Assembly: GCF_019649055.1 (NCBI RefSeq)
Contig: NW_026570383.1
Coordinates: 62,001 to 126,000 of the forward strand
Direction: 5' to 3'
Source of the DNA: Paramacrobiotus metropolitanus
Taxonomy: Eukaryota; Tardigrada; Eutardigrada; Parachela; Macrobiotidae
Length of the DNA: 64,000 bases
The notes under the pieces are model-generated. The model was not told the DNA's origin and did not search any database. It worked only from the letters and a program-made list of their open reading frames with translations. How positions within the stretch are numbered: the first letter of the stretch is position 1; each line of letters begins with the position of its first letter. A program made the translations under genes and the position numbers. This document shows positions 1 through 64,000 of this stretch, in pieces.

Positions 1-1600
1 GTACTGTATCTGCATTGAGTGCGTTCTGCAGCCCAGCATTGTGAACATGTGCTGCGCATCTGTATGTGTACAATACGTATTTGTAGTATACTTCTTACCG
101 TGCACAAAACAAAAAAATCTTTCAATCCTTTTCCTGCGTATCCATTCCATGTAGTCGAAATCGCGTGCTGCATAGAGAGGCCATGTCTTCTCACCAATCT
201 CCATGTCGCACAACATGCAGTCTTGTCACCTTGTGGCAACTTACTTAAATACGCGGACTGATTATCGTTGGGCGGTTTGATCCATGACTTTGGTCTGTTC
301 CCTTGTGCGACAGTCCCTGTATTCCAGGCGAAGAATCAGTACGTTTACGGGCGACCAAATTGCTAGCCAACTCCCCGTGTCGGTTTCCAGTTCTGAGTTG
401 TCTATCCGAGGCTCCCGAACTTTGCTATCATGGCTGGGGATGATCTCGTATGGTGTTTTTTTCTCGTGGTATGTTGATAACCAGGCATGTGTTTATTGAC
501 GTGCCTTGTTTATTTCGTGGAGTTTTCGACAACGAAAACGCTTTTATGGAAAGAGAAACGTTTCGTTCGGAATAATGGTTCACAGTTTGACAGCGCTGAT
601 GGCGGATGAAAAAGCCAGCTGAAATAAAGGTAAGTACCTCGCTTCTACACGATTTCTCGGATTGTACTCTTTCTAGATCACCAGATGAGTGTGCTTTTAT
701 AATTTTATTACTTTAATTAGCTCTCTTGAAAAATTCCCCTCTTTCGTTTTCTTTACTGAAGATGTGGTTTTTAGTACTTTACACTTTCGAAGCTGTTTAC
801 AGAATACAGACTACAGTACTGGCTTTCCGCATTTCACAAATTTGAGGCAGAATTCACTGTTAATGAGGAGCTCTGCTTTCTGTTTGCTGGTTTCCACTTT
901 CCGCTTTACTGTGACACTTGCGTCCTGTAGTTCGCACATATTTTGAACGTGTTACGGCCTGGACAAATTAATAATTTAGAAATACTACAGATGATTATGA
1001 TTACGAATGATCAAGCCGCATGCGTGCTAGATATTGCGTACTGAACAGAGCTGCTTTCATCTTTCTAAAAATTTACAGCAGATTACTAAACCATTACGGT
1101 ATTTGTGAATGCGCCAGATGATTTTATTGTTCCGCATTTATTTATTTTGCTGTTCCAGTGCAAATGCATACAAAGAACCATCATCGAGGATGACGATGTT
1201 GTGCTCTCCAGTGAAATTGCGTGTGTTGCTACCGCATCTGGATGAATGGCCTGGACGACTGACGAGCGGTTGAATAATTCGGGTGTTCAAGATCTCCGAG
1301 TTTCTTGTGCGAACGTTATGGCCTGAAACTGTGCAGTAGCTTCGCATCACCGCTTGTTGGTTAGTGGAACGATGATCTGGCAAAAGTTAAAATGGTAACA
1401 ACAATATATCACACTTACAATATCGCAATCTGTATGCAGGTTATCCTTTATAGCAGAATGAGCGTGTACCACTTTTAACTGCTCTGCAGGGATACTTGTT
1501 CCGCGCATACTGTTAACGAGCAGGTAAATTTATTCTGAACAATTTCACCTGTAATCAGAACTCTGTTTTGTATTGTTGCAGGTGTACTGGACGGGTAAAA

Positions 1601-1668
1601 TGTGTGCTATCGCTATATGTGTGCTATCGCTATATGTGTGCTATCGCTATATCGCTATCGCTATCGTA
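1601..1668. repeat. Microsatellite, TGTGCTATCGCTATA / CGCTAT
   Basis: Three tandem copies of a 15-base unit are followed by shorter CGCTAT repeats. The array sits within repeat copy A and has no counterpart in the other copies. Confidence 0.8.
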
Positions 1669-2160
1669 TCTGTTTATAATTTTGCTTTCGGATATGTTGT
1701 GTACGCATGCAGCATGCAGCAAAGTGCTTTGCTTTACCAGTGAAATTTCTTTCAAAGAATCAGCAGCGTGGACTACGGACTGCGGTGTTATCTTCATGGA
1801 TGTATCCACACGCGTTGCATGCACGACAGGCTGGATGGACCTGTTAAACTGTTAGCCAGTTCACGGTAAGAAGTCAGCAAGTTTTCGGCGGAAACAGTTT
1901 GCGACTTCCGACTGTGACGTATTCGCATCAGTGCCAGCACATTAGAGGGATTGCAGTGGCTATCAGGTACCTCGTAAGATGTTTTTTTTCAACATCTACG
2001 CAAGGTGCTCAGCGAACGTAAAACAGGACCGCATTCGTAAATGGCCGCTGTCTTCGGCCGTTTTGCCAACGTCAGTTTCACATGTGTTACCTTAAATCCC
2101 CAAACTGATAGCTAAGAAGTAATCGACAATTATCTGGCTACCCAAGTTGGGAAGACAGCG

Positions 2161-2307
2161 CCGTGACCTCGCTCAGGGCGCTGCCGGGTTTCGGAGGGTG
2201 TCCGCGTTCGGTGTAGTGGATCTGCACGGAGTAGCTGCGCTTGTGTAGGGGTTTTCGCGGCGGGAGAACGGTGTCGGGGCTGGCGTGGATGTCGCCGTAG
2301 TCGTCCT
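2161..2307 (-). pseudogene. Fossil coding block, unrecognised protein (copy A)
   Basis: The minus strand reads as an uninterrupted block beginning DDYGDIHASPDTVLPPRKP and continuing through SYSVQIHYT to a KPGSAL-like end. The same protein text, with substitutions, is found on the minus strand of copy B (near 7150-7290, DDYSDIFASPESAQPP) and on the plus strand of copy D' (39010 on, DNYGAIYASPDTVLLA). Because amino acids are conserved better than the surrounding DNA, this looks like a real ancestral exon. No family was recognised. No start or full frame remains. Confidence 0.45.
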
Positions 2308-5300
2308 AACGTAGGTAGATTATTTATTTGTACGTAGGATGCTGTGCGCTGGTGCGGGAGGTAATTCGGTACTCTTAACTGCTATACACATGTGCTTGTA
2401 TACTTTATATATACATACTGCTAAGCAACCTGTTGAACATGGTCGGAAATCATTACGCGGTTCTGATTTATGATCCGAACTCCGCTGAATTTTATTGCAG
2501 ATAAAATTGATATGTAGTTTTCTAGCCGATTTAGAAAGATACGTGCTCCTGCTTTATTTTGTATATTATCGCTTTCGTATACAGTATTATGGCAGTTACG
2601 CAAGCAGCTCAACGGTTTTGCTTTTCAGTTGAAGATACAATTAAGAACCCGCTATGCGAACTGAGGCGTTATCTTCCACGGGATGTGCAGAGTATCTGCG
2701 TATGCTGCGTATGTACATCATCTGGCTGGATGGAACGGCTGAGCTGTTTGGTCAGTTCACTTTTCAAGGTCAGCGAGTTTCCGGTGGAAACTTTCTGGTC
2801 TTAAGCGGTGAAGTAGCCTCGCATCAGCGCCAGCCTGTAGTGGGATGGTGGTGATTGTTCACTGAAGTGACTACACTGCCGAGGGACGTCGTATTAATGT
2901 TTCGATAAGGTATTCGTAATAATCGTTTTATATTGTATTTATGTTTTCGTTTGCGACCACTGCTTCTTCATTTCGTTTCAAGAAGAGGGCAAATCCGAAC
3001 AGCACACCAACCGGCACGCGTCGCACTTCCGGCGAACGATCAGTGTCGAGAATCGAGATGGCAACGGGCAGGACGACCATGAGCTTGACCCCGCTCACTG
3101 CATAATATAGAAATACAGCGTAAAAAAAACGTAATTTTGGAAGTGAGTGCATGCACGGCATACCACGGTCTGTTAAGCGCTAAACAACGACCATGCCGAC
3201 CCCAGATGCACGTGCCGGAAAATCGTTAACACCGAAGAACAGCCAGATAAGACTGGCTGACTCACCACTCACCCGACGGAAATATTGCTCTGCCTAATCT
3301 GTGCCACAGAATTCCTTCTTTATCTGCAGACTGCAGTGCCCTTTTCGTTCCAGTCTGGCTCACGGATACCGAAAAACATCCAGCGCAGCGTGTTGATTTT
3401 GATTTTTCTTAGCTGTAGCTTGTTAGGCTGCTTAGCAGCATTTTACAAAAACTGAATCAGTCCGATTCTGTCGTTTTGTTACGACGTACAATTATTGAAT
3501 GGATCGATTATCGCAATATGGTGCTCTGGTTGGTGGTGGTCTGGTGGATACCATTATCATAATCTGTTGTGGATTTCGGTTATATTTTGTGGATTATTGT
3601 TATTATTTAATAAGCTAATTTCTAATAAGATCTGGGCACATGTTCCGGTGATTTTGCCTGACGTAGAATTAAAGAAAAATTCGTGGATTATATTTCTGCC
3701 AGGCGCACTGCTGAGCGCAATGACAACAGCCGCCCGGTGCAGCCGTCGCACCATGTAAGCATGAAGGGAATGCAGCAGGGTGTATTGATTATCGGAACAC
3801 CAGAAAACCGTTCAACTTAATCACTTAATACTGGCAAGTTACTGTTTAGTGCTTACTAACAAACCACAGTCGCTCATCATCGGCTCATGTGCACTGCTGA
3901 TAATCGACATATTTCAACGCTCTCGTTGGTAATTTCTGATTTTGTATCAATCGTCAAGTGGAGAATATAATTATAAGAATATGTAATTGGACACGGCGTT
4001 GACATCGGATGAGTACTGTAAAGATCAGTGTCTTAGTTGTACATTACTCCGGGCGATATGGCTGTCCCTGAAGTTTTCCACATCTACAAGCCTCGCTGAA
4101 CGTCTGTCGTCTACAAGTCTGTCGCGACCTTCAGCCTGGATATGCTATATTTACCAGCATTTATCATGATGCTGTCCTGCAGTTTTAAATAGCTATTCGC
4201 GCAACTGCGCACTTTGCATGCTCAATACAGAGATCCTAGATCATCTATCACCACGTCGTCCAACATGCGCAACTTTCAGTTTTGCTGTAGCTTAAGCAGC
4301 TCCATGCGCTGGCAAGTTATCTCTGCTCTCGGTGATCCATATATTGGAGTGTTACCTTGCGCAACAGTCCCTGTATTCCCTGCGAAGAAGCGGTACAGAC
4401 TGTCTATTTCCAGCCTTGAGTTGTGGATGATGTATCCCAGGCTCTCGAAGTCGAGACGTGTTGTCGTGGCTGGTGACGATCGTTTGGTGTTTATCTGGCA
4501 GTAGTATGCCAACGCGTGCTTTTTATGGCTTGCCTCGTTTGCTACATGAGTCATGAAGAATACCACAGCCCAAACCCATTATAAATGGCTCATTGGGAAG
4601 CGATCCGTTTGGGATAGTGGTTTGACACTGGTTTCTAGTTTCACTGCGCTGACAGCGGACGAAAACGCCAGCCTAAATAAAGGTACGAAGCACCTCGCTT
4701 TTGCCGTTTCTGCTTTCTTTCACGATCACCAGATCGTTGTGCTTTCATTAGTTAAATCAGCTTTTTTGTAGATTTATCTCATCATTCTCTTTTCTCTGTT
4801 CTTCTTTTCTCAAGGCTCGACACTTCGCTTCTTTTATGGTTTAGTAAGTGGTTTAACTACTTACAACTTGCTAAAACATCTAGAGTATAGTTTACACGTT
4901 ACAGTACGCACTTTACGGTGTGCAATCCACCAAATCGAGGCCGTTTGCAGAGTAGCAGTGCTTACTATTAAGTGATTTACGCTTTACAGTGATATCTATA
5001 TTTGCGTATTCTCCAATCTGCACATCCAGATTACAAATACTTTAAACGTGTTTCGGCCTGGTCAAATAAATCATTTAAGAATATTACGGAGGATTATGAA
5101 GGAGCATGCGTTGCAAATGCTTACAGAGCACCATCACGTTTTTCGCGCATACTGGTAGCGGACGGGAATATTTTATTCTGAATAATTGCACCTAAAATCA
5201 GAACTTTGCTTTCGCTTTTTGCAAGTACACTAGCCGAGTGAAATGCGTGCCACCGCATTATATCTTTCGTATTTCTGCTTGCCGATATGGTGTGTGTTTT

Positions 5301-5507
5301 TTCTCCAGTGAAAAGGCATATAAAAAATCAGCAGTGCGGACTACGGCGTTGTCTTCTTGGATGAGTGGATGTATCCACACGCGCTGCATGCACGACAGGC
5401 TGCATGGACCTGTTGAACAATCAGCCAGGTCACGGTTGGAATTCTTCGACTCTTCGGCAGAAACACTGCGACTTCCGACTGTGAAGTAGCTTCGCATCAG
5501 TGCCAGC

Positions 5508-5561
5508 ACATTAGAGGGATGGCAGTGGCTACCAACATTAGAGGGATGGCAGTGGCTACCA
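5508..5561. repeat. 27-bp direct tandem duplication
   Basis: Two perfect adjacent copies of a 27-base unit beginning ACATTAGAGGGATGGCAG lie inside repeat copy B. The other copies have one unit. Confidence 0.9.
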
Positions 5562-6594
5562 GGTACATCGTAAGATGTTTTTTCGTGTGGATGCCTAAGT
5601 AATAATAATATTCCCAATGTCCCGTAATATTCAGGCAATGTAACCGTTTTTATCTATTTTTGTGCGAAATGCTATTAGAGCACACAGTCGATACATTTCT
5701 GCAGCACACAACACCCAAACGTTCCTTCGAAAGGTGCTTAGTGAACGTAAAGGAGGACCGGAATCGCAAATGCTCGCCATCTTCGGCCGTTTTGTCAACG
5801 TTACTTTTCCATTACTGTATTTCCTAACAACCACAAGAGTCAACAGCCAACAAGTAACCGACAACCACCTGCCTACCAAATTTGGGGAGGCTGCGCCGTG
5901 ACCTTGACCCTCCTGTCTGCACAAACGCCACTCAAAGTGCAGTGAGGCTGAGCGTATAGCAGCGGAATTCATGCCATTTTATCGTGGCCCGGAAGCGTGA
6001 ACGACCTATCCGCTCCCAGATGCACGTGCCGGAAAGAGATCTACACTACAGAATGGCAAGTAAGACAGGTTGATTCACCACATACTATTCCGTATACGGT
6101 ATGTTCATGTATATACAGTATGTATCTTTTCGCTGTTCGAAAATGGTTTGTGTCGCTGTGCGCAGTTATCGTCACATCATTCGTTTGCTGTTGCCATTGA
6201 AATATTCACAAAGAACCAGCAATCTGGAATAAGGCGTTGTCATCGGCGGAATTGCGTGAGTTGCTTACGTACAGGATCTCGACTGAGCGCATGATCGAGA
6301 TGTAGGTTAATGCATACTTCAAGGCCAACGAGTTTCCGGCGAAAGCCTTTTGCCTTCACACTTTGAAGTAACCTTGCATCAGCGGCAAGGCCCTCAGTAT
6401 TAAACTGACAACGATTTAATATAGTAATTGCAAGATGTACGTATTACGTAGGTGATTCTTCGTTTTCGCGTAGAAACTGTACAAATCGGCGAGCAGCAAA
6501 AGTGCAGTCACGTTAATGCATCGTTCTTCATAAATGCACAGCGGGAAACTTTACCGCGCACTGCAACCGCTGAGAAACGTCTGAGCCGTTTTAT

Positions 6595-7290
6595 TTTCAG
6601 TAACATCTGTTCAACATTCGCTTTCCAATGGGCACCGTCCGGCATCCCGCAGTCCCCGGCACCGTCGCCCGCCCCGTACTGTCTCGATCTCCTCCACCAT
6701 ACGGCGCCGCTTATACTCGCGAAACTCCTCGATCAACGCCTAGCTGACACCCGTTCTCCACCGGCGCCCCCACCCTTGCGGGCGGCGGCTCCAGGTGCCT
6801 TAGCGGAACCGCCGCCACGCGGGCGTTTTATCACCAAGGGATGGCGGCGGTGGCTGAACCCCGACCCCGACGGCGACTTGTCGGTGGATTTCTGCGAGGT
6901 CATGATCAGTGCCACAACCTAGTCCGCGCAAATATCCCCGTCCAAGTGCTCCTGGGAGCGCGAGCGCAGGCGCTGGATGGTTTCTTGCAGCTGGTCGCGG
7001 TCGTAGTCCCCAACGGGAGGATTCTCCAAGAAGCACTGCCGGTGGAGGTCTTCCAGCGGGGAATAGGGCTCGGGATGCCGGAGTCGACGGCGACCAGGCG
7101 CTGCTTTTCCCGGAGGAAGAGACAGCGGCGAGACGCAGGGCGCGGATGCAGGACGCTACTGGGTTTCGTGGAGTGTCCTGGGTCGGTGTACTGAATCTGC
7201 ACGGAGTAGCTGTGTTTGTGCGGGGGTTTCCACGGCGGCTGGGCGCTTTCGGGGCTAGCGAAGATGTCGCTGTAGTCGTCCCGCGTAGGT
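6595..7290 (-). pseudogene. Fossil coding region, unrecognised protein (copy B)
   Basis: On the minus strand, short stretches of coding-like sequence appear in succession but in shifting frames: DDYSDIFASPESAQPP... SYSVQIQYTD (7290-7170), then LEDLHRQCFLENPPVGDYDR and an ETIQRLRSRSQEHLDGDI stretch (about 7050-6925), then a segment with HRRHPLVIKRPRG (about 6860-6810), then EEFREYKRRRMVEEIETVR (about 6740-6680). Copies C' and D' contain the same blocks in the same order, followed by AATAAA. This is a decayed gene with at least two frame changes. GC content is clearly above that of the flanks. The function is unknown; the block rich in charged residues could be helical. Confidence 0.45.
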
Positions 7291-8431
7291 GGATTGGATT
7301 ATTTATTTGTAGGAAGGTAACGATGTTCTGTTGCGAGAGGTAACTGAGTGCTGCTGCATTATTTTGTATACTTCTGCGTATTCTCGCTTGCTTATATTAT
7401 GACAATATGGTATGCAGCTCATTGTTTTTGATTTTCAGTTGTAGATACAGTTAAGAACGGGCTGCCCGCTGCAGCGTTATCTTCCCGGATGTATCTGCGT
7501 ATGTTGTGTATATATATGTACATTGTCTGGCTGGATGGAACGGATGAATCGTGTTGGCCAGTTCACTTTCAAGGTCAGCGAGTTTCCGGTGGAAACTTTC
7601 TGGTCTTAAACGGTGAAGTAGCCTCGCATCAGAGCCAGCCAGTGGTGGGATGGTGGTGACTTTCCATGAAGTTACTACAGGGCAGGCCAAGGTACGTCGT
7701 ATGTGCAATCAGGTTATGATATTATGGTATTTATATAACTTACAAATGTTTTCTAGCAACGTGGGAATCTGATTATCCTGTAAGTTTTTGGCCGTTTTGC
7801 AAAGATTTATTCTTCAGTTTCGTTTTGAGAACACGGCCATCCGGATAGCGATATCAACCGGCACGTGTCTCACTTCCGGCGAACAGGCACGGCCGAGATT
7901 GCAGCGGACAGGACGACCATGACCTTGACCCCACAGTCCCACTCACTGCATAATATGATACTGCGTAAAAAAAAGTGTAATTTTGGAAGTGAGTGCATTA
8001 TGCATACACGGCATACCATGGTCCGTTAAACGCTAACGATGATACCGCTCCCATGTACACGTGCCGGAAAAACACCAACACTGGAGAATGGCCAGATAAG
8101 ACTGGCTGATTCACCACTCACCAGACGGAAATGTTGCTCTGCTTAATATTTGCCAGTGCGGAAGTGCCACAGCATTCCTTCTTTATCTGCAAAGTTTAAT
8201 TGCAGTGCCGTTTTCGTTCCAGTCTAGCGGCTGGCACACAAACACAGCCAGTGCAGCGTGTTAATTTGATTTTTTGTTTAGCTCAAGCTTGTATCTTGTA
8301 GCGGCATTTACGCAGTACGGAATTCTGTCGCTTTACTGGCGTTTAATTTTTATGGAACGATTATCACATTATCTTGCAACATTGATGGTGTTGGTGGATA
8401 CAATTACTATAATTTTTTATGGATTTTGGTT

Positions 8432-8879
8432 TGTTAGAGGCACGACAGCCTGCGTGATAGATACGCCACTTTGCGTATGCGTATCACTGCACACATGCTG
8501 ATTCGCCCTCTCTTGTACGTACGTGAGTGGCTGCACTGCACTCTCCGCCTATGCGGATACACCGCGGGCGCACTCACTGAGCATACTTGCTCTCTCGCTC
8601 CTCTCTCTCGCTGTATGACTCAGCGTATATTCGCTCGCGTTGGATACGAGTCCAGTCTGCGCACTCACATTCCATGTGTCTGGACAGCGTGACGCCGTTG
8701 CCGCCAGCACATTTCTTTCTCTACATTTCTTTCTCTAGAACTAGCTCGCAGCAACTTGACTTGCTGATTTCTGCCAGACACTGGCCTTTGTTGTGCTTTT
8801 CCCCGCATTCACGCGGCATTTGCTCCACTTTATTTGTACAATAAAGTCACCTGTGAGCTCTCTGTGCTTGCCTGTCACA
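8432..8879 (+). repeat. 5' LTR (448 bp)
   Basis: It begins TGTTAG and ends GTCACA (TG...CA). It matches 28898-29348 base for base in my reading, except one cluster near 8722-8735 where the 3' LTR has 3 extra bases and a few substitutions. An AATAAA polyadenylation signal is at 8840-8845. A TGACTCA (AP-1-like) word at 8616 next to GTATAT at 8625 could be part of the promoter; this is inference only. Small ORFs inside the LTR are not considered real. Confidence 0.93.
8840..8845 (+). promoter_or_regulatory. AATAAA polyadenylation signal in 5' LTR
   Basis: This is a perfect AATAAA 34 bases before the LTR end, repeated at the same position in the 3' LTR. It would define the R/U5 region of the LTR. 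Confidence 0.7.
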
Positions 8880-8897
8880 TGGTAAGCAGATCGTCTG
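8880..8897 (+). promoter_or_regulatory. Candidate primer binding site, overlapping a splice-donor-like ATG|GTAAGC
   Basis: TGGTAAGCAGATCG starts directly after the LTR, the correct place for a tRNA primer site, and begins with TGG as required for pairing with a tRNA CCA end. It resembles the initiator-Met site TGGTAGCAGAGG with an extra A and weaker agreement after ten bases, so the tRNA is not certain. The same bases form a good splice donor, ATG|GTAAGC. Confidence 0.45.
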
Positions 8898-10142
8898 GTT
8901 TTTCGTTCTACCGGATCCTTTGAGGAGACGGTAAAGGCATAATTTCGCGGAGAACTTCGGAGAACCCGTGGTTGAAATCAGATTGACTGCGAACGCAGCC
9001 TCTGTTTCGACCTGGTCTTTGCTGTCTAGCGACTGTGGTAGCAACAGGTTGATCGCAAAAGCGATCCCTGCCACCTTCGCTTGCCCTATCTTTTGGCTCT
9101 TCCACACAAGGAGAGCACTTCGGCTGACTGCCCCAGACGGACGAACGGGAACTTCCCCAACCCCAACTGACGGATCAGGCTCAGAAGAGAGCCTGCAGCG
9201 CCCAGAAGGAGCCTCTCAACAATCGGGGACCTTCGCCTTGAACGGCGACCCGCAACTCTAACGGATTTCGACCTCCCAACGGCGGATCACCGACCTCCAC
9301 GGACTCTACAGTAACATACGGTAAAGTCCCGGTTACAGGTCGACACAGGTCGATCCTAGCTATAACTTTTAATTTCTAACGGCTGAAATTTATTTCTAAG
9401 AACTAGAAATAATTTTTCTACGGTAAAAACTTAATTTTTGTCGGAGAAACCGACCTAAAAAGTTACTTTACCGACCTAACTGACCACCCTGTGTAACGGA
9501 GCAGAGGTCGGTCATCTCCTTACTTTCCTGATTTGACGGACTTTCCACCGTCAGAAAAATTTCTAAAGAACCTAGAAATTATTTCTAACGGTTAAAAATT
9601 AAAATTTCGACCAGAAAACATCTCTGATCGACCTAAAAATATTCTTGTTTTTCCGCGAAAATAAGCGCGAAAATTCTTGAATTTCCTTGTGACGTCAGAA
9701 CGCCCGATTTTCAGTACTTTGAGGCTAGCCAATCAGCGTGCAGGGGAAACTTCCCATACGCTTAACATAGGCATGAATCATCATTTTTTTAAATTTTGCA
9801 CGCGGCTCGCATTCTGTGACGTAGGCAGTGAAGTGCAAGACCACTTAGCCCTGTGACGTCATACTGGTCAGCACAGTAGTATAGGACGTACTCTACTGTA
9901 GTACCTTATCGTACTGTACTGTACCATAGTACTGTATTGTAACGTTGTGTACTGAGTCATACACAGACACATCAACACAACAACAACAACAACAAGTTGG
10001 ACCATCCTGACCCACGGAAGTTCCTGAACCCAAAGACGTTCCTGATTTCACTGAACATCCCCACATAAGGGATTGTTCAATTTACTGTACAACAGTACAA
10101 GTCTCTCGTTGGTTCCACTTGAACCGACCTGACCCGACAACA
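8898..10142 (+). other. Retrotransposon 5' leader, non-coding
   Basis: About 1.2 kb lies between the LTR and the gag ATG without a supported gene. It has an AT-rich part (9360-9700) with repeated short blocks around CCGACC and TTTCTAA, and a GTACT-rich simple stretch at 9885-9950 followed by CAACAACAA. Packaging and translation-control signals would be expected here, but none was recognised. Confidence 0.6.
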
Positions 10143-10808
10143 ATGTCGAACCCGAAGGAAAACGAATACGCCCGAAAGTTCAACACGGACTATTCGCGGC
10201 GCCTGACCTCCAACGCGCCGTATGCACTACGGCACTCCGGCCAGGATAGAAGTCAGCCATCGTCAACAGACTCGACGAAGTCGGCGGAGGCAAGGGAGAA
10301 GCGCAACGAGCGGATCCTCCTCGCCGATTCCAACCCAACGTCGGACGACAGCTTCGAGGACGCTCACGACAAGACGTTCCTTGAGCCCAGAGCTGGCTTA
10401 GCAGCCCCGTCCCACCCGACCGGGGGGGAATCGGAGAAGCTGCAGGCTGAGACCACATTGTCTCATGCCGAGGCGGAACACCCACATGGTGTACCGTCCT
10501 CTACGGACTCAACAGAAGGACTTCAACTGAGCTCACAGAAAGCTCAGGAGTCGGTAACGACTACGAAAGTCACCGACGCTGGACGCAAATCACCCAACCA
10601 GACGGATGAAGCGAAGAGGTCGACCTCGCCCAACTCGGGTAGAGCGACTTCACCGACCTTGAAGGTCGGAGAGAAGCAACCGATAACGGAAAGCGGTCAA
10701 GTCCAACCGACCACAGAAGTCGGTAGGGCTTCACCAACCTCTAAGGACGGTCAACGGAAACCAACCTCGGAGGTCGGTTATTCTCAACCGGAGGTCGGAC
10801 CTCTCTGA
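10143..10808 (+). CDS. gag: Gag-like N-terminal region, disordered, with PTTEVG repeats
   Basis: The likely start is the ATG at 10143 in the context GACAACAATGTCG; an upstream in-frame TTG at 10119 is less likely. The product is Ser/Thr/Glu-rich and low complexity, without a recognised fold in this part, and ends in a run of six-residue repeats of the type PTTEVG / PTSEVG. The frame stops at 10806-10808, but the same repeat continues immediately in the -1 frame from about 10799 (TTQVGTEVG...) into the next ORF, so the stop is best read as a one-base frame change, not the natural end. The repeats come from CGACCACAGAAGTCGG-like hairpin DNA. The role would be the matrix/N-terminal part of a virus-like particle protein; this is inferred from position only. 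Confidence 0.6.
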   Translation: MSNPKENEYARKFNTDYSRRLTSNAPYALRHSGQDRSQPSSTDSTKSAEAREKRNERILLADSNPTSDDSFEDAHDKTFLEPRAGLAAPSHPTGGESEKLQAETTLSHAEAEHPHGVPSSTDSTEGLQLSSQKAQESVTTTKVTDAGRKSPNQTDEAKRSTSPNSGRATSPTLKVGEKQPITESGQVQPTTEVGRASPTSKDGQRKPTSEVGYSQPEVGPL

Positions 10809-11059
10809 CAACACAAGTCGGAACTGAGGTCGGACGACCCCAGCAATCACCAACCAAGGAAGTTGGCCAAATCCAACCGACGACAGAAGTCGGAAGGATT
10901 TCACCGACCAAGGAGGTTGGTCAACAGAAGCCGCCTACTGAGGTCGGACTCCACCCGACAACACAAGTCGGAACTGAGGTCGGACAACTTCCACCGACCT
11001 CAAGGGTCGGACAACAGCAAGTCGGTAAAGTCCAACCGACCTCCCTGGAACGGAACCCA

Positions 11060-12799
11060 GTGGATAACAGGTCGGATATGGATATCCAGTGGCCTAAACT
11101 ACCAGCCACAATAGGAGAAACTGAGGCGCCGCCACGAAGCGGACCTTACCCAGCTGGATCACCGACCAACATACCGATGCCTAACGAAAAGGCTATCTCA
11201 CCGCTAAGTCGACCTTCGCCAACAGAAGGCAGGTCGACCCGAGCAACAGAAACTCAACCGAAGGTGAAGTCGCCAACAAGTCGACCTGTCGACCTAAAGA
11301 AGAGGTCGCCACTCATGTTCGAACTTGGCGACTCGGGTAGTGGAACCCCACCACCCACGGACGACGTATTTGACACAACACAAGTGTCACGTCCCAGCAG
11401 CCGGGATGGATTCTTCCGAACGCCAGTGGCACCCCACTTGGGTAACCACAGGTACCAAGCAAGCACGCTTGAGTACACGGCACGGAAGTGGATCGCATCC
11501 ACACCTCCAGAAAAGATCGAAGACGTCGATCGACTCCGGAAACGATGCCAGGATTTGATAACACAAATCGTCCTGGCCGACCAAATCGTTAACTCCACGG
11601 AGAATCAGATGTCGCGATCGGAGGACACCCATAAGCTCGAACGGAAGCGATGGGAGAAGGAACTAGCTGAGGCCAACAATGGCATAGCTGCGCAACAGCG
11701 CCGCATTGAACACTTGGAGAGTCATCTCAAGAGGTCCGACAACCCATGTCGGTACGACTTCGAAGAGATCGAACGACTCCGGAGTACACTTGCGACGTCA
11801 GTGGAATCGGTCTTCGAACTGAAGAGACGCCTTGCCACCGTGGAAAAAGACCTGGCTGACACACAAACAGCCTTGGTCGAATCGGAACTGGCAGCAGGGA
11901 CGTTCCACCAACAGTTGAAGCAGGCCAATGAAGAGGCCGAAGTGTACCGGAACGAGGTCGACAGATACATTGTCGAACTCAAGCAGGCCGACGACGAGGT
12001 CGACCGGCAGAAATATCGAATCGAACAACTCGAAAGGGAGATGGAAACTCTCCTGGTCAGGGCAGGACGACAGCTAATGGCTCACTACGGCCAGCAACCT
12101 GCCTCACCTGACCGAAGTAGAGCCATCACCGACCTGGAACAAGCGAACGCCCAATTGGCCGACCAGGTCCACGGACTAAATGATGTGCTGAAGGAAGAAC
12201 AAAGACTCCGAGCACAGCTGGAACACAGCCTGGCAGAAGCCCAGAAAGTGTACGAAGCGCAACAGAACCGCATCGCACACTTGGAAGTCCGCGAAAACGA
12301 CCTGTACAACTACGGTCTGGACGCGGATAAATATATCGCTGACTTAAATCGATATATCGACGAGATGACCACGTATACCGACGACTTGGATACGGAGGTA
12401 CGCTGTCTCCAGGAGGAAACGAAACACTTGGAACAATCCAGGACGGAGCCTCCATCCTACAGGACTTCGATGGCAACGGATTTCCACTTTGAACCGTCGC
12501 AAACAGTCCGAGATATCCTGTGGGACATTAAACCCAAAGAGGAGAAGAAGGAACAGAACTTCTTCGTGGGCGTGGTGACAACTAACCCGCTCATCGGAAC
12601 TCCTCCGCAGCAACAGCCTCTGCCCCACCGTCCAGAACCGGAACGGAATACGTCGACTGCGGCACCACATGTGCCAACGTCAAACGTGCCGACAACGACG
12701 ACGGCCACGTCAGGTACCTACACTAGTACCACGTATGCAACACACATCGATGCATGCGCCAGCGCCCACCACGTCCCACCCGAATGGACTAGCGCCTAA
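11060..12799 (+). CDS. gag: Gag-like coiled-coil region
   Basis: This is a 579-residue frame whose open reading extends upstream of the first ATG to about 10799, so the ATG at 11060 is probably internal. Residues 1-130 are Pro/Ser/Thr-rich. Residues about 150-470 are strongly heptad-like, with many Leu at a/d spacing and Glu, Lys, Arg and Gln elsewhere (for example DLADTQTALVESELAAG and YIVELKQADDEVDRQKYRI). The last part is Pro/Thr-rich. This is unusually long coiled coil for a Gag and could drive particle assembly. It overlaps the next ORF (12669-12799), where the same low-complexity Pro/Thr text appears to pass into the +1 frame near 12730-12760. No similarity to a named protein was recognised. 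Confidence 0.6.
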   Translation: MDNRSDMDIQWPKLPATIGETEAPPRSGPYPAGSPTNIPMPNEKAISPLSRPSPTEGRSTRATETQPKVKSPTSRPVDLKKRSPLMFELGDSGSGTPPPTDDVFDTTQVSRPSSRDGFFRTPVAPHLGNHRYQASTLEYTARKWIASTPPEKIEDVDRLRKRCQDLITQIVLADQIVNSTENQMSRSEDTHKLERKRWEKELAEANNGIAAQQRRIEHLESHLKRSDNPCRYDFEEIERLRSTLATSVESVFELKRRLATVEKDLADTQTALVESELAAGTFHQQLKQANEEAEVYRNEVDRYIVELKQADDEVDRQKYRIEQLEREMETLLVRAGRQLMAHYGQQPASPDRSRAITDLEQANAQLADQVHGLNDVLKEEQRLRAQLEHSLAEAQKVYEAQQNRIAHLEVRENDLYNYGLDADKYIADLNRYIDEMTTYTDDLDTEVRCLQEETKHLEQSRTEPPSYRTSMATDFHFEPSQTVRDILWDIKPKEEKKEQNFFVGVVTTNPLIGTPPQQQPLPHRPEPERNTSTAAPHVPTSNVPTTTTATSGTYTSTTYATHIDACASAHHVPPEWTSA

Positions 12800-13583
12800 T
12801 CAATGGGGCGCAGGACGGCGACTGGGAGAGCGAACAAGCTCACATCCCAACATGGATGACTTCGGTCGCTTGACGATAAGCGACTCCGACTATCGGCGTG
12901 AACGAGCTAGGTCATACAATAACGACCTACCTCCAGGAGGACGAAGCGGACAACCGAATCCGGAACGCCCTAACGCCGATTACCCACAAGACTCGCAGAA
13001 CGTGCCTCGGTTCCGACCAACAGAAGGTCGGGCACCACCGAGAAGGCCGTTCAGAAGTCAGCACGGAAGGGTGAACGACCTTCCACCGGGATTCTACCAA
13101 CAGCCACAACGGCCTCCACGAGCACCAGCTCCTCAGCCGGAACCGTACCCGGCTGGATACCCAGACCAACAAGGTCGGGCATACCCAGACCAACAAGGTC
13201 GAGGATATCCACAACAACAGAATTATGGATATCCGGAGCAACAGAACCAGTATTACCCAGACCAACAAGGTCGGGGATACCATGCGGAACAAGGTTGGGA
13301 AGCAAACCCTCCCCCACCACCCTATGCCGCGGACGCCCAACAAGCGGCTACCCGGGCATTCCAGGAAACAATGATACGCGTATGTGCCCGCGGACGCACA
13401 CAGAAGCTACCGGAATTCGATGGGGACCATAACAAACTTGAAGGATGGTTAAAACAAATCCGTCGATTCTACGCGGAAGCACAGGAATGGCATGAATCGG
13501 ACCACACGTTCATGACCGACCTCATCTCACGACTTGAAGGCCAAGCCGCCCAATGGCACCGGGACACAGCCGGGCGAACCTGA
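12669..13583 (+). CDS. gag: Gag: linker and N-terminal part of the capsid domain
   Basis: The first roughly 35 codons are probably not used because they overlap the previous ORF in another frame. The body is Pro/Gln/Tyr-rich, with a short tandem repeat PDQQGR(A/G)YP around 13160-13280 produced by GACCAACAAGGTC hairpin-like DNA. The C-terminal 60 residues match the start of a Retrotrans_gag capsid domain: LPEFDGDHNKLEGWLKQIR followed by a LISRLEGQAAQW segment. The family's next helix (W..FEERF) is found in the +1 frame at 13590 on, so the domain is cut by a frame change near 13565-13580. The stop at 13581-13583 is therefore probably a lesion or a recoding site. Confidence 0.6.
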   Translation: MCQRQTCRQRRRPRQVPTLVPRMQHTSMHAPAPTTSHPNGLAPNQWGAGRRLGERTSSHPNMDDFGRLTISDSDYRRERARSYNNDLPPGGRSGQPNPERPNADYPQDSQNVPRFRPTEGRAPPRRPFRSQHGRVNDLPPGFYQQPQRPPRAPAPQPEPYPAGYPDQQGRAYPDQQGRGYPQQQNYGYPEQQNQYYPDQQGRGYHAEQGWEANPPPPPYAADAQQAATRAFQETMIRVCARGRTQKLPEFDGDHNKLEGWLKQIRRFYAEAQEWHESDHTFMTDLISRLEGQAAQWHRDTAGRT

Positions 13584-14216
13584 CGGAGGATGGCCAGTCA
13601 ACGTGTGGTTGACTAAATTCGAAGAGCGGTTCGGAGATAAGAACAAGGAAATTAACGCCGTAACCGCCATGGCCAAACGAAAGTACCGTTTCGGACAAGA
13701 GACGCCGGAACAGTACTATGACGCCATGATGAACATCAAGTCCCGATGTGACACCATCACGGACCAGATGGCACTTTTCCATCTGAAAGACAACATTCAC
13801 GAACCCAAGCTACGAGAAGCCTTGGAGATCCGTATGCCGGCGACTCCGGTAGAACTGCGTGACTACATACGCCAGTTCGTGAACGGAAAGGAGATGTACG
13901 ATGTGGTGAAGGGATCACGGGATACAGACTATGCCCGGGTCCGAGCAACAACGCCGACACCAGCTCCTTTACCGCAGGCACCAGTACAAACAGTGTACCA
14001 GCCGTACATGATGCCGGGATACCAAAGCCCATCGGCAACATACGTGCAACCGACCACACCGATGACGCCACCAGCGCAAATGATGCCGGTCCAGCAACCG
14101 ACCTGGGCAGGAGTGGCGGCTGTCAACTTGGCAGCACCTCAACCAGCAGCCGGAGCCCCAGTAAACAACTACGGAGGCCCAAGTTCTGGCTCTGGAGGTA
14201 ACCAGAATAACCAAAT
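13534..14216 (+). CDS. gag: Gag: C-terminal part of the capsid domain and Pro/Gln linker
   Basis: After about 13590 this frame continues the capsid domain: VWLTKFEERFGDKN, then KRKYRFGQETPEQYYDAMM, typical of the second half of Retrotrans_gag (Q..S/T.EEYY..F/M..L). From about residue 120 it becomes Pro/Gln/Ala-rich. Beyond about 14216 this frame stays open to 14715 but reads as compositionally random text; the recognisable continuation (GYNQNPNQGYSAYGQNP) is in the -1 frame, so the biologically meaningful part ends near 14216. Confidence 0.6.
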
Positions 14217-14723
14217 TCTGGCTATAACCAAAACCCAAACCAGGGATACTCCGCATACGGGCAGAATCCGACACAAGGATTCGGCGGCGGAGGCTATGGT
14301 CGCGGGAAGGGACGTGGCGGCGGAAATCGCGGTCGCGGTAACTTCCCCAACCGCGGAGGCGGGAATCAACAGAATAATCGACCTCCCCAAGCACAACAGA
14401 GTGCTCGGCAATTTACGACTTACGCGGATAAGATGGAACAACTATTCCTCCAATGGACGCTGGCGGACAGCTTTTCTTGCAACTTCTGCAAGTTCAACAA
14501 CCATGCTCAGGCACGCTGCGCGTTCATCGGCACTCGGGTGCAGGACAACCCGAATCGCCGCTGGTACGGCGGCTCAGGAAGTGGGTCGGGCGGAAATCGC
14601 AGATACGTGGAGGTCAACAGGATCTCCGGAACAGCGGCAACAGTTACCGCCACACCAGCCTTTGGCGCACCGTCACCCAACAATGGGCCGGCTCGGGAAA
14701 CCTCGAAACGCCTAGGTCGATGA
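14214..14723 (+). CDS. gag: Gag nucleocapsid region: RGG box and CCHC zinc knuckle
   Basis: Read in the frame that includes the ATG at 14433, this segment begins with Tyr/Asn/Gln repeats, continues with a Gly/Arg-rich box (GYGRGKGRGGGNRGRG) and then has CNFCKFNNHAQARC, an exact C-x2-C-x4-H-x4-C retroviral zinc knuckle (about 14481-14522). These are the expected RNA-binding elements of a nucleocapsid. The frame ends at TGA 14721. There is no ATG at its beginning: it is entered from the capsid frame by a -1 change at about 14209-14217. Confidence 0.65.
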   Translation, partial: NSGYNQNPNQGYSAYGQNPTQGFGGGGYGRGKGRGGGNRGRGNFPNRGGGNQQNNRPPQAQQSARQFTTYADKMEQLFLQWTLADSFSCNFCKFNNHAQARCAFIGTRVQDNPNRRWYGGSGSGSGGNRRYVEVNRISGTAATVTATPAFGAPSPNNGPARETSKRLGR

Positions 14724-14846
14724 GCCCCGGTGACTCATTCGACCTGCGACATCACAACCACCGGACAAGGATAACCCTACTAACCAACTGCACTTTAACG
14801 GGGAGAATCGCCCATACCCACAACAGAAGGGGAAGTCATCCAACGG

Positions 14847-15164
14847 ATGGATGCCTTGGTCAGACAACTAGGTCTGGACCATAACAGCACGGAAGAACAG
14901 TTTGTGAACGCATTGTCGGCTCTAACAGAAGAAGCCGCAATAGCCAGGACAATGGCAGAACGACTTGGGATTTCTGTCAACAATGGCAAAATCGAGATCC
15001 GGACCGGAACGCAACGAATGCCCGACACAGCATCAACTTGGCGTTGGAACGTCGGAGGCCGGAACGCAGGATTCGAACGGCCGACCCAATACCTCAACTT
15101 GGCATTGGTACGTCGGAGGTCGGAACGCAAGAAATGCCCGACCTACGCAGCACAAACAATGTGA
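14847..15164 (+). CDS. Segment between gag and protease, unrecognised
   Basis: The frame is open from about 14799 (after TAA 14796) and begins in earnest with TEGEVIQRMDALVRQLGLD, likely helical and acidic. It lies between the gag stop and the protease. From 15006 onward it runs into a local tandem repeat that moves the reading frame into that of protease and pol. The function is unknown; it may be the N-terminal end of the pol polyprotein. Confidence 0.4.
   Translation: MDALVRQLGLDHNSTEEQFVNALSALTEEAAIARTMAERLGISVNNGKIEIRTGTQRMPDTASTWRWNVGGRNAGFERPTQYLNLALVRRRSERKKCPTYAAQTM
15006..15135 (+). repeat. Tandem repeat of 55 and 61 bp at the gag-pol junction
   Basis: GGAACGCA recurs at 15006, 15061 and 15122. 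The two complete intervals share CTCAACTTGGC(G/A)TTGG, and GAATGCCCGAC-like text flanks both ends. Period lengths 55 and 61 are each 1 mod 3; together they move frame 0 upstream into frame 2, used by protease and pol downstream. Confidence 0.75.
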
Positions 15165-15889
15165 CTGCGCCGCCCGCCACAGAAAGTGACGCAGGACGGA
15201 CCGGCCACGGAAGTTGGACCGGATTGCCGGTGAGAAGAAACTCAACCGAGCAGCCCAGACAAGGGCCAAGACGCGGAGGACCGGGACGCCGATTCACGCA
15301 AAGGGGCAACAGAAACTTCCCCAATGTATCATCCGGACGCGCAACGGATAGATACGCTGCAACAATGGCAGCTATCGACCTCACCGAAGAATCGGAAGGA
15401 GAAGTCGAAATATGGGAAACATTCCTCTGGAAGCACAGGCACCCGCTCACTGGCTGCAGCAGGAGACGGACCTCTCAGCAACAACCTCAACCGGCTAGAA
15501 CAGTAGCCGGATCTCGGACGTTCGTCAACCTCGACTACATGTGGTCGCAAGTGAGGCCAGCGGAAACCTCGATGGAAGAACGGATACGAGAACAAACACG
15601 ACGGTTCGAAATTCCCACCGACGTGCTGGAGGACGGAGTAGCTAACCGACCTCAAGTACATGAAGTGGCCGTAACCGAAGTGCAACCGATTCAAGGCACG
15701 CTGACGCCAACAGAAGACGGATCAGCTTCCTTAATTCCCGTCACACCGACAGTACGGGAAGTGACCTTCAAAAAAGGGACTCACAAAAAACCGAAGACGG
15801 TCAGAGCCTGGACACACGCAATCCAGATCGGACTGACGCCCACAATGGCGATGCTCGACACTGGAGCTGAGACTTCGCTGATCGAATAA
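15038..15889 (+). CDS. pol: Pol: N-terminal half of the aspartic protease and preceding linker
   Basis: There is no ATG at the beginning; the frame is entered from upstream. The last 60 residues carry a retropepsin start: a lead-in strand, then MLDTGAETSLIE with the catalytic D-T-G-A at 15857-15868. A TAA at 15887-15889 stops the frame right after LIE, but the same frame continues after it with the rest of the protease (RILGVGG..., LLGCDYL). The protease is therefore interrupted by one isolated in-frame stop. Retropepsins act as dimers and process Gag-Pol; without readthrough, this copy cannot make one. Confidence 0.7.
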   Translation: MALERRRPERRIRTADPIPQLGIGTSEVGTQEMPDLRSTNNVTAPPATESDAGRTGHGSWTGLPVRRNSTEQPRQGPRRGGPGRRFTQRGNRNFPNVSSGRATDRYAATMAAIDLTEESEGEVEIWETFLWKHRHPLTGCSRRRTSQQQPQPARTVAGSRTFVNLDYMWSQVRPAETSMEERIREQTRRFEIPTDVLEDGVANRPQVHEVAVTEVQPIQGTLTPTEDGSASLIPVTPTVREVTFKKGTHKKPKTVRAWTHAIQIGLTPTMAMLDTGAETSLIE

Positions 15890-15916
15890 CGATTTTGCGA
15901 ACAAAACGACCTGCCA

Positions 15917-18169
15917 ATGCAACCTCTTGGCCATTACACTCGGATACTTGGCGTAGGCGGACAAGTTGCCTTCACCGTAACCCACTGTTGCACCGTACCG
16001 GTAACGCTACAGGGATTTACGAGCCATCATACATTCCACGTTCAACCGAACAACGCGGATATCCCAGTGTTACTTGGATGTGATTACCTTCATTCCAAGT
16101 TCACCTTCGTGTTAACGCCCATTCCTAATCCGGAACGACCTGGAGGAATGACGGTAGTGCAGTCTATCCCGATACCAGAGGCATCGGGCACGGTAACAAC
16201 TGAAGCAAGGATAAGTCGGCTTGGCCAGCCGACGGAATCTCCGCCCAGCATCTGTCGTGACTGCCGGGATACTAACCGGACTCTGATCGAGGAAATGCAG
16301 CTGCACAACGCCATCGAAGCGTACGAAGAAAGGATACGAACTGGAAAACTACGTCCGAAGAAACGTATACTGAAGACGGTAGTAAAGTCTATCCCGATAC
16401 CAGAGGCATCCGCAACGGAAGCGGATGCCATCTTAGAAGTCCAACAAAAGTACCGGACTTGGTTTACGGGAATACAACACTTTCTCGACCGACGGACGTT
16501 GGAGATGTTGGCCACTCTGCAACAGAACGGAGCGGTGACTACGGACCAGATACAGGAAGCACAACGGACATGCGAACCTGTATTAGCTCTCGCCGAAGAC
16601 ATCGACGATGAAGCTTGGGAATGGGAAGACGAACGAGTCCCAATTCACCGGCAGTACATGGAATACGGACTTCCAGTACCACGCCCTCTGGAGATACCCT
16701 GCCAAGAACTAGGCGGAGCACTCTTCAGTTACATGCGACAAGTACAGTTGTACGGAGAATCGACCACAACTGCGTTTTGGAAACGGTACGGCGAGGACAC
16801 CTCAATAACAAGGAAGATCCCCGACCCGTTACCGCCAATCACGGAACACTTTCCGAAGGAAGTCAAATTCGTCAACGACCTGAAGAAGCCAACTGAGCAC
16901 ACGCAAATTGGCGAAACTGACCGACCTGATCGCTGCATAATTTGCAACGATAATATTGATGGAGTCGTCCGGACGCTGAAGACTCACCATGACTTGACTT
17001 GGATTGACGGCAGACCGTCGTCACCAGCCCCTCCGCAACCAGAACGGAAGGTAAACTCAAGCCGGAAGACCAAGTCGGTAGTTAACCAATGGCTGAGCAA
17101 CATAAGCTCACAGCCATCCGACCTGGAGAAACAGGACGAAGAGAGTCGACCGACCCAACCGAAGGAAACGGCCGACCAGGGTGCACCGACCACGGAAGTC
17201 GGAGAAGGTGGTGCGCCACCGACCACAGAAGTCGGACATGGCAACACACCTGACGCTAACCCTGAAGACGAGCAAGAATCCGAGGAATATAACTCGGACG
17301 TCTCGGACGTACAAAGTTCGAGCGATTCACCGGACACAGACTCCGATAACCAACCTTCGGAAGAATCCGAGGAAGAGGATGATGATGAGGAATTCGACCC
17401 GTCAGTACGAAACTGCAGGTCAGATAAACCGCGGAATGACGACTCGGACGACTCATCCGAGGAGGACGAAGAACCGACCTACGACGTCCGGCTGACAAAA
17501 GCCTTGCGGTCCGTCATCCATACTGAATTCATAGTCGACCTTCCCCCGGAACAAACCGGACAGGAAAAGCCAGTCGATGTCGAACAACAAGCGGAACTTG
17601 AACAACTTCAAATTTTACGGGAATTTGGAGGAGGCCAACCGGAGGAACACGACCTCCGACCTCCAACCATAGTAGTCCAGCAGCTGTCAACCGAACAACC
17701 GACCTCGGTTAACTTAACTGACCAACAGAAGTCGGAGCAGCCGCGCCCACAGAAGGTCCGGATTGCAAAAGTTAACTCGATTACGGAGTTGAACTTGGGC
17801 AACAAGCACCCACAAGTTCATCATCTAGCACTGGACCCGTTCATCGACTCGAAGCCGCTAGACCGACAGGTGGTCTTTAACAGCGAGCGAGTCTCTCTCC
17901 CACCTTACTCAACGTGTTCTATCAAGGTACGGACGGCCAAACCAATGGACCCGATGAGACCCATCTACTTCTACACTTTACGGCGGAAGCACCGACCTAT
18001 CCGACCGATAGAAGCAAAAATTGAGATCCGACCTCAGATAGACACGGCCTGGATAAACATCCAGAACATGACTCACCTACCGCGAATATTGAAGAAAGGC
18101 ATAAAACTCGGCCATATGCAATACAGCGACATGTTCGAACCGGACATCGACAACCAATACGTCGAATAG
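15917..18169 (+). CDS. pol: Pol: C-terminal half of protease, long linker, acidic region
   Basis: This frame is the same as that of 15038-15889, resuming after its TAA. Residues 1-60 complete the retropepsin: RILGVGG flap-side strand and the VLLGCDYL motif (equivalent to the usual ILGxDFL). Then follows a roughly 350-residue linker containing two copies of SIPIPEAS (16162 and 16387) and a Cys/His cluster CIICN...KTHHD (about 16940-16990). Residues about 420-530 include two PTTEVG units and a strongly acidic Asp/Glu/Ser tract. The end has a beta-rich block that resembles the domain before RT in the next frame. It ends at TAG 18167-18169, with the frame open again directly after. Confidence 0.65.
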   Translation: MQPLGHYTRILGVGGQVAFTVTHCCTVPVTLQGFTSHHTFHVQPNNADIPVLLGCDYLHSKFTFVLTPIPNPERPGGMTVVQSIPIPEASGTVTTEARISRLGQPTESPPSICRDCRDTNRTLIEEMQLHNAIEAYEERIRTGKLRPKKRILKTVVKSIPIPEASATEADAILEVQQKYRTWFTGIQHFLDRRTLEMLATLQQNGAVTTDQIQEAQRTCEPVLALAEDIDDEAWEWEDERVPIHRQYMEYGLPVPRPLEIPCQELGGALFSYMRQVQLYGESTTTAFWKRYGEDTSITRKIPDPLPPITEHFPKEVKFVNDLKKPTEHTQIGETDRPDRCIICNDNIDGVVRTLKTHHDLTWIDGRPSSPAPPQPERKVNSSRKTKSVVNQWLSNISSQPSDLEKQDEESRPTQPKETADQGAPTTEVGEGGAPPTTEVGHGNTPDANPEDEQESEEYNSDVSDVQSSSDSPDTDSDNQPSEESEEEDDDEEFDPSVRNCRSDKPRNDDSDDSSEEDEEPTYDVRLTKALRSVIHTEFIVDLPPEQTGQEKPVDVEQQAELEQLQILREFGGGQPEEHDLRPPTIVVQQLSTEQPTSVNLTDQQKSEQPRPQKVRIAKVNSITELNLGNKHPQVHHLALDPFIDSKPLDRQVVFNSERVSLPPYSTCSIKVRTAKPMDPMRPIYFYTLRRKHRPIRPIEAKIEIRPQIDTAWINIQNMTHLPRILKKGIKLGHMQYSDMFEPDIDNQYVE

Positions 18170-18274
18170 GAACTTCCACTTGGGATTGCCAAAACCTGGC
18201 CACCCAAGCCGGAACCAAAGCCATCGCCGAAATTTGAAATCTTCGAGGCGACAGGAGTCAGAGCTCAACGGAAA

Positions 18275-21200
18275 GTGAAACTCCTACCTCGGGCGATAAC
18301 CCAAGTGCACGTCGTAATGGATGTTGCAGTAGCCACCGGACAGAAACTCATGTACCTTGGTGGATCCGACCCCCAACGAGACGGAGTCGAAATGATGGAT
18401 GGCGTAACTAAACATGATGGGAGACGATTTACCATCATGGTAGCCAACCACACTCACCGTGAGGTCACCTTACGAAAAGGTGCCCCCATGGGTCGAGTCG
18501 AACCGTTCCAAATGATGACGGACGACCAGAGAGTTGAAGAAGCGAGAATACGCTCAGCTCAGGTAGAGGAAGAAGACGCGGAATCCCAGGAAGAGCGACG
18601 AAGAATCATCGACTCCATGAACTTCGGTAAGAACTTAACCGATGAGCAACTTGCCCAACTCAAGGCAGTTGCCTGGGAGTACCGAACCGTCTTCCCGACC
18701 TCGAAGAAACCATACGGAGATGTCAAAGGTGTAACACACACCATCGACGTCCAAGGTGCACAGCCGATTAAGATGAACCCCACCAGAACAAGCTGGAAAG
18801 GAAGGGAGTTCATCCAAAAACACGTGCAGGAAATGCTCGACCAAGGAGTCATCGAACCTTCATCGGCTGCATGGAGCTTCCCCGTCGTCTTAGCCGCGAA
18901 ACGGAACGGAGACGGCACGGTTGGAACTCGTTTCTGCATCAACTACATAAAGTTGAATGCAGTAACAAAGAAGAATAATTACCCGTTACCGAACCCGGAC
19001 GAGCTACTGGACCAGTGCGCCGGAATGGAGTACTACGGTAAAGTAGATTGTCAGTCCGGATTTTGGCAAATTCCCATGGATGAAAATTCCAAAGACTATA
19101 CCACCTTCGTAACACCGGAGGGGATGTGGAGATTTAACCGTATGCCATTTGGAGTCTGCAACGGACCAGCGACCTTCCAGATGCATATGGATAAGATCAC
19201 GGCATCAGCCCGGAAGAAAGGCGTGTTCGCATACATTGACGACATCATCTTCTTCGGTAAAACTTTCGAAGATTTCGTCGAGGCTTTCCGAGCGACCCTC
19301 GAATGCCTCAGAGATGCCGGATTTACCATTAAGCCCTCCAAATGCGAGGTCGGAACGGATAAAATGCTGTTCCTCGGACACGTCCTTAGCAAAGACGGAG
19401 TCCAAACCGACGATGAAAAAGTCGCAGCCATAGCTCAACATGACTACCCGAAGACGGAACGCCAACTGAGGTCGTTCCTGGGATTGGCTAACTACTACCG
19501 TAAGTTCATCCGAGGATACGCCCAGAAGACATCGAAGATGTACGAGCTCCTACGGAAGGACCAAAACATCAAAAAGGATTGGACGGAGGCCCACACGGCC
19601 GAGTTCAACGAAATTAAGAAGGCGTTAACAGAAGCGCCGGTACTGGCAAAGTTCGACCCGACGAAAGAAACCGTCATTGAATGTGACGCAAGCGGAGCCG
19701 GACTTGGCGCGGTGTTATCCCAGGACGGACATCCGATCGCCTACGCCAGCAGAGTCTTACACGGACCTGAACTCAACTATGGAGTCACAGAATGGGAATG
19801 TTTGGCCGTGGTATGGGCAGTGCAAAAATTTAAGCACTACATCGACCATGGACCTTTCACCGTACAAACGGATCATCGAGCATTGCAGAATCTGCTCAGA
19901 TGCGAGTCAAACCGACCTGGCATCAACCCTCGACTAACACGATGGGCACTGGCTCTACAAGGACGGGACATAACCATCAAGTATAAGCCAGGAGTTTTCT
20001 GCGACAATGCGGACGCCTTGTCGAGGTGGCCACTCGAACGGAGTGATGACAAAGATCCACACGAAGAGTTGGATCAGGTGCCTAACTTCGAGGACTTTAA
20101 GGACGAAATTAAAGTCTGCACCATACGGACCTTACGACGTCTAAAGGATAATGCATACAAGAAAAAGAAGAGGGATGAGAAGGAACCACCGGAAATTCCA
20201 CTTCCACCACCTCTTCCCGGATGTAAAGTCATTTCGGACTGGGATGACCTAAGTACCACAGAAGTACGGGTCGTCAACGTACCAGCTCCGAAGACGTCGG
20301 ACCTCAACATATTGGAACCGACCATCCGGACCGCAAACACAGCGGAAGAGTCGGACGAGTTGAGCCCACATGGCGAGACACTCGTACCGCCCGTGTCAAC
20401 AAACGCGGAATTGCGCAAAGCACAGCTGCGAGACCCGCACTTACGGAAAATCATCGATGAACTGGAGAACCTGGATAAACTCGACTACAAGTCGAAGTAC
20501 ACCGAGCACTACCAGATGGCTCAAGGACTCCTGTATCGATTGAAGGTAATAAACGACAAGCTGGAACGATGCTTCGTCGTACCTCTCATCATGCGAACCA
20601 ACATCATACGTTCGCTACATGATGGGAAAACCGGAAACCACTTCGGACGCGATAAAACCGTAGAAGCATTGAAGTTGCGCTACTACTGGGAACGGATGTC
20701 AACCGACGTGTTCGAATACATTCGGAAATGCCGACAGTGCATTTTGGCCAACAAGGTCCGACGTCCCCCACCGGGTAAACTCCAGAAGATGGAGGTTGGT
20801 GAAGCTTGGTATCGCATCTACGCGGACTTCAAGGGACCTTTACCTCGAACGCAGACGAAAGGATACCAATACATCGCAGTGGTAACCGACCAGCTGACGA
20901 AGTTCACCATCGCCCGGGCAACCAAAACGAACACCGCGAAGGAATTTGAAAAGTTCTTTGTGGAAGATGTCCTGCTGAGGTACGGAATGCCAACCTTTAT
21001 CCACTCGGACCGAGGGACGCACTTTACGGCGAAAACATTCGCTAAAGTTGCGAGGATTTTCGGCATCCAACATACGCTTGGAACAGCCTATCATCCGGAA
21101 GGTCAAGGACAAGTCAAACGGCAAATGCAGACGATATGGGACGGAATACGAAAGTTCTGCAATATAAAGGACGGACACCGTTGGCACAGAGCCGTACCAT

Positions 21201-22408
21201 ATGTCGTCTGCGGGATGAACAGAGCAGTCCATGCCTCGACCAAATTTTCACCTTACCATATGCTGTATGGTCGGGAAATGACCATGCCACAGGACTTAGT
21301 GGCCGGAACAAACGCACCGGAACAGTATACGGACAAGGAACATTACATCAGGCGGATAAAAGAACGACTTCAGATGGCCCACGAAATTGCGCGCATCAAC
21401 ATCGATGAAGCCTTTGAACGGAGCGCCGAAGTTTATAATAAGAAGAAGTCATCACCGACCTTCAAACCACGGGACAAGGTAACGGTGGAATTTCCAACTA
21501 AGGACCCCGCCAGGATGGAACGATACGACGGAGAGTGGACGGTCATCAGTTACGTTGGCCCGAACAACCTGCTACTCCGAAGTGAGGACGGACGTGAAGA
21601 CACCGTAGCCGTCGACCGAGTGAAACACTTCCCAGCCGACGCACGTCGACCAGTAACTCGGTCATCTGGTCAAAAGAAGCCGGATAATGACCTGGGAACC
21701 GACCCCACAGAAGGGAAGGTGACCAGTAAGTCGACCAAAAAGCCTGAAGTAACCATCGAGCAACCGGAGAAATCGAACTTAACTGACCAACCCGAAGTAA
21801 CGGTTAAGAAAAGAGGTCGAGGTCGACCTCGGAAGAAACCGCCGATGGACTTCGAGACACCAGCCCTGCAGGAATTGCAGAAGCAAAATGTGATACCGGA
21901 TGAACCAGCTGAACCGACCTCGGAGAAGCCTAAGGAGTCGGACAACAAGTCCGTAGAACCGGTTCAGCCATCCAACCAACCCACGGAAGAATCCAAGAGG
22001 TCGGTGACTAAACCGGCAAGAAAGAAGAAGTCGGATAAGACGACCGACCAGGCGGCACCGACCACAGAAGTCGAAGTGGCCGACCCGGCAGTCGCACCGA
22101 CGAAGCCAAAACGGACTTACAAGAAAAGGACGGTTAAATCAACCGACCCGGCGGCACCGACCACGGAAGTCGAAGTGACCGACCAGGAGGTCGGACCGCC
22201 CAAGCCGAAACGGAAGATCGGAACGGTTAAGAAACCGAAGCTGACAGCACAACAGGTGCTGGAGGAAACTGAAGTCGCTGAAGACGAAGCTCACAAGGAG
22301 ATCCTCGATAGAATTTCGGAAGGACGAGCGGACTCGGAGAAACCAGCCAAAACAGCAAAATCAAAGACACCTAAACAAGCAGTCACAACAGAACAGACTC
22401 AGTCATAG
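18275..22408 (+). CDS. pol: Pol: reverse transcriptase, RNase H, integrase
   Basis: The frame is open from TAG 18167; GTG at 18275 is only the first start-like codon. Residues about 150-345 are RT: motif A VDCQSGFWQI with Asp258, PFGVCNGPATFQ, and YIDD with Asp322/323. The usual CVDYRKLN box reads CINYIKLN (Asn223, Ile225). RNase H follows with Asp471, Glu508 and Asp533. Integrase has the HHCC finger His782, His789, Cys819, Cys822, then core Asp851 and Asp912, but Lys948 stands where the catalytic Glu should be, exactly 35 residues after Asp912. A degenerate GPY/F-like module precedes a tail with an AT-hook (GRGRPRKKP, near residue 1182) and Lys-rich repeats including PTTEVEV. The integrase is probably inactive; RT and RNase H look intact. 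Confidence 0.9.
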   Translation: MKLLPRAITQVHVVMDVAVATGQKLMYLGGSDPQRDGVEMMDGVTKHDGRRFTIMVANHTHREVTLRKGAPMGRVEPFQMMTDDQRVEEARIRSAQVEEEDAESQEERRRIIDSMNFGKNLTDEQLAQLKAVAWEYRTVFPTSKKPYGDVKGVTHTIDVQGAQPIKMNPTRTSWKGREFIQKHVQEMLDQGVIEPSSAAWSFPVVLAAKRNGDGTVGTRFCINYIKLNAVTKKNNYPLPNPDELLDQCAGMEYYGKVDCQSGFWQIPMDENSKDYTTFVTPEGMWRFNRMPFGVCNGPATFQMHMDKITASARKKGVFAYIDDIIFFGKTFEDFVEAFRATLECLRDAGFTIKPSKCEVGTDKMLFLGHVLSKDGVQTDDEKVAAIAQHDYPKTERQLRSFLGLANYYRKFIRGYAQKTSKMYELLRKDQNIKKDWTEAHTAEFNEIKKALTEAPVLAKFDPTKETVIECDASGAGLGAVLSQDGHPIAYASRVLHGPELNYGVTEWECLAVVWAVQKFKHYIDHGPFTVQTDHRALQNLLRCESNRPGINPRLTRWALALQGRDITIKYKPGVFCDNADALSRWPLERSDDKDPHEELDQVPNFEDFKDEIKVCTIRTLRRLKDNAYKKKKRDEKEPPEIPLPPPLPGCKVISDWDDLSTTEVRVVNVPAPKTSDLNILEPTIRTANTAEESDELSPHGETLVPPVSTNAELRKAQLRDPHLRKIIDELENLDKLDYKSKYTEHYQMAQGLLYRLKVINDKLERCFVVPLIMRTNIIRSLHDGKTGNHFGRDKTVEALKLRYYWERMSTDVFEYIRKCRQCILANKVRRPPPGKLQKMEVGEAWYRIYADFKGPLPRTQTKGYQYIAVVTDQLTKFTIARATKTNTAKEFEKFFVEDVLLRYGMPTFIHSDRGTHFTAKTFAKVARIFGIQHTLGTAYHPEGQGQVKRQMQTIWDGIRKFCNIKDGHRWHRAVPYVVCGMNRAVHASTKFSPYHMLYGREMTMPQDLVAGTNAPEQYTDKEHYIRRIKERLQMAHEIARINIDEAFERSAEVYNKKKSSPTFKPRDKVTVEFPTKDPARMERYDGEWTVISYVGPNNLLLRSEDGREDTVAVDRVKHFPADARRPVTRSSGQKKPDNDLGTDPTEGKVTSKSTKKPEVTIEQPEKSNLTDQPEVTVKKRGRGRPRKKPPMDFETPALQELQKQNVIPDEPAEPTSEKPKESDNKSVEPVQPSNQPTEESKRSVTKPARKKKSDKTTDQAAPTTEVEVADPAVAPTKPKRTYKKRTVKSTDPAAPTTEVEVTDQEVGPPKPKRKIGTVKKPKLTAQQVLEETEVAEDEAHKEILDRISEGRADSEKPAKTAKSKTPKQAVTTEQTQS

Positions 22409-22559
22409 GGCCATAGGCGTAACTTAGAATAAGTTATAGTCATAGGTAGCTTAACAGTAGCTAGGTATAGGCCGACCTTTGGTGTCGAAATGGAACCTCT
22501 TCAGTTGACCGGAACATCTTCAGTTGAATTTACGGGAGTTGGTAGAATTCTAACGCGCC

Positions 22560-22578
22560 GTATTCCTCTCCTTAACAG
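22560..22578 (+). promoter_or_regulatory. Candidate splice acceptor before the third ORF
   Basis: TATTCCTCTCCTTAACAG is a pyrimidine-rich tract ending in CAG, nine bases before the ATG at 22588. Together with the donor-like ATG|GTAAGC at the LTR edge, it could generate a spliced subgenomic RNA for the ORF after pol. This is inferred from sequence only. Confidence 0.4.
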
Positions 22579-22587
22579 CAGACAACA

Positions 22588-23442
22588 ATGTCGGGCCGAC
22601 AACGCAACGACCCACCTTCTAGCGGATCCAACAGCGGACGCAGTGGTAGCGGCTCGAACCGGTCGCACCCTTATTCGCAACCATACTCGTCTCACCATCG
22701 CTCGACCTCGCGATCGGATAATTCGCGGTCGGCAACGAACACACCGCTGCCGCAGCCGCAAACGGAGGCATACACGGCGGACTGCCGACATTGCATAGAG
22801 AATTCCACTCCACAGGGCAACAGACTCCCATGCGCGGACTGCATCATTTCCTTCTCGGATGAACATACCCCACAAACCGGACGTCGTGACGCGATGCAAG
22901 CAGCGGCGTTGTACATAAACGTCGTCGCTGGGAACATCAGCGCATACCGACGTTTAGCCCGCAGCGAACGCCTGATTAACCAGCTACGAGCCTACGAACA
23001 GGATCATTTGTCGGAAATCCAACGCAACCGCGCTTCCGACCCCGGATGGACTAACACAGTACCACCGACCTTGACGCATCGACTGCTGGAATATCGTCAA
23101 CAACAGGACCTGCGACGCCAGGAGGAGGACCGTGCAAAACTAAAGGCAGTCAACGAAAGAATTGCCACAATGAAGGTCCATCCACCACCAACGAGGCATG
23201 AACCAGAAATCACTGTTCGGTTACAGCAGCCCACAGAAGGCCGCACCGACTCGGAACAGGTGATTCACGACGTTCGAGAAGTGATAGTCGGAGACATTCA
23301 CCGACCTCTTCAGTCCGCATCAATCCAAATGATGATGCAACAGGACGACGGAACTATGAAAATGGTCACTCTTTACCCTGCAACGGCGGAGCAGATGGCA
23401 ACGATCCCACAGAAGGTCGTTCCAGTGGTCACACAAACTTAG
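22588..23442 (+). CDS. Third ORF, first part: Ser-rich head and CX2C-CX2C motif, unrecognised
   Basis: The start is ATG 22588 in GACAACAATGTCG, identical over 13 bases to the context of the gag start at 10143. The N-terminal 55 residues are Ser/Arg/Asn-rich and disordered. Then CRHCIENSTPQGNRLPCADC gives C-x2-C-x12-C-x2-C, which could bind zinc. Residues about 90-200 look helical and charged. The frame stops at TAG 23440-23442, but continues without further stop for 486 codons. The ORF lies at the place of env in retroviruses and some Gypsy elements, but has no signal peptide or membrane segment, so an envelope role is not supported. I do not recognise the family. Confidence 0.6.
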   Translation: MSGRQRNDPPSSGSNSGRSGSGSNRSHPYSQPYSSHHRSTSRSDNSRSATNTPLPQPQTEAYTADCRHCIENSTPQGNRLPCADCIISFSDEHTPQTGRRDAMQAAALYINVVAGNISAYRRLARSERLINQLRAYEQDHLSEIQRNRASDPGWTNTVPPTLTHRLLEYRQQQDLRRQEEDRAKLKAVNERIATMKVHPPPTRHEPEITVRLQQPTEGRTDSEQVIHDVREVIVGDIHRPLQSASIQMMMQQDDGTMKMVTLYPATAEQMATIPQKVVPVVTQT

Positions 23443-24900
23443 CCATCTGTTCCCCAGCAGATTCCTCAACCTGGATCTTCGGCACAACCAGTTGCCGCGT
23501 CGTCGACTCAACAGCAGCGCCGACATGCCAAACCATTGGCCGGACATGACCTTCGACATAGGCTCGGACATGACGCACGACACAGAATCGAGGAACGACG
23601 AGCCTCTGCCGGACACGGCAATAGTGAAGCAACCCGACCTTCACCTGGTAAGCGGTCAAGTCCGGAGAAGACGAGCATGGGACTGGTCGTCGACTCAACC
23701 AGTAAGTCGAAACGGAACTTCGTCCCACCTGAACACCAACCAGAACCGGAAGCCCACATGGCGGAACCGGCAGACAAACCCGAAGAAATGGAGGTGGATG
23801 TGGCAAATCAGATGGCCTCGATGCCAACAGTGCAAGTTCCGAGCCAAGACGACCCTCGTTACGACAACGCCCGACGACAGGGAGTTGAGGTCGTTATGCC
23901 ACATCCGACCGAACGGACGAACTACATCATGAATACCTTGGGATATGAGGAACGACACCGACCACACATTTGGCGGATGGTAGAAAACCTACGTCAGTTC
24001 CTCATTCGATCCGGATTTCAAACCAGATTCCAACTGAACAACTGGATGGGCGAGTTCAACATGAACGACCACCCTAACGTCGATCACCCGATCAATCGAG
24101 CAAACGCTTTGCCTTTGGTGCATGACCCGGCACTGTTGGACGTACCCCTGTCCACACCGGAGAGGACGAGCTTAAGCCAACTCGGACCTCAGGAGTATTC
24201 CCGCGATCAACTGGAGAGCGTGGCTCAGTTTGTCATCACCGATGCCCACCCGGCCTTCATTATCGCAGCGGCTCGAGCGGCCCTGGACTTACTGCAGTAC
24301 TTGCCGGAAGAAGAACCAGGACCAGAAGATCGAAACGCAACCATCTTGCGGTACGTCTTCGCAGCAAGGCTAGGCAATTGCTTTTGCCACTACACGCTGT
24401 GGGGAGCACGTCGCACGGCACATATCCCACCAGAACTGGATACGATCGTCGCACAACTTGGTTCACCCATGCGAAGTATCATCTTGGCAGTTTGGTTACG
24501 CGACCTCCTCTACATACAGGAACGGCACGCGGCCAGATACGCCTTCCGCAAGGACTTCAAAGATCCAGACGACGATGCGGCCGAATTCGTGAAGTGGTAC
24601 CGCGAAGAAAAAGCGTTACCTAGCGGATTCACCTCTAGACCATACGGAGAAGGGATGTCGGACGACTTGGCACCCGGCGCAGTACCTAACGCGCATAAGC
24701 TCCGTAGGAAGGTCCAGAAAGCCAAGAAGGCGCGGGCGGAACAACCCGGCCAGGAAGACACCCCACAACAAGATGGGCAACCACCAGCGACATGTAAACC
24801 TGACGTCTTCCGGCGCCTCGGTCGACCACCACCTAAATCTGACGATGACGAGGAAGATTACTTCGGCGGAGACCCGCCGATCTCAGTCCCTCTGGGATAA
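23443..24900 (+). CDS. Third ORF, second part after isolated TAG, unrecognised
   Basis: This is the same frame as 22588-23442, resumed directly after TAG 23440; the first start-like codon is TTG 23536, and no ATG stands at the boundary. It begins with a Pro/Gln/Ser-rich linker, then a region of about 300 residues that looks globular and helical (MVENLRQFLIRSGFQTRFQL, VITDAHPAFIIAAARAALDL, SIILAVWLRDLLYIQE). The end is basic (KLRRKVQKAKKARAE), followed by an acidic tail DDDEEDYFGG. No membrane segment is convincing. Its size and conservation of frame argue for a real protein of the element. The function is unknown; a nucleic-acid-binding or particle-associated accessory protein is possible but unproven. 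Confidence 0.6.
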   Translation, partial: PSVPQQIPQPGSSAQPVAASSTQQQRRHAKPLAGHDLRHRLGHDARHRIEERRASAGHGNSEATRPSPGKRSSPEKTSMGLVVDSTSKSKRNFVPPEHQPEPEAHMAEPADKPEEMEVDVANQMASMPTVQVPSQDDPRYDNARRQGVEVVMPHPTERTNYIMNTLGYEERHRPHIWRMVENLRQFLIRSGFQTRFQLNNWMGEFNMNDHPNVDHPINRANALPLVHDPALLDVPLSTPERTSLSQLGPQEYSRDQLESVAQFVITDAHPAFIIAAARAALDLLQYLPEEEPGPEDRNATILRYVFAARLGNCFCHYTLWGARRTAHIPPELDTIVAQLGSPMRSIILAVWLRDLLYIQERHAARYAFRKDFKDPDDDAAEFVKWYREEKALPSGFTSRPYGEGMSDDLAPGAVPNAHKLRRKVQKAKKARAEQPGQEDTPQQDGQPPATCKPDVFRRLGRPPPKSDDDEEDYFGGDPPISVPLG

Positions 24901-25414
24901 CAGGTCCCCGCATAAGGAACCTGCGGCCCCACTTCAACAGTAAGGAAGGGACATCGAGCTGAGAAACAGCGAAGTCGAGAACCGACCTGGCGGAGAACCT
25001 GCCCAGCTGAGAAACAGCAGCGTCGAGAAACGACATGGAAAACATGGAACGGATACTTTTCTTTTTACGGATCCTAAAGCAGACGTGAACCACGAATAAG
25101 CCAGAAGCGCCAACCACATAAGTTGGCCGGATTCTTTGGTCGGACCCGGAAACGTGTGGTCAGACCTGGGTAGTTCGGTTCTTTCACCGTACCGTTACGT
25201 CCTCCAAGGAATCCCCTGGAAAGAACTGGGCAACCGACCTCAGTTCCCCAGCATGGCATTAGCAGATCGCGAACGAGATCAGAACCACATCTGCTACACC
25301 GGAGCCAACAGACGCCCCGGCTTGCTAACATAGCATATCGTGAACCACGTGCTGCTACCGAAGAAGATTACTCCGGCTAACCGACTCTGGAAAACAGACC
25401 GAGAGGATTACGCT

Positions 25415-25456
25415 AACATGGTGTCGAAAACGTTGTCACGTTCTCGACACCATGTT
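25415..25456 (+). repeat. Long hairpin 1 (13-bp perfect arms)
   Basis: AACATGGTGTCGA at 25415-25427 pairs perfectly with TCGACACCATGTT at 25444-25456, with a 16-base loop. The downstream text is GGCACCCGTGG. It is the counterpart of the hairpin at 26053. Confidence 0.85.
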
Positions 25457-26052
25457 CGCCTGGCACCCGTGGCCGACTTTGGGACCGGGTAACCGACCAG
25501 TAACTTTCATCACCGCAGACAGTGGTATCCTCATCGGCCCGCAACGTCACATGGTTCGGAATTGACCACAGAAGTCAAAACCGACCTGTTATGACATGAC
25601 GCATTGGATTAACCGAAGGCAGGAACGAAGAACCGGACTCCCGCCCAGAGACCTAACTTCGCAAACCGCGACTTCAACTGTGCTCCGTTACCTCAGTCAA
25701 CCACAGAAGTTGACCGTTCCCGAGGTAATTAAAGGAAGTGACGCAGACCGTGTCACAAAACCACGATCCACTACCTTCGTTGACCACGGAAGTCAGCCAA
25801 TTTTAAGGTAGAACTTGGACTTTCCCTAATCACGATTCGGATAACTTAGCCGACCACAGAAGTCGGTGAAGTTTCAACTTTACATCCGAAGGATAAGCCA
25901 TACAGAAGGATATATCCAATACAGACCGTGTTGGTTAACCACGATCTACTACCTCAGTTGACCACGGAAGTCAACCATCCCGGAGGTAGATGATCGGAAT
26001 CAAGACACTCCGGCAACCGGACTCCGGAGTAGAAACCAGCGAGGATTCCGCT

Positions 26053-26097
26053 AGCATGGCCCGGAACACAGCACTGCGGTGTGTTCAGGACCATGCT
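26053..26097 (+). repeat. Long hairpin 2, counterpart of hairpin 1
   Basis: AGCATGG (26053-26059) pairs with CCATGCT (26091-26097), and AACACA (26065-26070) with TGTGTT (26080-26085). It lies in the same context as hairpin 1: preceded by GAGGATT(A/C)CGCT and followed shortly by GGCACCC. The inner arm sequence differs but still pairs. Confidence 0.8.
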
Positions 26098-26641
26098 TGC
26101 CAAGGCACCCACGGTTAACTCCGAGAAACGGACGGCCGATAGGATAACAAGTCCCTAAATAACATGGAATCAATCGGACCGCAACGGAACGGACAGTGTC
26201 AACTATGACCCGCTACCTAGAATCGACCACAGAAGTCGATTTGCCAACGGTAGCCGACCTTCGAAACATTGACCAACCGACGTCGACCCGACGGAAGCAC
26301 ACGGAAATTATAAACGGGATGGCTTTATCGCAGTCTTCACTGACCACAGAAGTCGGTAAAGGTGACCGCAAACCGCGACACCTGACTACGATTTTAGTCT
26401 GGACGGATTCTCCGTTTGAACCCGGATCTACAGGCTCTCAACCAGGAACCTATACCTGGAGTCCAACCGCAGTCTCCCCGGCGGATATCGGATAAACCAA
26501 CCGATTCACCGGTGACCACGACTACGCGCGGCTTGACCGTGCTGCCATTACCTGAAGAGGAACAGCGACGGTGATTTGGCTACTGACGTACCAACGACTC
26601 CGCCGCGACCTGCTTCCCCATGTCTTAATGGAACATCCTAG

Positions 26642-26669
26642 GCAAACCGTGTTAGAACACACGGCTTGC
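26642..26669 (+). repeat. Long hairpin 3
   Basis: GCAAACCGTGTT pairs with AACACACGGCTTGC with small mismatches and a minimal loop. It is again followed by CACCC. It probably belongs to the same hairpin class as those at 25415 and 26053. Confidence 0.6.
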
Positions 26670-28897
26670 ACCCCCATACAGATCCCTACGGACGTGTGAT
26701 GTCTTTCCCCAACAGAAGTGGCAAGGCGTCACAGGTTCGCGGAACCGAACGAAGAAACTCCAAACCAAGGAAGTGAAGTGATCTGATTTTACCTCAGAAG
26801 TGCATGCTGCATGGGGATGGGAACGGGCAGTCTGACATAAGTCGGGGCCCGAGGCACAACGCTGCCAAGGCGCGAGAATTGTACGCCAGTTTGAAACCAA
26901 AGAGTCTGTCTTGTGGAGTGGGACCACAGAAGTCCCTTGATGCCACAAGCGACCTGGATTGCATGCCGAATGGCCAACAGACGCCATGGGACTGCCGAAC
27001 TTGACGGAATTCGGACCCGTCCAGAGGCAAAACCATCGACCCGAACCAGGGCATGTTAGAGGCATGAAAGAGAATCGCTTCAAACAAACTTCGCAGAGAT
27101 CGGATGAGTGCCCAGACGACCTCTTGACGGACGCAACCGACCTGGAAGAAGAATCACCGACCTTGGGTTGGATAACATTATGTCCGACCTCTGGTCGGAT
27201 AAAATGGAAACCGACAACAGGTCGGTTATGAGGATGATTCCACCGAAATAGACTTGTACGGCTCCACTTTTGAGCCTGTATACCGTAACTCACCTCGGTT
27301 GAACACGGAATTACGGAATCACCGACCTCAGGTTGGATAACGTTGTAACCGACCTCGGGTCGGACATGAGAAGTAACCGACAACAGGTCGGCGGATGGAG
27401 ACGCCATCCAAGATCTTCACGGAAAACGACTTCCGGACAAAGGAATCGATCTTAATCGACCTGGGACTTGGAGTAACCGACCTCCAGTCGGATAACATTA
27501 TCACCGACCTCAGTTCGGAGAACCGGTCCAACCGACCACAGAAGTCGGTTAGGAACGCCGGATCGCTCGGTTCCGCTCGGAACACCAGCGGATTAGCCGG
27601 GATACGACCTTTGAACGGACCAGTCACGTGGTAACCGACCTCAGGTCGTATAACATTACCACCGACCACGGGTTGGATAACATCATACCCGACCTCAGGT
27701 CGGACATCAGGAGTCACCGATAACAGGTCGGTGAAGGTCGACTAAACTGAAGATTGGAACTGGAAACGACCTCGGAATGGACGAATTCGACCTAACAGGA
27801 CTTGTTTGGCCCCACATGGGCCTAAATAACACGAGTTACCGCGGTCGACCATGGAGGTGCGTTATCACCGACCTCAGGTCGGATAACATTACAACCGACC
27901 TCAGGTCGGAAACCCATCCTCGGCCGACAGAAGGTCGGATGAACTACTATTGGATGGAGGAGCAACAAATCCCGACCGGACCTTCGAGCCAGTTCGCCTC
28001 GGAAAAGTCTTAACCAGGCTCGTGGTAGCAGATTTAACGGTTTTAAACCGACCACATTCCATCGGCATTACCACTTGGCGACCACGGAAGTTGCACGACA
28101 CAAGTACGGTTTTGTCCGACTTGACTTTTGGAATTCGGGACTTAGCCGAATTCCCTTGCCGCCGGTTAACTCGCCGGTAGGCCGACCTTGGTCCGATGAC
28201 CTTGGTCTATTCCCCCTAATTAGAGAGGATGCTTCGGCATTCGCAACAGCGACAGTGCCTCTCCCTCCGGAACGGATGAATACGAGTCGGACGTAAGTGT
28301 CAGCCGTGCTTACCCGACCTCGGAAGAACTTACCGGTTACGTTGGGTAACCCGGGAACCGACACCCCGGACCTGATACACCGAACTGCATTTAGACAGGA
28401 GACCCCGTGGAAACCCAAGACCCGTGGACGTCATCCTAGTCGGAATAAGCCCCCCGGACAGATCTCTTTTTAGTATTTTTTGTACATTTTCTAACAAATG
28501 GAATTGTATTTTACTTAGAATCTCTAACCAGATCTGTTTTGTATTTACTTTTTGCTCACTGGAATTGTGATTAAACTTTATTACTTTTTACTTCGCGCTG
28601 TTTAACCGTCATTACTTTTCTTCTACTTTCTCCGCAAGCCAACAGAAGCAAGATGCCTGCCAACAGAAGCGAAACCGGTCCAACAACGAACCCCGAGCGG
28701 CTTCCAGATTTTCGGCCGTGAGTTGCTTGCCTCTCATGGATCTGGAGGTGAAGGATGGGACGGTCAACAGACACTGGACTCCCATTGGAAGAGGACGCGT
28801 ACCGGCGACCCCACATGGGTCGACCGGAGAGGTGCGACGCTGGTGCGGTACTGAGTCTGAGCATCCTCGCAGGAGCTCGGATTCCCGCCCAGAGGCA

Positions 28898-29348
28898 TGT
28901 TAGAGGCACGACAGCCTGCGTGATAGATACGCCACTTTGCGTATGCGTATCACTGCACACATGCTGATTCGCCCTCTCTTGTACGTACGTGAGTGGCTGC
29001 ACTGCACTCTCCGCCTATGCGGATACACCGCGGGCGCACTCACTGAGCATACTTGCTCTCTCGCTCCTCTCTCTCGCTGTATGACTCAGCGTATATTCGC
29101 TCGCGTTGGATACGAGTCCAGTCTGCGCACTCACATTCCATGTGTCTGGACAGCGTGACGCCGTTGCCGCCAGCACATTTCTTTCTCTACATTTCATTAC
29201 GCTCTAGAACTAGCTCGCAGCAACTTGACTTGCTGATTTCTGCCAGACACTGGCCTTTGTTGTGCTTTTCCCCGCATTCACGCGGCATTTGCTCCACTTT
29301 ATTTGTACAATAAAGTCACCTGTGAGCTCTCTGTGCTTGCCTGTCACA
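28898..29348 (+). repeat. 3' LTR (451 bp)
   Basis: It starts TGTTAGAGG, ends CCTGTCACA, and is followed by GGTT. It is essentially identical to the 5' LTR apart from CATTTCATTACGCTCT against CATTTCTTTCTCT near 29190-29203. It carries the same AATAAA 34 bases before its end. Confidence 0.93.
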
Positions 29349-29540
29349 GGTTATATTTTTATTTTGTGGATTACTAAGCTAATCTCTAATAAGGTGTGGG
29401 AGCATGTTGCGGTGATTTGGTCTCGCATAGAATTAAAGGAAACCTCGTGGATTATAATTTTGTCAGGCGCCTGGCACTGGCTCATATTGCAAAATTGCCT
29501 GTACGTATCTACGATTACAAATTTAATTAAGTTCATGTTT
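29349..29540 (+). repeat. Displaced right end of repeat copy B
   Basis: The sequence from GGTTATATTTTTATTTTGTG onward matches 3575-3740 of copy A, including CTAATAAG, GTGATTT and the CGTGGATTATA stretch. In copy A the two sides are contiguous, which identifies this as the other half of the interrupted copy. Confidence 0.85.
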
Positions 29541-30000
29541 TAATGTATGTCAATATTTACATTATTGAATTTAACTTAAGTTTTTCAATTAATTTAAATC
29601 TGCATGCGCGAATTTGCATGTAAGTTTGACTGTACTGCGAACCTCGTACAGAATAGAAAAGGCAGCTGCGGATAATTAAACTTTTATTATTAATTCTGCA
29701 GCAAATTGCTAGAAAAGTCTGACATGTATTAAAAAATTTAGTTGTACAATTGGAGTTGGAATTAAATCGATAACTTTAATCAATTGTGCTTAAAGAATTA
29801 CCAACAAATGTTTTGCCTTGTTAATCACAAGGGCACGCAGCATTTTGAACCTGTCATCTCTCGCAAAATATATTTATTGGAAATAATTTATTCTTATAAA
29901 ATCAATATTATTTTACGCAATAATCAGTAAGTACAAGCAGTCAGTGCGCACACAGAAATTTCGCGAAGGGAAGAAAACGCTAAGTCATGGAAAGGCCGTA
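29541..30000. other. AT-rich spacer, nothing recognised
   Basis: This is AT-rich DNA with many short A/T runs and no coding signal. It separates repeat copy B from gene-family unit 1. Confidence 0.5.
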
Positions 30001-30049
30001 ACGTTTAAGTGCGGGCTGCCAGACGCTGCCGCATTCTGGATATCTGCAA

Positions 30050-30484
30050 CCTGGCATTGGCTGCTGATTTATGAGCGGCGAGTGGTTATTTACATTGATT
30101 ACTTATTTACTGCACGATTGGTCGGGACAGTCGGGAGTGGGCGTGACTGGTGTATCCAACTGCAACAGGTAGCAGCTTCGCCTGACTCAACGCTGAAACT
30201 GCCAGACAGTCATTCTCGATCCAAAATTTTTCGTGACAGACAGACATTTTAACGTCTTCCCGATTATCGTCTTCTCCGAGTTTTCCTCCTCGAACTATCT
30301 CGTCAGACCTATTCATGTAAGTAGGAAAACTGGAAAGGACGTTCTAATACTATTCCCGAAATTATCTTTTCTCTGTGGTAAACCCTTGCACGATTGTAAT
30401 CAGACATTGTGTTTTCCCAGAACCGTTGGAACGTGAGAAACTATTCTTCGGTATTTCTTCCACACCGTATAACGCCGTCGTTTG
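30050..30484 (+). promoter_or_regulatory. Unit 1 promoter region and non-coding 5' exon
   Basis: ATTGGCT (inverted CCAAT box) lies at 30056, matching ATTGGCT at 46097 in unit 2 and ATTGGGT at 56626 in unit 4. Downstream text GCAACAGGTAGCAGCTTCGC (30160) resembles text at the same place in units 2 and 4. A non-coding exon is inferred at 30421-30484: acceptor TTTTCCCAG, donor TTTG|GTAAGT. Units 2-4 have an equivalent exon ending CG|GTGAGT. Confidence 0.5.
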
Positions 30485-31114
30485 GTAAGTTCTTCCTTTT
30501 CCTTAACGTTTTCATTAATTTCTTTGCATAGCTGTTAGAAATTCTCTATAATTTCTTTGAAATTATCGAGGAAACGTAACGACGGCTCCTGCTTTCGCTG
30601 ATTTACGGTTTTTCGCTGTTTCTCATTTAGTTTTCCCATATTGCTTTTTTTCAGATTTACGATAGGCTTTACTAAAGTTTTTACTGCTGTTAAAATTACA
30701 ATCTTCGTTTTACTGACATCGTTTAGTAGTTAGTACGTCTGGTTTAAATGAGTGCTTCTTGCTTCTGTTAAGTGCTGATTGAAAATCTGAGTGCTGATTT
30801 CGTAGGGAGCAGCGCAGTAAGCTGTAAGAAATTAAAAATTTCCATTGTCCAGTAATTTCGATTCTACCAGGTAATACAGTAATTATTTCTAGCGTTTTTA
30901 TCTTTCAGAAACTTCGGGTTTCGTTTTAATCAGGGCTGTTTAACGTGAAATCAGGCGAGAAATCTGCGTTAGCGTCTTTTGTGTGTGCCAGCAGCTCAGC
31001 GAGTTGATTTCATTACAGAAGCTAGGAAGCGTAATCAGTAATAAATTCTCAGCCAGAACCTCGTATCGCTCAGGAATATCGGGTTTTCAATCGAAAATTT
31101 TCGCTTATTCTGGC

Positions 31115-31200
31115 CGGGAAACCGAAGAACTTCGGCGGCCTTAAGATGATGCAAGGTGCCGTGCAATTTCATAAGTGGCGCACCTAATCGTGGCAGTTGG
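31115..31200 (+). promoter_or_regulatory. Conserved block in the 5' intron of unit 1
   Basis: The palindrome CCGAAGAACTTCGG, followed by CGGC...ATGATGCAAG, occurs here, at 57544 in unit 4 (perfect) and at 47050 in unit 2 (CCGTAGAACTTCGG). It lies roughly 430-640 bases after the non-coding exon. Conservation inside an otherwise diverged intron suggests a regulatory element. Confidence 0.5.
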
Positions 31201-31664
31201 AAATAATTTGGGAAAATTAGCGGGATTACTTTGCGTAGCGTGCGTGCGCCAGATTCCGTGTAAGCTATGACTTCAATTAACCTGTACGTAACTTTAAAAA
31301 AAGGAAGAAAAATTAACTTGTAGGAAGCAAAATTAATAAGCAACTACAAAGTTTTAATACGACGTAAAATCTGGATTCTAGCGCAGTACATAAGCACCAT
31401 GTTTAACCACAACGTATTCTGACGTTCAGCAATCAGGGAAACTGTTCAGCCGGGATTTCTGAGTTACTCCTCAGAAGAAGCCATGTACAGATACAGTGAT
31501 TTTTGCTACATACGACTACAGATGCGTGGCAAAAAAGAAAATCAGCATACAGTGTTGCCGCCGCTGTGAAAAATATGTTCCTATTGTTAGCAGCGCATCG
31601 ACTACATCTACTGCTTTCTAGCGCCACATTTACCTGCGGAACTGATTTTGTATTTTCAGAAAAC

Positions 31665-33088
31665 ATGACGTGGAGTAAGACCTTCGTGTATGCTTTGGCC
31701 TTTCTCGGTGCGGTTGGCGTCGCCGCGTGTTATTCGGCCGACATCCTGGATGATGTGGCGGAGCGGCTCGCCACCGCCCAGGGCTTGGCGAAAGAGTCGG
31801 CTATCGCCAATACACTGGTCACGCTGGTGGTGGTGATGTTTTGCTTGGGAGGCGTCGCGAATGTGGTTGAAGTAAGTTTAATTGAAGCGTCAATAATTTG
31901 GCAGTACATGACCGTAGTTGGAATGATTATCGAGCACACTTATCATTCTGTGTTACTGCCCGCTTAATAGCAACTATTGATCACTATTGGGTTATACAGC
32001 AATTGTTGTTACTCAAGTACTTGAAAAAACGACAATAATTTTCTGTGTTTTTTGCAAATAGAACACGTAGGAGTACCATAGCTGATGATACTACTAATTA
32101 TTGTTGCAAACCGAATCGTTTTGACATTTGTCGGAGCAGTGTTCGCTAATGCAGCCAGTGTGTTAAGTGCGGTGTTCATTCGGTAATGTACTTATATTCT
32201 TTCAGAGCGTTGTTCATTTTAATTACGTAATCGCAGAATTAATAGGAAATTGGTACATAATTATTGGAAAATAATTACAGTGTTATCTTTATTAACCTTG
32301 AGTACAGAGGACAGCTCCATAAAACCAATAATAAAATAATTAGTTCAACCTGTAACGTAATTATGAGCAAGTGTATCTGTGACTGTAACGTATCTCATGT
32401 TCCCTAAGAAGTACACTAGGTTGTTTTAATGGCTTTCGGTTTCGGTTTGCCATGGCAACTAAGAAGTACTCGTAGCACAACTGATCTAGCGTTTCGTTTT
32501 AGTGCCGGAAACGCGGAATGATGCTCACGATGGGCCGTAGCGCTGGTCGGAACGACAGGGTACAGTATTATAGCACAACATTTACCGTGGAAAGTTAGCA
32601 ACGTGTTTCGTGTTCGCCCTGTAAATTGGTAGGCATTCGGTGTACTTTTTCAGGTGTCTTGGCTTGAAGCCAGTGTCCTGCCCGTTTCTGATCCCGATCG
32701 CGGGGCCCGTTACGTCGCCGCCAGAGACGCCATGTTTGAGTTTGCCAAGACCTGGACGCTTCCCAAGCCAAACCCGAACCACCAGTACCAGTTTCTGTTG
32801 GCGACGGTGGAGGTCATGGAACGACAGGTTGAAATCGCGTATCACTGGATCCAGCTAAAGATTACCGATGTGGAGGATCGCCTGACGGCCAGGATCGATG
32901 CCTTGGAGACCCAGATGGGGGCCAGATTCGATGCCCTGGAGACCAGAGTCGACGCCTTGGAGACCAACGTGGCTGCGAGATTTGAAGCCTTGGAGACCAA
33001 CGTGGCGGCGAGATTCGAGCACCAGAACATGATGATGGTTGTCCTGTTCCAGCACCTCGACATCCCGGTGCCCGCGGCCCAGCCATAA
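31665..33088 (+). CDS. Unit 1: small single-pass membrane protein with coiled coil (two coding exons)
   Basis: Exon 1 is 31665-31871 (69 codons, phase 0, donor GAA|GTAAGT); exon 2 is 32654-33088 (acceptor TTTTTCAG), giving 213 residues. The ATG lies five bases after a splice acceptor (TATTTTCAG, 31659). Residues 1-24 look like a signal peptide (TFVYALAFLGAVGVAAC), residues about 25-48 form a short outside segment, and IANTLVTLVVVMFCLGGVANVV is a membrane segment. Exon 2 begins with a block shared with unit 4 (ARDAMFEFAKTWTL ... HQYQFLL ... ERQVEI), then has ALET(Q/R/N)-type repeats of a trimeric-looking coiled coil (residues about 135-195) and ends PVPAAQP. A type I topology is inferred. The family is unrecognised. 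The frame is intact, so it is probably functional. Confidence 0.7.
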
Positions 33089-33190
33089 ATGGCTTTGTGT
33101 GCTGCCTTAATGCCCGCGTATTTGCTTATTTAACTTTTTTTTGCGGGCTTTTTGAATTTGGGCGCTCAAAGCGCCGGTTTGTTGTTGTTT

Positions 33191-33207
33191 GGGCTATGCC
33201 CTTTTTG
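33191..33207 (+). other. 3'-UTR hairpin plus T-run, unit 1
   Basis: GGGCTATGCCCTTTTTG, about 100 bases after the stop codon, forms a short GC hairpin followed by T5. Unit 4 has GGGCTACGTGCCCTTTTTT at 60380, also 120 bases after its stop. No AATAAA was found close by in either unit. Confidence 0.4.
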
Positions 33208-33829
33208 TTGTGACTTTCGAACTTCTTAGTTCGCACTTCCCGTGCAGTTTCGCTACTGATTCCCTCCGATGCTTTTAAGCGACCACTTTCAATAAGTGCA
33301 AGTTGAATACGCGAAGAAACAAACTGCTGCTAACTACGTTATTTACTATTCTTACTTCGGAATCGTAAACACATGAGATATAAGTTTGAGCAGTTCCCCT
33401 TACTAACGACGCAGATAAATTTACAAATTATGAAGAAAAATACAACTACCGCGTTTAGAAATACGAGAGGAGAAAGATAAGAAGGGCAGTAAACAATCCA
33501 AACGGCGAAATTCCAAAACCATCCGTTCGAATGACACCGGAACACTAGTGGAAGTAGAAATTTTGGTTTGCATACTGCAGCTAGATAGAAGTGAATGCCG
33601 TGATAAGAAATCTGATCATTTTCCGTTGACGTGGTTAATACAAATTTGCAAGGAACCGTACAGTAAATTTACGCATCGCTTATTGCTATGCTACACAATT
33701 AAGACGCTCGCGGTTCTTATACCTTCTAGTTTCAATAAAACGTCCAATCTCGCGCCGGTACGTAATTTCATGGCGCTGTACTTTTAAGCAGAATACACGG
33801 TGCAGCAATCAAAACAGAAAACCTGTCAT

Positions 33830-36800
33830 TATTTATCATCGCCTAACAGCTACAGCTAAACAGAAAGCCAAATCAACAGGCTGCGCTGGATGTTTTTCGG
33901 TCTCCGTGAGCCAGGCTGGAACGAAAACGGCACTGCAGTCAGCAGATAAAGAAGGAAGGCTGTGGCACATATTAAGCAGAGCAACATCTGCGCGTGGTGA
34001 GTGGTGAATCAGCCAGTCATATCTGGCCATTATCCAGTGTTGATGCTTCTCCGACACGTGCGTTTGGGATCGGCATGGTAGTTATTTATTAGCCGTGCAC
34101 GTATGCACTAACTTTTAAAAATTACGCTTTTTACGCTGCATTTCTCATATCTTGCAGTGAGCGCGGTCAAGGTCATGGTCGTCCTGTCTGTTGCCATCTC
34201 GACCGTGCCCGTTTGCCGGAAGTGCGACACGTGCCGGTTAGTATGCTGTTCGGATTTGCCCTCTTCTTGAAACGGAATGAAAAAGCAATGATCGCAAACG
34301 GAGAAATATATACAGGATAATGAAATTCCCACGATTATTATGAATACCATAATTATGAAAACCTTTATACGACGCACCTCGGTAGTGGAGTCACTTCATT
34401 TATCACTCACTACTGGCGCGCGGTGAAGCGAGGCTACTTCACCGTTAAAGACCAGAGAATTTCCGCCGGAAACTCGCTGATCTTGAACCGTGAACAGGCC
34501 AACACGATCACCCGTTCCATCCAGCTAAAAGAGGTGTACAACATCCGCTGATACCGTGGTACGTCCCAGAAGATAACATGGTAGTTCACGTTGACGATTC
34601 TTAATTGTGTCTTCAACTGAAATACAAAAACAATGAGCCGCATGCGTAATTGCCATAATACCTACAAGAAAGCGAAAATATACAAAATAATGCAGCAGCG
34701 CGCATCGTATTTAATCGGCTAGAATATTACATAAATCTGCAATAAAGCTCAGCTGGGCTGGGAATCCTGTGATCATAAATCCTCATGCGTAATGATTTCA
34801 GACTAAATTCAGCATGTTGTTTAGCAGTATGTACTATATAAGCACACGTGTACAGCATTAGTTAAGAGAACTGAATTAAATCTCGCAATAGTGCGCAGTA
34901 ACCTACAAACAAATAATCTACCTTCGCCAGATTGACCCCGGCGGAGGCTACGACCGCGACCAACTGCACGAGACCATCCAACGCCTTCGCTTGCGGTCCC
35001 AGGAGTACCAGGACGGGGATATCTGAGCGGACTCGCGCGTGGCGCTGATAATTTCTTCTCAGAACGCCACCGACCAGTGGTTGTGCGGGTCGGCGTCAGG
35101 GTTAACCCGCTGCCGCCACCCCTTGTTGATAAAGCGACCGTGTGGCATCGGTCCCGCTAAAGCAGCGCCCGCGGTGTTGGCGGTGCCGGTGGAGACGCGG
35201 TGTCAGGCGTTGATGGAGGAGTTTCGGAAGTATAAGCGGCGCAGCATGCTGGAGGATATCGAGGCGGTGCGGGACACCTGTTGGAAAGCGAATGTTGGAT
35301 AGATTTCTTGAAAAATAAAGCGGCTCAGACCTTTCTCAGCAGTTGCGGTGCGTGGGAAAATATGCCGCTGAGATAAACGAAGATCGATGCATTTTCGTCA
35401 GGGCGCCTTAGCTGCTCGTCGATTTGCGCACTTTCTACGTGCAGACGAAAAATAACCTATACCTATTGCAATTAGTACATTGAAAAATTGTCAGTTTATT
35501 ACGGAGGAGCTTGTCGCTGGTGTGAGATTAAAGGTTTCCTTCGGAGACTCACTGACGACTCACTGACTAGTGAACTGTGCATTAACCAATCTCGGGATTT
35601 TGCGCTCGATCGAGATACTGTACATGATCAAGCACACAATTCCGCCGAGGACAACGCCGTATTCCAGACTGCTGGTTCTTTGGGAACATCTCAACGGCAA
35701 CAGCAAATGAAAGATCTGACGGTGAATGCGCACAAGTCATACTGGAAAGCGAAAACATGCACACTACCTGCGTACATGAATATACCGTTTAGTGAGTGGT
35801 TTATCTACCTGCCTTACGTACGGAGCACTTTACCTTTCTCCAGTGCAGATTTTTTCCGGCACGTGCATCTGGGAGCGGCATCGTCGTCCACGCTTTCTGA
35901 ACTTCAGTAAGATGGTACGTACGAACTTCGCTGCTTCGTATGCGCTTTGTTGCACTGTACTTGATTGGTGTTTGTGGTGCTTGCCACTGGTTGCACTTTG
36001 ATTGGCATTTGTGCAGACCGTAGGGTCAAGGTCATGGTGGTGTCTTCCCAACTTCGGTAGCAGGATGGTTGTGGACTACTTGTTGGTGATAGGCACCGAC
36101 TTATGGTTTTGAGGAACAAATGAGAAAGTAACGTTGGCAAAACGGTCGAAGATGGTGGCCATTTACGATTCCGGCCCTCTTTTACATTCGCTAAGCACTT
36201 TATGCTGCGCATCTTAGGAAGGAACGTTTGGGTAATTCGTGCTGTAGACATGGTATCAGCCGCGTGCTATCGTAGTATTTCACAGAAAAGTATTAGATAA
36301 ATACATTATGCATGATTCAATTGACTGATTATTATGGTACTTAGGGAGTAATATTATTACGAATCCACACAAAAACACATCTTACGAGATACCTGGTAGC
36401 CACTGCCATCCCTCTAATGTGCTGGCGTTGACGCTAAGCTACTTTACAGTCGGAAGTCGCAATGTTTCCGTCGAAGACTCGTTGACCTGGAACCGTGAAC
36501 TGTCTGATCGTTCAACAGGTCCATCCAGCCTTCCGTGTGGATACATCCAGGAAGACAACGCCGTAGTCCATAAGGCTTTATAAGCATTTTATAAGCCTTT
36601 TCCCTTGGAAAACAAGTACACGCATACCTGTAAGTAAGAATAGAAAGGGATTTTGCGGTAGGACACATTTCACTCCGCTAATTCACCTGCAGAAAACTAA
36701 TTGTAAAGCAGAGTTCTGATTATAGGTGCAATTATTCAGAATAAATATTCGTGCGCGCTACCAACTATGCGCGAAAAATGCGTTGGTCTTTGTAAGCATT

Positions 36801-38130
36801 TACAGCGCATGGTCATTCGTAATCCTCCGTAATATTTCTAATTTGACCAGGCCGCAACACATTTAAAGTATTTGTAATCTGAATGTGCGGAATACGCAAG
36901 TATCACTGTAAAGCGTAAATCAAATAACACCGATCAATTACTCTGTAAGTTAATTTGGAGGAAAGCACACCGTAACGTGGGGACAGTGGGACGGTGGGGT
37001 ACTGCAAAGTGTGAACCGAAACGTAATACAGAAAAGAGAAAAAAGGAATAAATTTACAAGAAAGCCAATTTATCTAATGAAAGCACAACCATTTGGTGAT
37101 CGCGAAAGATCATAATGCGAAGCAGAAAGGGGTATAGTAAGGTACTGACGCTGTGGTGGTAGGAAGCGTCGTACATGTAGACTTTTTTACGAGATTGGTG
37201 TTGCTTATGTTGCCGCTAATTGGTTGATAATTGCTAGCTTCTATGACTCACTAGCGCCAGATTGATCCCATGTTAATTGCGGCGTTATCTCTCTCGAATT
37301 TCGATGTGCAATTTAGTCTTGACTGGAACATCTTTGAAATTGCAATTTAACAACAACATCCTGAATCTAAGATCTCTCGTGTCTTCTAGTAGCGAAAGCA
37401 TTAGTGTGTACCTACCGGAAGTCACATCCTTTTACCTAAAATCGGGATAATAACATCTTCCAGATAACACTCGAGCTCGTAGGAATAGGTAACTGCTTGG
37501 TAAGTAGAACTTCGACATAAGAAAACGTTTATCTTTCTTATTTTCCCACTTTGTCGATTGAGTAAGGTTTGGTCATCTAGTGCGGTAGTCGTAGTGCGAC
37601 TTCCGCATAGCATGTCAGTACCTTTCGCTGTCAGCGCAGTCAAACTACGACCACTAGTCCGAACGGATCGCTTCCCACTTCCCGTTTATAAAGGGCTTTT
37701 GCGGTGAAAGGCTTCACGTAATAAACGACATACGCCAAAAAAGCACGCCTTGACATACCACCAGACAAACACCAAAAGATCATCACCAACCACGATAGCA
37801 AGGCTCGGAAACCTTGGATACACAAGTAACATACACAAGTAACACAACTCAGGACTGGGAATAACGCACCGATTCTTCGCGAGGAATGCTGGAACTGCTG
37901 CGCAAGGTAACAGATCAAACTACGGATCTCATAGCGCAGAGATAAGGTAACTTGTCCGCGTATGGAGTTGCAACAAAAATTTAAGCTGCGCTTGTTGAAA
38001 GACATGGAGAAGGCTCTAAAGGGGATCTCTGCATTTAGCACGCAAAGTGCGCAGTTGCACGGACAAAACATACACTGGACACGATAAACTGGTAAAAGAG
38101 ATTGCATATTCAGAATGCAGGTCTCGATAG
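33830..38130 (-). repeat. Repeat unit copy C' (inverted orientation)
   Basis: Its reverse complement follows the order of copies A and B: the CCGGAAAAACACC-like module (33975-34060), TCAAGGTCATGGTCG (34168), palindrome module (34425-34490), fossil gene (34925-35320, plus strand), palindrome module again (36425-36500), GGCCTGGTCAAAT-like block (36850), and the CTGCATTTAGCACGCAAAGTGCGCAG block (38030, reverse of 4200). ORFs in it are not considered genes. The limits are approximate. Confidence 0.6.
34925..35320 (+). pseudogene. Fossil gene in copy C', unrecognised protein
   Basis: Coding-like blocks in order: DPGGGYDRDQLHETIQRLRL (34937 on), an interrupted segment containing CRHPLLIKRPCG (about 35110-35150), and LMEEFRKYKRRSMLEDIEA (about 35210-35270), followed by a frame change and an AATAAA at 35314. 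Copies B (minus strand) and D' give the same series. Comparison with D' indicates a C-terminal end of the type VPALRDAGPRPLKTEC. Frameshifts and stops make it non-functional. The molecular role is unknown. Confidence 0.45.
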
Positions 38131-38566
38131 ACTGGATAAGCAGCTTCCATGTGATTAGATTCCAATAAAATTAACTATAAATTATAAAATGAATATTATG
38201 AATACACGGAACCTCTTTTACGGGTTACCAAAGCGCGTCCACTTTCCACCATCCTACTACTGCGTGGGCGCTGATGCGAGGCTACTTCACCGTTAAAGAC
38301 CAGAGAATTTCCACCGGAAACCCGCTGATCTTGAACCGTGAACTGACCAAACGCTCACCCGATCCAAGTTCCAACCAGCCAGACGATGTATACAACACAC
38401 GCAGATACATCCAAAAAGATAACGCCGCGGTCCACACTATCGGACCCTAATTGCATCTTCAACTGAAAAGCAAAAACAACGAGGTGCTTGCGCAAATTGC
38501 CATAATATGTACGAGAAAGCAAAAATACATAATAATATAATGCAGCAGCACGCACCGTATTACACA

Positions 38567-38806
38567 TACGAGGCGTGTGTCCCTTGCTTAGATAGAGCGC
38601 ATTTGCCTTACCATAATTAGATAACTGTGCCCGTGTGAGATGTGAGCATCTGAAGTTGTCAACGACAGATTCTACAGATTTTCAAGTTCGCCCTAACGTT
38701 GCCATCTCTGGGTGGTTGACAGCGCTGCACAACACGGGCACAGAACAGTTATCTAAGTATGGTAAGGCAAATGCGCTCTATCTAAGTAAGGGGCACACGC
38801 CTCGTA
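38567..38806. mobile_element. Miniature inverted-repeat element, about 240 bp
   Basis: TACGAGGCGTGTG... at the left and ...CACACGCCTCGTA at the right are ends of inverted arms about 70 bases long (CTTAGATAGAGCGCATTTGC against GCAAATGCGCTCTATCTAAG). Copy C' at 34710-34745 shows the unoccupied site: CATAAATCTGCAATAAA against CATA[element]CCTGCAATGAAA. No transposase is present. Confidence 0.8.
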
Positions 38807-38989
38807 CCTGCAATGAAATTCAGCTGAATTGCGATCATAAATCATCATGCGTAGTATTTTCAGACCAAATTCAACAGGTTGCTCAGCAGTATGCATGAAC
38901 TACTGTATGTATGCACATGTATACAGCACTAGTCAAGAGTAATGAATTACATATCTCTCGCAAACCGCAATAGAAAAAAGGGAACCTCC

Positions 38990-39180
38990 AAAAATAACCC
39001 ACCTACGCCGGACAACTACGGCGCCATCTACGCCAGCCCCGACACCGTCCTCCTAGCGGCGCCGCATGCTGGAGGAGATCGAGGCGGTGCGGAAACGGCC
39101 GACGGTGCCGGCGCTGCGGGATGCCGGACCACGCCCGCTGAAAACCGAATGCTGAACAGATTTCCTGAAAAATAAAATAC
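38990..39180 (+). pseudogene. Fossil gene in copy D', unrecognised protein
   Basis: The first block reads PPTPDNYGAIYASPDTVLL, corresponding to the block at 2161-2307 (minus). It is joined by deletion to RRRMLEEIEAVRKRPTVPAL...KTEC and a stop, followed by AATAAA at 39171. The middle of the ancestral gene (present in B and C') is missing here. The function is unknown. Confidence 0.45.
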
Positions 39181-41760
39181 GGCTCAGACTTTTCTCAGTG
39201 GTGGTGGTGCGTGAGAAAATGCCGCTGAGCTAAACGAAGATTCATGCATATTTGTCCCTGCGTCCCAGCTGCTCGCCGAGTTGTACAGTTTCCACGCGAA
39301 AACGAAGAATAAATATTGCAATTAATACTTTAAATCATTGTCAACTTATCACTGAGGAGCTTGTCGCTGATCCAAGGTTACAGGATAATTTACAATTTGA
39401 AGGCAAAACGTTTCGCCGGGAACCCGCTGACCTTGAATTATGTATTAATCGACCTCTCGGTGGTGCGCTCAATTGAGATGCTGAACGTAGACAACTGACG
39501 CGAATCCGCTGAGGACAACGCCCTAATCCGAACTGCTGGTTCTATGTGAGGATCTCAACTGCAACAAGAAATAAAAAATCTGACGCAAATGCGTACAAGC
39601 CATATCAGAAAGCGAAAACATGCACACCGCCTGCTTACATGAATACATCTTCTGCGTAGTGAGCGAGGAATCTTACCATCTCCGAATCTCCGTGTAGATA
39701 CTTTTCACGGGACGCTTATCGCGGAGCGGCACGGTCTTTCACGCTTCCGCGCCGCGGTAAGATGGCATGAATTCCGCTGCTACATGCTGGGACTCACAGC
39801 ACGTGGAGTGGCGTTTGTGCAGACAGGAGGGTCAAGGTCACGGAGCTGTCTCCCCAACTTTGGGAGTCAGGTGCTTGTCGACCACTTACTGGCTGTTGAT
39901 ACCATGTGGTTTCGGGGAATATATGAGAAAGTAACGTTCGCAAAACGGCCCAAGGTAGTGGGTATTTACGAATCCGGTATCTTTTACGTTCACTATAGGC
40001 ACCTGGCGAAGGAACGTTTGGGTGTTGTGTGCTGTAGAAATCGTATCGACCGCGAGTACTCGTAGCATTTCGCACAAAAATAATAGACAAATACATTATG
40101 GACGATTCAGTTGACTGATTATCACGGGACATAGGGAATAACATTATCACGTATCTACGAAAAAAATATTTAACGAGGTACCTGGTAGCCGAATGTGCTG
40201 GCACTGATGCGAAGCTACTTCACGGCAGTCGCAAGGTTTCCGCCGAAAACTCGTTGACTGCAGTCCAGCCACCCGTGTGTGCAACGCATGTAGATACACC
40301 CAAGAAGATAACGCCGTAGTCCACACTGCTGGTTTTTTATAAGAAACTCACGGATCTTGAACACGCGAATTAGTTAGTGTAACCGCTCGTCAGTCGTCCA
40401 GGACATTCGTTCAGATGCGGTAGCAACTCGCGCAGTTTTTTTGGAGAGCACAACACCGCCATCCTCGGTGACGCATTTGCATTTTTCGATGCATTTGCAC
40501 TGAAACAGCAAAAGGAAGAACTGCGAATCAATAAAATTACACATCATACGCGTTTACAAATGCCGTCACGATTTACCTCCTGCACATTTCTGTCTTCAGG
40601 AAAGATGAAAATGGAGCTGTTATAGCAGTACCCAATACACATGGCCATCCATAATCATCCGTAGTATTCCATAAAATATTACTTAATTTGTCCGGGCCAT
40701 AACACGCTTGAAGTATGTACCGAATACGCAAATGTCACTGTGCAGGGTAAACCAGGTAACAATAAAACATGCAACTTTGTAAAGCAAGCGTATACCCCAG
40801 TTTGTGAAATATTTCACGGAATAACGTGCATATTACAGCATTGTTAAGTATAAACCAGAAATAATGAAAATAAATATAAAAAAGAAAGAGGTGATAAATT
40901 CACAGGAAAACTGATTTAACTAATGAAACCACAACCATCTGGTGATCGTGAAAAAAGATAATACGAAGCAGAAATCGTGTAACCGTTATACAGGTTGGCT
41001 TTTTCATCCGCTGGCAGCGCAGGCAAGCTATAAACGAACCATGTGAACGATTAGTCCAAACGAATCGCTTCCCCATCGATAAAGTTTTTCGCTGTGAACA
41101 ACAAACACAGAACGATCATTACTGTGCAGTATTCACCAACCACGATAACGGGGGTAGGAAACCCAACTCAGGACTGGGAATAGGCGCATTCATACCGTCC
41201 GTCTTGTCCAGAAACTTATCCAAACTTAGCTGTCAGACATGAAAAGCTCGACAATCGTGTTCTTCAGAAAACGATCCTTTCCAAATGGTGAAACATCCTG
41301 ACGCTTTCCGTAACAGCCATCAAAACTGCAACTTCGCATCGAACCTGAAGTTGGCTTAACAGTTTGATCGTTATAAACGCAGTGATTCTTTGCAACGAAT
41401 ACAGGTACTGCTGTGCAAGGTGACAGACAAAAATTATGGATCAGAAAGCCAAGAGATAACTTTTCCCGCAGAGCTGTTCAAGTTGCAACAAAACTGAAAG
41501 TGTTGAGCTTGTTGAAAGACTTGGAATATTTCTCTATGGAGCACGCAAAATGCACAGTTTGCAGGCACAGCCATATCTTACTGCAGGATAGCTGATAGCA
41601 CCATGATAACCATTTGGAACGTGGAAGAGATAACAAATCCAAGGTAAACGGCTTGACAGATTGGAAGTTTAGCGAGGCTTGTCACGCTTGTGATTGTGGA
41701 GAACCTCAGGGACAGATGTCGCGTGCAGATTGTACGAGTAATACCAGTTCATAGTCTCCA

Positions 41761-43340
41761 CTACACTTATCTTGGATAAGCACATACTCATCAGTCATCG
41801 AAGCCATCAACGTGTTCATAATTCATTTATACTCCTACATTCTCCCCACTCCTTAAGCGCAAATCGAAATTCGCATCGCTTTCGACTGCATGGACATTCA
41901 GGACTGAAAGGATTTTTCCTCTCATGCACGATAAGAACTAAGAAGCACTGCCAACACAGATACAGACAGATCCGGTGCACATTTTGCTGTGCAGGGCTGC
42001 AGAATGCAGACTTGGTAGTACTCGTACACTTCAAAGACGTTCAAGTTGGTCACCTTTAAGCAACGATCGACGCACTTCCGCGCTAAGTGGTACAGAATGA
42101 ATGGACATTCCTTCTTAAAGAAGGAGTAACTGTAAAGAGCATCTTTTATGACATAAAATATAAAATTAATATTATATGTATATAAATCTACGTCTGGAGC
42201 CAAAGACATGATTACAACAGCAAAACCGCTCATTTTTTTAGTCTGTGCGCTTATGCTTTACTAGCAATAAGATAATGTAATGGGAACAATCCATGACCAT
42301 GACAGCAAAGAGGAAGTGTTTCTGTTAGAAAATTTTGTTATTGGTGCTTAGTTTGTCTCCGAAATATGATACTTATTAAAGGTATTACGCACAGATAATG
42401 TAACCAGGGTCTACAATACGAATATTTCTGCTATGTAAATGCTAGTTAAAACTTACGACATACAGCAGATCATCAGAAATGTACGTACATAAAGGTAAGT
42501 AGTTGATATTTATCGTTAAGTATACCTACTATCTATATATATGATAGAAATGATAGAAAAGTATATATGTAGTAGTAGTAGATACTAGATATGTATGTTG
42601 TATAACAGAGAAGTTTATTAACAATAAGTAGATATGTGCAATACAGCCCAGATTAAAGCGCATTTTCACTTTTACAAGTCATATTGGGCATACAAACAAT
42701 AATTTATTTTAAGAAAAGTTGTCTTCATACAGTTGTCGTCATACCTGTGGAAGAGAGAAGGATAATTACAAAGTCACGTCACTAAGATGTTCAGCTCTTA
42801 TGGGAAACCAAGAATCGTGAAAACACGAAGAGTGTGTGCGTTATAAGTTGACACAAAAACTCAGCTGTACGAAAATCAAGCAGTCAAACGTAAGCACTAC
42901 GCTATGTAGCCGAACGAGTAATATCTAATTACTCGCTTGCCTTCGTACACTTCGTAATTCTCTGCCAGTATGTGCAGATTCTTAAATTGTACGTGCATTT
43001 TAACGGTATTACAGCGTACGAACTGAACAGAGGGTTCCCTTGGACTAGCCTCCCGCGCATTTAAATGTAATTAACCCATTGTCGGTTAAAAGTTCACGGT
43101 ATCGGTACAAGTTATAAAGTCCCTGTGAAGTGCTATGCCATGTTTCAAGTTGATCATGAAGAATTTATTGGTTTGCTTATCGTTCAGACGTTTGAACATC
43201 AACATTATAAAACAAAGTAAACAGCGTTAAAACCATCAGAACGCGGTACGGTTGAAGTCACAGACAGCGCATTCCACCGCTGTATTTCAATGCTAATACG
43301 CTGTAGCAGAAACTCGTAAGAGCGTCGTTCTCCCGTAGCA
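41761..43340. other. No gene recognised
   Basis: AT-rich DNA with a TATATA/TAGTAG simple stretch at 42520-42600. ORFs up to about 100 codons on both strands have no recognisable features. Confidence 0.5.
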
Positions 43341-43344
43341 TCCT

Positions 43345-44539
43345 TTAACCGCCTGCCCAATTCTCGCAAAACTTAATACAGGAAGGGCTAGCGACGCCAA
43401 AAGTTTCAAAAGCCAATGCAACAAAATAGTACTCAGGTGCTAAATATTCATATTTCCGCCGCTTTTCGTCTTCTGCTTTTCGGGCCGCTTCTCCAGCCTT
43501 AACGCTGCTGCTAATGACGTTTGAAAATGCGACGGTATCCACACACGTCACGTCCCAGGCTAGCCGTAAACCGTTCTTCCAAGGCATTTGCGACACACCG
43601 TCCGGACGGCGATCGTCTTCGTCACTTGTTCCAAGCGGCTCTAGTACAGCCGGCGTTTTAGCGGTGACCAAACTTCTCCGAATCAGTTCGTTCAGTGCGG
43701 TGTGGCGAAGAAAACGCCCAGCGCTCTTTTTGCAGGATAAGCCGTGGTGACCGTATTCGTCCACAGGGAGACGGCAGTCCGTGCAAAGGTGCGGACGGCA
43801 GATAGCTGCGCCGATTCGAAGGCCGACTGCTACGTGAAAGCACTCGTCCGACATCAGGGTTCCAAGTGAAGAAACAGGCAGAGCGTTCAGCCATTTGCCA
43901 GATTCCGGCTCTGCAACAGCAAGCAAACGCGCACAGTGGGTGACATCACTAGACAACTCTTCCTTAATAATTTGACAAGTTTTTTGTACCAGAGCTACAT
44001 CCCACACTTTTGTACACGCCGAAGATTTTCTGGTGGTAGTTCGGTGCCCGTAGCTGTTTGCCACAACTGATGCACCAAGTCAAGGCTCTCCGTACCAGAG
44101 GCAATGGTCGAGACAAGAGGCGCTGTGGCATAAACCGAAGCCAAATAGGCTGGAATAGCTAGTTCTGCCACACGTCTGATCCCCAACCCACCACTGGACA
44201 CAGGAGCGATGCTTGAGCCCAGGTGACACCGTCGATCTTAACATTCGTTACTGCTTCTAATGCCGATTTGGTAATGTTATCGAATTTATCAAGTTCGTCT
44301 CCGCACAACCAAGTTGGACTCGCTCGTAGTAAATAGTTCATTTTAGGAACGCCAATGCAAGTGCGCAGCAGAAAATAAGCCTGATGAGCAGGCAGTATAC
44401 TTAGCTTGGAAGCTAGTCTTTGCAGATCCAGGGACTTCTGAAGAATGGCATTAGGAATGGCAGCCTGCAAAAGAGGAGCACCGAGCAGTATCAATTCGCT
44501 TTCAGTGGGATGTAAAAATTCTGGGTAACGGTTAACCAA
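43345..44539 (-). pseudogene. Non-LTR retrotransposon 3' part with R2-like endonuclease region, frameshifted
   Basis: Three overlapping minus-strand frames form one decayed ORF: 44539-44159, 44201-43995 (SSGGLGIRRVAELAIPAYLA, typical of the region after RT), and 44064-43345. The last has a Cys/His cluster (CTDCRLPVDEYGHHGLSCKK), an RH pair, then RRPDG ... LAWDVTCVDT and KRRKYEY. C/H cluster, RH, PD...D and K..KY are the features of the restriction-like endonuclease of R2/NeSL-type elements; assignment is by motif reading only. The RT domain is missing, so the copy is 5' truncated, with two frame changes. It would have nicked target DNA for target-primed reverse transcription. Confidence 0.7.
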
Positions 44540-44639
44540 AATTTTCTTTGTGGTTTCGCGATCTTCCAGTGTGTTTCAAGTTTAAAGTTCAACCGTAAGT
44601 CGTTCCTGTCTAAATTGGTCGGTAGACACCTTACTAAAT

Positions 44640-45220
44640 TGGTCGGTAGCCGGTAGAATAACATAATTATGTTAGATACGCGCCACTCGGTTAAGCTATT
44701 TGGTTACGAATGCGGATTAGAGATGCTCGGATTAGTCGGATAAATTTGACCCTGTACTGAATACAGAAGCCACCGAACTGCTCCGACGTAAATAAAGTCC
44801 TATTAATACGGCACAGCACTGGTACGTGCAATAAACCATGAAATCCGTAGTCTGCTGTAGGTGGATGAGGTACCTACAACATCTGCATTGATACACTCCC
44901 ATGTGCCATCCCCTAACAGCCAATTCGGCACCGGAACTTCCTTCGTCTCTACTCGTACTGGAAGTACAATGTGTAGAGTCTGCACAGTTTACCTCCAGAC
45001 GGTTATACCTTCAAGGACTTCATATATGGATAGTGAATGAGTTTCGGTCGCAAATTGTACTCATTCGTTTCCGTACATGTGCAACTCGTGCTGTTGCCAT
45101 TTCAGTGAGCAAGAGGGTCCAAGATTCCTCAACCCAGTATTTTGTAGTCCTGCTGAGTGAACATTTGCATGTTGTGAATGCGTTGGGAACAAGCGAAAAA
45201 TTGATCCGAGTGTTTGTACG
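44640..45220. other. No gene recognised
   Basis: Short ORFs exist on both strands without recognisable motifs. A small repeat TAAATTGGTCGGTAG is seen twice near 44613-44652. Confidence 0.45.
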
Positions 45221-45224
45221 TCTA

Positions 45225-45620
45225 GTTCACGGTTCAGGTCAACGAGTTTCGGGTGGAAATTCTTTTTGGTAAGCAGCAAGTCGGTACAGCGGTTTCAGCA
45301 AATATTAGACAGCCGCTAATTGCCTACTGAACTGACCAGGCCAAAGTTCGGAAAACAGCACCGCGTCATTGACCCGGTCAAAATAAGTACTTCTACGCAA
45401 TGTGAGTCCAAACGTGCAGCGGTGGAGCGACGCTTAGGCGATAAAATTAATAAATAATACATATGTCTGGATACGGTACTTTCGGAAAGCGTAAACGACC
45501 AGGCCGCCCCGATGCTCTTACCGGAAAAACATCAACGCTGGTCGCTGGAGAGTGGCGAGATAAGACTGACCAGTGACCACTCACCAGACAGACATGCGGT
45601 TAATGTTTAAGCTTATACCA
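45225..45620 (+). repeat. Fragments of the 4-kb repeat family
   Basis: GTTCACGGTTCAGGTCAACG with GTTTCGGGTGGAAA (45229-45262) and CCGGAAAAACATCAACGCTGG ... AGATAAGACTGACC ... CACTCACCAGAC (45520-45592) match modules of the 4-kb repeat in the same order, with the intervening DNA deleted. Confidence 0.65.
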
Positions 45621-46084
45621 ATGTATTCATTCCCTCAGTTCTTTCTTTCCCTGCTGACTGTACTGCCATTTTAAAATTTCTTATAGTCTGTCCACGAAGG
45701 ACAAGAACGTCTTGGTCGGTACAGTGCATTTTGTTTACACCAGATTAAAAGCAGTAGACTGTAAGCGCGTACTTACTATTTCTTGATTGCACCATCTTCT
45801 TTACCGTCACTACCGTCATCGTGTTATGTGTTATGTGTTAAGCTTTTTGAAGGATGCAGTTATTACGATATTTTGTGGATTTTTAATGCGGCGCGGTAGA
45901 ACGTGCTGCAATAAGCACCGTAAGCATTTAGGTAGACAAAAGTGATATTTACTGTTAAAGTAAAGTTGAATTCAAGAAGGAAGGATTGAGGAAGAAGTGT
46001 CTGGCAGTCAGTAATGGAATGGATGGGCAGTCGGAAACGCCCACACGCTGGGATGTTGTCTGTCGCAGTTAACGGTTTCGATCG

Positions 46085-46615
46085 TGGCGACCGCGCATTG
46101 GCTACCGATCTGCAAACAGCAAGCGGCGCTTCCTATTAGTCGCCTATGCACGATCGGATAGGATGATCCAGCCCGGAAGGCGTAACCAGCGCATCCAATA
46201 GGTACCTGCAGCTTCGCTCGAGTGAAGACTGGAGAGATGAAAGTGGCTGTCGTTCATTTCTCGTCCAAGAAGTATCAATCCTTACACAATCTTTGATTAT
46301 TAACCTTATACAATTAGACCTTTCACCGTTTTACGTGTTCCCAGATTTCTTACCGATCTCCTGATTTGTCCTGATAACTACTTTGTACGTAGGTCAGTAG
46401 AACTGTAGGATGCCTTATGAGTACTCGTGCTGCTCATACTGTACAAAATTTCTCCAAGTGCAGGGTGTCACTACAGTATGTTGCCTTGTGGATAGCCATC
46501 GACGTTCTCTTTCCGCTGCACAAATGACTGCATTGTATGACCAGTTGTTTTGTTTTTCCGCAGATTCTGGAAGGTGAGATACGTCAATTCCACATCGTCG
46601 TACGCTCGTCTATCG
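46085..46615 (+). promoter_or_regulatory. Unit 2 promoter region and non-coding 5' exon
   Basis: ATTGGCT at 46097 and a GTACCTGCAGCTTCGCTCGA block (46202) match unit 1. A non-coding exon is inferred at 46564-46615: acceptor TTTTTCCGCAG, donor ATCG|GTGAGT. The equivalent exons in other units have similar length. Confidence 0.45.
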
Positions 46616-47369
46616 GTGAGTGCCACTGTCTCTCCTACAGTTTCCGTAGTGTTCTAGAATCTGCTATAATTTGTTTACGGTTGTCGAGCAAACCCGTTAA
46701 GATCCGAGTAATTTCTGCTTACTCTGTACGCTGGTTCAAGATACGTCGTCCGCTTTATCACTATCAGTGAACTTTTCACTACTGTTTTACATTGTCCCAG
46801 GTTACAATAACTGTTTTTACGCGTTCCATTTTGTGAACTTTGAAATTCAATCTTGTTCGGCGTTGGTTGGTATCAGACTGTTGAGAGAAATTGTAGGGAC
46901 GTGTGTTTTCGTTTCTGGTGGGAAGAAATTTCAGTGTTACTTTCGTTAGTGAGTCGCAGTCGGAATGAAGTTTACCTTTGTACGCATGTATACGCAGAGA
47001 CACACAGAGATTTTTTTATGGAAACTTAATCATCCTTCGGTAGAAAACCGTAGAACTTCGGCGACGATGCAAGCATGGTGTGCGGTTTCTCGTTAGTGGC
47101 GTTGCAGCTACAGTATCATAGCCGTTACAAACGGCTTGGAAAAAAACGGCGGGATTTACTTAGCACCATGGATGCACGTGCACGGGCGCGTTGTTTGCAC
47201 ATTGCGCAAACTGCGGAGCCGTCGCAAGAAGTTTCCGTGACTTCCAGTGGGGGTGCCTGCTGGGAATGCACTTATCCTTTTTGATACATTCTATCTGCAT
47301 GTGCATAGTAAATTGTAAGCGCAACAATTTATCAGTTGGTCAACAGTTGTTTTTACTTTTTCAGCTGTA

Positions 47370-47960
47370 ATGGACAGCTGTTTGGCACTTTTGTGCCTCC
47401 ACATCATCCTGGTCGGCCTGCATGCAGGCATATGCACAATATGCACCGGATTCCCAATGGGAGTCGCCGGTTTTGGGAGCGCTGATTATAATTGTCGCCA
47501 TCATGTGGGCTATCCTGTACATTAAAGTATGCGCACTTTTAACTCACTACAGGATAGACAGCTTCGCGATATTTCCATGCAGGAAATAATTTCCATGCAG
47601 GAAATAATAATACTGTACTCTGTACATGCACCTTCGGTTAGCTTCGGATGCTGCTGTGGTCTTCTTTCAGCTTAGGAAAACGATTTTTGTATGATTTGAA
47701 CTGTAACTTGAAATGCGGACCACGTGTTGATTCAACTTTTTTTACTATTCCAGACCATCCTGAAAGGCTTCCGCATCTGCGCCCAAATCGAACGACAAAC
47801 GGCGATGATGTCGATGCAGATGGTGCATTTGAAGGACAGTACTACCGCCCTTTCGGTTTCGGATGATCTGGACGCACTCGGGGATGATAGGCACCTGAAT
47901 TGCTACCTTTTGAAAGACCTGACCAGCCGACTTGAGGCCACACCGAAGAAAGCCAAGTGA
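47370..47960 (+). pseudogene. Unit 2: paralogue of the membrane/coiled-coil family, one frame disruption
   Basis: The ATG is at 47370, five bases after an acceptor (TTTTTCAG, 47364), as in unit 1. It reads MDSCLALLCLHIILVGLHA, a signal peptide, but this frame reaches a stop before the donor. In the +1 frame the rest of the exon reads AYAQYAPDSQWESP and then LGALIIIVAIMWAILYIK, a membrane segment ending at the donor AAA|GTATGC (47526). Exon 2 (47754-47960, acceptor CTATTCCAG) gives TILKGFRICAQIERQT and ends KKAK, 68 residues, shorter than in units 1 and 4. One indel near 47415-47430 would explain the break; it may be a pseudogene or a sequence error. Confidence 0.55.
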
Positions 47961-48290
47961 AGCGATTGATGCCGGCTGGATACTGTCTGCACTTTGGATT
48001 TCCTTTACCCGCGAATGATCAACACATGAGAATGTGTTTGGTTCATTTTGTGTTTTTTGAAGTGTTACATTATTGTTTTCTTTAGGTAGTTCGCTTCTCA
48101 GTATTATACGGGTCAAGTGAGCTTGTTTTTTTTAATATGTTGACTCCTGTCGGTTGCAATTACGCGACAGTACTGTATGGCAACATGGAGGCTTCGCTAC
48201 GGGTGGTTACGTTCCGCATTGTGCCGAAAATGCATGTAATAAATCCCGTCATTATAGATTGCCTCCTGTTCTTATACTTAATAAGTATTT

Positions 48291-48480
48291 GCGCAGAATC
48301 CCATTAATTACACTGTACAGTGTACACAAACAAATATAAGCAAATTCGTAAATACGAATAACTACAAGCATCATGATCAGACAGAAAGATTTGCGCAGAA
48401 TCCCATTAATTACAGTGTACACAAACAAATATAAGCAAATTCGTAAATACGATTAACTACAAGCATCAGACAGAAAGATC
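48291..48480. repeat. 102-bp tandem duplication
   Basis: GCGCAGAATCCCATTAATTA occurs at 48291 and 48393 and both copies continue through AAATATAAGCAAATTCG to GACAGAAAGAT. The copies differ by short indels. Confidence 0.9.
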
Positions 48481-48603
48481 TTAACTTATTTTCAAAATTG
48501 GGTATTAATATGAGGCGCAGCCATGTGTACAGTGTACACGTACTGAATAAACAATAAAGTAGGAGCGGCATGGTCGATCACGTTTGCCACGTATCAAGTT
48601 AAT

Positions 48604-49401
48604 TTGCATACTCTCCCAGCACCAAATCTGCATACTTTCCTGCGGGACGAAGAAGTGAGAATCGGCGTCGCCCTTCGATTTGGTCTACCCGTAGTCGAGG
48701 AACACGATTGCGTAAACTGCGGAAGCCGAGTGGAAACGAACGGTCACCATGGTTTGTCCTGTTCAAGCAGCAAAGGCAGATGGTCGCGGCACGTCGAGTT
48801 GAACAATGAGGTCAAGCGAGGACTAGAAATTGCGGGTTATCCTTGTCAAAGCGAACCATTGGGATTGTCTGCACGCAACAACAAGCGGCCGGACGGCATG
48901 ACTTTGATTCCGGTGTGCGATGGTAAGGCGCTTGTATGGGACGCGACGTGCTGGGACACGGTGGCTGTATCTCATGTGCATGCTAGCTCGAAGAAAGCGG
49001 GAAGTGTAGCACAAATGGCTGAAGCAAGCAAGCGTCGGACATACGATTTTATCGAAGATATGGGTTATCTATTTTACCCGCTGGCAGTCGAGACGTTCGG
49101 GACTTTCGGAACGCCTTTCGCCGAGCTGATCCGTTTCGTCGGCAGAAAGATTCGTGAAGTTACCGGAGAACCTCGGTCTACCGCCTTTTTAAGACAACGT
49201 TTCAGTCTAGCGGTAGTCCGTGGAAATGCAGCAGCTGTTTTGGGTCACTTAACGCACGTCCCCAAATCATGCGTGACAATAACGATTTTGGATGTTATTT
49301 TAATGTTTAAAAATTTGATGCTTTTAATTAGTGTAAACCTGCGCAGGCGATTTGTTATGTATGCTGGCCGAAGCCGAATAAAAACCAAGTTAAGTAAATA
49401 A
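48604..49401 (+). pseudogene. Non-LTR retrotransposon 3' part with R2-like endonuclease region
   Basis: A 265-codon open frame without an ATG of its own at a domain start (the ATG at 48604 context is HTLPAPNLHTFLRDEEVRIG). It contains CVNCGSRVETNGHHGLSC, RHVELNNEV, RPDG ... LVWDATCWDT and KRRTYDF: the same succession of Cys/His cluster, RH, PD...D and K..Y as the element at 43345-44539, but on the opposite strand and clearly diverged. The 5' part with RT is absent (truncation), so it is a dead 3' end, although the frame is unbroken. The C-terminal 40 residues are less typical. Confidence 0.65.
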
Positions 49402-49557
49402 CATTTGTATGACGAGATTGTTTATTAGTACACTGCTAAGCAAAGATCACGAGCAGTCCACGAATTATACACTCAGAAACATTCTACTCGTAAAGATACA
49501 ATACATCGAACAGCAGGAATATTTCTAGATACCGACGGTATCGTGACTCATGCACTA

Positions 49558-49626
49558 ATGCACGGCCGTCATGGCTTCCCAGTGCTGGGAAGGTGGTGCA
49601 CGGCCGTCATGACTTCCGCCCAGTGC
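49558..49626 (+). repeat. Two degenerate monomers of the 41-bp satellite
   Basis: GCACGGCCGTCATGACTTCC followed by GCCCAGTGCC and a preceding diverged unit (CAGTGCTGGGAAGGTGGTGC) match the 41-bp satellite at 60939-64000 over more than one and a half monomers. Confidence 0.85.
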
Positions 49627-50240
49627 CAGCGAATATAGCGTACTTCTACGTTAAGAACGCAATCGCACCGACGCAACCGCCGTGTCGTATTTGTAATGGT
49701 TGCCGTAGCAGATGGCTGAGTGAGCAGGAGGTGGTCTGTCGATCAAGGTCACAGGCTACCTCCCAGTTTAAGGCAATACAGCTTTGACTGGAAAGTCGTT
49801 GATCGTGAAATGTAAAGTGCCCAACCGCTAAGCCGGTCTATTCAAACAGACTTGCGTACAACATACGCAAATTTATTTGAAACATAACGTGTACGGAGGT
49901 TATGCCGGCAAATGGGATGTGATTCTCGTAGGAGCAGTATTGTGACTTCCGCAGTCAGTACAAAATTGGACGAATCCCTAAATTTTTTCTTACGCCCGAG
50001 ACCTTCCGCATCTTGCCTGTCTGTGTAATTTAATTGCGTGTAAGTAATCGAAATAAAGTGTTGTCTGTTGTTACTGGAACGCTCAGAGGTGCCGATCTAG
50101 CGGATTCCTTTTCACATTGCCGGTGCGAGTGGTGATAACTCAAAATGTCTGCATAATTCTGACAACAGAAGCAATGCGAAATAAAACAATGAAATGACAA
50201 AAATCCAAAAGCGTTGCCTACGGATTACTAAAATATAAAC
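49627..50240. other. No gene recognised
   Basis: Only short ORFs are present, without recognisable motifs. Confidence 0.45.
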
Positions 50241-50244
50241 CGCA

Positions 50245-50460
50245 GATCAGATGCAATTGCCGGAAAAACACCAACACTGGAGCATGGCGACTGGGGAGAT
50301 ACGAGTGGGCCGGATCGAATGGCCGATTCACCACTCAGGCATTCACCGGACGGACCTGTTACTAGCGCTCCACATGCACTTATGCTGCTGGCCGCTGCGT
50401 AGCAAATCGTTCTGACTGTTTCTGCATTCTGTGCAGTGACATTTTCATTTATGCCCGGTG
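50245..50460 (+). repeat. Isolated module of the 4-kb repeat
   Basis: CCGGAAAAACACCAACACTGG at 50261, followed by GGCCGATTCACCACTCA and CACCGGACGGAC, matches modules at 3210, 8072, 45520 and 54035. Confidence 0.65.
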
Positions 50461-50479
50461 GCAGTATGGTTCACGAAAA

Positions 50480-51180
50480 CTGCATTTAAACGACTTTGTA
50501 CTGTGCAGAGTTTCCATACTTATTTCAGAAATGCAAATTTCCTATCCAGTATGGGTAATAGTACCATACAATTTCTCTCATTGGAGAGGTACCTGACTGA
50601 TTCTCTAAATGATTGGTGAGTTTGCCATTTAGCCTTACAAAACGACTATCGAAGTATGACCATTTATGCTGCTGGAGGATATACTGTATTATTATTTTTA
50701 ATGATCGCTGATATCCTTGAACGACACACGAAAGTGCTGCCTTCATTTTGTACTTCTTGTCCTTTGCTAAATATGCGACAACTGCTTGGATTATACTGTA
50801 AGCTGGCTTGGTCCCTATTCCACCATGCGAAATTACTTATAGAAACGCGTATATTTTATTACATCGACGAAGTGGGATTTCGGGACTTATGATCAGTTAT
50901 CACTGCCACTAATATCCTGACTTATGTATTTCCTTTTGAGTCTGTATCTCGGTACGAAACTATGAAGTGAAAACTGCATCTGCTTAAGATCCGGTAAAAA
51001 ATTTAAATTTTGTGAAAATAATCCGAAGAGCACAAATGATTGAATCGCGTAAGGTTACTGGATCAGAAAATTATTAAGTCTTACAGTATTATTGTTTGCT
51101 GTAGTCGATAATCATTCTGTAGTAACAATCAAATGCTTCGGAAAGCTACAAGTACTAATTGTTACCAGCCTTTGAATGTT
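50480..51180. other. No gene recognised
   Basis: AT-rich DNA upstream of unit 3. A promoter like those of units 1, 2 and 4 was not found by eye. Confidence 0.4.
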
Positions 51181-51185
51181 CCCAG

Positions 51186-52031
51186 GCTGCGCAAACCTGA
51201 GAAACCGAGAATCCCAGCCTTTTCCTCGGAGCATGCATCCCGCTGCAAACGGTGAGTTTGTCTTTTTTTATGCACAGATTTCCGAAATGTCTGTAGATGT
51301 TGATAGATATTCATTATAAATCTTTCGAACTTTTCAAAGAATCTCGCAGACAGAGGAGGTTGGATAATCTTATTCGTAGTTATACGTTCTCTGTTCGCTA
51401 CTTGTGCATAATTGTGTCTAACGTAACCATATTGTGCAATTATGCATTTTGTGTTAAAGTAACATGAACAGTACCGCTAAATGGTTCATAGTGGAGAAGA
51501 AGTTAATCTTTAAATGCGTAGATTCAGTTATTGACATTTAAACGCTTTTGAGTAAGTGAAAACTTTATCTGTACGTCTTTGCAGTATCGTTACTTCATTT
51601 CTGTAAGCTGGCTACATTTGAACACATGTTATGATGTTACACACCGTGTACAGATGTATTTAAATAATCCATAAATATTATATCGTTGTGCGAAGTAAAC
51701 TGCACCTCATTTCTCGCGTGCAACGGATGTTTTTTTGTGTTTACAGGCAGATGGAGTCTTGTAAATGGAGGAAGAATGCAAGGTGAAAACTGCGCAAAAC
51801 ATGTACATCTCTACGTACTGCGAGATGTACATCTCTACGTTACTCCACTGTCATTCTGTTCGTCATTGTCGGACCAGAACCACCGGCTGGTGCCTGTAAC
51901 GACATTATGCATCGGCAAGTCGGACCGTCCGTGTCACACACTTCCCCGGCATACAGACACCGATAACAGATGCCCTGAACGCGCATATCAGGAGAATCGT
52001 CCCCGTCGCCGGCATCATTAACGTGGTGAAT
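51186..52031 (+). pseudogene. Unit 3: remnant of the membrane/coiled-coil family
   Basis: A non-coding exon is inferred at 51186-51251: acceptor TTCCCAG, donor AACG|GTGAGT, with CTGAGAAACCGAGAAT resembling unit 1. An acceptor TGTTTACAG at 51746 is four bases before an ATG (51751), the arrangement seen in all units. The exon ends at 52031 with VPVAGIINVVN before donor AAT|GTAAGT, close to GSLINVVD of unit 4 and GGVANVVE of unit 1. The frame between ATG and this end contains stops. After the next acceptor-like TTTTTCAG (52119) the region is replaced by repeat modules and foldback elements, so the coiled-coil exon is lost. Confidence 0.5.
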
Positions 52032-52249
52032 GTAAGTGCTACAATTTAGCAGCAGTCGGTGTTAATTTTTAAGGTAAATGTCTCGGGCAGTTAAAAATGC
52101 TACTGTACGTGTTTTTCAGTTTTTGCTTTCTTCGTGGGAATCGCTTCTGACGGCTACGTAATCCGAAATTTCCTTGACATTTATAAGTAGTTCCTTAACG
52201 AAAACATTCGGATTGTTTAGCAAGTGGAAAGATGGGATATCAGAGCGTT

Positions 52250-52335
52250 CGGCCAGTTCATGGCTCAAGGTCCACAAGTTTCCGGCGGAAACTTTTTGGC
52301 CTGGAATTGTTAAGTAGCTGGCATCAGCGTCCGGA
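52250..52335 (+). repeat. Module of the 4-kb repeat with palindrome GTTTCCGGCGGAAAC
   Basis: CAGTTCATGGCTCAAGGTCC, GTTTCCGGCGGAAAC and AAGTAGCTGGCATCAGCG lie in the same order and spacing as in the 4-kb repeat copies. Confidence 0.7.
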
Positions 52336-52406
52336 ATGCTGGAAACTGCATAACTGGTCGGCGGTTCTGCAGCTTTGGCTGATGGAATGGTAGCAGCCAC
52401 AATCAA

Positions 52407-52656
52407 GGTAACTCACAGGCATGTGTCTCTCAAAGGTCACATTTATGTTATACATATTTATATTATATATGCACGTATTTACGTACCATGCACGGCGATA
52501 GTGCATGCGATTGTTTTTCCCAAAAGTCCCAGATTAAAGGCCAAGTACCCTTTCTATTTCCTGTGATTGTGCTGAGTACTGATAATACGTGCATATATAA
52601 TATAAATATGTATAACATAAATGTGACCTTTGAGAGACACATGCCTGTGAGTTACC
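52407..52656. mobile_element. Miniature inverted-repeat element with perfect 73-bp arms
   Basis: GGTAACTCACAGGCATGTGT... (52407-52479) is repeated in inverted orientation at 52584-52656 without a mismatch in my reading. The interior of about 104 bp has no coding capacity. Perfect arms suggest recent origin. No certain target duplication was seen. Confidence 0.85.
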
Positions 52657-52659
52657 CGT

Positions 52660-52711
52660 CATGTTGCTCTTATATGTACTGTATCGATACAGTTCATATA
52701 AGAGCAACATG
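52660..52711. repeat. 52-bp near-perfect palindrome
   Basis: Two 26-base arms (CATGTTGCTCTTATATG...) meet at ATCGAT with a single mismatch and no loop. It lies three bases beyond the preceding inverted-repeat element. Confidence 0.9.
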
Positions 52712-53059
52712 AGGGGTTCAGCAACTCCCGCGGTTCAGCAACTTGTTTACACCAATACTGAGCTTTTTGAATGATTTCTGTTTAGTTTAGCCAAGTTTTT
52801 CTGCAGTCCGCATGAGTGAATACGTTAATTAATGGGATTTGTAGCTGTTTGTACGTACTGGAGCGAGTGTAAGTATGGAGAGCGGTGTCAGGAGTACTTG
52901 ACAGCCAACAAGCAGCCGACAACCCCCGCGCTCCGTGGTCATGACTCAAAACCACCTCTTGAACCGACCTGGTCGAAACGGGATGGGCACTACCGTGGCT
53001 AACCCCGCACTTCAAATTCAGACGAACAGTGTAAAACAGCGTAACTGCGAGTCTAGGCG

Positions 53060-53745
53060 TTAAGGGATTTGGCCCGGTACATAGCATAAATTCGTGCACA
53101 TACACGGGAATATTCGCTTTCGCGCACTTCCAATCACTTTTTTGGGTTGCTTTTTGACAATGTGTAGACAAATGATCTGTATACATAAGCGTGAAATCCG
53201 TTTTCGCGCGCAACATCCGGTTGCGAAGTTATGAGGGTAACAAAATTCCAGAAAGTTTAAATGCATTCAGATGTACCAAAAGTCTCATTATCGACCGATC
53301 CCTTTCAAATTTTGCACGTAAATGCACATAACCATGAAGATCGTTCTTACACGGATCCAGACTTCCACGATTTTTTTCGAATTTTAAAATGAATTTTAAA
53401 ATTTTTGAAATTCATTTTAAAATTTGAAAATCATGCTAGAACAGTGGATCGGTGTAAGAACGATCTTCATGGTTATGCGCATTTACATGCAAAATTTGAA
53501 AGGGATCAGTCCATAATGAGACTTTTGGTACACCTGAATACATTTAAACTTTTTGGAATTTTCTAACAGCCATAACTCCCGAACCGGATGTTGCGCGCAA
53601 AAACGGATTTCACGCCTATGTATACAAATCTTTTGGCTACAAAATACCATAAAGCAATGCAAAAACGTGTTTGGTAGTGCGCGATAGCGAAAGTTCCCGT
53701 GTACGTACACGAATTTGGTGCTATGTACCGGGCCAAATCCCTTAA
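53060..53745. mobile_element. Foldback element, about 680 bp, flanked by TTAA
   Basis: Arms of about 330 bp start GGGATTTGGCCCGGTACATA and end with the inverted form at 53741. TTAA stands on both sides (53060-53063, 53742-53745). TTAA target duplication is typical of piggyBac-type elements, so this may be a non-autonomous relative; the arms do not prove it. The arms are diverged by a few percent or more. No transposase. Confidence 0.8.
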
Positions 53746-54019
53746 GATTGCCACGTTTTTCTGTTGTTTGCATTAATTTATACGCTAATTACCGAGATTT
53801 TCAACTATTTAGACTAGAGCGAGTGCGAGTATCGAGAGCGGTATCAGTAACCAAACCAACAGGCTGCCGACCAGTTGGTACCTCCCGAACGGACCTGGCC
53901 GAAACGGGAAGGGCACCGCCTGGCCTTGACCGCACAGCACGAGAACCAAACGTACAGGGCAAAAAAATCGTAATTGATAAAATGGCCTGATACCGTCCGG
54001 CCAGCGTAAGCGAGCATGC

Positions 54020-54215
54020 CGCTCCTAGATGCAGACGCCGGAAACATCAACAGTAGGGAATAACGAGATAAGACTGGCTGATTCACCACTCACCAGTCGG
54101 ACATGCTGCTAGCGCTGCGCGAGCGCAGTGAGTAAAATGAGAAATTGAGTACATACCAAAGCGTTCGTTCCTTATCTGCAGAATTCAGTGCCGTTTCATC
54201 CAGTCTCGCTCACGA
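54020..54215 (+). repeat. Module of the 4-kb repeat
   Basis: GCCGGAAACATCAACAGTAG, AGATAAGACTGGCTGATTCA and CACTCACCAG followed by CTTATCTGCAG...CAGTGCCGTTT match 3210-3340 and 8070-8220. Confidence 0.7.
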
Positions 54216-54240
54216 AAGCCGTGAACACTTTTCCTGAGCA

Positions 54241-54706
54241 TTATTATTATTATTATTCATCGTGGAGCAGGTAGCCCATTTCCGGCTAGGGTGACATTCT
54301 AGCAGGGATTTTAAACCTGGCCAAATAGCAAAATCGAGTGCAGATAGACAGAAAAGACCTCTTAAACAAAATTAACACGGTTCAAAGCTTGCTTAAAGGC
54401 ACCAATAGTACGGATAACGAACAGATCAGAAAAATTCGAATCAACAAAAAATGTCCACAATTTATTAAGTTTCCAAGCAAAGGTCGTCTCGCCAACTTTC
54501 TTCTTCGCTTCCGCCTTGATCAGGATGCGGTTTCTATTCCGAAGGTTGTACGGCTTGATACGGTCATCAAATTCCACCATCTCAGAGATGTACTGCGGCA
54601 CATGGAATTTTTCCGGATGTTTGATCTTGTACAACCATATCGCTTCCTTTTGTTTCCATCTCGTGAAAAGCGGTAGGATCCCATGTTGGTTCATGAACGA
54701 TCCCAT
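54241..54706 (-). pseudogene. LINE 3' end (CR1/I-like), C-terminal RT tail and TAA repeats
   Basis: The minus strand has a 114-codon frame including DRIKPYNLRNRNRILI, a TTFAWKLNKLWTFF stretch and AFKQALNRV. YNLRNR..., a K(L)WN-like position and a final FK are the usual closing part of CR1/RTE/I-type ORF2 proteins. Downstream on the minus strand lie about 100 bases and then a run of AAT/TAA repeats (54241-54257), a common 3' end of such elements. The 5' part is missing. The W of KLW is present, but the following residues are degenerate. Confidence 0.65.
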
Positions 54707-54719
54707 GTTGGTTCATGAA
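54677..54719. repeat. 22-bp tandem duplication
   Basis: GATCCCATGTTGGTTCATGA is present twice in direct tandem at the start of the LINE fragment. Confidence 0.85.
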
Positions 54720-54975
54720 TTACATTACTTAACTGTCTTAACTTTAAAGTTTTGAACTTCGTTTAGCACCAGTGTGCAAGGAAGAAGCAACGTGCATGTA
54801 ACGAATCCGTCTGTTCTGTTCTTTACGGATTATCATCATGTTCTGTTTCGGATGTCGGTGGATATATTATAATATTCTTATAACACTCTGTGGATTTCGC
54901 CGATATTTTGATTAGTATACTGCCATATTGCGGGAATGTGCTGCCAGGACGTTACAATAATTATGCTAGTCTGGT

Positions 54976-55022
54976 ACGAACTAAAAGTACAAGACAAATA
55001 CGAACTAAAAGTACAAGACAAA
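54976..55022. repeat. 24-bp tandem duplication
   Basis: TACGAACTAAAAGTACAAGA is present twice in tandem, within a diverged piece of the 4-kb repeat end (54860-55080). Confidence 0.8.
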
Positions 55023-55089
55023 TTATTGGATTACCATTCTGTCTGGCGCGTGGTGCATCCGTTAGTGTTGTAAAACTGCCTGTACATAC

Positions 55090-56520
55090 AATTGCTATTA
55101 AATTTTGATTGTGATTTATTAAACGTGCATGTTTGAACATGGGCAATATTCTACTGTGTTCGAGACTGAAAAAAAAACAGTTGCATACACACAGCTGGGC
55201 TAGATCCATCGTAAGAATTCTGAATTAAATTAGAAAAGAAGAAATTCTTTTGAAACAGAATTATGTAATAACTGTTATCTGGAACACTAATGCTGTAGTG
55301 AGTGTAAATAATGCTTGTGGTTACGATTTCGCATGCAAACTGAATTATGTATGTTTTTATGATTGTATTTATGTACTGTATTTATGTTGGTAGGATATCG
55401 CTACGAGGGATATCTATATATGCATTTGTGTGTACACAGCGAAACTATGTACTTTGTACGTATTTGTTAATTTTGATTTATTTTAATCCACTAAACTTAA
55501 CTGGCATCGAACGGAAGGTTTACTTTACTGAAAGATTAAAGAAAAATACCTACAGCATCTGACTATATGTGAAAATATAAGAAATTATTCATATTAATTT
55601 ACAAGAAATATCCATAAGTATTTCTACATTTTATTATTTTTAATAAATTATTTTTAATAATTATTTTTAATTTTTACAATTGTTTTTAAGAATTATTAAT
55701 TTGCCGATTTTGCTAATACGCACCGTCGCGCCGATAAAGGTAGTTGGCTAATTATTTTTTTACGGTGTACTGGTTAGCACTTTACAGCAGTGCCTCGGCC
55801 AGAAGACTCCGAAGTCAGGACAGAGTTTACTTCGACTTGTGTGTTACCGCAGTGCTAGGAAGGAATGTGAGATAGGGATTTCGGCAGCCTTTGATGCTCA
55901 GTCGGAAACCAAAGCCAGACGTTCGTCCACAATTGTAAAGCACAATACGTATTTCTTTAAATCTGGTGGCTGCTGACTAGTGGTATTCTGCATTACAAAC
56001 CATCCTGTCTGGGAAATGGAAACTGACAATAAACCGAACTTCATTGTTAAATTAACCAAATGTCGAAAGTTATTCCTTATGAGTTATGATGATCATCGAA
56101 CGCAGTAACAAAACTGGTTTTTCTTCGTAACTAATGAATTTTTGTATGCGCTGAACCACGCCAAAATCTGTATTTATAAAGTAGACACTGCAAAAATCAG
56201 GGCAAGTTTAACCAGGGTTTACATTTACTCTGCCAAAGGCAATTCGTTTTCGTAATATAAAAATAGTTAAAAATTAATGATAACAATGATTTTACTTAAC
56301 AGTACTATAATAATGATTTTTGATCAACAAGAATGATAATAATAATAAATTATAGCATTGTTTTCCAGTCTTGTTGCTGACCTTAACAAGCAAAGGCTCG
56401 TAGAAGCGAGCATGTTGCATAATGTCTGGTTTTGCTTTCGTAATGTCTGGTTTTCAACTCGTTTACAAAGCATTGCGTACCGTAATTCATGATTTCCACG
56501 AAATGTCTGGAAATTTTAGA
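55090..56520. other. No gene recognised
   Basis: Very AT-rich DNA with ATTTTTAATAA-type simple stretches near 55620-55690 and no ORF with recognisable features. Confidence 0.5.
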
Positions 56521-56559
56521 GAGGAATTCGCGACGGGAAGGAAAGTCAACGTCATGGAA

Positions 56560-57104
56560 TGTGGGCGGTCGGAAATGCCGTGACGTGTCGATGTGGGCTG
56601 GCACAGTCTCGATGTCTGCCACTGAATTGGGTGTGGCGCAATACGAACGCCTCCCGGCGTTTCCCATTGCGCAATTTCCTGCGCTCGGGGCGGGGACATC
56701 TCAGACTAGCGCAGGCAACAGGTACAACCAGCAGCTCGGCTAGCTAGCTGCCGTGCAAGTGAAAAGTCGAAATTGGCATGTCGTCATTCCTCGTTCAGTG
56801 TGTCTTCGTAGCTGTTATCAGTTTAACCTTCCAATTCTGGTGTGATATTCCGAGCGTTGTTTTGAATCTCTACTGTTTTCTATTGATTCAGATTGAAGTA
56901 ATTCAGGTAATTAGGAACGGTTAAATTTGTAGATTTTTCTCTGACAAATATTACAGCTACCGTACACTAATACCGATTTTTGCATTGAAGAGAACGGCTG
57001 AGCGATCCTAATCACGCGTCGAACGTTCCCAAGACACAGACATCCGTGAAATCGAAGACTTCCATCGTTTTGGACGTTTCCTCGAAGTATCCCTCCTACA
57101 GTCG
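56560..57104 (+). promoter_or_regulatory. Unit 4 promoter region and non-coding 5' exon
   Basis: ATTGGGT at 56626 and GCAACAGGTACAACCAGCAG (56704) correspond to the unit 1 block at 30160. A TCATTCCTCGTTCAG stretch (56780) resembles TTCATTTCTCGTCCA of unit 2 (46254). An exon is inferred at about 57034-57104 with donor GTCG|GTGAGT. Confidence 0.5.
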
Positions 57105-57534
57105 GTGAGTGTTTCGTTTTTCTGGGAAGATTTTTGTATTTTTTACAGTTCCTGATAGCTGATTCGTATCAGTTTGCTTAAATGCGTAAAGAAATTAGTA
57201 CGAACGTAATTTGCTTAAATATTGGTTTGCCGTTTGCGCTTTTTCCGTTGTGCCAAGATAATTTTCAGTATTTTCGTTTCTCCCGTCGATACTAGCGTTT
57301 GTTACCGTTTTATCCTTGCACAACCTTAATTTCTGTCATGCTCGGAGCTGTTTAGAAGATGTAATTAAGTTAGTTAGTCGTCAAGGGCAGGTTTTCTTTT
57401 CCCAGTTGGACTAGCCTTCACACGCGTCGATTTACTTAGAGAATCGGTTGTATGGTAGCAGGAAGGTTTCATTAATGATTCGTGGTACTATCGTATAAAA
57501 AAAGGAGAGTTTTTAATAGAAAATGTTCGTGTTT

Positions 57535-57620
57535 GTCTGGAAAACCGAAGAACTTCGGCGGCGTTAGGATGATGCAAGCGTGCTGTACGGTTGCTCGTGT
57601 CTGGCAGGGACGTAGTTGTA
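57535..57620 (+). promoter_or_regulatory. Conserved block in the 5' intron of unit 4
   Basis: CCGAAGAACTTCGG at 57544 is followed by CGGCG and ATGATGCAAGCGTGCTGTAC, close to the unit 1 block (31122 on) and the unit 2 block (47050 on). Confidence 0.5.
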
Positions 57621-58898
57621 ACGGTTGGCAACGAGTCGGGAAAACGGCGGGCTGTTTTGCGCACGTCGCGCTACGGGCGCGTGGCGTTGGCGTTGCGCAA
57701 ATGTTGGCAGCGCCACTAGTACGGAGTTAACAGTACGTAATTTACGATTAATAAGTAACGCGGGCATTGCACATTGCGTACGTAGTATTGCTTTAATAGT
57801 TGGTAGATGTATTGTACAGTACTGATGCAGTCAGGTTCAGCATACCATAAACATGCGCAATATGTAATCCGTGCTACAGATACTACTAATTTTAATAATA
57901 AATTACTCAGTTAGCGTTTTCATTCCCTGAATAATGCCTAATTTTAAAAATTACTTGATACCAATTTTTCTGATTAGAATTACTGCACATAATTGTGTGG
58001 CCTTTGTGGTGGTTTTATGTGCAGAGCTAGCTTTCACCGCAGTCAAAGTGAAAGCATTTACAACACATGGTACCAACAATTTTTTTGAAATGGTTGATTC
58101 TTGCGGCTCGCCGCAGTTATCTAGATATTATGGTAGACTGCCTGAATTTATGAATTGAGCAGCGTGCGATTTCGTTCTTACTTACGGTACTTATACTGTA
58201 TTACGAAAATAATAATCCTTAAGTTTCCGCATATATTCTTGCATGGTTTTTCTTGTTAGTTGGATAAGTACTAACTAGTTAATCAGCTGTCAGTGCAAAG
58301 TTATAAAAACGCTTACTTAATTTGTTACTTTTTGACGTGCTTATTCATTATAATTTTTATTTATTTGCTCAATAACTAAGTCTGATAATGAAATAATTGT
58401 AACTTAGCTACAACATTTTCTGATTTGATTTACATAGCGTTGGGATCGAGCACTTGTATCACATCTTCCCTAAAAAATCCATTTTCTTGTACTACAGCAA
58501 AAGCAGCGTACTGCCAAAAACCATATTTGCATCTGTTGAAATTTTTCGGCGGTTTTGATGCTTCTGATCTGATAAATCAGCGAAAAATATTACGTTAACA
58601 ATGATTTTTTGCTGTCTATGGCAGTGAGAAGAAGGCAGCAGAAGCCGTTTTGTTCCAAGCTGTATGGTATCCCCGTTTGAAAGGCAGCTTTTGAGAACAT
58701 GGCTTTTTATCATAAAATAGTAGTAACTACAAGCACTAAATTACAGTCGTGTGTACGTTCTGAAATTGAAATTGCAAACTGACGTTTGAACAATTAAATT
58801 CGTACTTATGGAACATGGCCACAGACAGATATTGGAATTCCAAAATGATATCTACGTCATACCGCATGCACCACGGAAGTGCTTGTGTTTGCAGGAAA

Positions 58899-60258
58899 AT
58901 GAACTTCCCGGCCTGTACAACGTTGTTGTGTGGCATCGTCATCCTGGTCGCCGTAGTGGGCCCCGTCGCAGCAGCAGGCGCCAGTGACGGCGTAATGACA
59001 CGGCTGACGCGTATCACCTTCACCGGTTCAGAGGCACCGCTTATGGACGGATTAGCAACAGTGATGGTGATCATCATTTTTGCTGGCTCACTCATTAACG
59101 TTGTCGATGTAAGTATTCAAAATTTATGTGTTAAACTCTTTATTTCAGCAGCAGCTTTTCAGTTTTTTTCCCGCCGGTTAAACTTATGGTGTATTGAAAT
59201 CGCTGCGAAATTACTTTGCGAAGGATAACATTGTTGTACATGATGAATTAAAATAATAGCAGTTAATAAATACATACAAAATTAATAAAATAGTACAATG
59301 TTTATTAAAGTGACCAATAAAGGCAGATATGTAATACGTATAAATAAAAAATTAAATTTGGACAACAAGTAGTAGTGACTACGCAAAGTAAAATTGACCG
59401 AAAAATAAAATTTCAACAACAGCAATTCTTTTGTACCATAAAATATATGTGTCATTGCTCTGATAACTGTGGGGATTAACGAATTTATTTACATATTTAC
59501 ATTTACGAACGCGAACATATTTACAGTAATAAAAGCGCATTGGTCTAATTCCTTAATCTAGGTACCTGCTGATCCAAATTGTGCTTTGTTTCAGTTCGTC
59601 AAGCGTTTCACGGTTGGCGCGCGGGTCTGGAAACCAGAAGGTACAATTGTTAATACCTTGCATCATGGCGATCCTTTTTTAATGTACAAACTGGTTTATG
59701 GGCACTCGGTATTAGAGTATTTGTGTTCTGCAGATCACGGACGCAGTGGTGTGGCCGTTCACTCCGGAGGAACTTGTGGACCAGGCGCAGAAGGCCCGGT
59801 CAACCATGGAGGGTCTCGCCAAGTCCTGGAGCCTCGACCACCCGCAACAAGATCACGTGCACCAGTTCATGTTGGTCGCAAAGACCTTTATCGAAGTGCA
59901 GGTGGCGATTGGATCGCAGTTCGCCGTGAAGCAGATTGCGGATCTGCGTGAACATTTGGCGGAAACGATTGGTGCAGGGTTCGACCGCGTTAATGACCAC
60001 CTGAAGCTCATCCATGGCCAGGCCGAACGGGCTGAAGCAGGGATGATTCGTCTGGAGGACAAAGTGGAGAGACTGGAGACCAGAATGACAGCTGTGGAAA
60101 CCGAAGCGAAAGAAACTCGCGTCGTGGTGGAGGAAATGCGCAACGCGATGGACGACATGAGCATCGAGATGTTAGCAGCGAGCTCCGGGATCAGTGACCT
60201 AAAAGCGATGTTCACTGTGCTTTCCGTACATACCGGTCTCAACATGTTTCTGGAATGA
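58899..60258 (+). CDS. Unit 4: small single-pass membrane protein with coiled coil (two coding exons)
   Basis: Exon 1 is 58899-59108 (70 codons, donor GAT|GTAAGT, phase 0), exon 2 is 59734-60258 (acceptor GTTCTGCAG), giving 244 residues. The ATG lies four bases after acceptor TGTTTGCAG. Residues 1-28 form a signal peptide (TTLLCGIVILVAVVGPVAAA), followed by about 24 outside residues and the membrane segment LATVMVIIIFAGSLINVV. Exon 2 has the family block ARSTMEGLAKSWSLDHP ... HQFMLVAKTFIEVQVAI, then heptads about residues 120-215 (MIRLEDKVERLETRMTAVE, EETRVVVEEMRNAM-like). The end is LNMFLE. Both frames are intact and join in phase. The function is not recognised; membrane-anchored oligomer formation is inferred from coiled coil. 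A possible 46-base cryptic exon at 59595 is not used here because it breaks the frame. Confidence 0.72.
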
Positions 60259-60379
60259 CCGCTTCTTACGCCCACTTATTTCTTTTGCTTACCTTGTTGA
60301 ATGTTGGGCTCACTTGTTTTTTTGTTGTTTAGCCCACTTTGTTGGACTTATTTGGAATTTGCACTTTTGGATTTTTAGT

Positions 60380-60398
60380 GGGCTACGTGCCCTTTTTT
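60380..60398 (+). other. 3'-UTR hairpin plus T-run, unit 4
   Basis: GGGC-TACGT-GCCC followed by TTTTTT, about 120 bases after the stop codon. It resembles the unit 1 element at 33191 in sequence and distance. Confidence 0.4.
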
Positions 60399-60938
60399 GT
60401 TTGTTGTAATTGCGCTCGAATCAGGTATAACTGATAAAATTTGAGCAATTTCCTGGATTGTTCACAAAAGATGAAGAAAAACACGGACTAGGAAGCGTTT
60501 TGTAAGCGAAGTGGTTGATATTTCATAAAATCTATGTAGTTCTACGACACTGTGTTCACAATCAAAAACAGTTAGAGCTTAGTAGCTTTATCGGAACTGG
60601 CTGAACTGAGAGAAGACGCATAGAAGATGGGCGTAAGCAAGATCAGTGTAATCTGCGATCTTCGTACGATGGCAAAAGAGAAAAAGAATTCGTTATAGCA
60701 GTTATTGTACGAATTTGTAGGAACATACAATTGTACGAAATTCTGTCTATGAAATACCGGTTCGCTCTGCATTTTTTGGTTTGTCAGCGGGCTACATGCC
60801 TTACAAGTACATGCCTAGTGTGATTGGCAATAACGATCCAGAAGTTCATATCCTTTTTAGCTCGCTAGATTTGATCGCTACCCTGCTTTTGCTTAATTAG
60901 GGAAGATTCATCATGCAGCATAGTAAATATGCAACACT

Positions 60939-63900
60939 CCCAGTGCCGGGTGGTGGTACGCGGCCGTCAACGACTTACGCCCAGTGCCGGGTGGTGGTAC
61001 GCGGCCGTTAACTACTTCCGCCCAGTGCCGGGTGGTGGTGCGCGGCCGTCAACGACTTCCGCCCAGTGCCGGGTGGTGGTACGCGGCCGTCAACGACTTC
61101 CGCCCAGTGCCGGGTGGTGGTACGAAGCCGTCAACGACTTCCGCCCAGTGCCGGGTGGTGGTACGCGGCCGTTAACTACTTCCGCCCAGTGCCGGGTGGT
61201 GGTACGCGGCCGTCAACGACTTCCGCCCAGTGCCGGGTGGTGGTACGCGGCCGTTAACTACTTCCGCCCAGTGCCGGGTGGTGGTACGCGGCCGTTAACT
61301 ACTTCCGCCCAGTGCCGGGTGGTGGTACGCGGCCGTCAACGACTTCCGCCCAGTGCCGGGTGGTGGTACGCGGCCGTCAACGACTTCCGCCCAGTGCCGG
61401 GTGGTGGTACGTGGCCGTCAACGACTTCCGCCCAGTGCCGGGTGGTGGTACGCGGCCGTCAACGACTTCCGCCCAGTGCCGGGTGGTGGTGCGCGGCCGT
61501 CAACGACTTCCGCCCAGTGCCGGGTGGTGGTACGCGGCCGTTAACGACTTCCGCCCAGTGCCGGGTGGTGGTACGCGGCCGTTAACGACTTCCGCCCAGT
61601 GCCGGGTGGTGGTACGCGGCCGTCAACGACTTCCGCCCAGTGCCGGGTGGTGGTACGCGGCCGTTAACGACTTCCGCCCAGTGCCGGGTGGTGGTACGCG
61701 GCCGTCAACGACTTCCGCCCAGTGCCGGGTGGTGGTACGCGGCCGTTAACGACTTCCGCCCAGTGCCGGGTGGTGGTACGCGGCCGTCAACGACTTCCGC
61801 CCAGTGCCGGGTGGTGGTACGCGGCCGTCAACGACTTCCGCCCAGTGCCGGGTGGTGGTACGCAACCGTTAACGACTTCCGCCCAGTGCCGGGTGGTGGT
61901 GCGCGGCCGTCAACGACTTCCGCCCAGTGCCGGGTGGTGGTACGCGGCCGTTAACGACTTCCGCCCAGTGCCGGGTGGTGGTACGCGGCCGTCAACGACT
62001 TCCGCCCAGTGCCGGGTGGTGGTACGCGGCCGTTAACGACTTTCGCCCAGTGCCGGGTGGTGGTACGCGGCCGTCAACGACTTCCGTCCAGTTCCGGGTG
62101 GTGGTGCGCGGCCGTCAACGACTTCCGCTTAGTGCCGGGTGGTGGTACGCGGCCGTCAACGACTTCAGCCCAGTGCCGGGTGGTGGTACGCAACCGTTAA
62201 CGACTTCCGCCCAGTGCCGGGTGGTGGTACGCGGCCGTCAACGACTTCCGCCCAGTGCCGGGTGGTGGTGCGCGGCCGTCAACGACTTCCGCCCAGTGCC
62301 GGGTGGTGGTACGCGGCCGTCAACGACTTCCGCCCAGTGCCGGGTGGTGGTACGCAACCGTTAACGACTTCCGCCCAGTGCCGGGTGGTGGTACGCGGCC
62401 GTCAACGACTTCCGCCCAGTGCCGGGTGGTGGTACGCGGCCGTCAACGACTTCCGCCCAGTGCCGGGTGGTGGTGCGCGGCCGTTAACTACTTCCGCCCA
62501 GTGCCGGGTGGTGGTACGCAACCGTTAACGACTTCCGCCCAGTGCCGGGTGGTGGTACGCGGCCGTCAACGACTTCCGCCCAGTGCCGGGTGGTGGTACG
62601 CAACCGTCAACGACTTCCGCCCAGTGCCGGGTGGTGGTGCGCGGCCGTCAACGACTTCCGCCCAGTGCCGGGTGGTGGTACGCGGCCGTCAACGACTTCC
62701 GCCCAGTGCCGGGTGGTGGTACGCGGCCGTCAACGACTTCCGCCCAGTGCCGGGTGGTGGTACGCGGCCGTCAACGACTTCCGCCCAGTGCCGGGTGGTG
62801 GTACGCGGCCGTCAACGACTTCCGCCCAGTGCCGGGTGGTGGTACGTGGCCGTCAACGACTTCCGCCCAGTGCCGGGTGGTGGTACGCAACCGTTAACGA
62901 CTTCCGCCCAGTGCCGGGTGGTGGTGCGCGGCCGTCAACGACTTCCGCCCAGTGCCGGGTGGTGGTACGCGGCCGTTAACGACTTCCGCCCAGTGCCGGG
63001 TGGTGGTACGCGGCCGTTAACGACTTCCGCCCAGTGCCGGGTGGTGGTACGCGGCCGTCAACGACTTCCGCCCAGTGCCGGGTGGTGGTACGCGGCCGTT
63101 AACGACTTCCGCCCAGTGCCGGGTGGTGGTACGCGGCCGTCAACGACTTCCGCCCAGTGCCGGGTGGTGGTACGCGGCCGTCAACGACTTCCGCCCAGTG
63201 CCGGGTGGTGGTACGCGGCCGTCAACGACTTCCGCCCAGTGCCGGGTGGTGGTACGCGGCCGTCAACGACTTCCGCCCAGTGCCGGGTGGTGGTACGCGG
63301 CCGTCAACGACTTCCGCCCAGTGCCGGGTGGTGGTACGCAACCGTTAACGACTTCCGCCCAGTGCCGGGTGGTGGTACGCGGCCGTCAACGACTTCCGCC
63401 CAGTGCCGGGTGGTGGTACGCGGCCGTCAACGACTTCCGCCCAGTGCCGGTGGTGGTACGCGGCCGTCAACGACTTCCGCCCAGTGCCGGGTGGTGGTAC
63501 GCGGCCGTCAACGACTTCCGCCCAGTGCCGGGTGGTGGTACGCGGCCGTTAACTACTTCCGCCCAGTGCCGGGTGGTGGTACGCAACCGTTAACGACTTC
63601 CGCCCAGTGCCGGGTGGTGGTACGCGGCCGTCAACGACTTCCGCCCAGTGCCGGGTGGTGGTACGCAACCGTTAACGACTTCCGCCCAGTGCCGGGTGGT
63701 GGTGCGCGGCCGTTAACTACTTCCGCCCAGTGCCGGGTGGTGGTACGCGGCCGTCAACGACTTCCGCCCAGTGCCGGGTGGTGGTACGCGGCCGTCAACG
63801 ACTTCCGCCCAGTGCCGGGTGGTGGTACGCGGCCGTCAACGACTTCCGCCCAGTGCCGTGTGGTGGTACGCGGCCGTCAACGACTTCCGCCCAGTGCCGG

Positions 63901-64000
63901 GTGGTGGTACGCGGCCGTCAACGACTTCCGCCCAGTGCCGGGTGGTGGTACGCGGCCGTTAACTACTTCCGCCCAGTGCCGGGTGGTGGTACGCGGCCGT
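60939..64000 (+). repeat. 41-bp satellite array, about 74 monomers, running off the window
   Basis: The monomer begins CCCAGTGCCGGGTGGTGG and contains GCGGCCGT(C/T)AACGACTTCC. Monomers are highly uniform; recurring variants are TGCGCGG for TACGCGG, CGCAACCGTTAACG for CGCGGCCGTCAACG, and AACTAC for AACGAC. One monomer near 63450 lacks a G (40 bp). Because 41 is 2 mod 3, frames cycle through all phases, and stop-free stretches of 60-220 codons are by-products, not genes. The array starts abruptly at 60939 and its right end is outside the window. Confidence 0.97.

Follow-up and report, generated by a model that had tools for sequence, protein, structure and literature searches.

Family-wide loops on variable stems in a giant Ty3/gypsy retrotransposon: candidate RNA signals for an element-encoded reader

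A stretch of 64,000 nucleotides from the tardigrade Paramacrobiotus metropolitanus (contig NW_026570383.1; hereafter the window) contains short hairpins in which one loop, CAC(A/G)GAA, recurs on arms that differ in sequence from site to site and keep pairing. An earlier note on this DNA had left two explanations standing, selection on an RNA structure or a process that copies loop and pairing without the arm sequence. The question was which of these the locus supports and, if the structure is selected, what would read it.

The hairpins lie in an LTR element of 20.9 kb (window positions 8432-29348), a giant retrotransposon of the Ty3/gypsy type (Table 1). Its two LTRs of ~450 bp each have TG...CA ends, GGTT borders the element on both sides as a short target-site duplication (8428-8431 and 29349-29352), the pol domains are ordered RT - RNase H - integrase, and a CCHC knuckle in Gag was identified by pattern match. 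No Pfam zinc-knuckle match was obtained in the gag ORFs tested, and a further match to the knuckle pattern at about 18.7 kb was dropped because it falls outside the pol frame. Long ORFs without a Pfam match are present outside pol. No Rfam family matched 8432-29351 at gathering score. When window positions 22600 and 22753 were located in ten other copies in the 170-Mb genome, seven (C33, C3, C23, C280, C188, C126 and C6) had an extra 8-14 kb between them, C5 (near 1.08 Mb) had 6.8 kb, C142 had 4.2 kb and C42 had none; the copy in the window thus lacks a segment present in most of the ten. The same genome gave 92 homeodomain matches and none to chlorophyll-binding proteins, which marks it as an animal's; a search for cuticle collagen returned nothing, as did the control for that search.

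Table 1. Positions of the element's features in the window; hairpins are written arm-loop-arm.
Feature	Positions	Strand	Detail
5' LTR	8432..8879	+	TG...CA ends; blastn self-match and ends read
Hairpin CTGAGCT-CACAGAA-AGCTCAG	10527..10547	+	gag region; family B counterpart GAGCT-CACACAG-AGCTC
Hairpin ACCGAC-CACAGAA-GTCGGT	10706..10724	+	
Gag CCHC zinc knuckle CNFCKFNNHAQARC	14478..14519	+	pattern CX2CX4HX4C; candidate loop reader (putative role)
Hairpin CCGAC-CACGGAA-GTCGG	17186..17202	+	
Hairpin CCGAC-CACAGAA-GTCGG	17219..17235	+	
pol ORF (RT, RNase H, integrase)	18275..22408	+	Pfam RVT_1, RT_RNaseH, Integrase_H2C2, rve
Hairpin GTAC-CACAGAA-GTAC	20253..20267	+	in pol
Hairpin CGAC-CACAGAA-GTCG	22059..22073	+	in pol
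Hairpin CGAC-CACGGAA-GTCG	22158..22172	+	in pol
Hairpin TTGAC-CACAGAA-GTCAA	25562..25578	+	
Hairpin GTCAAC-CACAGAA-GTTGAC	25696..25714	+	outer stem TACCTC/GAGGTA
Hairpin TGAC-CACGGAA-GTCA	25781..25795	+	6 bp with wobble; outer stem present
Hairpin CCGAC-CACAGAA-GTCGG	25850..25866	+	
Hairpin GTTGAC-CACGGAA-GTCAAC	25957..25975	+	outer stem CTACCTC/GAGGTAG
Hairpin AATCGAC-CACAGAA-GTCGATT	26221..26241	+	outer stem GCTACC/GGTAGC
Hairpin GAC-CACAGAA-GTC	26342..26354	+	6 bp with wobble
Hairpin GGGAC-CACAGAA-GTCCC	26920..26936	+	outer stem CTTGTGG/CCACAAG
3' array of related short-loop mini-hairpins	27151..27938	+	CCGACC-TCA-GGTCGG, CCGAC-AACAG-GTCGG
Hairpin AACCGAC-CACAGAA-GTCGGTT	27530..27550	+	
Hairpin GCGAC-CACGGAA-GTTGC	28078..28094	+	5 bp counting a wobble; 12/16 copies have GTCGC as right arm
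3' LTR	28898..29348	+	98.9% identical to 5' LTR; ends read

Between 25562 and 28094, 13 CACRGAA occur on the + strand. Perfect arms of 3-7 bp enclose nine of them (loops at 25567, 25702, 25785, 25855, 25963, 26228, 26345, 26925 and 27537), a tenth (28083) continues after 2 bp through a wobble, and arms of just 0-2 bp were found at 26300, 27304 and 27418. The ten copies described earlier were thus recovered, as were the four arm pairs quoted for them (GTCAAC/GTTGAC, CCGAC/GTCGG, AATCGAC/GTCGATT and GGGAC/GTCCC). The interval assigned to them does contain hairpins but was too narrow; 35 CACRGAA sites on the sense (+) strand extend over 10013-28083 of the element, gag and pol region included, and the single occurrence on the - strand is unpaired. 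Perfect Watson-Crick closure of 4-7 pairs was present at 15 of the 35 sites, and of at least 3 pairs at 19.

This pairing exceeded the shuffle and anagram controls. Dealing the 3' arms anew among the 35 sites gave a mean of 2.9 stems of at least 4 pairs and a maximum of 9 in 2000 shuffles, against the 15 observed. Such stems closed 11/20 CACAGAA loops and 4/369 anagrams of CACAGAA, and among about 9400 7-mers tested CACAGAA had the lowest hairpin p (1.3e-18). Outside the element, stems of at least 4 pairs were found at 2 of 14 CACRGAA sites, a high fraction of a small number. Genome-wide, GACCACRGAAGTC occurred 422 times and its reversed control 9 times, many of the 422 being copies by descent. 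The arms vary by site (CTGAGCT/AGCTCAG, GTAC/GTAC, TTGAC/GTCAA, GGGAC/GTCCC), with GAC/GTC frequent as the loop-adjoining pairs in this family, and the outer stems beneath several inner hairpins (TACCTC/GAGGTA, GCTACC/GGTAGC, CTTGTGG/CCACAAG) differ likewise. The common arm sequence expected of a MITE-like mobile mini-hairpin was not found; arms vary among sites and among families.

Conservation was counted at ten sites in copies of the same family (family A), with 235 site-by-copy rows kept and 15 gappy rows excluded; the rows are not all independent, some copies being present as two loci (L014/L017, L015/L024, L010/L023 and L019/L029 are parts of one copy each). In the loop without its fourth base, 33/1405 letters differed from the window (2.4%); in the flanks 394/4187 differed (9.4%), four times the loop rate. 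The inner three arm bases differed at 62/1410 letters, and the fourth loop base, A or G, at 32/232.

A covariation test across family copies had been proposed as a check. An R-scape-like column-pair test of our own, with a tree-based null, covered 11 pieces of family A outside 27150-27930 and the 5' half. Each piece yielded 0 to 3 pairs at E<0.5; the three canonical pairs lie outside the CACRGAA stems, and there was no significant canonical pair within the CACRGAA stems of the family A copies. Because matching stretches of these copies are about 77-97% identical, the null was read as lack of power and the single-family test as weakly informative; support was accordingly drawn from paralogous sites and sister families. 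Double changes in the copies gave 16 paired, 1 wobble and 1 unpaired cells for MACRGAA hairpins, poorly separated from the 115 paired, 5 wobble and 58 unpaired cells of 128 control hairpins. Part of the 16 may derive from copies that align a neighboring unit at 25702. The arm variants there are GTCAAC/GTTGAC, GTCGAC/GTCGAC and GTTGAC/GTCAAC, and the last of these could reflect a deletion in the copies concerned that puts the neighboring unit of 25963 there.

Related families in the same genome, found by a pol search, provided the sister comparison. The pieces compared were from B (C37), B' (C58:550-555k), C (C58:919-942k), D (C50) and E (C51, C23); a further family B locus (L044) was left aside, as it covers LTR and leader and not the hairpin region. 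Each family had its own loop: CACRGAA in A, ACACA/ACAAA in B, AACAGAA in B', CAATA in C and D and, weakly, WAC in E. In a loop scan made without a preset loop, with 100 shuffles per piece, 7 of 12 element pieces and 0 of 3 flank pieces exceeded all shuffles. CAATA ranked first in the 5' pieces of C (7/14) and D (9/21), ACACA in both B pieces (6/26 and 4/15) and AACAGAA in the 1.3-kb B' piece (3/4), with 0/100 shuffles as good in each case. CACAGAA was best in two thirds of the family A element, and AACAA in its 5' third, where 8/100 shuffles were as good. The 3' pieces of C and D were undistinguished (5 and 11 of 100 shuffles as good), and family E was marginal, with 1/100 shuffles as good for its AAC triloop and 4/100 for its 3' piece. 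No flank piece was outstanding by loop (3, 20 and 22 of 100 shuffles as good). Plain hairpin number was above shuffles in two of the three flank pieces too; the number of hairpins as such does not mark out the element.

With arm shuffles (2000 each), the stems observed in the 5' pieces lay beyond all shuffles for CAATA (7/14 in C, 9/21 in D), ACACA (6/26 in B) and ACAAA (5/29 in B), and the 3' pieces matched the shuffle maximum (ACACA 4 vs 4 and ACAAA 2 vs 2 in B; CAATA 2 vs 2 in each of C and D). Stems of at least 4 pairs closed 24/648 WAC triloops in family E. When five E hairpins were compared by alignment with a further copy of 91% identity, the loop was kept in all five (four WAC triloops, one CAAC), the stem was unchanged in four and the innermost pair was lost in one. 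Among families A-D, foreign loops were without stems of at least 4 pairs, except ACAMA in D (2/33) and CACRGAA in B (1/8), and reverse-complement loops had zero such stems; in the E 5' piece CAAYA and ACAMA each had two.

Compensation was seen at homologous sites in families C and D, which are 78% identical where aligned in their 5' part. With CAATA constant, GCTCC/GGAGC in C corresponds to GCCCC/GGGGC in D, GGCTC/GAGCC to TAGCTC/GAGCTA, CTTGGCC/GGCCAAG to TGACC/GGTCA and, in the 3' part, GGCC/GGCC to GACC/GGTC. Changed pairs of CAAYA hairpins in the 5' parts were compensated in 4/7 cases from C to D and in 6/10 from D to C, and those of other hairpins in 22/272 and 19/258 (7-8%); Fisher p was 0.002 and 6e-5, respectively, for two directions that overlap. 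In the 3' parts compensation was 1/5 and 1/4, and 0/3 and 0/2 for stems of at least 5 pairs.

Between A and B, the stem persisted at several sites where the loop was switched, among them ATCCC-CACATAA-GGGAT vs ATCTT-CACACAG-AAGAT, CTGAGCT-CACAGAA-AGCTCAG vs GAGCT-CACACAG-AGCTC, and GCCAAC-CACATAA-GTTGGC vs GCCGACT-ACACA-AGTCGGC. Two A sites in pol have a near-A loop in B (TACAGAA, CACGGAA). Compensation was 3/6 and 1/1 for A hairpins mapped onto B. It was 3/24 and 2/12 for B hairpins mapped onto A, no higher than for other hairpins, perhaps through poor alignment and differing loop lengths.

The strand of the loops, their conservation among copies and the compensation of their stems argue for selection on the sense RNA. 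Indeed, the sequence comparisons strongly support selection on RNA hairpins that would be recognized through their loop, and with it the earlier proposal that the structure is selected: the loops are strand-specific (35 vs 1), conserved in copies and family-specific, and between C and D the CAAYA stems of the 5' part compensate at a much higher rate than the remaining hairpins do. Kissing-loop dimerization was considered and rejected, the loops being A/C rich (CACRGAA, ACAMA, CAATA, WAC) and not complementary. Since such loops are unable to pair mutually, a protein reader is likelier, and since the reader would differ among families of one genome, an element-encoded reader is the simplest.

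We therefore favor, at a probability of about 60%, a model in which the short hairpins present a family-wide loop to a protein of the element, most likely the CCHC knuckle of Gag, for packaging. The sense RNA of every family carries many short hairpins, in which the loop would be a family-wide recognition motif, and the sole need of the stem would be to present that loop. The element-encoded protein would bind the loops, the likeliest candidate being Gag through its single CCHC knuckle, and the very long genomic RNA would thereby carry packaging signals, perhaps also trafficking signals, dispersed along it. By a loop particular to its family, Gag could select its own RNA and not that of close relatives in the same genome.

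A CCHC knuckle is present at the Gag end in each family (six sequences), and its residues vary between loop classes: NFCKFNNHAQARCAF in A, RHCMFNNHDESRCIY in B, RHCMFNNHDGARCGY in B', GHCLWGNHNQASCGY in D and NHCLWGNHPTEGCGY in E. Families C and D, which have the same loop, both have NHNQASCGYA after the glycine, although in the C copy a stop interrupts the knuckle. This correspondence of knuckle and loop is consistent with Gag as the putative reader, although it comes from six sequences, and the like would be expected of any protein that evolves fast. More tentatively, at somewhat less than even odds, loop and knuckle may form a co-evolving per-family RNA barcode that bars cross-packaging among giant Ty3/gypsy relatives, with loop changes spreading to many sites in the course of a family's divergence.

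Another factor encoded by the element might read the hairpins instead, such as a product of the long ORFs beside pol that serves export or stability, in the manner of HIV-1 Rev/RRE or Cer1 CERV, in both of which an element-encoded protein acts on the unspliced RNA of its element. Cer1, an LTR retrotransposon of C. elegans, needs its own CERV for gRNA export according to the main text of PMC10309623, in which the term stem-loop does not occur. Any element-encoded reader would fit family-specific loops, and long ORFs without a Pfam match do lie outside pol; however, no RNA-binding mark was found in them, and the HIV RRE is described in PMC4488727 as one compact region, unlike the sites here, which run from gag to the 3' region. 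This alternative was judged unlikely.

Stem-loops are bound by host factors too, and a host RNA-binding protein or silencing factor could in principle read the loops. This was considered improbable, since one host protein would not require a different loop for each family in the same genome.

Compensatory change would also arise without selection if reverse transcriptase, which readily switches templates, used one arm of an imperfect inverted repeat as template for its partner (quasipalindrome correction). This would be expected for any loop, yet where stems of at least 5 pairs were compared between C and D in their 5' parts, 4/7 and 4/6 changed pairs of CAAYA hairpins were compensated, and 15/133 and 7/109 of other hairpins. 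The same result weighs against the copying process suggested earlier, which should preserve hairpins whatever their loop. Template switching also leaves the constant loop, its conservation and the family differences unexplained, and was judged very improbable. The loop does lie in a single reading frame, coding Thr-Glu and mostly within TTEV or TE, in 8/10 hairpins (stem of at least 3 pairs) inside A reading frames, where codon constraint may add to the hairpins; that a repeated (P)TTEV peptide or a dispersed DNA repeat gives rise to them as a side effect is, however, just as improbable, given ten paired 3'-region sites where no sense ORF of at least 100 aa was listed, unrelated arms such as CTGAGCT/AGCTCAG, GTAC/GTAC and GGGAC/GTCCC, and the same architecture with other loops in sister families.

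The means by which Gag recognizes its own RNA has long been in question, and the existence of dispersed packaging signals outside small RNA viruses is debated. Retroviral Psi is confined to a compact element in the 5' leader, whereas in the retrotransposon here the sites are numerous and extend from the gag region into the 3' region, with CACRGAA hairpins at 10.5 to 28.1 kb. The likeness to Psi (PMC7599994) is that of a sense-RNA structure thought to be read by Gag CCHC knuckles. The arrangement of numerous stem-loops along a genomic RNA, with a common loop motif on variable paired stems, corresponds to dispersed packaging signals. In MS2 and other ssRNA viruses, as described in a review (PMC6281560), many genome-wide stem-loops with a common loop motif are likewise proposed to bind coat protein at assembly, and the review suggests that a similar assembly might be used by Gag-like proteins. 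The present case differs in being an LTR retrotransposon of at least 20.9 kb with a nearly exact loop, a candidate protein partner and different loops in related families of one genome. Yeast Ty3, also of the Ty3/gypsy group (Metaviridae), has a single Gag CCHC finger; the main text of PMC4974528, in which the word hairpin does not occur, reports that gRNA packaging depends on the NC domain, in which the zinc finger is critical, and that inner RNA (nt 429-4979) is dispensable when proteins are given in trans. Dispersed signals are thus not general.

A literature search, with most subscription papers outside its scope, found nothing among the papers listed on repeated constant-loop hairpins in LTR retrotransposons. 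A search for relatives elsewhere gave 3 pattern matches in viral contigs and 15 in other genome contigs, none confirmed. The putative signal is readable from the letters alone and has natural replicates in one genome, with at least four loop codes (five if weak family E is counted), and to each code belongs a Gag knuckle of its own. Switches between families would reveal the way in which an RNA-protein code is altered at many sites simultaneously.

In 120-base windows the folding energy of the element was better than that of its shuffles. Mean z by region of the element was -2.2, -1.8, -1.2, -1.5, -0.5 and -1.6 (flank -0.2), and -2.0, -1.0, -1.4, -0.9, -0.5 and -1.4 on the antisense strand, which folds nearly as well, so that the strand in use is not indicated by folding energy alone. 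Finally, a derivative of the element (L031, C5:535k) is without gag-pol and retains both the hairpin-rich 5' part and the 3' part, with about 380 bases separating the matches to the two. The structure of this one copy is consistent with expectation for signals acting in cis.

The window copy lacks a large segment downstream of pol, because most of the copies compared are longer at this point: an extra 8-14 kb was present in 7 of the 10 other copies, with 4-7 kb in two and none in one. Long ORFs were observed downstream of pol in the window and in L034 and L035, two other loci. These ORFs, none of which had a Pfam match, could encode a second RNA-binding factor.

At a further locus, L031 (G000:C5:534700-540000), a hairpin-rich 5′ part of the element was joined to a 3′ part, and the space between them was too small for gag-pol. 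This locus is perhaps a non-autonomous form of the element in which the proposed cis-acting signals were retained.

Short hairpins in two flanking pieces also outnumbered those of their shuffles, and they shared no constant loop. Two other features are included in the table.

Features by window position
Feature	Position	Detail
Point of extra DNA in other copies	22600-22753	
Long ORF region	22588-24900	
L031, 5′ part	10475-11089	
L031, 3′ part	25120-28640	
Flank	1-8400	
Flank	39352-49352	
Self-matching stretch	53060-53745	86% identity to own reverse complement
Tandem satellite	60816-64000	period 41 bp; 71 overlapping matches (repeat search)
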